A stretch of DNA of 26,627 nucleotides from a virus. This document shows, one piece after another, positions 1 through 26,627 of this stretch; positions within the stretch are counted from its first letter, which is position 1; the number at the start of each line of letters is the position of its first letter. Made by a program: the position numbers and the translations under genes. The notes beneath the pieces are model-generated. The model was not told the origin of the DNA, did not search any database, and saw nothing but the letters and a program-made list of their open reading frames with translations. The stretch spans positions 1 to 26,627 of IMG/VR virus record IMGVR_UViG_3300030108_002470. The stretch is one strand, 5' to 3'.

Positions 1-306
1 TGCACCTATGCCCTCTCCTCTATCTTTCCATTCGATGTACTCCAACTTATAAAAGCATGGTATTACATCTATACCTTTTACTCCGTCATACAGTTCACCT
101 GTTACTGAATTAAAAATCATTCCAGGTTCTGCACCCTCAACATACTTACCATCACGTTTATTAACTTCTGGTGAAAGTTGTCCTAGGATTTTAAGAAAAG
201 GAAGGGCTAGATCTTCTTGACCTATTGCACCCAAACCTTTTGCTGCATCATCTTCAAATATATTTGTTGGAAGTGGTGCAGACTTTTTCTCTGTTACTTG
301 GTTCAT
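1..306 (-). CDS. Conserved phage protein of unknown function (C-terminus outside window)
   Basis: The frame is open from an ATG at 306 to the left edge, giving 102 residues; the stop lies outside the window. The protein begins MNQVTEKKSAPLPTNIFEDD and continues with a segment rich in LPFLKILG- and EPGMIFN-like phrases. I recognise this as a type seen in marine phage early/replication regions but cannot assign a function; a DNA-metabolism role such as single-strand binding is only a guess from its neighbours. The start is supported by an AAGGAG ribosome binding site about 9 bases upstream, and the gene begins 2 bases after the stop of the 182-residue gene, so the two are almost certainly co-transcribed. 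Confidence 0.75.
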   Translation of the reverse strand, partial: MNQVTEKKSAPLPTNIFEDDAAKGLGAIGQEDLALPFLKILGQLSPEVNKRDGKYVEGAEPGMIFNSVTGELYDGVKGIDVIPCFYKLEYIEWKDRGEGIGA

Positions 307-308
307 GT

Positions 309-857
309 TTATTTGCTCCTTGTTACTTTGGTTCTGTTTCCTGAGAACACGTTAAAAAGATCAGAGGGCATTTCTTGTCCAGACTCGAGACGCTCTCTGA
401 CCAATGCTTTAAGTGTCATGGGTTCAACCTTTAGTTTCTGGACAGGTTCATACCCTTGACCTTGCGCAAGGATCGCATATTGCGATGCCTTGTTATCTTC
501 GTTACGACCAAAAGAAACTGTAATCTCATTTTTAATAAGATCACCAAGGCCGTTTTCTCGAAGCCATGTATAGGCGCCTTCTTTATTCGCTGCCGAAATA
601 GAAGCACCATAAACTGGTTTTACTTCAACTGAAGATCCATCTGCTAGTTTCAATGTAGAGATGTTCATCTCTTGCATCATGGTAGGTATAACCTCACCAG
701 AAACTAAATCGATATGTCTCTTCAACTCTTTTAATTCTTTTTCTTTTTGTTCTAAGTCGTCCTCTAATTGTTTTAGTTTTACAACTTGATCAGACAAAGA
801 TTTTGCATCATTAACATTATTTAAATCTTGTCTTTGGTCTTCTTCAAAGTTAATCAT
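309..857 (-). CDS. Coiled-coil phage protein, function unknown
   Basis: This 182-residue protein has two visible parts. Residues about 20-50 are a charged heptad-like stretch (LKQLEDDLEQKEKELKELKR), predicted as coiled coil, so it probably oligomerises. The rest is a compact alpha/beta region containing TLKLADGSSVEVKPVY and a basic C-terminal tail (NRTKVTRSK). The pattern is that of a conserved marine-phage early-region protein. No enzymatic motif is visible. It overlaps the upstream 118-residue gene by 8 bases and ends 2 bases before the next gene, so it sits in the middle of a three-gene operon read leftward. A role in replication or recombination is inferred only from position. Confidence 0.8.
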   Translation of the reverse strand: MINFEEDQRQDLNNVNDAKSLSDQVVKLKQLEDDLEQKEKELKELKRHIDLVSGEVIPTMMQEMNISTLKLADGSSVEVKPVYGASISAANKEGAYTWLRENGLGDLIKNEITVSFGRNEDNKASQYAILAQGQGYEPVQKLKVEPMTLKALVRERLESGQEMPSDLFNVFSGNRTKVTRSK

Positions 858-1206
858 CTATTTCTCCTTTCTCGTATAGATTAATTTTAATAGGATAATA
901 TTTTCTTTCTTGTTTATCCCATTTCAATAGATTGTATTTACCGTTAGTCATATCAGAAACAATAGAGCATGCAACACCTATGATAGCAGGATCACCTGTT
1001 AACAACAAATAATCATCAGGTTGAAAATCTTTTAAAAGTTTTCTTAACTTAAAGATTAATGGGCCTGGTGAAAAAATTATTTGTGAGAGTTCTGGTAACA
1101 ATGAAACAACTTCTCCGTAATCTCTAGCACCTACAATATTTATTTTAGGTGTTCCAGCTTTTGTACCAGGTACGTCTTGTATTAAATAAACTATTCTTTC
1201 TTTCAT
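850..1206 (-). CDS. Conserved hypothetical protein, 118 residues
   Basis: The product begins MKERIVYLIQDVPGTKAG and contains a hydrophobic DYLLLTGDPAIIGVACSIVSD segment followed by a basic, Tyr/Lys-rich end. I see no catalytic motif; the segment resembles the core of a small alpha/beta fold rather than a membrane helix. I chose the ATG at 1206; a TTG two codons upstream (1212) is also in frame but lies inside the likely promoter. It is the first gene of the leftward early operon. The start codon is only 1-2 bases from the predicted transcription start of the reverse promoter, so the message could be nearly leaderless, and no good Shine-Dalgarno is visible. Confidence 0.75.
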   Translation of the reverse strand: MKERIVYLIQDVPGTKAGTPKINIVGARDYGEVVSLLPELSQIIFSPGPLIFKLRKLLKDFQPDDYLLLTGDPAIIGVACSIVSDMTNGKYNLLKWDKQERKYYPIKINLYEKGEIDD

Positions 1207-1234
1207 TGACAAACAATATAAAGATGTTTATATG
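1206..1234 (+). promoter_or_regulatory. Sigma70-like promoter for the plus-strand helicase
   Basis: A perfect TTGACA (1206-1211) is separated by 17 bases from TATATG (1229-1234), which matches four of six consensus -10 positions. Transcription would start near 1241, leaving about 22 bases of leader before the ATG at 1263. It is fully interleaved with a reverse-strand promoter, so both cannot be occupied at once. Confidence 0.6.
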
Positions 1235-1242
1235 GATGTCAA
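1215..1242 (-). promoter_or_regulatory. Sigma70-like promoter for the leftward early operon
   Basis: On the minus strand a perfect TTGACA (complement of 1237-1242) is followed after 16 bases by TATATT (complement of 1215-1220), five of six matches to TATAAT. Transcription would begin near 1208, almost at the ATG at 1206. The two -35 boxes form the ends of an inverted repeat (ATTGACA at 1205-1211, TGTCAAT at 1237-1243), which could also be an operator. Confidence 0.6.
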
Positions 1243-1262
1243 TACAGAAAGAAGAAAAAGTT

Positions 1263-2696
1263 ATGAACTATAAATTTAAAACGAAGCCATACGAGCATCA
1301 ACTCGAGGCATTAAAAATGTCGTGGGATAAACCCTACTTTGCATACTTTATGGAGATGGGTACAGGTAAGTCAAAAGTATTAATAGATAATATATCTATG
1401 CTTTATGATAATGGTAAAATCAATGGTGTCCTAATTGTGGCGCCCAAAGGTGTGGTAAAAAACTGGTATGAAAACGAAATACCTACTCACCTTGTAGACC
1501 ACATAGAACATAAAACTGTTTTATGGCAATCGTTAATTACTAAATCACAAACTAAAAAATTAGATACCCTGTTTGAAACAGGAGAAGATCTGCACATATT
1601 AATTATGAATGTAGAAGCATTGTCTACTAAAAAAGGTTATGACTTTGCACAAAAATTTTTATTCTCTCATAGAGCCATGATGGCAATTGATGAGTCTACT
1701 ACAATAAAAAACCCAGAAGCAAAACGTACTAAAAACATATGTCAACTAGGTCTAGCGACTAAATACAATAGGATTCTTACAGGATCTCCTGTAACCAAAT
1801 CACCACTAGATTTGTACAAACAATGTGATTTTTTAATGCCAGAACTATTGGGACATTCTTCTTATTACTCTTTTAGAACTAGATACGCTGTAATGAGAAC
1901 AGCTAATTTTGGTGGTCGATCAGTACAAATAGTTGTAGGCTACAGAAATTTAGAAGAGCTGTCAGAAAAACTAAAAGACTTTTCTTATAGAGTATTAAAG
2001 GATGAATGTTTAGATCTACCTAAAAAAACATTTATGAAACGTATTGTTAATTTAACTCCCGATCAATCAAAGGCATACAGTCAGATGAAAGAAATTGCTC
2101 ATGCAAGTTTTAAAGGCAAGACAATGACTACAGCTACGGTGTTGACTCAATTAATGAGACTCCAACAAATAACTTGTGGTAATTTTACTGCTGATGATGG
2201 GACTCTGGTTGACCTGGATACCAATAGACTACCAGAACTAATGAATGTGTTGCATGAAGTAGAAGGTAAGGTAGTTATATGGGCCCACTTTCAAAGAGAT
2301 GTTCACAGAATAATTGAAGCTATTCGTAAAGAGTTTGGAGAAAATACTTTTGTTGATTATTATGGTCTAACACCACAAGAAGATAGACAGAAAAATATTA
2401 AAAAATTTCAAGATAAAAAATCTTCCTACAGATTCTTTGTAGGTACGACTCAAACGGGTGGATATGGAATTACATTAACTGCTGCATCAACTATGGTTTA
2501 TTATTCTAATGGTTATGACTTAGAAAAAAGACAACAGTCAGAGGCTAGAATAGATCGTATAGGTCAAGAACAGCCTATGACATACGTAGACATTATTTGT
2601 GAAGATACAGTTGATGATAAAATTGTAAAAGCTTTACGAAAAAAAGTAGACATAGCAACACAGATAATGGGAGAGGAGCTAAAAGAATGGATTTAA
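1263..2696 (+). CDS. SNF2-like superfamily 2 DNA helicase/ATPase
   Basis: This 477-residue ATPase is probably used in replication or recombination on phage DNA. Visible motifs in order are a Q-motif-like region (YEHQLEAL, residues 10-17), Walker A MGTGKS (32-37), motif Ia VAPKGVVKNW, Walker B DEST (143-146), motif III LTGSPV, and motif V/VI GYGITLTAAS...QSEARIDRIGQ (425-435). The RIGQ signature is typical of SNF2 helicases. I chose the ATG at 1263 because it precedes the conserved N-terminus and follows the predicted promoter by 22 bases; in-frame ATGs at 1224 and 1236 are possible, while the one at 1149 lies upstream of the promoter. It is the only large gene on the plus strand and runs head-on into the endolysin gene. 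Confidence 0.93.
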   Translation: MNYKFKTKPYEHQLEALKMSWDKPYFAYFMEMGTGKSKVLIDNISMLYDNGKINGVLIVAPKGVVKNWYENEIPTHLVDHIEHKTVLWQSLITKSQTKKLDTLFETGEDLHILIMNVEALSTKKGYDFAQKFLFSHRAMMAIDESTTIKNPEAKRTKNICQLGLATKYNRILTGSPVTKSPLDLYKQCDFLMPELLGHSSYYSFRTRYAVMRTANFGGRSVQIVVGYRNLEELSEKLKDFSYRVLKDECLDLPKKTFMKRIVNLTPDQSKAYSQMKEIAHASFKGKTMTTATVLTQLMRLQQITCGNFTADDGTLVDLDTNRLPELMNVLHEVEGKVVIWAHFQRDVHRIIEAIRKEFGENTFVDYYGLTPQEDRQKNIKKFQDKKSSYRFFVGTTQTGGYGITLTAASTMVYYSNGYDLEKRQQSEARIDRIGQEQPMTYVDIICEDTVDDKIVKALRKKVDIATQIMGEELKEWI

Positions 2697-2767
2697 GACC
2701 TGGTGTAGTTATAAGAATGGGACTATGGATTAGTCTTACGATGTGTATATTGTGGATGTTAAACTAA
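2687..2767 (+). CDS. Small membrane peptide overlapping helicase 3' end
   Basis: A 26-codon frame starts with ATG at 2687, inside the last codons of the helicase gene, and ends with TAA at 2765-2767. It is preceded by a strong GGGAGAGGAG ribosome binding site (2669-2678) 8 bases upstream. The product, MDLRPGVVIRMGLWISLTMC followed by ILWMLN, has a short polar, Arg-containing start and a hydrophobic stretch from about residue 12 to 25, consistent with one membrane span. Its stop overlaps the end of the convergent endolysin gene. The strong binding site and tight coupling argue that it is real; the function is unknown (a lysis accessory or antiholin-like role would be a guess). Confidence 0.5.
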   Translation: MDLRPGVVIRMGLWISLTMCILWMLN

Positions 2768-3235
2768 ATCTACTGCTTTTCCAATCACAGGTTTATATTT
2801 TGTTTTGCCTTCTGATTTGTATGCGTGTAAAAATTGTTTTCTTGGTTGATCGGCAGTATAGCTGCAATGTATCCACCCACTGTTTGGCTCACCCGGAGTA
2901 TAGAACTCAAGTATAAGCTGGTCATAGTTTAGGTTCTTGTTGATCCAGTCAGCCAATTCTGCATTGTCTGTACCCATACATTCGAAGTCTGCGGCCTCGG
3001 CTTTGGCATGCTGTGAATTTACAGAGCTGCCTATCTTTATACACAACGCTTCGCTACGAAAACCGCTAGTCACTTTTACTCTGCCGAAATGATCACGTAC
3101 CGGCTGTAAAATATTTTCACAAAGTGCTTTTAGTTTTTCTATCTGACCTGAGTTAGGATTATTATTGATGTCCAACCTGATAGCAGTGTCGGATTTAATT
3201 AATTCTTGAAGAGTAAAATTACGTGAAAGATCCAT
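2759..3235 (-). CDS. Endolysin: M15-type zinc peptidase (D-Ala-D-Ala carboxypeptidase-like)
   Basis: This 158-residue protein should cleave peptide cross-links in the host cell wall to release progeny. The M15-type metal site is visible: SQHAKAEAADFE gives the first His (76) and Asp (83), and GWIHCS gives the third ligand His (123), with Glu110 as a candidate general base. An upstream VTSGFRSEALC segment (about 55-65) is typical of this family. There is no signal peptide, so it relies on a holin, and a holin-like gene lies 1 base upstream. It is the last gene of the leftward virion operon, the usual place for lysis genes. Its middle part (about 2980-3110) appears richer in G+C than its surroundings. 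Confidence 0.9.
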   Translation of the reverse strand: MDLSRNFTLQELIKSDTAIRLDINNNPNSGQIEKLKALCENILQPVRDHFGRVKVTSGFRSEALCIKIGSSVNSQHAKAEAADFECMGTDNAELADWINKNLNYDQLILEFYTPGEPNSGWIHCSYTADQPRKQFLHAYKSEGKTKYKPVIGKAVDLV

Positions 3236-3236
3236 T

Positions 3237-3425
3237 TTATTTTGTAATTAAAGTAAATATAACGTACGCCATTCCTGTTATCAAGGCTCCAGTTGATACC
3301 AATAGTATACTTTCCACCCTGTTTATTTGGTGTTCAAGCTTATGTATTTTATCATGAGTTTGCTTCTGCATTATTCTGCAAAGCTTTTCATGTTCTTCAA
3401 TTTTTTGTAATGCGTTTTTAGCCAT
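3237..3425 (-). CDS. Holin-like small coiled-coil/membrane protein
   Basis: This is a 62-residue protein. Residues about 5-40 are charged and heptad-like (KIEEHEKLCRIMQKQTHDKI and following), and residues about 42-62 form one hydrophobic span (ILLVSTGALITGMAYVIFTL) ending at the C-terminus. This layout, cytosolic coiled coil plus C-terminal anchor, resembles XhlA-type haemolysin/holin accessory proteins. The ATG at 3425 was chosen because it lies 8 bases inside the end of the preceding 1309-residue gene, a typical coupled start; a longer reading to 3500 would overlap that gene by more than 80 bases. It lies directly before the endolysin, supporting a lysis role. Confidence 0.7.
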   Translation of the reverse strand: MAKNALQKIEEHEKLCRIMQKQTHDKIHKLEHQINRVESILLVSTGALITGMAYVIFTLITK

Positions 3426-6400
3426 TTGGAAATAGTGTAGCAAACCGTTGTGCGTTTGTCGAGTCTGTTTGTTGTACTTGTGAAGATAAAATATTAGCAT
3501 CTATAGGTGCTGTATTAACACCTGTCGGTAAAGAGGCTGCATCTGCACCACCTGGTTTAGGTAAAAGTTTATTCTCTATAAATGGAAACTCATCATCTAA
3601 GTCTAATCCTGATAGTTGACTTAATATAGAATTAATTTCTCCAAGTGCATCGTACACAGGATTCTTAACATTTATCTTGTCTGCATTTTCTTGAAACTTA
3701 GCAAAAATTCCATCTGATAATTTATAAGGTTTAAAAAATTTAATTTGCAATGATCCTAAATCTCTTTTAGTTAAACGACCTTTAGTCGCTACTGCAATAT
3801 CTACATTAGACATACCTAAAATTTTAGCAGCTTCTAAATCTTTTACCATTTCTTTTCTTGTACTAAACAACGCTCTGTTTGCATTTATGTATGCATCTAT
3901 AATTTCATATGGTTCAACCGGCCCACCTTTTAAAACATTTGATGTAAATAATTTTCTAGAATTTCTTACACCATCTTGATAATCAGCAACTTTAAATTGT
4001 ATGCTTCTCTCAGGATTTAATTCTATTGCTCTAAATCCAAATAGTCCTGCAAACTCTGGACCAAATTCATAGTCTTGTCCATAATCATCGTACTTACCTT
4101 TTGTAATAACATCTACTGCTTCTATAGATTTGTCTATTCTTTTAAGTTGATTTAATGAAAAAGGCATTTGTGCTTCTACCAGGTGATCCATAATTTTTCT
4201 TGCTTTTACTCCTGGTAAATCTTTATCATTATATACTTCTGATCCTGATCTTGTTCTTCCTTTTCTAGCGATAATGTCCAACACAGCTTCTGTCCAAATA
4301 GATTCACTGATAAATGGTTCACCTAATTCTCTCATCGCTACAAAAGACCCTAATATAAAGTCATCCATCATACCATCGTTATCCTTTTCACCGGCAGCAA
4401 CTTGATTAATTATAGACTGTACAGGTCTAATTAATGTGTCGTAAGCGTTGGCGTGACTGAAATCCATGTATTTAAACTTACCTGTTTTTTTATCTTTGAT
4501 AGGTATGATTGTTGAGTTTTTAGACCAGTCCGCAACATATCTTTTTATTGCTTGTAATTCATCATTTGAAACATCGTAAAGTGCTTTACCTAATTCTACT
4601 GCAGCATAAGGCACAGCTGCAACAGTAGCTCCAAAACCAAAAAGTCTTGTAAAACCTGTTGTCATAAACGGTCTAACTTTAGTTCCATCTGCTTTTGTTA
4701 TGGTACCACTTATTTCGTCTAAAGCGGTTCTAACTATGTTTGTGCCTGTTCTAAGTATCTCTGCAGGAAAAGAAACGAAGTTTCCAATAGGATATTTTCT
4801 TAGACCTTGTATGAATTCAGAAACATAATCGTAATTTGGTATATTGTTTTTAACAATGTCCGCTGCTTCTTCTTTTAAATATCTTTCATAAGTTTTATTA
4901 TTTGGTCTAAATACTCTTTTAACTCCTTTTCTATCTATAAATATTTCCCCCTCTTTTAAATTTCTAGCAAGAGATGATGCAATTCTATCTTTTTCAATAG
5001 CAAAAGAATATATTTTCCAGAAGTCATCTTCAGCTGTATATAAATCTTGTGATATAGATTTTAATTTTGACAAAGGTTTTAATAATAATCTCATACCTTT
5101 ATCAGTTGTCATAGTTGCACCAAAGTTTACATCTTCCATCAATCTTGATAAATCTCCAAGTCTAACATTTGAGTTTACAACACCAAGTTCTAACAACTCT
5201 TCATAAAATTCATTTTGTTTTCTTGTGCCAACTAAACCAGTTTGTAATGCTTGATACGCATTTTTAATCGCTTTAGCTTTTAATGGGTTCATAGGTAATA
5301 TTCCATTTGCTGCTGCAAACGCACCAGCACTTACAAAATTACGTAAGTGTGTTACAGGAGATAAAATTGTTTTTGCAATTTGAGATGTAGCTTTGGGGTA
5401 CAAGACTAAGTTGTTATATACCTGCATACCAAAACTAGGATCTTTGGTTATTGTAGATGTTTGTTCTAGGGCATCTGCTACACCCCTTAATGCGTATTTA
5501 CCATTTAATGGATTTGTAACACCAGCTTCTAATTTTCTACCAAGGTCTATTTTAATTTGTTTTATATCTGAGCCCAACGCATCCACTGCTTCATCGTAAC
5601 TATCATAAATCATACCTCGTTTACCGCCAGCTTTTAATGCATCTGATTCTTTTATAATGTCATCAAAGAAAACGTTTCTTCTTGACAAAACAGATAGCTT
5701 AGATGTCCCAGCTAATATAGTTTGCATTGGGTTTTTATTTTTACCCAACAGGTTTTCAAACACTTCTTTGTCTGCTTGCTTAGTTATATTAGCAATGTTT
5801 ATTGTTCCATTAAAATCAGCCACATCTCTCATTGCAGTTTTACCAACAAAGAAAGTAGGTATTTTAAAAAACGGGTCATTAGGTTTGTCCATCTTAAAAC
5901 CACCAGGTAATTTAGCAGTGTCAATAATCTGTTTCACATAACTTTGTGCTTGTTCTTTACTTATTGGTTTGCCTTGTTGTCTAGCGGTTGTCATAAATAA
6001 TTTTTCAGCTGCTTCAATAGCTTCTCTTGAAGGTTTATAAGACAAAAAAGGTAAGATGGATTTGTTTTGAAACACATCGTAAGTAGATCCTAAATAGTTT
6101 TTAAATTTTGTGCCAAATAATTTTTTAAATTCACCTAGTTCTTTGTCATCAAGTCTTTTACCTAATGAAGAAAACAAGTCCTGCCATCTGTTTCTAATTG
6201 CATTTATGTTTGCAAACAATTCTGTTTCTACTTGTGTAGCTTTTTTACCATCTAAATGTTTTCTAATAGTCTCTGATACTTTAAATTTTTTCTTGCTAGG
6301 ATCTAAAAATTCAAATTTTATTCTACCACTTTTATCCACAGTAGGTTTACCACTTAACAATAATTCATTTACCTCTTCTAAAAATGCATTTCTATTTTTT

Positions 6401-7347
6401 GCAGACTGTGCATTAGCTACGGTTCTCCATGCAGGAAATACAGAGTCTATTAATCTATCTGTGTCTCTGGATATATTTTTTGCAACAACAGTATCACCTG
6501 ATCTTAAACCTTTTTGAGTTCTTTCTAATTTAAAAAACTCTTCTGTTTTTTTACCTCTAGCTCTTAATGCACCACCAATTTTATCGTAAAACTTATCTAG
6601 TAGTTCATTGCTGTACTGTAATTCGTTACCTCTTTTCGCAAGATTTTTTATAATAGTGCCCGTGCCTCCAAGAACACCAGTAAATAAAGCACCTTCTGTT
6701 CCAAACTTTACTCTGTTTACAATATCTCTTAACGCTGCTTCTGATCCTTCTAAACCTGGTTCTCTATCTATTTCTGTTGGTCCACCTAAAGCATCACCCA
6801 ATGATCCAGCGCTTTGTACATCACCAATGAATACACCTTCTGCAATACCACCAGCTGTCGTGCCTGCAAAAAACTTTGCAGCTTTACCTTTTTTATTTAA
6901 CTCTTGTGCGACGTCTGCACCTTTCTTTAATTTTTTACCAGCGTCTCCTGTAATTTTAAAATAATTACCGGCTTTCTTTGCTCTTACTGCAGCGTTAGCT
7001 AAACTAGATCCAACTTTAAAACCTACACCACCTGGCACACCAACGTTAACCAAAAGTTCTGCAATCTTACCTGCGGTTGTTGCTTCTGCTTTTTCATCTA
7101 GTTCTGTTAAATCGTCAAAATATTTTTCTACTTCTGCAGCTTTGTTTGTATCGTTTAATAAATCATATACACTTGCACCTAAAGACACTACTCCTTTTGG
7201 TATTTGTATTAATCCCGAACCTATTCCTGCAAAGATTGATTCTAATGTACCAATGTCTTGATATTTTTCTGCTTCTGCTCTTAAATCTTCTCTTTGAGAT
7301 ATATCGTTAGGAGTGTTGTTACCTAATAGCTCGCCTAAAGTAGCCAT
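3418..7347 (-). CDS. Giant internal virion (ejection) protein, 1309 residues
   Basis: The largest gene in the window. The protein is mostly helical and Lys/Ala rich, without a recognisable lytic transglycosylase or other catalytic motif. It has hydrophobic/amphipathic stretches near residues 38-63 (IFAGIGSGLIQIPKGVVSLG) and about 890-925 (FGATVAAVPYAAVELGKALY), as expected for a protein that inserts in or crosses the host envelope during DNA delivery. Size, position after the tail nozzle and before lysis genes, and gene neighbours all resemble the internal core proteins of podoviruses such as T7 gp15/gp16, but no sequence motif proves it. The ATG at 7347 has an AAGGGG ribosome binding site inside the end of the preceding gene. 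Confidence 0.75.
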   Translation of the reverse strand: MATLGELLGNNTPNDISQREDLRAEAEKYQDIGTLESIFAGIGSGLIQIPKGVVSLGASVYDLLNDTNKAAEVEKYFDDLTELDEKAEATTAGKIAELLVNVGVPGGVGFKVGSSLANAAVRAKKAGNYFKITGDAGKKLKKGADVAQELNKKGKAAKFFAGTTAGGIAEGVFIGDVQSAGSLGDALGGPTEIDREPGLEGSEAALRDIVNRVKFGTEGALFTGVLGGTGTIIKNLAKRGNELQYSNELLDKFYDKIGGALRARGKKTEEFFKLERTQKGLRSGDTVVAKNISRDTDRLIDSVFPAWRTVANAQSAKNRNAFLEEVNELLLSGKPTVDKSGRIKFEFLDPSKKKFKVSETIRKHLDGKKATQVETELFANINAIRNRWQDLFSSLGKRLDDKELGEFKKLFGTKFKNYLGSTYDVFQNKSILPFLSYKPSREAIEAAEKLFMTTARQQGKPISKEQAQSYVKQIIDTAKLPGGFKMDKPNDPFFKIPTFFVGKTAMRDVADFNGTINIANITKQADKEVFENLLGKNKNPMQTILAGTSKLSVLSRRNVFFDDIIKESDALKAGGKRGMIYDSYDEAVDALGSDIKQIKIDLGRKLEAGVTNPLNGKYALRGVADALEQTSTITKDPSFGMQVYNNLVLYPKATSQIAKTILSPVTHLRNFVSAGAFAAANGILPMNPLKAKAIKNAYQALQTGLVGTRKQNEFYEELLELGVVNSNVRLGDLSRLMEDVNFGATMTTDKGMRLLLKPLSKLKSISQDLYTAEDDFWKIYSFAIEKDRIASSLARNLKEGEIFIDRKGVKRVFRPNNKTYERYLKEEAADIVKNNIPNYDYVSEFIQGLRKYPIGNFVSFPAEILRTGTNIVRTALDEISGTITKADGTKVRPFMTTGFTRLFGFGATVAAVPYAAVELGKALYDVSNDELQAIKRYVADWSKNSTIIPIKDKKTGKFKYMDFSHANAYDTLIRPVQSIINQVAAGEKDNDGMMDDFILGSFVAMRELGEPFISESIWTEAVLDIIARKGRTRSGSEVYNDKDLPGVKARKIMDHLVEAQMPFSLNQLKRIDKSIEAVDVITKGKYDDYGQDYEFGPEFAGLFGFRAIELNPERSIQFKVADYQDGVRNSRKLFTSNVLKGGPVEPYEIIDAYINANRALFSTRKEMVKDLEAAKILGMSNVDIAVATKGRLTKRDLGSLQIKFFKPYKLSDGIFAKFQENADKINVKNPVYDALGEINSILSQLSGLDLDDEFPFIENKLLPKPGGADAASLPTGVNTAPIDANILSSQVQQTDSTNAQRFATLFPNG

Positions 7348-7351
7348 CTAT

Positions 7352-8503
7352 TTACCCCCTTGGTGAGTATGTTCTAGACTTACTTTTGATTGTACCTTCT
7401 TCTATTTCAACATACGTTTTGCCATCTACCAAATACCAACCATCTGCTAGTTCACCCGTGTCTGTTGTGCTTGAAACTCTTCCTTTGTATTCGTTACCAT
7501 AAAAGATACCACCAGCGCCATCTAAGATATCAGTTGTAACTGCAGGTAGTCCTGAACTTTTTTGAACAGCCAATATTTGTGCATCGATTGTAGCTTCTGT
7601 TTCTTTTGTAGCAATTCTTCTAGCTTTATCAGAATCCATTCCAAGCACACCTGTTAAGAACTCATAGTTCTTTTGTATGATACCTTTGGCTTGTTTTGTA
7701 GGATCTAATTCTTTTTTAATTTCTAATTTTTTTTCATAGTCTTCAATAGCGTCTTTTCTTTTCTTATCGTAATCTTTAAGTTCTAATTCTCTTTCATACT
7801 GTTTAAGATCAGCTACTTGTCTTAATTTTTCAGCATCTTTATAAGCTGTATCTCCAGCAGCAAAAGCAGCGTCTAATGCTCCTTGTACTCCACCTTCAGT
7901 TAAACCTTTTCTAATGGCTTCTATGAGAGAGTAATTACCTCTTTTAATAGCTCTGTCATAACCTAATATTTGTCTAAGTTTTTTTGGATCTATATCTTCA
8001 GCTGTGTCTACTTCAGCTACTTTTTTAACATCAGGTTTTTTGGGAGGAATAATAATGTTTGCATCTCCACCAACTTTTTTCTTTTCAGTAATATTGAAAG
8101 CCTCATCTTGATCTCCAGATGTCATGTCTATATCATCCACAGTTATGATATTTTCAAGAGGACTAGTCATCTCATATTTTTTCTCAGGTAGCGTTGTTCC
8201 GTCTGGCATTCCTGCAGATGCTAAAAGTTGATCCTCTGCATTTACTAGTTTTGGAAATTGACCATATTGAGACATACTGTAGTCTGGTGCAAATATACTA
8301 GCTAATTTTTGTTTTTCTTTTTCAACTGTTGCAGGACTTTTAAATAAATTTGCAAAGTTTATAGGTTTATCAAAGCTAAGACCAAAAAAACCAGGTGGCT
8401 TACTTCCAGTATTAAAACCTATTCTTGGTTCTTCAATACCATCCATGATCCCTTCTTTGATAGGACCACCCATTCTAAACATTGGTCTATTTAAAGTTTT
8501 CAT
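7352..8503 (-). CDS. Virion-associated protein, 383 residues (marine-phage type)
   Basis: The protein begins MKTLNRPMFRMGGPIKEG; RPMFRMGG-like openings recur in marine phage virion-region proteins. Residues about 220-290 are strongly charged and helical (KQYERELELKDYDKKRKDAI and following), a probable coiled coil. The C-terminal third is a small beta-type domain (FYGNEYKGRVSSTTDTGELA). No enzyme motif is visible. Its ATG overlaps the TAA of the preceding gene by one base (TAATG) and it ends 4 bases before the giant protein gene, so it is translated as part of the same module. Its most likely role is an internal or tail-connector component, from context only. Confidence 0.7.
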   Translation of the reverse strand: MKTLNRPMFRMGGPIKEGIMDGIEEPRIGFNTGSKPPGFFGLSFDKPINFANLFKSPATVEKEKQKLASIFAPDYSMSQYGQFPKLVNAEDQLLASAGMPDGTTLPEKKYEMTSPLENIITVDDIDMTSGDQDEAFNITEKKKVGGDANIIIPPKKPDVKKVAEVDTAEDIDPKKLRQILGYDRAIKRGNYSLIEAIRKGLTEGGVQGALDAAFAAGDTAYKDAEKLRQVADLKQYERELELKDYDKKRKDAIEDYEKKLEIKKELDPTKQAKGIIQKNYEFLTGVLGMDSDKARRIATKETEATIDAQILAVQKSSGLPAVTTDILDGAGGIFYGNEYKGRVSSTTDTGELADGWYLVDGKTYVEIEEGTIKSKSRTYSPRG

Positions 8504-9393
8504 TATGTTGGTCTCATTGCTCCATACACATTAGCAAACAAGTTACCAATACCAAGAGCATTAGATAAGGCTGTACCAAAAGGATTTGGTGTTTGTGTTG
8601 GCATACCTGGGGCTGCAACACCACCTGATAATCCAGTTAAAGCTGTGCCATATCTTTCTAATCTTCCGTATGGTTCCATTGCGCTTGCTTGTTCTGTTTG
8701 TTGTTGTGCTGTTAATCTTGCTTGATCTAATCCTTGTCTTAATCCTCCAAGACCTCCTAACGCGGATATGTCTTGTCCTAAACCTTGTCTCATAAAGTTA
8801 GACAAACCAAATTGTTGACCAGCTAAACCAACTCTAGCGTTTGCTAGTGCTTGTTGTTGTTGAAATGCATTTGCTCTTCTTGCTGCTGCATCTTGAAAAC
8901 CTTGTTGTAGTAAACCAGCTCTTAAACCTTCTCTTCCCATTAAAGACTCAGCATCGTATTGTCCTAACAATGCTCCTTCTCTACCACCACCAAAAGCTCC
9001 AGCTGCTACTGCTGCGTCTTGAATAGTTTGTCTGCCACCAGTTCTTGATCTATCAAACTGTCTTAATGATTCATCGATGACTGCTTGTTGATATGGTGAT
9101 TGAAAATCTTGTATTGATCCAGCCCCGGTCCCTGCTCCCGTGCCCGCGAACTGAGCGAGTCCAGAAACATCTTGACCAGCTTGTGTTATTGCTTGTTGTG
9201 CTGCTGATAAAAATGGTGCGTAGCTACCAACACCAGCTTGAGCTAATCCTATTGCTTGTGTTTGTAGTGGATCAAGTCCAGCTACAAACTGAGGACCCAT
9301 AAACGTTGCTGGATCTAATTCTGCACTATAACTTGCTTTAGCCTGTCGTGCAAAGTCTGTTGCAAAGTCCTGTAAATAATCTGGTAATGCCAT
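8503..9393 (-). CDS. Ala/Gln/Gly-rich internal virion protein
   Basis: This 296-residue protein begins MALPDYLQDFATDFARQAKA and is dominated by Ala, Gln and Gly, with many short helices (GLQQGFQDAAARRANAFQQQ-like phrases). Its composition and length resemble podoviral internal proteins of the gp14 kind, which enter the host membrane early in infection; this is inference from composition and position. A tandem GTGAG repeat occurs near residues 82-92 and coincides with a short G+C-rich patch. Start and stop are shared with neighbours through TAATG one-base overlaps on both sides, so expression is translationally coupled. There is no catalytic motif. Confidence 0.7.
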   Translation of the reverse strand: MALPDYLQDFATDFARQAKASYSAELDPATFMGPQFVAGLDPLQTQAIGLAQAGVGSYAPFLSAAQQAITQAGQDVSGLAQFAGTGAGTGAGSIQDFQSPYQQAVIDESLRQFDRSRTGGRQTIQDAAVAAGAFGGGREGALLGQYDAESLMGREGLRAGLLQQGFQDAAARRANAFQQQQALANARVGLAGQQFGLSNFMRQGLGQDISALGGLGGLRQGLDQARLTAQQQTEQASAMEPYGRLERYGTALTGLSGGVAAPGMPTQTPNPFGTALSNALGIGNLFANVYGAMRPT

Positions 9394-10349
9394 TATGCTA
9401 CTCTACTCTCTAGTTGTTTCATAGTGTTATACATTTTTTGTGCGCCACGTTCTATGCTTCCGCCGCCTGCACCTCTGACAGCATCAGCTGTCATTACAAA
9501 TTCGTTTTTACTTAATCTTGCAGGTACATCATCTGCTTTTTCTTTTGAACCAATTGGAACAAAACCACCCTTAGCTCTAAAATCCATTTCTAAACCACCA
9601 AGGTTCATCATGCCACCTTGTTTTTTAGGTGTTCTAACAGGAATACCACCTGTTCTATAATCAAATTTATTATATCCTACTGGTGTTGTGTATCCTGCAA
9701 CTTGAGATCCAGGCACTGGTCCACCTTTTTGTTTTCGTGTTCTCATAATACCTGTTAAATTTCTGTCAAATTCTTTATCATCTTCTTCATTATTAGCTAG
9801 CCCACCTTGAGCAGCGTAAAAATTTGGTAGAACATAATCTTTTCTAGGCATGTAGTCTAGGTTACCACCACCGCCCGTTCTATAATAATCTTTTGCTTGT
9901 TCAACAATACTTGTGATTCCCGCAGGTTGAACTGTATAATCTATTTCTTCCTCATCTTCAATTTTAGGTGCAAATAAATTAGGCGCAACAAACGGTAGTA
10001 TAGCTCCCGCTGCACCAGCAGTTATACCTAAATTTTTTAAACTAAAGTTAGTACCAAAAGGATTTAACGTTGAAAGAAAACTAGGACCTGTTGCTGTTCC
10101 AGGTAATGTAGAGCCTGTAGTTAATGAACCTAGACCTAGTCTAGAAAGCATTCTTGCTTTACTAAAACCACCTGGTCCTACTGCCCCCAATCCATAACCA
10201 GCGGCAGCCAATAAGGCCAGTTTTCCTATAGGACTTTTGGCAATTTTTCCCACACCTTTAACAGCTTTTTTGATTGGTCTAGTTATTTTTCTAACTAAAC
10301 TCCCTAATCCGTACAGCTGTCGTGGTTCTTGCATTCTAGAAATTGCCAT
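9393..10349 (-). CDS. Virion-associated protein with conserved SKNEFVMTADAVRGAG C-terminus
   Basis: This 318-residue protein has a basic amphipathic N-terminus (residues about 18-45, KITRPIKKAVKGVGKIAKSP) followed by hydrophobic Ala/Gly segments (about 44-60 and 108-125), which could engage membranes. The middle holds a DYYR...LDYMPRKDY motif (154-172) also found in the 402-residue neighbour. The C-terminal part, DDVPARLSKNEFVMTADAVR and following, is a phrase I recognise from many marine phage proteins of the virion region. The ATG is preceded by a GAGGT binding site. Its likely role is an internal or ejection component; the exact function is unknown. Confidence 0.72.
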   Translation of the reverse strand: MAISRMQEPRQLYGLGSLVRKITRPIKKAVKGVGKIAKSPIGKLALLAAAGYGLGAVGPGGFSKARMLSRLGLGSLTTGSTLPGTATGPSFLSTLNPFGTNFSLKNLGITAGAAGAILPFVAPNLFAPKIEDEEEIDYTVQPAGITSIVEQAKDYYRTGGGGNLDYMPRKDYVLPNFYAAQGGLANNEEDDKEFDRNLTGIMRTRKQKGGPVPGSQVAGYTTPVGYNKFDYRTGGIPVRTPKKQGGMMNLGGLEMDFRAKGGFVPIGSKEKADDVPARLSKNEFVMTADAVRGAGGGSIERGAQKMYNTMKQLESRVA

Positions 10350-10371
10350 ATTTTTACCTCAATATTTCGTT

Positions 10372-10572
10372 TTACTTTGTTTTTCCAAACAAATCAAGCC
10401 TCGGCATCACGACGTTTACGTCTCTTCTAATGTCGGTTTCTGGTATATTCTTAGCTTTCCATTCTTCTTCTGAGGCATACACTTCCCCAGTCTTAGCATT
10501 ACTAATTTTTGTAGTAACTTCAGCAGGTTCTATTACTGGAACTTCCTGACCATTTATAATCGTTGTTTTCAT
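10372..10572 (-). CDS. Small conserved phage protein, 66 residues
   Basis: The product begins MKTTIINGQEVPVIEPAEVT and is short, hydrophilic and charged, containing GEVYASEEEWKAKN and ending LDLFGKTK. There is no membrane segment or catalytic motif. It overlaps the preceding 117-residue gene by one base (TAATG-type junction) and lies 22 bases before the 318-residue virion protein. The tight packing between virion genes and an intact reading frame support a real gene. A minor structural or assembly role is inferred from position only. Confidence 0.7.
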   Translation of the reverse strand: MKTTIINGQEVPVIEPAEVTTKISNAKTGEVYASEEEWKAKNIPETDIRRDVNVVMPRLDLFGKTK

Positions 10573-10925
10573 TAATCAATTGTCTCCTTGTTTATGTTCA
10601 TATAACTAATACCTATTGTTACAGAATCTGTTGAACTCATTGTGACTTTTAATGCTGTATTTCCCTCTACTACTAAAGGTAATGATAATATCTCTGTACT
10701 AGCATTTGCAGATAAGGTTTGAGTGTTTATAATATTAAAAGCATTATTTTTAATAGTTATGGTTGGTGTGTTACCTGTATTATTTGTAATTCTTAACGAT
10801 TTTACTATATATGTTTGGTTTATAGTAGGTAGTTGAGTACCAGAAGAATCAGTGCCAAACATGGCTGTCTCCGCTGTAGTAGCTAAGTTTACTCCAAAAA
10901 ATTTAAACTGATTTACTGTAGCCAT
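10572..10925 (-). CDS. Small beta-rich virion protein, 117 residues
   Basis: The sequence is Thr/Asn/Ser rich with alternating hydrophobic residues (YIVKSLRITNNTGNTPTITI, TALKVTMSSTDSVTIGISYM), indicating a small all-beta sandwich. Its layout closely resembles the 121-residue protein at 23716-24081: both have an N-terminal linker, a strand with VKSLRI or VNNIII, and a final strand ending in ITINYEEL or ISYMNI. Such proteins often decorate capsids or tails. The ATG at 10925 overlaps the stop of the 55-residue gene, and the gene ends on the start of the 66-residue gene. Confidence 0.7.
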   Translation of the reverse strand: MATVNQFKFFGVNLATTAETAMFGTDSSGTQLPTINQTYIVKSLRITNNTGNTPTITIKNNAFNIINTQTLSANASTEILSLPLVVEGNTALKVTMSSTDSVTIGISYMNINKETID

Positions 10926-11092
10926 TATGAATCTAAAAAGAAACTTCTTGCTTCTATCTCTTGTTTTAACTCATCTTGAAAAGACGAATTTAATTTTGTT
11001 ATTACACCGTCTAAGTCTCTAACTAAAGATTGAAAAGTTCTTTCTTCGTATTCTTCACTTGCTCTTGTTAATGATTGTACAATTTTTGCCAT
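10925..11092 (-). CDS. Small helical protein, 55 residues
   Basis: A complete short frame runs from ATG at 11092 to TAA at 10925-10927 and encodes MAKIVQSLTRASEEYEERTF followed by a helical, charged stretch ending ARSFFLDS. It exactly fills the space between the 402-residue and 117-residue genes: it starts 2 bases after one stop and its stop overlaps the next ATG (TAATG). Codon use matches its neighbours. The sequence is consistent with one or two amphipathic helices; the function is unknown, perhaps a scaffold or connector accessory. Confidence 0.75.
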   Translation of the reverse strand: MAKIVQSLTRASEEYEERTFQSLVRDLDGVITKLNSSFQDELKQEIEARSFFLDS

Positions 11093-11094
11093 AA

Positions 11095-12303
11095 TTAAAA
11101 TCCTAGTATTTTTGCTAGTCCTCCTTTTTTTAAACCGGCGTATTGTCCTGAATCAGTGTATCCTTGATCAGATGTTCCTGGTGATGTGCTTCCCCCAGGT
11201 TTAGCAGATCCCATATCAGCACCTCCACCATATCCTCCAGTGTATGTATTTTCTGCTCCTGCTCTACTGGTAGTTATACCACCAGTTGTTGTAAAATTTT
11301 TGTCATCTAGAATATCACGCCGTGTTGCTTCTTTTCGTTTAATTAAATTTTTTTGAGCTTCTTCAACTTCATTATAACCAGTTTCTTCTTTTATTTGTTC
11401 GAATTCGTTAATACCTTTTTTATCATAATTATATCTTATTAAGTTTAATTTATTCATACGGTTTGCAGCAGCGGCTTTCGGTCCCTTAAACATAAATTGA
11501 CCAGTCTCTTCATCAAATTCTAACACAGTGTCTTTACCATATCTTTTATCAAATAAATCAGATCCAAAATAATTATCTAATTTTGCAATATCTTTTTTCT
11601 GTTTTTCTACATAGTTACCAAAACCAGAAACAACATTTCTACCAAAAATATCTTTGTTACCACCTGTAGTATTTTCTCCAAATATAGTTGGGCCTTTGTA
11701 TCCCATTTTAGTTTGTGTGTAGATTTGTTCTGGCACAGTCATTTTATCATAATAACTATTTGGAACAACTTTACTTAAAATACTTGATAAAGTAGGAATA
11801 CCATATTGAAATCTTACATCTCTAGGATCTTCTGCAGGATAATTTCCAACACTTGTTTCATCAGCCATGTATTCTTGTATTGCTGCTATTCTTTCATCAG
11901 GACCCATGTTTGAAAATATAGGCATTCCTCTAGTGTCTCCAGGCATCCTTGCCATATTAAAAGCAGTGGCATCTCTCATCATTTGATCTACTGATCTTTG
12001 TTGTGGAAAACCAAAGTCATAAAGTTTTTGTGCAAACAAACTAGGGTTTTCTAAACTCTGCTGTCTATTTTGTACAGCTGAAGTAAAGTTTCCCATTAAT
12101 TGATTTGGAGGAAGAGATGTAATTCCACCGCCTCCACCACCGCCGATGTTTTGTATCGGAGCGATAGCATTAACAGGTGGTGTATCAACCACTGCGTCTT
12201 CTTCTTCTAATTCGTCCAAAGTAGGAGGATTTAACAAATACCTTGATCGCGGCATGTATTCTAAATTTCTTACATTTCTGTAATAATCATCTAAAGCTGA
12301 CAT
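11095..12303 (-). CDS. Virion-associated protein, 402 residues, function unknown
   Basis: The N-terminus carries DDYYR (5-9) and LEYMPRSRYLL (14-24), a motif shared with the 318-residue protein at 9393-10349. A flexible GGGGGGG linker follows near residues 54-60. The middle is a mixed region rich in Asp, Tyr, Lys and Asn (GPTIFGENTTGGNKDIFGRN), and the C-terminus is a low-complexity Gly/Ser/Thr segment ending GGLAKILGF. No catalytic residues are obvious. Its start overlaps the tail nozzle gene stop by one base. By position it is probably an internal or tail-associated structural protein. Confidence 0.7.
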   Translation of the reverse strand: MSALDDYYRNVRNLEYMPRSRYLLNPPTLDELEEEDAVVDTPPVNAIAPIQNIGGGGGGGITSLPPNQLMGNFTSAVQNRQQSLENPSLFAQKLYDFGFPQQRSVDQMMRDATAFNMARMPGDTRGMPIFSNMGPDERIAAIQEYMADETSVGNYPAEDPRDVRFQYGIPTLSSILSKVVPNSYYDKMTVPEQIYTQTKMGYKGPTIFGENTTGGNKDIFGRNVVSGFGNYVEKQKKDIAKLDNYFGSDLFDKRYGKDTVLEFDEETGQFMFKGPKAAAANRMNKLNLIRYNYDKKGINEFEQIKEETGYNEVEEAQKNLIKRKEATRRDILDDKNFTTTGGITTSRAGAENTYTGGYGGGADMGSAKPGGSTSPGTSDQGYTDSGQYAGLKKGGLAKILGF

Positions 12304-14480
12304 TATCTTCTCCCGTCTGGTTGTATATCTAATCTAAATGTGCCAAGTTTCCAATCTTGTGACGTTGAAGTATTTTTTACAGTCAACGCAATTGATCTAG
12401 CTCTTACACGAGTATCTACTTTAGTCGTTGCCGACGTCGTTGTAAAGGTTTGTGTTTTAGCAGAGCTATTAGGAAAGTCTCTTGTAGTAAAGTCTATAGT
12501 TGTGGTTCCTACCTGTGAAATAAAATCAGGTAAAAATCTACGTATTTTCATAATAAATTCACCGTCTCCTCTTATATCGGCCATACCTACAGTCTGTCCT
12601 CTTACAGTTCTTTGAGTAATGTCAAAGTCACCAGAGGTTATGGTTCCAAGTATAGCAGTGGTTGCTCCTCCAGCTAAAACTTGATCGGTCCCTGTTTCGT
12701 GTTCATAGTATATTGTGCAACCGTCAGTGTTTCCTATAACATCATAAGATGAATTACTACCACTATCATAAGAAGTTGCATGTGGTTTACCAAATACAGC
12801 TGAGTCAGCCCATGCCGCTCTCGCTAAAGAACCTGTAACCCAAATAGGTCTTTTTGGTGATGAGTCTAAATAGTTATAGGTTACTGATCTATCCACTACG
12901 TTAGATCCGTTAGTGCAATAAAACCAAGTTACTTCACCAAACAAATTATTTAATCCTGCATTTACAAGATCTCTTGCTGTAGTATTTATATCATCATAAA
13001 CAAAGTCTTCTACTAAACACGGTATTGATTTTAACTGACCATCATAAGTAAAGAATCCGTTTTCTGACATCCAATATGCAGAACCATCAACTTCTACAGC
13101 AGCGTTTTTACCAAGCAAACCGCAGTTAGTTCCTACTTGTTCAAACGCAAATGTAAAAGGTTGACCTACGAATCTCATAAGAAAGAGCGCAGTGTCAGTC
13201 CAAACATAGATAGCATCCCTACCTCGGATAGCTCCCATTATTTTAGAGCCATCAGCAAGTCTTTGAGTTCCTGCAGTGTTAGTTGCTGTTACAGTGTATG
13301 CATTTGTGCCACTAATATTTTCTTGGTCTGAGAATCTTATAAACATATCGTCTTGACTATCAGTGTCTCCTACCGTTGTTTCGGTTCCAAAAAATACTAA
13401 GTGTCTGTCTGGTGTAGATACCATTACATGACGAGATGCTGTTGGTGCGTTTGGTATTAAGGTAGCTCTAATTGCTGTTGCATTGGTAGGAGCAGAGTCC
13501 CATTCAAAACATGCACCATTATAAATTAATGCGATAAGTTTAGTTCCAAAATTATCTAATACCCATAGACCTGGGTCAAGAGTAACATCATCAGAGGATG
13601 ATTCACCCCAAGCAACAAAACCTGAGATGTTGGTTACTGTGGCTCCAGCTGAGTGAGTTGACTTACTAGTTCCGTTTACGCCTCTAGCTCCTCCACTTAA
13701 AGTCCCTGTTGCCGTGTCATTGTTTGTATAGGATATGTCCTCACTTCCTATTCTAATTTCTCCTGATGCTGGAAACTGTGTAGAGTCAGCGATAACTATA
13801 GTTGTAGTTATTAGATCAGTTATAGCCGTTGAAAGAGTTGTTGTTGCTGGTCCTGAAACAGTTCCTGACCATTGTCCAGTACCCCATCCAAAACCCCCAA
13901 CTTGTTGAGAAGGTCCAACACGATAGTACAACAGAGCGTCCGCAGTGCCTGCATTAGTCATTGGACTAGATCCCTCGTTACTAGCTAGTGTAATAGTTAT
14001 AGTGGTTGCTGATGGTGCAGAGGTTACCATATATTTAGTATCTTCAAAATTGCTATCTGAAAATGCAGAACTACCAGGTATACCGCTAACATTATTAAAT
14101 AAAACTATGTCATCATCTTGTAGGTTATGTGGACTTGGAAAAGTTACTGTTATTGTCGGTGAGCCATTCTGACTTGTAAAATCAACTCCACTAATTGTAG
14201 CTCTAATTGGATGGATGTCATAAAACTGACCTCCTGAATATACGTATAAAATTCTATTAGTTCCTATAGCAGCGTATTTAATACCTGCATTATTGTCAAA
14301 TTGATGGAGAGCCCTGCCGGCACCTGTTAGTTTATCACTTCCTAACTGTTGCCAACCACCTATTTTTTCAGGTGATCCATATCTAAAACGTACATTATCG
14401 CCATCAAACCATTGGCCCTCAGCTCCTGTCTCTGTAACTTGTTTATTAAATCCGGGTAAAAATCCTAATTTCTGTAGCAT
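12303..14480 (-). CDS. Probable tail nozzle/tubular protein (podovirus gp12-like)
   Basis: This 725-residue protein opens MLQKLGFLPGFNKQVTETGA and continues with GQWFDGDNVRFRYGSPEKIG, a beginning I recognise from large tail proteins of marine podoviruses. Most of the chain is Ser/Thr/Gly-rich beta structure with blade-like repeats (ILYVYSGGQFYDIHP, LIALIYNGACFEWDS, DAIYVWTDTALFLMRFVG), consistent with the beta-propeller of a tail nozzle such as T7 gp12. The C-terminal part (GEFIMKIRRFLPDF and following) is another beta domain. It is the first structural gene after the oxygenase block and precedes the internal virion genes. The family assignment is from overall pattern and position, not from a catalytic motif. 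Confidence 0.7.
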   Translation of the reverse strand: MLQKLGFLPGFNKQVTETGAEGQWFDGDNVRFRYGSPEKIGGWQQLGSDKLTGAGRALHQFDNNAGIKYAAIGTNRILYVYSGGQFYDIHPIRATISGVDFTSQNGSPTITVTFPSPHNLQDDDIVLFNNVSGIPGSSAFSDSNFEDTKYMVTSAPSATTITITLASNEGSSPMTNAGTADALLYYRVGPSQQVGGFGWGTGQWSGTVSGPATTTLSTAITDLITTTIVIADSTQFPASGEIRIGSEDISYTNNDTATGTLSGGARGVNGTSKSTHSAGATVTNISGFVAWGESSSDDVTLDPGLWVLDNFGTKLIALIYNGACFEWDSAPTNATAIRATLIPNAPTASRHVMVSTPDRHLVFFGTETTVGDTDSQDDMFIRFSDQENISGTNAYTVTATNTAGTQRLADGSKIMGAIRGRDAIYVWTDTALFLMRFVGQPFTFAFEQVGTNCGLLGKNAAVEVDGSAYWMSENGFFTYDGQLKSIPCLVEDFVYDDINTTARDLVNAGLNNLFGEVTWFYCTNGSNVVDRSVTYNYLDSSPKRPIWVTGSLARAAWADSAVFGKPHATSYDSGSNSSYDVIGNTDGCTIYYEHETGTDQVLAGGATTAILGTITSGDFDITQRTVRGQTVGMADIRGDGEFIMKIRRFLPDFISQVGTTTIDFTTRDFPNSSAKTQTFTTTSATTKVDTRVRARSIALTVKNTSTSQDWKLGTFRLDIQPDGRR

Positions 14481-14503
14481 AATCGCCTATATTACACATT
14501 TTT

Positions 14504-15043
14504 TTATTGATTTAAATATAAATTATCCCACGGTTTCTTCTCATAACAATTAAAAGCCATAGTAATTCTAGTCTTTTGTAAATTAGAGGGCACCACTTGA
14601 TGCAATAAAAGTGGATCAAATAAAACGACTTTACCGTACTCTTCTTTTATAGTGGTGTCAAAGTCTTTAAAATATGTACCAGGACCTCCCTCAGTCAGAT
14701 ATAAGATGCCACAAAAACCTGTGCAATCTTTGTGATGGTGTAATAGGGCGTGGTCATCGTTGTCGTAAACATTACCCCAACAATCTTTAACAATAGTAAC
14801 TTGATTAGATATGTTGTCAATATAAGGTTTTATTTCTGTCATAAACTCAAAAATTTCTGGTTCTTCTACTAAACTATGAAACCCTGTAAACTTTGCTTTG
14901 ACATTTGTTTTATAATCTAAAGAGGAATTTTTTGTTCTTTCTATAATTTTATTTTTAATACGTTCTAATAGATCTTTGTTCTTTACAAAACAAGTGCTGA
15001 GATAAGACTCCCTTTGAATTACTTTAGTGATTGTGTGTTGCAT
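14504..15043 (-). CDS. 2OG-Fe(II) oxygenase-like protein (oxygenase 1 from the left)
   Basis: This 179-residue protein reads as a double-stranded beta-helix dioxygenase. The iron site is LHHHKD (HxD = His104, Asp106) with distal His148 (PLLLHQVVPS), and Arg159 in TRITMAF should bind the 2-oxoglutarate carboxylate. The strand YLTEGGPGTYF between them is typical. The N-terminal 90 residues are helical and charged, with no signal peptide. Its substrate is unknown. Its ATG overlaps the stop of the kinase-like gene by one base (TAATG). It is the last gene of the tailoring block, 23 bases before the tail nozzle gene. Confidence 0.82.
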   Translation of the reverse strand: MQHTITKVIQRESYLSTCFVKNKDLLERIKNKIIERTKNSSLDYKTNVKAKFTGFHSLVEEPEIFEFMTEIKPYIDNISNQVTIVKDCWGNVYDNDDHALLHHHKDCTGFCGILYLTEGGPGTYFKDFDTTIKEEYGKVVLFDPLLLHQVVPSNLQKTRITMAFNCYEKKPWDNLYLNQ

Positions 15044-15507
15044 TAATATAAAGTTGTATCTATTAGTTTGTGTTCACCATTCTTTATACTGTTAACTAAT
15101 GTTTTAATTTTGTCATCATAATTAAAATCCGTTATTACCATGTCTGCTTGTATATCCTTTGGTGGTTGAAAAATTTTGTCTGTGTCTTTGTAGTCACTTT
15201 CTTTAATAGTATTCATCCAAACAAAATAATTAAATCTTTTTCTTAGTGTTTCATAAGGACATATAAAATCTACTATTGCTCCCTCTCTTCTCATTTCACA
15301 CAGTTTAAACATTCTATCTGCTTGTCTTATTCTACCGTTAATAGAAAAATCGTAATCATTAAACATGTCTCTAATTTTATCTGCATTAAAATAAGCATAA
15401 TTAATGCCTTCGTCTTTTAACGCCTGCCATAGTTTCTCTGCAAAAGTTGTTTTACCAGAACCTGATAAACCAAATATTAATATTCTAGTTCTAAATTCTC
15501 TAAGCAT
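15043..15507 (-). CDS. Adenylylsulfate (APS) kinase-like P-loop protein
   Basis: APS kinases phosphorylate adenylyl sulfate to PAPS, the sulfate donor for sulfotransferases. The 154-residue protein has the P-loop GLSGSGKTT (13-21), the substrate-region motif NADKIRDMF (41-49, compare the DGDNVR of CysC), RQADR (61-65), and VDFICPYETLRKRF (79-92), which matches the AFISP segment of CysC. The late TDKIFQPPKD corresponds to the YEPP region. It is shorter than typical CysC (about 200 residues). It overlaps oxygenase 2 by 8 bases. A sulfotransferase lies in the same block, supporting a PAPS-making role, but another nucleotide or polyol kinase activity is possible. Confidence 0.8.
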   Translation of the reverse strand: MLREFRTRILIFGLSGSGKTTFAEKLWQALKDEGINYAYFNADKIRDMFNDYDFSINGRIRQADRMFKLCEMRREGAIVDFICPYETLRKRFNYFVWMNTIKESDYKDTDKIFQPPKDIQADMVITDFNYDDKIKTLVNSIKNGEHKLIDTTLY

Positions 15508-16039
15508 TTGACAAATTAAAATTTATAACACATCTTTTTAAAGATTTTATTGGATGTCCTGAAGCATGTTTTATAGCTCCATTAAATAGTAATAGACTTC
15601 CTTTTTTTGGCATAATTTTGTGAGTAATATTATTATCATTGTCAAATAAAAAAGTAAATCCATCGCTATCGTTAACATAATAAATCGCTGCTAGATGTGG
15701 TTCATCTCTATCTGTATGAGGGCAGTTATAAGTCTCTGTGGTTGCGTTTCTGTTTTGCCCTTGTAGATTTACTTTAGCTCTTAAAATTTTATTAGGTAGA
15801 TTAAGTTTACTTATTATTCCATTTGGTATGTAAGAATATTTAGAATACTCACTATAAAAAACATGGCATAATTGATAGTAATCTACAATATTAGAAAAGT
15901 TTTTTTCTTCCTGTTTAAGATCAAACAAAGATAAAGTATTTTCGTGTGCGTAATACCAAGGAAAATTTATATCAAAAATAGTATTGTGTATCTCATCTAC
16001 CTCTGTCGGTGTTAAAAAATTATGGTACAAATAATTCAT
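15500..16039 (-). CDS. 2OG-Fe(II) oxygenase-like protein (oxygenase 2)
   Basis: The 179-residue chain contains a clear facial triad: HTD (His108, Asp110) in CPHTDRDEPHLAAIYYVNDS, and distal His158 in GAIKHASGHP, followed by Arg169 in LKRCVINFNL for 2-oxoglutarate. Between them, GFTFLFDNDNN and KKGSLLLFNG are the usual beta-helix strands. The prolyl-hydroxylase-like layout, with an early NFLTPTEVDEIHN helix, suggests a hydroxylase on a peptide or small molecule; the substrate is unknown. It overlaps oxygenase 3 by 20 bases at its start and the kinase-like gene by 8 bases at its end, so its translation is tightly linked to both. Confidence 0.87.
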   Translation of the reverse strand: MNYLYHNFLTPTEVDEIHNTIFDINFPWYYAHENTLSLFDLKQEEKNFSNIVDYYQLCHVFYSEYSKYSYIPNGIISKLNLPNKILRAKVNLQGQNRNATTETYNCPHTDRDEPHLAAIYYVNDSDGFTFLFDNDNNITHKIMPKKGSLLLFNGAIKHASGHPIKSLKRCVINFNLSNA

Positions 16040-16631
16040 TTAAATCATCGGACTTTCCTAGAACTCCTTTTACAAAAACATTAAATGAAAGACTAATTCT
16101 TAAATCATCATTATGTTTTCTAGGAACTGAGTGTGCTAGAGTAGATGGAAATATAAAGAGATCTCCTTTGTCTACTTCAAAAACCCACCTACCAGAATTG
16201 TATGGGTTAAACTCTTTAACTTTTATTTCAATCTGGTCTCTGTTTACTTTATGAAAAGTTATTGAGTCATGTTTTTTGTCTGCAGCAATATACAAAACAC
16301 CAGACGCAATAGAGTTTGAATGTGAGTGATAATGGTGGTGTTCATTTATAGTTGTAAAGTTTACCCATGATTGTGTAATATAAGGAGTCACTTTTTCTGA
16401 AGCATGTATAACTTCTTTAAAATAATTATTTACATGAACCATTAAATCTTTTTTAAGATGTTCTAATTGTTTTTTGTTTAAGAGATAGTTTTCTTTTGAC
16501 GTAAGATTACCTTCATTCTTAGTAGACTTTTGTTGTTGATTTTTTATGTAGTCTATATCGTGTTCAGTAATCTTTTGTTTCATGTCTGCACGATAAATGG
16601 GAAATGGAAATATTGAATGTACTTTATGCAT
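16020..16631 (-). CDS. 2OG-Fe(II) oxygenase-like protein (oxygenase 3, HxH type)
   Basis: This 203-residue protein opens HKVHSIFPFPIYRADM, the start typical of the putative 2OG-Fe(II) oxygenase family PF13759. The metal region is NEHHHYHSHSNSIASGVLYI (97-116), with His102 and His104 in an HxH where most relatives of this block have HxD, then GDLFIFPSTLAHSVP giving distal His167, and Arg178 in LRISLSFNV. The same layout recurs in oxygenase 5, two genes upstream, so these two look like paralogues. Catalytic competence is likely but the HxH type is poorly characterised. It overlaps oxygenase 4 by 8 bases. Confidence 0.83.
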   Translation of the reverse strand: MHKVHSIFPFPIYRADMKQKITEHDIDYIKNQQQKSTKNEGNLTSKENYLLNKKQLEHLKKDLMVHVNNYFKEVIHASEKVTPYITQSWVNFTTINEHHHYHSHSNSIASGVLYIAADKKHDSITFHKVNRDQIEIKVKEFNPYNSGRWVFEVDKGDLFIFPSTLAHSVPRKHNDDLRISLSFNVFVKGVLGKSDDLNELFVP

Positions 16632-17106
16632 TTTTTATTGAAAAACTATATACCCACATTTTTCTCTCACCTTTCTTTAATATCTTACTACCATGATATA
16701 CTTTAGAAACATAATAACACATCATGCTGCCTTTTGTAAACGGTATGATGTCCTCTTCCGTAGGAGTTTTTTGAATGTAAGCTTGACCCCCTTCTATATC
16801 TGATAAAAATAAATTACAGTGAAACGTATCATAGTCTTTTTTCTTTGGATCTTTATGTAAATAACAATGGTCCCCTGGATAGGCACAACTAGCTGCCATG
16901 TAATTAAAGTCTTTAATATTTAACTTTTTTTCTATTCTATCTTTTATTATGTAAGCCACTTGAGGATACTGCATAGTATCAATAAATCTAGATGTAATCC
17001 TATTACCCCCCATGTTAGCATCCTCAAAGTTTTGTTTATTATTATCTATCCAATGACATAGATCGTCTACTTCTTTTTTGTTTATAAAATCTTTGTATAC
17101 TTTCAT
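16624..17106 (-). CDS. 2OG-Fe(II) oxygenase-like protein (oxygenase 4)
   Basis: A compact 160-residue member. Motifs are YLHKD (His84, Asp86), FHCNLFLSDIEGGQAYI as the central strands, distal His138 in VSKVYHGSK, and Arg148 in GERKMWVYSF. The opening MKVYKDFINKKEVDDLCHWI matches the N-terminal helix of prolyl-4-hydroxylase-like proteins. All four key residues are in place, so it is probably an active hydroxylase; the substrate is unknown. Its ATG overlaps the stop of oxygenase 5 by one base, and its end overlaps oxygenase 3 by 8 bases. It separates the two HxH paralogues. Confidence 0.87.
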   Translation of the reverse strand: MKVYKDFINKKEVDDLCHWIDNNKQNFEDANMGGNRITSRFIDTMQYPQVAYIIKDRIEKKLNIKDFNYMAASCAYPGDHCYLHKDPKKKDYDTFHCNLFLSDIEGGQAYIQKTPTEEDIIPFTKGSMMCYYVSKVYHGSKILKKGERKMWVYSFSIKNA

Positions 17107-17627
17107 TAGTGTCCTATTAAATTAAGATGAAAAGAAATAACAATTTTATCTTCTCCTTTGTTTGGTAAACTTTGATGAGGTAAAAAAGCAGGAAAGATTA
17201 ATATATCTCCTGCCTCTACTTCAAATATAAATTTTCTATTAGGTGGGCAGTCTGTAATATGAGTAGTTTGATTTTTATTAGCTTTTAAATAAAATACATT
17301 TGAAAAATTAGATTTAGGGTGAGTGTGTAAATTATGGTAGTCGCCTTTACAATAATGTTGAAACCATATGCTATCTAGTTCTGCACCCTTTTGGTTTGTG
17401 TGTTTTATAAACTCTTTAGCAAAATCTTCAAAAATGTTATTAAAAAAATATTTAACATACTTTCTATTATCGTGTTGATTGTTCCAGTCTGTGTGTGATA
17501 TTTTTTCACTCTCTGTATTTATTGATTGTCCGTGTTCTAGATTAATTAAATCTAATAACGGATTAATGTGTTTTAATACTTCTTTATTTCTATACAGATA
17601 AATATATTTAGAAAGTTCTTTAATCAT
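17106..17627 (-). CDS. 2OG-Fe(II) oxygenase-like protein (oxygenase 5, HxH type)
   Basis: This 173-residue protein matches oxygenase 3 in layout: WFQHYCKGDYHNLHTHPKSN and SNVFYLKA (about 88-115) give His101 and His103 in an HxH, and AGDILIFPAFLPHQS gives distal His151. At the position where relatives carry the 2-oxoglutarate-binding Arg it has Lys161 (EDKIVISFHL), an atypical but possibly functional substitution. The HTHPKSNFSN phrase is characteristic of PF13759-like proteins. It may be a paralogue of oxygenase 3. It overlaps oxygenase 6 by 8 bases. Confidence 0.8.
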   Translation of the reverse strand: MIKELSKYIYLYRNKEVLKHINPLLDLINLEHGQSINTESEKISHTDWNNQHDNRKYVKYFFNNIFEDFAKEFIKHTNQKGAELDSIWFQHYCKGDYHNLHTHPKSNFSNVFYLKANKNQTTHITDCPPNRKFIFEVEAGDILIFPAFLPHQSLPNKGEDKIVISFHLNLIGH

Positions 17628-18171
17628 ACAACACCCAATCAGTAATAAGGTGCACTCTATCTATGTTGCTTTTATTATGTACAGAGTGTTCTTTGCCTGC
17701 GTTATTTATTTCCCATATTTCCCCAGGTCGCATATACTTTTTTTCATCTCCTACTATAAAAATACATTCAGGGTCAGTTAATATAGCCATATGTAATCTT
17801 TTGCATTTTTCTAAATTATCACTTTCGTCTTTATGTTTAGCTATACTATGTTTAGATTTTAAAGATGTTAAGATAGCTCTTAATAAATAACCATCACCGT
17901 ATGTGTCTTTACAAATATCACTCACTGCCTCCAACAAAAACTTAAACTTTGGGTAATGTAATCTGGCAGTAACACTTTTAATATCTTCTATTTTTTTAGT
18001 CATGTTATCTATGTCAAATAAAAGAGGTATTGTTTTTGTATGTTGATGTACTTCCCATGTGTTCTGTCTATAGGTAAACCTGTTCCAGTCTTCCTCAGTA
18101 AAACTTTTAATTATGTCAACACATGAATTAACATTTATAGTAGATATTTTTTTAAAATTAAAATCAGACAT
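17620..18171 (-). CDS. Aspartyl/asparaginyl beta-hydroxylase-like protein (oxygenase 6)
   Basis: This is the most readily placed member. The sequence AKHKDESDN (His113, Asp115), CKRLHMAILTDPECIFIVGD, RPGEIWEINNAGKEHSVHN (distal His162) and DRVHLITDWV (Arg172) follow the aspartyl/asparaginyl beta-hydroxylase pattern (PF05118) in order and spacing. That family hydroxylates Asp or Asn in proteins, or acts on lipids and small molecules in bacteria. The protein is 183 residues with no signal peptide or membrane span, so it should act in the cytoplasm on phage or host molecules. It lies 3 bases after oxygenase 7 and overlaps oxygenase 5. Confidence 0.88.
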   Translation of the reverse strand: MSDFNFKKISTINVNSCVDIIKSFTEEDWNRFTYRQNTWEVHQHTKTIPLLFDIDNMTKKIEDIKSVTARLHYPKFKFLLEAVSDICKDTYGDGYLLRAILTSLKSKHSIAKHKDESDNLEKCKRLHMAILTDPECIFIVGDEKKYMRPGEIWEINNAGKEHSVHNKSNIDRVHLITDWVLYD

Positions 18172-18174
18172 GTT

Positions 18175-18720
18175 TTAATTAAAAGTAAACACTACAGCTC
18201 TTCTTAATCCATTTTGAGGATATTCAAATTGGTGAGGAACATTATCTCCAAAACAAACAATTTTAAAATTTTTAGGTTCGATTGTTTTAATCATGGTTTC
18301 TTGGTCATCCTCATAAACATTTAAATTACCGTGGACTTCATCACCCAAGTATAACATAAAGACAGTATGATTTAAATCAGGTGTATGGTCCACATGAACT
18401 ATTGTTTTATCCCATTTAACCTTTGTAGTCATGTTTATCGAACCTCTTAATATTTTATTAAAAGGTATATTATATTTTTTTGTAAACCTTATTAATATCT
18501 GTAAAAAGAATTCTGTGTAAGGAGATATGTTTCTATCTTTTGTATTGTCTACTTTTGGATCATCATATCTAAGAACTAGATTGTGACAAAGAACAGGTGC
18601 GTCTCGTCTATATACACCTATTCTTTTAGTGTAGAAAAAAGGTATGTTTTCAAATTCATTATTTAAAAACTCTTTTTCTTTATCGGTTAAAAAGTTTTCG
18701 TCTTCAATTAGGTATCTCAT
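18175..18720 (-). CDS. 2OG-Fe(II) oxygenase-like protein (oxygenase 7)
   Basis: The 181-residue protein has IVHVDHTPD (His109, Asp111), the strand TVFMLYLGDEVHGNLNVYED, distal His163 in DNVPHQFEYPQ, and Arg173/Arg174 in LRRAVVFTF. An early DENFLTDKEKEFLNNEF helix resembles the N-terminal segment of prolyl hydroxylase-like enzymes. The triad looks intact. Its start overlaps the end of oxygenase 8 by 17 bases, so translation is coupled. The substrate is unknown; nothing in the sequence separates protein from small-molecule substrates. Confidence 0.85.
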   Translation of the reverse strand: MRYLIEDENFLTDKEKEFLNNEFENIPFFYTKRIGVYRRDAPVLCHNLVLRYDDPKVDNTKDRNISPYTEFFLQILIRFTKKYNIPFNKILRGSINMTTKVKWDKTIVHVDHTPDLNHTVFMLYLGDEVHGNLNVYEDDQETMIKTIEPKNFKIVCFGDNVPHQFEYPQNGLRRAVVFTFN

Positions 18721-19156
18721 TTGTTTTATAAGCTAAAGTTATTCTATGGCCTTTTTTAGGAGAACGCCCCTTGTGCGGTATTTTTGAATTAAATAAAATT
18801 AATCTGTTTTCTTTAAAAGGTATTACTTGTTCACCAAGTTCAAAGTCCCCTTCTCCTGCAATCATTAATAAGCAAGTAGTTTGACCATCGTCAATGTGGG
18901 TCTCACTAATCATATTAGAGAACTGTAAGTTTGTATAGAATCTGAGCATCTCTAAATTTCTTTGAGATACTGCTTTAATTTTAAAAAATATAAAATCAAT
19001 TAAACAATCGTGTGGTGGTATACCCATTAGAAAAAAGTTTTCTTCACTTTTATCACTTCGTTGAAACTTAAAGGCCACATCATTACGAAAATACTTTTGA
19101 CAATAATCTAATAATATAGGTTCTAAAAAATTATCGTATATCTCACAGTTCAACAT
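18704..19156 (-). CDS. 2OG-Fe(II) oxygenase-like protein (oxygenase 8)
   Basis: At 150 residues this is the smallest oxygenase in the block, close to the minimal size of the fold. SETHIDDGQTTCLLMI contains the HxD (His87, Asp89), SKIPHKGRSPKK the distal His128, and GHRITLAYKT the Arg138. The strands GEGDFELGEQVIPFKENRLI and LFNS complete the core. The N-terminus MLNCEIYDNFLEPILLDYCQ is an alpha/beta segment common to the neighbours. It overlaps oxygenase 9 by 14 bases and oxygenase 7 by 17 bases. Confidence 0.84.
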   Translation of the reverse strand: MLNCEIYDNFLEPILLDYCQKYFRNDVAFKFQRSDKSEENFFLMGIPPHDCLIDFIFFKIKAVSQRNLEMLRFYTNLQFSNMISETHIDDGQTTCLLMIAGEGDFELGEQVIPFKENRLILFNSKIPHKGRSPKKGHRITLAYKTNEIPN

Positions 19157-19679
19157 AATTTGCCCATCCTGTAACTATGTATTTATATTCTTTTGGAGCT
19201 GGTTTTCCATAATGACTGTGTGTCCATGCTGCAGGCCAAATAGCTAATGTCCCTTGTTCTGGATATAGGCTAGTGTCCTGTTGTGGAAAATAAGTCTCTC
19301 CTCCATTATTAATTGTATTACAATATATAGTCCAAGCAAGCATTCGTCTGCTGTCTTGCTTTTGACCACCTTGTTCAGAATGTTCTGCAGAGTAATGTTG
19401 TCCAGGTTTATATTTTTGATAATTACAACTGGCTTGAACATGCCATTGACAAAGATTTTCGCTGTCTAAAAATTTATGTCGGTCTTTATATTCTAATATA
19501 CAATTAAAAAGATCTTCTTTCCATTCTGACTTATAAACATCTACGGATACGCCACTATAAAAATCTTTTATCCTTTCAGCTTGCCCTGGATTTAATTTAA
19601 CAGTATTTAAAATATCTATAATGTTTTCACACTTTTGTTTGCTTACAGCATTCTTTTTTATAAAAATATAACTGTTCAC
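19143..19679 (-). CDS. 2OG-Fe(II) oxygenase-like protein with HxE motif (oxygenase 9)
   Basis: This 178-residue protein has the marine-phage hydroxylase pattern YKPGQHYSAEHSEQGG, then MLAWTIYCNTINNGGETYFP, AIWPAAWTHSHYGKP and YKYIVTGWANY. The iron pair reads His100-Ser-Glu102, so Asp is replaced by Glu; HxE is known in some clavaminate-synthase-type 2OG enzymes but not usual in this subfamily. Distal His154 (or His156) is present. The final strand has Lys166 where an Arg is common, a feature I associate with KYIVTGW-type relatives. It may be active with altered geometry. It overlaps oxygenase 8 by 14 bases. Confidence 0.82.
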   Translation of the reverse strand: MNSYIFIKKNAVSKQKCENIIDILNTVKLNPGQAERIKDFYSGVSVDVYKSEWKEDLFNCILEYKDRHKFLDSENLCQWHVQASCNYQKYKPGQHYSAEHSEQGGQKQDSRRMLAWTIYCNTINNGGETYFPQQDTSLYPEQGTLAIWPAAWTHSHYGKPAPKEYKYIVTGWANYVEL

Positions 19680-20293
19680 TATTGACCTTTAAACCAAGCT
19701 GGTAATCCTAAGTGTGGTCTATGGTCGTATTTTGATGAGGTAGTATTTACATTGTTGTAGTGTAAAAATGTTTGTATGCATGCTTCGCCTTTAAACTCTT
19801 TTCTCCAATGCTTTAACATTGCTCCTTTGTAAAGCAGCATATCACCAACACCTAATTTAACTTCCACAGTTTTACTTTCAACTTCTAAGTATATGGGCCA
19901 GATCTTGTCACAGCCTATATTTAAAGTAGCAGAAATTTCACAAGAATCTCTGTCTGTATGTTCTTCTAAAACAGATCCTTTTTTATAAACTCTAAGATAA
20001 GAGTATTGTTCATTTAATTTTAATCCTGTGTGTTGTTCTATTAAAGGCTTTAATTTAACTAAAATCATGTCAGTGGGTATGTCCCCATATATTGAGTAAG
20101 ATCCAAGTGCTTGCGGGTCATTAACAGATCCTTCGTCTATATTATATCTATTAACATAATTATACTTTCTTTTAGTGTTATACACTTCAGATTTATTAGC
20201 ATAATATTCTGTTAAAAAACCTAACAGTTCTTCTGATAAAGTATTTCTTATAATACAATAATGTCTTTCTTTAAAAATAATCCCATCCTTCAT
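19679..20293 (-). CDS. 2OG-Fe(II) oxygenase-like protein (oxygenase 10)
   Basis: The 204-residue sequence has YSYLRVYKKGSVLEEHTDRD (97-116), giving the HxD of His112 and Asp114, then CEISATLNIGCD, GVGDMLLYKGAMLKHWRKEF with distal His162, and IQTFLHYNNV as the last strand. Gln174 occupies the place where the 2-oxoglutarate Arg usually sits, so cosubstrate binding may rely on another residue (Arg115 or Arg164 are nearby). It overlaps the end of the sulfotransferase gene by 23 bases. The C-terminal DHRPHLGLPAWFKGQ tail is unusual among the block's members. Confidence 0.82.
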   Translation of the reverse strand: MKDGIIFKERHYCIIRNTLSEELLGFLTEYYANKSEVYNTKRKYNYVNRYNIDEGSVNDPQALGSYSIYGDIPTDMILVKLKPLIEQHTGLKLNEQYSYLRVYKKGSVLEEHTDRDSCEISATLNIGCDKIWPIYLEVESKTVEVKLGVGDMLLYKGAMLKHWRKEFKGEACIQTFLHYNNVNTTSSKYDHRPHLGLPAWFKGQ

Positions 20294-21011
20294 ATCTTTT
20301 TATAATATCCTTTGGTAAATATTGTTCAACATCATAGACATCTTTTTTTATTTCTGACTTAATTTTATGTAAGTTAGCTTCAAAAACAGTGTCGTTATAT
20401 TGGACACCATTATATGTAAATTGTTCAATATTTTCAAATCGATGTTTGAACTCTGGTATTTCAAAATAACTATATATCTCTTTCATTTTTTCTTCTGTAT
20501 TATTTACCAAATCATCATATTTTATCAATAGGTAGTTTTGGTTTGTTTTAATTATATTGCTTGTTGATTGCCAGTCCCAATATATTTTACCAAGATCTGG
20601 GTGCATTAAATTGTACACTAAATTAACTGGATCGTCTGGTTTTTGTATTTTTACATAAGACGCTAAGACTTCTACCAAAGGTCTTACTAGTAAAAGAAAC
20701 TTTGGTTTATAATTTAATTTTTCTAACATACCTAAATTATAAGGAGTTCCCCAACCACCTCTTTCAAATATAAACTCTGAATCTATATGTTCGTAATAAT
20801 TTTTAAAAAGATTATTTATTACGTTATCTAAACCAGATACTTCAGGAACATTCTTTATCCAATCTGATTTATACATCTCAAACAAACTATACATTATTTG
20901 AACAACACAGCTGTTTGGAGTTACTGTTATATTTTTATTTTGATTTAAAATAGAAGATAAAAATGTATTCCCTGATCTAGAGTAGCCAGAAAGAAAGTAT
21001 ATTTTTTTCAC
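20271..21011 (-). CDS. PAPS-dependent sulfotransferase-like protein
   Basis: The 246-residue protein begins KKIYFLSGYSRSGNTFLSSI (2-21), which matches the 5'-phosphosulfate-binding loop (PKSGTTWL-like) of sulfotransferases, and contains FLLLVRPLVEVLASYVK with Arg110 and Ser118 as the expected 3'-phosphate contacts. The rest is typical alpha/beta, ending KDIIKRYEGWDYF. These enzymes move sulfate from PAPS to a hydroxyl or amine on sugars, proteins or small molecules. With an APS-kinase-like gene in the same block, donor supply and transfer could be encoded together. There is no signal peptide or anchor, so it should act in the cytoplasm. It overlaps oxygenase 11 by 4 bases. Confidence 0.87.
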   Translation of the reverse strand: MKKIYFLSGYSRSGNTFLSSILNQNKNITVTPNSCVVQIMYSLFEMYKSDWIKNVPEVSGLDNVINNLFKNYYEHIDSEFIFERGGWGTPYNLGMLEKLNYKPKFLLLVRPLVEVLASYVKIQKPDDPVNLVYNLMHPDLGKIYWDWQSTSNIIKTNQNYLLIKYDDLVNNTEEKMKEIYSYFEIPEFKHRFENIEQFTYNGVQYNDTVFEANLHKIKSEIKKDVYDVEQYLPKDIIKRYEGWDYF

Positions 21012-21628
21012 CTAAAAGGGTCTCCAACACACCAGATAACTAAAGAGTATCTTGTTCCTTTTGTTACAGGATTAACTCTATGGAAAGTGTCACTAGGAAA
21101 AATAACCATAGATCCTTTACCAGATAATTCTTTTAAAGAATGTCTACGTGTGCCCATCTCTACGTTAGAAAAATCAAACTCAAAGTCACCACCTTCATAT
21201 TCATCTGGGTGAGATAGTAATAAAGACAAAGATAGTTTTCTTATTTTTTTATAAAAAAATGGTTCTTCTGGATTATCAAAAGGTTTATTTGTTGTATCCA
21301 TATGCCATTTATAATATTGACCTTTTCCATATTTAGTAAATTGAGCTTGTTCCATTCTATCCCAATCATAGTTCCATTTTGCATCTTTATTAGCTTGTTG
21401 AACAACAGGTGTTATTTCTTTGTATATCCAATTTTCATCTAGCCAACTTAAATCAGAATCTCTAATTTTTAACAGTTCAGAAATACCGTCGTCTTTATGT
21501 TCTTCATAAGTTTTATCTGCTGTCAAACCTTTTCCTAGATTTTTACTTAAACCTAATTTTTTTATTTGGTCGCAAATATGTTCTGGAATTACTTTGTCGT
21601 AAATCCAAAATGCATTTTCATTTACCAT
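21008..21628 (-). CDS. Prolyl-4-hydroxylase-like 2OG-Fe(II) oxygenase (oxygenase 11)
   Basis: This 206-residue protein resembles PKHD/PiuC-type hydroxylases. Motifs are FTKYGKGQYYKWHMDTTNKP (His109, Asp111), IRKLSLSLLLSHPDEYEGGD, GKGSMVIFPSDTFHRVNPVT (distal His183) and KGTRYSLVIWCVGDPFR (Arg193). All expected ligands are present in the right order, so it should be active. That family includes enzymes acting on Pro or on other residues in proteins, but the substrate here is unknown. It overlaps oxygenase 12 by 11 bases and the sulfotransferase gene by 4 bases. Confidence 0.9.
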   Translation of the reverse strand: MVNENAFWIYDKVIPEHICDQIKKLGLSKNLGKGLTADKTYEEHKDDGISELLKIRDSDLSWLDENWIYKEITPVVQQANKDAKWNYDWDRMEQAQFTKYGKGQYYKWHMDTTNKPFDNPEEPFFYKKIRKLSLSLLLSHPDEYEGGDFEFDFSNVEMGTRRHSLKELSGKGSMVIFPSDTFHRVNPVTKGTRYSLVIWCVGDPFR

Positions 21629-22133
21629 TTTCTTGTATATCTCCTATAAATACATTTAGAGTCAATCTTTCTTTACTATCAAAAGGTAGTAATGAGGTAT
21701 AGCCATGTCGTCTATTTCCATCATAAGCTATCATAGAATTAAAAGTATTTCCTACAATTACTTGTTTTTTATTTTTATTATTATTTTCAAATATTGTGGT
21801 TCCACCTTCTATATCTCCCTCACTTAAATATATTACTGCAGCTATTCTTGCATCATCATCTACATGAAATCTTGTTTTCCCTTGGTCCCCATGTTTTAAT
21901 CTACTAAAAATAACACTAGAATTACTGTAACGTAATTCTTTATTAGGATAATAGTAATGTAAAATTTTCATAATCACACTATTAAATAAATCATAGTGTG
22001 TATTGTGTAGTGAGTGTGTTCTAAGACCAGGCCAATTGGCATTTTTTGGTGTGTGGTATTTTAATTCTTTAGATAAATTAATTATATCATTTACGTTATC
22101 AAAAAAATCATCAACAACTATCGTGTGTAACAT
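21618..22133 (-). CDS. 2OG-Fe(II) oxygenase-like protein (oxygenase 12, first in transcription)
   Basis: This 171-residue protein opens MLHTIVVDDFFDNVNDIINL, a helix seen in several phage oxygenases. The metal site is KTRFHVDDDARIAAVIYL (His90, Asp92), the middle strand EGGTTIFENN, distal His143 in NRRHGYTSLL, and Arg156 in KERLTLNVFIG. It is the first gene of the block to be transcribed, 34 bases downstream of the Gly-rich adhesin gene; an AGAAG-type binding site may precede its ATG. No separate promoter is evident, so expression probably follows the adhesin gene. Confidence 0.86.
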   Translation of the reverse strand: MLHTIVVDDFFDNVNDIINLSKELKYHTPKNANWPGLRTHSLHNTHYDLFNSVIMKILHYYYPNKELRYSNSSVIFSRLKHGDQGKTRFHVDDDARIAAVIYLSEGDIEGGTTIFENNNKNKKQVIVGNTFNSMIAYDGNRRHGYTSLLPFDSKERLTLNVFIGDIQENGK

Positions 22134-22167
22134 CTGTACATTCTTTCTTCTGCGATTTTAAAACCTA

Positions 22168-23163
22168 TTAACTTGGCCAGTTATCATCTATTATTGCAGA
22201 GTATACAGCTTTTAAAGACCATCTTCCACTTGAAACAGAAGGTCCTGCCCCTGTTTCTATAACGTGAACTCCGCCATCACCGCCTGTTGATCCTGGGTTT
22301 GGAGCATTATAACATGATCCTCCGCCGCCACCAGTTCCGTCAGTCCCCGTTGGAGGTGTAAAATAAGAATTAGGTGCTCCACCGCCTTTTGCAAGACTAG
22401 CAGATCCGCCACCACCACCTGCAATTTTTCCAGTTCCTCCAGGTGAAAAAATTGGTGATTGAGGTAATGCTTTAGTTGGAAATACTACGTTACCCTCTCC
22501 GGCTGTAGATTGAGCGCCTGCTTGTGCAGCTCCTCCTCCACCACCACCGATTCTATTATCGTGGACTCCTTGTGAATTTCCTACACCACCTGCGTTACCA
22601 ACATTAACATTTGATCCAGGGTTTGATACACCCGGTTGATTAGCCGATCCTCCAGGGTTATTGTTTGTAGGGTTATGGCTTCCTCTTCCGCCTCCTCCGC
22701 CAGACCCTCCGGCCTGTCCGTTGTAAGTTCCTGATGGTGAAGTGTAATTTGGTAAAGATCTTCCACATCCACCGCCACCTTGTGCAGTGTAAGTTGTGCC
22801 CCCAATAGGTGCAGATGTATTACTTCCATTTCCAGCAGTTCCACCTTGTCCGGCAGCACTACCGCCTCCGCCAACAGTTACTGGAAAACTTGATGCAAGG
22901 TTAGCGCTATCTATGACTACAAGTCCGCCGGCTCCTCCGCCGCCTGCTTGTCGGCCACCGCCGCCCCCGCCACCAACAAGAATTACTTTTCCTGTTTGAC
23001 CGCTATTTTTAGGGTCTGCTCCAGAAAAAGTTCCTGGTGATGTGAATGACGTTACTTTATCGTTTAGTTCAGGTGTATTATCTGGACCAATAACTCCACC
23101 GTCATTTTGTAAATTCATTTGTCCTACTAGTGAAAAACCTGCTGTTAAAAAACCTGTTGTCAT
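22168..23163 (-). CDS. Glycine-rich tail fibre adhesin
   Basis: The 331-residue protein has an N-terminal segment (TSFTSPGTFSG), then a large Gly-rich domain (about 60-310) with runs such as VGGGGGGGRQAGGGGAGG and GGGGGSCYNAPNPGSTGGDG, and a C-terminal RWSLKAVYSAIIDDNWPS phrase familiar from marine phage tail proteins. Polyglycine-helix sandwiches of this sort serve as receptor-binding tips, as in T4-like gp38 adhesins, so this is a candidate host-recognition protein. The gene is noticeably richer in G+C than its neighbours because of Gly codons. It lies directly upstream of the oxygenase block in the direction of transcription. Confidence 0.8.
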   Translation of the reverse strand: MTTGFLTAGFSLVGQMNLQNDGGVIGPDNTPELNDKVTSFTSPGTFSGADPKNSGQTGKVILVGGGGGGGRQAGGGGAGGLVVIDSANLASSFPVTVGGGGSAAGQGGTAGNGSNTSAPIGGTTYTAQGGGGCGRSLPNYTSPSGTYNGQAGGSGGGGGRGSHNPTNNNPGGSANQPGVSNPGSNVNVGNAGGVGNSQGVHDNRIGGGGGGAAQAGAQSTAGEGNVVFPTKALPQSPIFSPGGTGKIAGGGGGSASLAKGGGAPNSYFTPPTGTDGTGGGGGSCYNAPNPGSTGGDGGVHVIETGAGPSVSSGRWSLKAVYSAIIDDNWPS

Positions 23164-23165
23164 AT

Positions 23166-23675
23166 TTATTCTTTAATACTCCATGTTGAAGAATCTGGAT
23201 TCCATTCTTTAGTTATTGTTACACCATCTACAACTCTTTGTCCAATCCACTTTAATAGATTTTCGTGCCAATCAATGTGTAAATTATCATCATAGAAACG
23301 ATCTCTAGGTAAAGAGTTTCCTTGATCATCTACTGTTGGATAAGCTACCGGTGATGACCACTGAAATTTATCGTTTAATGTATAAGAAGCAAAAAGTTGT
23401 TCCGGTATAAAAGCATCGTTTGCTGGGTCATAGGTGCCCCCTATACCAGCATAATTCCATCTAGTGGCTGCATCAAAAGCAGTTTTGTAAGTTTGTTTCC
23501 AGGCTACTCCTGGGTAAGATCCATCAACTAATGGTATATCTGGATCGTTAGGAATATTGCTTGAACACCATGTTTCGCCAGCTGGATCATTTGGAGAAGA
23601 TACAATATCTTCGGGAGCGGTAACAACTCTTATTACCGTATTATTTGAATCCAATTCTGCGAAATATAAAGCCAT
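23166..23675 (-). CDS. Small tail/virion protein of marine-phage type, 169 residues
   Basis: The protein opens MALYFAELDSNNTVIRVVTA and contains SYPGVAWKQTYKTAF, WNYAGIGGTYDPANDAFIPE and FASYTLNDKFQWSSPV, phrases I recognise from small virion-region proteins of cyanophages and pelagiphages. They are usually annotated as hypothetical structural proteins next to fibres. The end is Trp-rich (IDWHENLLKWIGQRVV). There are no catalytic motifs. It lies 2 bases before the Gly-rich adhesin and after an inverted repeat (23688-23712) containing a TATAAT box, so it may begin a transcript as well as receive readthrough. Confidence 0.75.
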   Translation of the reverse strand: MALYFAELDSNNTVIRVVTAPEDIVSSPNDPAGETWCSSNIPNDPDIPLVDGSYPGVAWKQTYKTAFDAATRWNYAGIGGTYDPANDAFIPEQLFASYTLNDKFQWSSPVAYPTVDDQGNSLPRDRFYDDNLHIDWHENLLKWIGQRVVDGVTITKEWNPDSSTWSIKE

Positions 23676-23687
23676 GATACACTACTC

Positions 23688-23712
23688 TTACAACAATTAT
23701 ACAGAGTTGTAA
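23688..23712. promoter_or_regulatory. Inverted repeat with embedded -10 box in a gap between virion genes
   Basis: TTACAAC (23688-23694) and GTTGTAA (23706-23712) form perfect 7-base arms around an 11-base loop. On the minus strand the loop contains TATAAT (complement of 23696-23701), 21 bases ahead of the ATG at 23675. The -35 region (TTAAGT) is poor. No T-run follows, so it is unlikely to be a terminator. A minor promoter or operator is the best reading. Confidence 0.35.
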
Positions 23713-23715
23713 ATA

Positions 23716-24081
23716 TTAACTTAATTCTTCGTAGTTAATAGTGATAGTCGCGTCAGATGCTGCGCTTGCTCCTGCTTCTATATTGTCACCTTCTTCAAGG
23801 TATAAAGAAGTATTTTTATCAACAACAACTAAAGTTGCATCAGCAGGTACTGACACTGTAGAAGCGATCATGATAGGAGATCCACCAGACTTAGTGATAG
23901 CCACTGAAATGTCTACTGCGGATGAACCATCAATATTTGCTATGATGATATTGTTAACTTTAAATACTTTATTAGAAGAGGAAGCGTTAGCAAGAATTTC
24001 AGTTGTAAGCGTTGTTCCTAAATCTGCTTGAACTGATTTCGCTGTTATCGTTGATACATTTACTAGATTTGGTGCTGCCAT
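23716..24081 (-). CDS. Small beta-rich virion protein, 121 residues
   Basis: The protein opens MAAPNLVNVSTITAKSVQAD and is Ser/Ala/Thr/Val rich with alternating strand pattern (VFKVNNIIIANIDGSSAVDI, ATITINYEEL). This suggests a small beta sandwich that decorates the virion. It has the same general layout as the 117-residue protein at 10572-10925. A strong AAGGAG ribosome binding site precedes the ATG. There are no enzymatic motifs. Confidence 0.75.
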   Translation of the reverse strand: MAAPNLVNVSTITAKSVQADLGTTLTTEILANASSSNKVFKVNNIIIANIDGSSAVDISVAITKSGGSPIMIASTVSVPADATLVVVDKNTSLYLEEGDNIEAGASAASDATITINYEELS

Positions 24082-24104
24082 AATTTATTCTCCTTGTGAT
24101 TCTT

Positions 24105-24845
24105 CTATCCGAAAACTAAAGCCATTGCAATAGCTTTTCCTGTTGTTGCTAAACCTGACCCATTTGCTTGGACTTCTCCAGTCCCTTTTGGTACCAGATT
24201 AATACTAATATTACTATCACCCCCAGTAGCTGTAAATGCAGGTGCATTTCCAGTAGCTGCGTTGGCATAAGTTAATTCATTTACAGCAGAACCCGTCGCT
24301 GTTAATAAAAATAATTCGTTGCCATTAGTGTCTAAAATAGATGTCCCTATTTTAGGAGAAGTTAATGTTTTGTTTGTTAAAGTTTGTGTTCCAGTTGTAG
24401 TAACATCACCAGCAGGTAAAGTATCTATATCTGGATTAGTTCCGTCGTTTGCAGTAGCAAATACAACAGCATCACCTTTGTTATCTGCTGCAAAAGTAAA
24501 ACTATCTCCTGAACCAGATACATATTTAAATTGAACTGTATACGCACCTGATGTTGAGTTTCTTAAATAATAAAACGTTTGAACATCTAAAGGTATTGTT
24601 ACAATTTGATTTCCTGTAATAGTTCCTGTGAACTCAATCATTCTGTGAGAAAGTTCTGCACCAGTTGCTCCATCAGAAACTGCTAATGCAGTTGTTTGAG
24701 CTCCACCTGCTATAGATTTAGCAATGTACCCACCAGCTATTTGTTCTATAATTTCTAAATTGGTATTTGTTTTTGTTCCCCATGTACCGGCATTTTCACC
24801 GGTTGCCATTTTCTCTATACCGAGAGGTGTATATGTTGATGCCAT
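24105..24845 (-). CDS. Tail fibre-type protein, 246 residues
   Basis: The chain opens MASTYTPLGIEKMATGENAG, continues with WGTKTNTNLEIIEQIAGGYI, and contains TLTNKTLTSPKIGTSI, a phrase characteristic of marine phage fibre proteins. The TNTNLE and TLTNKTLT segments are typical trimeric-fibre repeats, followed by a Ser/Thr/Gly beta-rich tail (NISINLVPKGTGEVQANGSG). It should form part of the fibre shaft or its adapter. It lies between two other fibre or decoration genes with normal ribosome binding sites; nothing odd is visible. Confidence 0.8.
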   Translation of the reverse strand: MASTYTPLGIEKMATGENAGTWGTKTNTNLEIIEQIAGGYIAKSIAGGAQTTALAVSDGATGAELSHRMIEFTGTITGNQIVTIPLDVQTFYYLRNSTSGAYTVQFKYVSGSGDSFTFAADNKGDAVVFATANDGTNPDIDTLPAGDVTTTGTQTLTNKTLTSPKIGTSILDTNGNELFLLTATGSAVNELTYANAATGNAPAFTATGGDSNISINLVPKGTGEVQANGSGLATTGKAIAMALVFG

Positions 24846-24858
24846 AAAAAACTCCTAT

Positions 24859-26181
24859 TTACGCTGCATGCGTTATGTCTGTATACGATGTCGTAGATGT
24901 TATGTCAATATCTTTATACGCCAACGCACCAAAGCCTACAGTTCCTAAATTACTAGGTAATTCTATTCCTGTCAAGCCTACTGTCATATCAGTAACAGTT
25001 GTAGATCCAACAGCAGAACCCGCTGTAACACCGGTTAATCCTACTCTCATTTGATCTACTGTTGTAGATCCAACCGCAGATCCTATTGTAAGTCCACTTA
25101 AAGGTACAAGTTGAGTATCGTCAATAGTTAAACTACCTACAGAAGAGCCCATTGAGACTCCGCTAATTTCATAAGTTTGTTGATCAGTCACTGATCCAAC
25201 TGCAGACCCTATTGTTACACTACCCAAACCTTGTTGATGATCTGCACCATTATTTATACTTAAAGTTCCTACTGCAGCTCCTGAAGAAACTCCAGTAATC
25301 CCAAAGATCATGTCAAAGTTTTGTGTTGTGCTTCCGACAGATGCACCCATTGATACACCAGTTGGTACGATAATACTTTCAGGTTGAATTATTAATTCTC
25401 CACCCCAATTATTATTGCCCCATGCAGACTCGCCCCAACCTTCTGGACCTTGGGACATATCCATACTTAAAGAAGTAGTTATTTCAACAACAGTTTCGTT
25501 TGTACCCCAACCACCAATACCGTATTCATCTCTACCCCAACCTTCAATAGATTGTGCATAAGCAAGTGTGCCTAATGTAGTTGCCATAGACAAACCTGTT
25601 AACGGAACAACAGGACTAAAACTTTCTCCCCAAGGTTCTGAACCCCAAGTGCTGTGACCCCAACCTTGTTCAGGAAAAGCTGCTAAGTCACCTATAGCTG
25701 AAGTAATAGTTAAGCTACTTGGTAAAACATCTACATGATTTTGAGATCCATATTGGTTCTCACCCCATGACATTGCACCCCAAGTATTTTGAGTAATGTC
25801 AATGGCACCACCCATTCCGATACCATGAACATAACAATAATAATGAAAATCTGTAGAGGATGCAGGTGCTATCTCTACGTATCTTGTAGTTGCTGCGTTA
25901 AATGTTGTTGTGTTAGTGTACGCAGCTTGATTGCTCGCACCATCTAAATAATATGTAACACCAGCTGAAATAATATTACCGCCGGGATCGCTAGTGCTAG
26001 TAGTAAATAATAAAGGATGATTGTCGTTTGAGGACGCACTTTGATCAAAACGTAATGTGCCGCCTTCAACCCATTCAAGGGCCATGTCACGTGCACCATT
26101 AAGGTAAAATACATTCCCAGTTCCGCCAGAAATATACAGCGTTCCGGATGCGACCGTTACTGTGTACGTTTGGTCCGCCAT
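24859..26181 (-). CDS. Tail fibre protein with cupredoxin-like domain and repeats, 440 residues
   Basis: Three parts are visible. Residues 1-130 look like a plastocyanin-type fold: NDNHPLLFTT gives His55 and YYCYVHGIGMGGAIDI gives Cys116, His119 and Met123, the classic type-1 copper ligand order. Residues 133-262 carry GWG/WG-type repeats (for example GWGHSTWGSEPWGE). Residues 156-414 carry about nine GVSMGSAVGST-like units spaced by about 21 residues towards the end. The protein is probably a fibre or host-contact protein; copper binding is inferred from motif order only. A hairpin at the ribosome binding site may control its translation. Confidence 0.8.
   Translation of the reverse strand: MADQTYTVTVASGTLYISGGTGNVFYLNGARDMALEWVEGGTLRFDQSASSNDNHPLLFTTSTSDPGGNIISAGVTYYLDGASNQAAYTNTTTFNAATTRYVEIAPASSTDFHYYCYVHGIGMGGAIDITQNTWGAMSWGENQYGSQNHVDVLPSSLTITSAIGDLAAFPEQGWGHSTWGSEPWGESFSPVVPLTGLSMATTLGTLAYAQSIEGWGRDEYGIGGWGTNETVVEITTSLSMDMSQGPEGWGESAWGNNNWGGELIIQPESIIVPTGVSMGASVGSTTQNFDMIFGITGVSSGAAVGTLSINNGADHQQGLGSVTIGSAVGSVTDQQTYEISGVSMGSSVGSLTIDDTQLVPLSGLTIGSAVGSTTVDQMRVGLTGVTAGSAVGSTTVTDMTVGLTGIELPSNLGTVGFGALAYKDIDITSTTSYTDITHAA
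24940..25596 (-). repeat. Coding repeats, G-[VL]-[ST]-x-G-[AS]-x-[LV]-G type
   Basis: At least eight degenerate units occur in residues 196-414 of the 440-residue fibre protein, with examples GVSMGASVGST, GVSMGSSVGSL, GLTIGSAVGST and GVTAGSAVGST. Unit spacing is 21-22 residues in the C-terminal half. They probably build a repetitive shaft and could expand or contract by recombination. Confidence 0.7.
25396..25785 (-). repeat. Coding Trp-Gly (WG) repeats in fibre protein
   Basis: Residues 133-262 contain four clusters of WG motifs: TWGAMSWGENQYG, GWGHSTWGSEPWGE, GWGRDEYGIGGWG and GWGESAWGNNNWGGE. They alternate with the GVSMG-type segments. The pattern is visible directly; a binding or structural role is inferred. 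Confidence 0.7.
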
Positions 26182-26198
26182 AAGGAATTATCTCCTTA
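26181..26198 (-). promoter_or_regulatory. Hairpin covering the ribosome binding site of the cupredoxin-like fibre gene
   Basis: On the minus strand TAAGGA and TCCTTA form perfect 6-base arms around the loop GATAAT. The upstream arm holds the stop codon of the previous gene and most of the AAGGAG ribosome binding site; the downstream arm ends on the A of the ATG at 26181. If formed in RNA, it would hide the start until a ribosome finishing the previous gene opens it. Confidence 0.45.
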
Positions 26199-26627
26199 CG
26201 TCAGTCTTATAATAGCTGAGCTAGAATCGTTAGTTGGAAACTGAATTGTAAAAGTTCCTGAAGAAACTGTTTTGTCTCCTCCAAAAGCTATTACACATAC
26301 TGCGTTTGTAGTACCAGACCCTCCAGCCATAGTCGTGTTGTAAATCAAACAACCGTTAGCTGTGAATGAAGCACTAGTGAAACTTACGTCAGAAAAATCT
26401 GTGAATGCAGTAGTAGAAGTTAAACCAACTCCTGTGTTAGTTAGAGTGGCTCCTCCTGCAGAATAACCAGATCCAGATATTTCGTTTGATGTTGAGTAAG
26501 CAGTTGTAGCAGCTCCCAAAGATGCAGAACTAGTGAACATTGCAAGTTTAAAAGTATCTCCTCCGTTACCAGACGTATCTAAACTATGCTTACCTTGTAA
26601 CAGTTCTTGTTTAAAACTAGAACAAAT
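26196..26627 (-). CDS. Small virion protein, N-terminus cut by window edge
   Basis: The frame is open to the right edge and gives 143 residues beginning ICSSFKQELLQGKHSLDTSG, followed by DTFKLAMFTSSASLGAATTA. This matches a familiar marine-phage virion protein whose start normally reads MA-x-SS-FKQELL, so only two or three residues are missing. An internal Met (26540) is in frame but would cut off the conserved opening. The rest is Ser/Thr/Gly-rich beta structure ending IQFPTNDSSSAIIRLT. It ends 14 bases before the fibre gene, and its stop lies in the hairpin over that gene's ribosome binding site. Confidence 0.8.
   Translation of the reverse strand: MCSSFKQELLQGKHSLDTSGNGGDTFKLAMFTSSASLGAATTAYSTSNEISGSGYSAGGATLTNTGVGLTSTTAFTDFSDVSFTSASFTANGCLIYNTTMAGGSGTTNAVCVIAFGGDKTVSSGTFTIQFPTNDSSSAIIRLT

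Follow-up and report, generated by a model that had tools for sequence, protein, structure and literature searches.

Twelve predicted 2OG/Fe(II)-type oxygenase genes are co-inherited with a probable tail-fibre adhesin gene in marine phages

Results

Gene content and layout of the block

The window, by which we mean the whole 26.6-kb stretch of viral DNA analysed here, makes up an entire IMG/VR record and is a fragment of a relative of the HTVC023P-type pelagiphages, with dn1 38-45% identical and a shared gene order of fibre region, oxygenases, dn1 and helicase. No polA was identified in the window, and a nucleotide search against annotated phages returned no match. Fourteen ORFs lie at 14504-22133, all on the minus strand, comprising twelve of the oxygenase type and two others (Table 1). 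The tight packing described in an earlier sequence-only reading is borne out, as 12 of the 13 gene junctions overlap by 1-23 bases, the sole exception being a 3-base gap between g07 and g08. Promoter and terminator scans of the block gave signals no higher than the shuffled level, and the limits of the operon are thus not set by them. Hydropathy revealed no transmembrane or signal-like segments in the 14 block proteins, and dN/dS values of 0.07-0.26 indicate purifying selection on the block genes.

Table 1 Genes of the block and its flanks, with predicted families and putative active-site residues
Gene	Position	Strand	Predicted product	Putative residues
up4 + up5	24105..26181	-	Upstream virion/tail genes (up4, phrog_31104); backbone anchors, inherited apart from the module
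up2	23166..23675	-	'MAHFA'-type small protein, phrog_7759; first gene of the co-inherited module
up1	22168..23163	-	Glycine-rich protein, 28% Gly; Pfam Gly_rich_2, phrog_2295; probable tail-fibre tip/adhesin
g01	21618..22133	-	2OG-type oxygenase; DUF6445 over cut-off, 2OG-FeII_Oxy_3 weak	H90/D92/H143/R156
g02	21008..21628	-	2OG-FeII_Oxy_3 oxygenase, phrog_61	H109/D111/H183/R193
g03	20271..21011	-	PAPS-type sulfotransferase; Sulfotransfer_1 and Sulfotransfer_3 over cut-off
g04	19679..20293	-	2OG-type oxygenase, phage 'ferrochelatase' family phrog_2954; prolyl-hydroxylase-like DSBH model	H112/D114/H162
g05	19143..19679	-	2OG-FeII_Oxy_3 oxygenase	H100/E102/H154 or H156/K166
g06	18704..19156	-	Cupin/2OG-type oxygenase, phrog_274	H87/D89/H128/R138
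g07	18175..18720	-	2OG-type oxygenase, phrog_274	H109/D111/H163/R173
g08	17620..18171	-	Aspartyl/asparaginyl beta-hydroxylase family	H113/D115/H162/R172
g09	17106..17627	-	2OG-FeII_Oxy_5 oxygenase, HxH type	H101/H103/H150 (His ligands by eye)
g10	16624..17106	-	Oxygenase without library match; profile link to g02	H84/D86/H138/R148
g11	16020..16631	-	2OG-FeII_Oxy_5 oxygenase, phrog_81, HxH type	H167/R178
g12	15500..16039	-	2OG-type oxygenase, phrog_274	H108/D110/H158/R169
g13	15043..15507	-	APS-kinase-like P-loop kinase
g14	14504..15043	-	2OG-FeII_Oxy_5 oxygenase, HxH type; last gene of the module	H102/H104/H148/R159
dn1	12303..14480	-	Virion structural protein, phrog_3287; downstream backbone anchor, inherited apart from the module

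Twelve predicted oxygenases

Profiles, conserved metal ligands and, for g04 and g10, structure models identify all 12 genes flagged in the sequence-only reading as predicted double-stranded beta-helix (DSBH) oxygenases of the 2OG/Fe(II) type. Seven reach the cut-off of an oxygenase-type Pfam family (g01 through DUF6445 alone), and 11 fall in Pfam or PHROG families that carry a 2OG-oxygenase annotation or a profile link to one; the exception, g10, had no match to any such family. Iterated profiles built from the window genes joined 11 of the 12, with g10 matching the g02 profile at 2e-15, and produced no matches on 1,717 reversed proteins or on the structural genes of the window. The twelfth member, g08, lies outside the joined set and scores above the Pfam cut-off for Asp_Arg_Hydrox.

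No orthologue of g01, g02, g05-g08, g10-g12 or g14 departs from the metal ligands, and those of g04 are invariant in a 49-sequence alignment. An invariant HxD/E...H triad is present in g01, g02, g04-g08, g10 and g12 and an invariant HxH form in g11 and g14, while the HxH ligands of g09 were assigned by eye. The basic 2OG-binding position, about 10 residues past the distal His, is Arg in nine of the twelve, Lys in g05 and probably in g09, and ambiguous in g04. As evidence, the ligand pattern alone is weak, being found also in 28% of shuffled copies and in 35 of 405 control proteins. Because of this weakness, we used profiles and structures to rule out chance ligand patterns. The DSBH fold was modelled for g04 and g10 only, the other ten being assigned from sequence profiles.

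The structure models of g04 and g10, the two least certain members, both match prolyl-hydroxylase-type DSBH enzymes. The g04 model (pLDDT 92.5) matches dioxygenases over its whole length, with VIA Z 16-17 to PHD2 and P4H, and the best match of the g10 model (pLDDT 66) is 5c5t, the PBCV-1 collagen prolyl hydroxylase (E 1.4e-5). In PDB sequence searches, the g10 profile gave a weak match to prolyl 3-hydroxylase 1 and nothing else, while nothing useful came from searches with the g04 profile, up1 or g03. That the nearest folds of both models are protein prolyl hydroxylases was counted in favour of fibre-tip modification; the shared fold does not reveal the substrate. In Pfam at E<=1, g04 matched only 2OG-FeII_Oxy_2 (E=0.11) and no ferrochelatase profile. 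Chelatases were absent from the list of structures matched by the g04 model, an absence that by itself says little about a chelatase fold. A heme or ferrochelatase link is improbable for the g04 family, and the phage 'ferrochelatase' partner is, as modelled, itself an oxygenase-type fold.

The sulfotransferase and kinase genes

The g03 protein is a predicted PAPS-type sulfotransferase: it matches the family profile and has both motifs that bind PAPS, RPLVEVLASY being invariant and GYSRSGNT nearly so. The g13 protein is over the Pfam APS_kinase cut-off, yet it covers only positions 5-91 of the 152 in the profile (the N-terminal half), and the cellular proteins most closely related to it are short kinases of SAR11, encoded next to a nucleotidyltransferase-like gene.

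Recurrence and origin of the block

The block was seen again in other genomes: different metagenomes yielded more than 13 contigs that carry it, at 52-97% identity, and one of them (L092) holds all 12 oxygenases. This recurrence rules out an assembly artefact. Related phages carry about 3-11 such oxygenase genes at the same site, with g02 and g04 as the two most recurrent members. The members are mutually dissimilar, as had been noted from the sequence, and best internal pairs of about 25% identity rule out recent gene amplification. Accumulation from several sources, the origin first proposed, is only partly borne out: g08 comes from another family, and the other 11 are old relatives in one superfamily. 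The initial judgement that such a block is far beyond what is known was overstated: S-SM1 and S-RSM4 each have a run of about nine, the loci L158 and L160 ten or more, and S-SCSM1 24 2OG genes in one genome (PMC9602691).

Co-inheritance with the fibre genes

The oxygenase genes are co-inherited with up1 and up2, which lie immediately upstream of the block, and not with the flanking virion genes. Over up to 16 cassettes, their pairwise identity correlated with that of up1 (r=0.92) and up2 (r=0.86), whereas the same test gave 0.16 for up3, -0.08 for up4, -0.39 for up5 and 0.29 for dn1. A replicate on 44 other loci yielded two linkage groups, one of the glycine-rich gene, up2, g02 and g04 and the other of dn1, up4 and up5; after dereplication, the correlation of the glycine-rich gene with g02 and g04 was modest (r 0.22-0.25, p 0.01-0.03). 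Of 45 blocks, 35 have a glycine-rich gene no more than four genes upstream, compared with 3 of 297 other genes. The trio of up1, up2 and oxygenases also occurs in unrelated T4-like cyanophages and other phages. A MAHFA-type protein adjoins glycine-rich fibres in many phages, and up2 is possibly an assembly partner of the fibre. In up1, the probable tail-fibre tip or adhesin, Asn, Pro, Asp and Tyr are conserved above the rest of the non-glycine residues (a post hoc observation). A tblastn search with the glycine-rich up1 gave no match, probably owing to the low-complexity filter.

Sister blocks carry an additional halogenase, O-carbamoyltransferase, O-methyltransferase (TylF) or sulfotransferase, and the tailoring repertoire is interchangeable between cassettes. 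The earlier suggestion of a multi-step modification system for an unknown substrate fits these data, and the linkage points to up1 as a candidate substrate.

Discussion

We propose, with a probability of about 0.5, that the block supplies the enzymes of an exchangeable host-recognition cassette, and that these alter the fibre tip as it is assembled. What our results show directly is the fold or family of the enzymes, the conservation of their active sites, the purifying selection on their genes, their inheritance together with up1 and up2, and the interchangeable tailoring repertoire. Inheritance of the oxygenase set and the adhesin gene as one exchangeable block suggests chemical decoration, by the virus, of the tail protein that probably grips the host. 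The cassette would extend from up2 (23675) to g14 (14504) and would comprise a glycine-rich tip, a small partner, 12 cytoplasmic 2OG/Fe(II)-type oxygenases, a sulfotransferase and an APS-kinase-like kinase. While the late genes are expressed, these oxygenases would hydroxylate side chains of the adhesin loops, and perhaps other fibre parts, before assembly, and the sulfotransferase would then cap or further alter some of the hydroxylated positions. In sister cassettes, a halogenase, O-carbamoyltransferase or O-methyltransferase would stand in the sulfotransferase's place. The outcome would be a receptor-binding chemistry beyond the 20 amino acids. The rest of the model is inferred: up1 as both adhesin and substrate, sequential action of the enzymes, and receptor binding as the outcome.

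Several findings count against such tailoring, among them the modest correlation left after dereplication. In about 10 blocks glycine makes up less than 20% of the neighbouring fibre, the adhesin/MAHFA pair is also found without oxygenases nearby, and ATP sulfurylase is present in just 5 of 78 SAR11-family genomes, so that a shortage of sulfate donor is possible should the host belong to SAR11.

Co-inheritance with the adhesin is also expected if the enzymes modify the adhesin's receptor. In this main alternative, which we regard as unlikely, the enzymes would act on the host surface (LPS, capsule or outer-membrane protein) for superinfection exclusion or to keep progeny off debris, and would stay with the adhesin because enzymes and adhesin fit the same receptor. 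The accessory enzymes do look like those that tailor glycans and natural products, and the 2OG genes of S-SCSM1 sit amid nucleotide-sugar genes for fucose and mannose (PMC9602691). However, the block in the window encodes no glycosyltransferase, flippase, membrane or exported protein, and in the relatives examined the block genes lie among virion genes; HTVC023P does encode a glycosyltransferase, but its gene lies beyond dn1.

A distinctly weaker explanation is that the genes tailor a small secondary metabolite derived from a host precursor, an idea put forward for certain cyanophage clusters in which halogenase, carbamoyltransferase and 2OG enzymes occur together (PMC7824862). Genes for a halogenase, a carbamoyltransferase, TylF and numerous oxygenases are indeed typical of natural-product tailoring, but the blocks contain no scaffold-forming enzyme or transporter, and their position beside the adhesin is kept while their composition varies. 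Slightly less probable again are auxiliary metabolic genes tuning host 2-oxoglutarate, nitrogen or iron metabolism, a view already published for cyanophages (PMC3037559) and pelagiphages (PMC9599517) and in line with 2OG as a central nitrogen signal in cyanobacteria. It leaves the virion-region position, the fibre linkage and the diverse conserved active sites without explanation, does not account for the sulfotransferase, halogenase and carbamoyltransferase partners, and draws its heme link from a 'ferrochelatase' whose model has an oxygenase fold. DNA base modification or repair of the AlkB or TET/JBP type, assumed in some annotations, is very improbable: a few distant AlkB matches occur among the structural neighbours of g10, but none of the twelve has a Tet_JBP or AlkB Pfam match over cut-off (the closest is g04 to 2OG-FeII_Oxy_2, E=0.11), no DNA glycosyltransferase or thymidylate synthase was found beside the block, and the block is linked to fibre genes.

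Modification of the fibre tip has a wider corollary, which we put forward tentatively as somewhat short of an even chance: unrelated marine phage families may trade cassettes in which a glycine-rich tail adhesin is diversified post-translationally by its own oxygenases and by capping enzymes such as halogenases and sulfo-, carbamoyl- and methyltransferases. If so, these cassettes would amount to a peptide-tailoring pathway whose product is a host-recognition protein, would change receptor-binding chemistry by a route other than mutation and would explain why ocean viruses hold so many 2OG and halogenase genes of unassigned function. Few genes without a known function are as common in marine phages as those for 2OG-Fe(II) oxygenases, and they are usually filed under host metabolism; adhesin co-inheritance gives a concrete candidate substrate and would place them in host recognition instead. 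Some widely copied labels call for re-annotation, namely 'ferrochelatase' and perhaps 'DNA endonuclease V' and 'minor coat protein'.

Comparison with known systems

The glycine-rich tip adhesins of T-even/S16-type gp38 and PP01 gp38 (PMC12892980) are like up1 in glycine richness and probable tip place. The nearest solved folds to g10 and g04 are the PBCV-1 viral collagen prolyl hydroxylase and a bacterial P4H acting on EF-Tu (PDB 5c5t and 4iw3). These are single enzymes of 12-18% identity, in contrast to the twelve-gene block here. To our knowledge, neither is linked to a fibre, and no modification enzymes have been reported beside gp38.

Many 2OG genes per phage are already known. In the open-access journal papers searched, we found no precedent for hydroxylation of phage tail proteins and no account of oxygenases and adhesin being transferred as one unit. 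In marine phages, Fe(II)-dependent oxygenases rank with the commonest genes of hypervariable islands for host recognition (Mizuno et al. 2014, PMC3909814), where they appear in a table only, without mechanism, substrate or module structure; that listing was counted for the tailoring-cassette reading. The T4-like cyanophages S-SM1, S-RSM4 and S-SSM5 have about 6-9 related oxygenases in runs beside glycine-rich fibre genes, often with MAHFA, although their phage family differs from that of the window and the genes of S-SCSM1 are scattered over the genome. Published readings of the cyanophage 2OG genes assign them to 2OG signalling, to DNA repair or to reprogramming of the host (Sullivan et al. 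2010, PMC3037559; PMC9602691).

The closest counterpart is HTVC023P, of the same lineage and order, with glycine-rich fibres, a MAHFA protein and oxygenases including the g02, g11 and g04 types. Phages of this type were described with eight non-orthologous 2OG genes, often close together and adjoining one or two 'ferrochelatases', and these were read as auxiliary metabolic genes with a heme partner, a fibre link being absent from that reading (Wittmers et al. 2022, PMC9599517). Here, by contrast, twelve are contiguous, the 'ferrochelatase' type has a predicted oxygenase fold, and the module boundary takes in the adhesin.

Organization and conservation of the oxygenase block

Genes g01-g14, consisting of twelve oxygenases, the sulfotransferase g03 and the APS-kinase-like g13, overlap by 1-23 bases at 12 of their 13 junctions, the remaining one being a 3-base gap. 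The block starts 34 bases downstream of up1, a glycine-rich probable tail-fibre adhesin, and ends 23 bases ahead of dn1. Since promoter and terminator patterns in the window are no more frequent than in shuffled sequences, the putative status of one operon rests on the overlapping genes and their common strand. The window is an entire IMG/VR record, 26,627 bases long, of the linear class and probably a fragment.

Coordinates of features in the window and of related-locus examples
Feature	Position	Strand	Description
up1	22168-23163		glycine-rich probable adhesin
g01	21618-22133	minus	first transcribed of the block
g04	19679-20293	minus	families phrog_2954 and phrog_3531
g05	19143-19679	minus	oxygenase
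g06	18704-19156	minus	oxygenase
g07	18175-18720	minus	oxygenase
g12	15500-16039	minus	oxygenase
g14	14504-15043	minus	last of the block
dn1	12303-14480		virion structural gene, phrog_3287
L118	3595-3906		WDVEGILHNQKYKFDLRPI family
L021	9664-9978		WDVEGILHNQKYKFDLRPI family
L056	2759-3085		WDVEGILHNQKYKFDLRPI family
L064	7334-7669		WDVEGILHNQKYKFDLRPI family

The sequence-only reading named recurrence of the block in other genomes as support and took most members to be too dissimilar for a single recent amplification; both points are borne out. Contigs from different metagenomes, more than 13 in all, contain the block, with proteins 52-97% identical to those of the window; L092 has the full 12 oxygenases, other contigs 9-11. 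The best internal pair is about 25% identical or less, which rules out recent amplification, and the median dN/dS is 0.07-0.26 across all 14 genes. The block is thus real, old and under selection.

Identity of the twelve oxygenases

By itself the metal-ligand pattern would not suffice to call oxygenases: 9% of control proteins share it, as do 28% of shuffled sequences. Of the 12 flagged genes, 11 are supported by scans against Pfam and PHROG; part of the support comes from PHROG families labelled “DNA endonuclease V”, “ferrochelatase” and “minor coat protein”, and these match the same window proteins that the 2OG profiles do. Iterated profiles, seeded with the window genes and built over relatives, unite 11 of the 12 in a single superfamily (g10-g02 at 2e-15, g04-g09 at 7e-8), and matched neither the window's structural genes nor any of 1,717 reversed proteins. 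The exception, g08, matches Asp_Arg_Hydrox above the cut-off. Structure prediction was run on the two weakest cases: the g04 model (49 sequences, pLDDT 92.5) matched P4H and PHD2 at Z 16-17, and the best match of the g10 model (10 sequences, pLDDT 66) is the PBCV-1 collagen prolyl hydroxylase. The ligands are invariant among orthologues, with HxH instead of HxD in g11 and g14; those of g09, HxH, were assigned by eye. Together, these results bear out the earlier call of twelve oxygenase-like genes.

Matches to PHROGs 1644, 2297 and 274 were found for g01, g05, g06, g07 and g12. Their PHROG names (“minor coat protein”, “DNA endonuclease”, “DNA endonuclease V”) fall on proteins that 2OG profiles also match, and may be misannotations. 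The g04 family also includes HTVC023P gp67 and S-SM1 SSM1_060/061, and lone members occur in the cellular genomes of Spirosoma endophyticum (L172) and Legionella (L170), with no phage cassette visible nearby. Profiles and model indicate that the marine phage “ferrochelatases” of this family are DSBH oxygenases, and their published heme link (PMC9599517) is due for re-examination.

Co-inheritance with the probable adhesin

To measure linkage, pairwise identities within the window's cassette group were correlated with the cassette mean. The correlation is 0.92 for up1, 0.86 for up2 (a small MAHFA-type protein) and 0.59-0.98 for g01-g14, whereas the flanking genes do not follow (up3 0.16, up4 -0.08, up5 -0.39, dn1 0.29, dn3 -0.01); the unit of exchange is therefore up2 through g14. 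A second, independent set (44 loci) fell into two linkage groups, {glycine-rich, up2, g02, g04} and {dn1, up4, up5}, the latter being linked although it flanks the former on both sides. Mantel tests on 31 dereplicated loci gave r=0.63 for up2-g02 and r=0.71 for g02-g04 (p=0.0005 each), r=0.22 for glycine-rich-g02 (p=0.01), r=-0.05 for glycine-rich-dn1, r=0.00 for g02-dn1 and r=0.84 for dn1-up5.

A glycine-rich gene (Gly at least 20%) lies at most four genes upstream in 35 of 45 blocks, compared with 3 of 297 other genes, the loci not all being independent; several of the blocks lacking one have fibres of 16-19% glycine. In L044, L062, L126 and L129, four or five oxygenases adjoin 300-600-residue fibres of a distinct type, with 12-17% glycine and repeats like NTELYNGSNWTEVNNLNTSR.

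The glycine-rich gene, MAHFA-type gene and oxygenase run also occur in the T4-like phages S-SM1, S-RSM4, S-SSM5, S-CAM8 and HTVC008M, and in HTVC033P; no MAHFA protein was detected in Mosig, which does have the other two components. Because Greip, HTVC025P, CRP-143 and further phages have the glycine-rich/MAHFA pair with no oxygenases close by, the pair is a fibre unit in its own right and the enzymes are an add-on. ACG-2014a carries lone 2OG genes distant from fibres, and those of S-SCSM1 are situated among sugar-nucleotide genes.

Phage lineage and the variable site

At least 80 dn1 relatives were found in IMG/VR. Among annotated phages, dn1 matches 023Pt_psg01, HTVC027P and HTVC023P at 38-45% identity, and these share with the window the order fibre genes, oxygenases, dn1, helicase, which places the window phage in, or close to, the lineage of HTVC023P-type pelagiphages. 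Cultured members of this type infect SAR11. Both borders could be located in 41 relatives; there, the interval from the upstream tail genes to dn1 mostly holds 3-11 oxygenase genes, with the g02 and g04 types recurring most. A few low counts, as in HTVC023P, reflect mis-set borders. When g04 by itself was searched against cellular genome contigs, mostly phage contigs of the same layout were returned; L158 and L160 carry at least 10 oxygenases each. A family of about 103-112 residues (WDVEGILHNQKYKFDLRPI...) recurs within many blocks or as their terminal part, including others beyond those tabulated.

Discussion

We propose that the oxygenases, together with exchangeable capping enzymes, would modify the fibre tip. 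Sister blocks encode Trp_halogenase-family proteins (nine loci), carbamoyltransferases (L002, L059 and L143, and adjoining the S-SSM5 and S-CAM8 blocks), TylF-type O-methyltransferases (L004, L160), a JmjC_2/cupin protein (L064) and additional sulfotransferases. In known pathways these enzyme types, halogenases excepted, target hydroxyl groups, the kind of group that the oxygenases would create. Oxygenase genes also lie near two tryptophan halogenase-like genes in L161, a 118 kb Porticoccaceae MAG contig from a non-SAR11 bin, which may be another phage type carrying a cassette of this kind.

Of the proposed steps, sulfation is the least certain. Both motifs of the PAPS-type sulfotransferase g03 are conserved; doubt arises because the match of g13 covers just half of the APS kinase profile, the closest cellular relatives of g13 are SAR11 kinases in another gene neighbourhood, and ATP sulfurylase is present in only 5 of 78 SAR11-family genomes. 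In six SAR11-family chromosomes (L175-L180), a 135-residue g13 relative lies near position 5000; in most of them it adjoins a nucleotidyltransferase-like gene with the motif GRWQPFHDGH, and frequently a ~395-aa protein, Rieske oxygenase-like by appearance, is next to it.

Simple hydropathy found no signal-like or membrane segments in the block proteins, so they should be cytoplasmic, where fibres are made. In up1, 41 of 65 Asn/Pro/Asp/Tyr residues are conserved versus 52 of 171 other non-glycine residues (p=6e-6), an excess seen little in up2, up4 and dn1 and to some extent in up3; this is a post hoc pointer that may have a purely structural cause. The strongest rival is that the enzymes modify the receptor bound by the adhesin, which predicts identical co-inheritance. 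Modification of the fibre tip is the reading favoured by the co-inherited partner, the wide variety of active sites, the resemblance of the folds to prolyl hydroxylases and the exchange of capping enzymes, taken together.

Marine phages with many 2OG genes each are already known (PMC3037559, PMC9602691), as is the co-location of 2OG genes with “ferrochelatases” in HTVC023P-type phages (PMC9599517), and Fe(II) oxygenases have been listed without explanation among hypervariable host-recognition genes (PMC3909814). Our search of open-access journal papers found none that joins 2OG genes and an adhesin in one transferable module, and none that demonstrates a substrate for these oxygenases. Earlier work read phage 2OG genes in terms of 2OG signalling, DNA repair, metabolism, or metabolite and capsule decoration (PMC7824862); if the adhesin is the substrate, a categorically new reading of them becomes possible.
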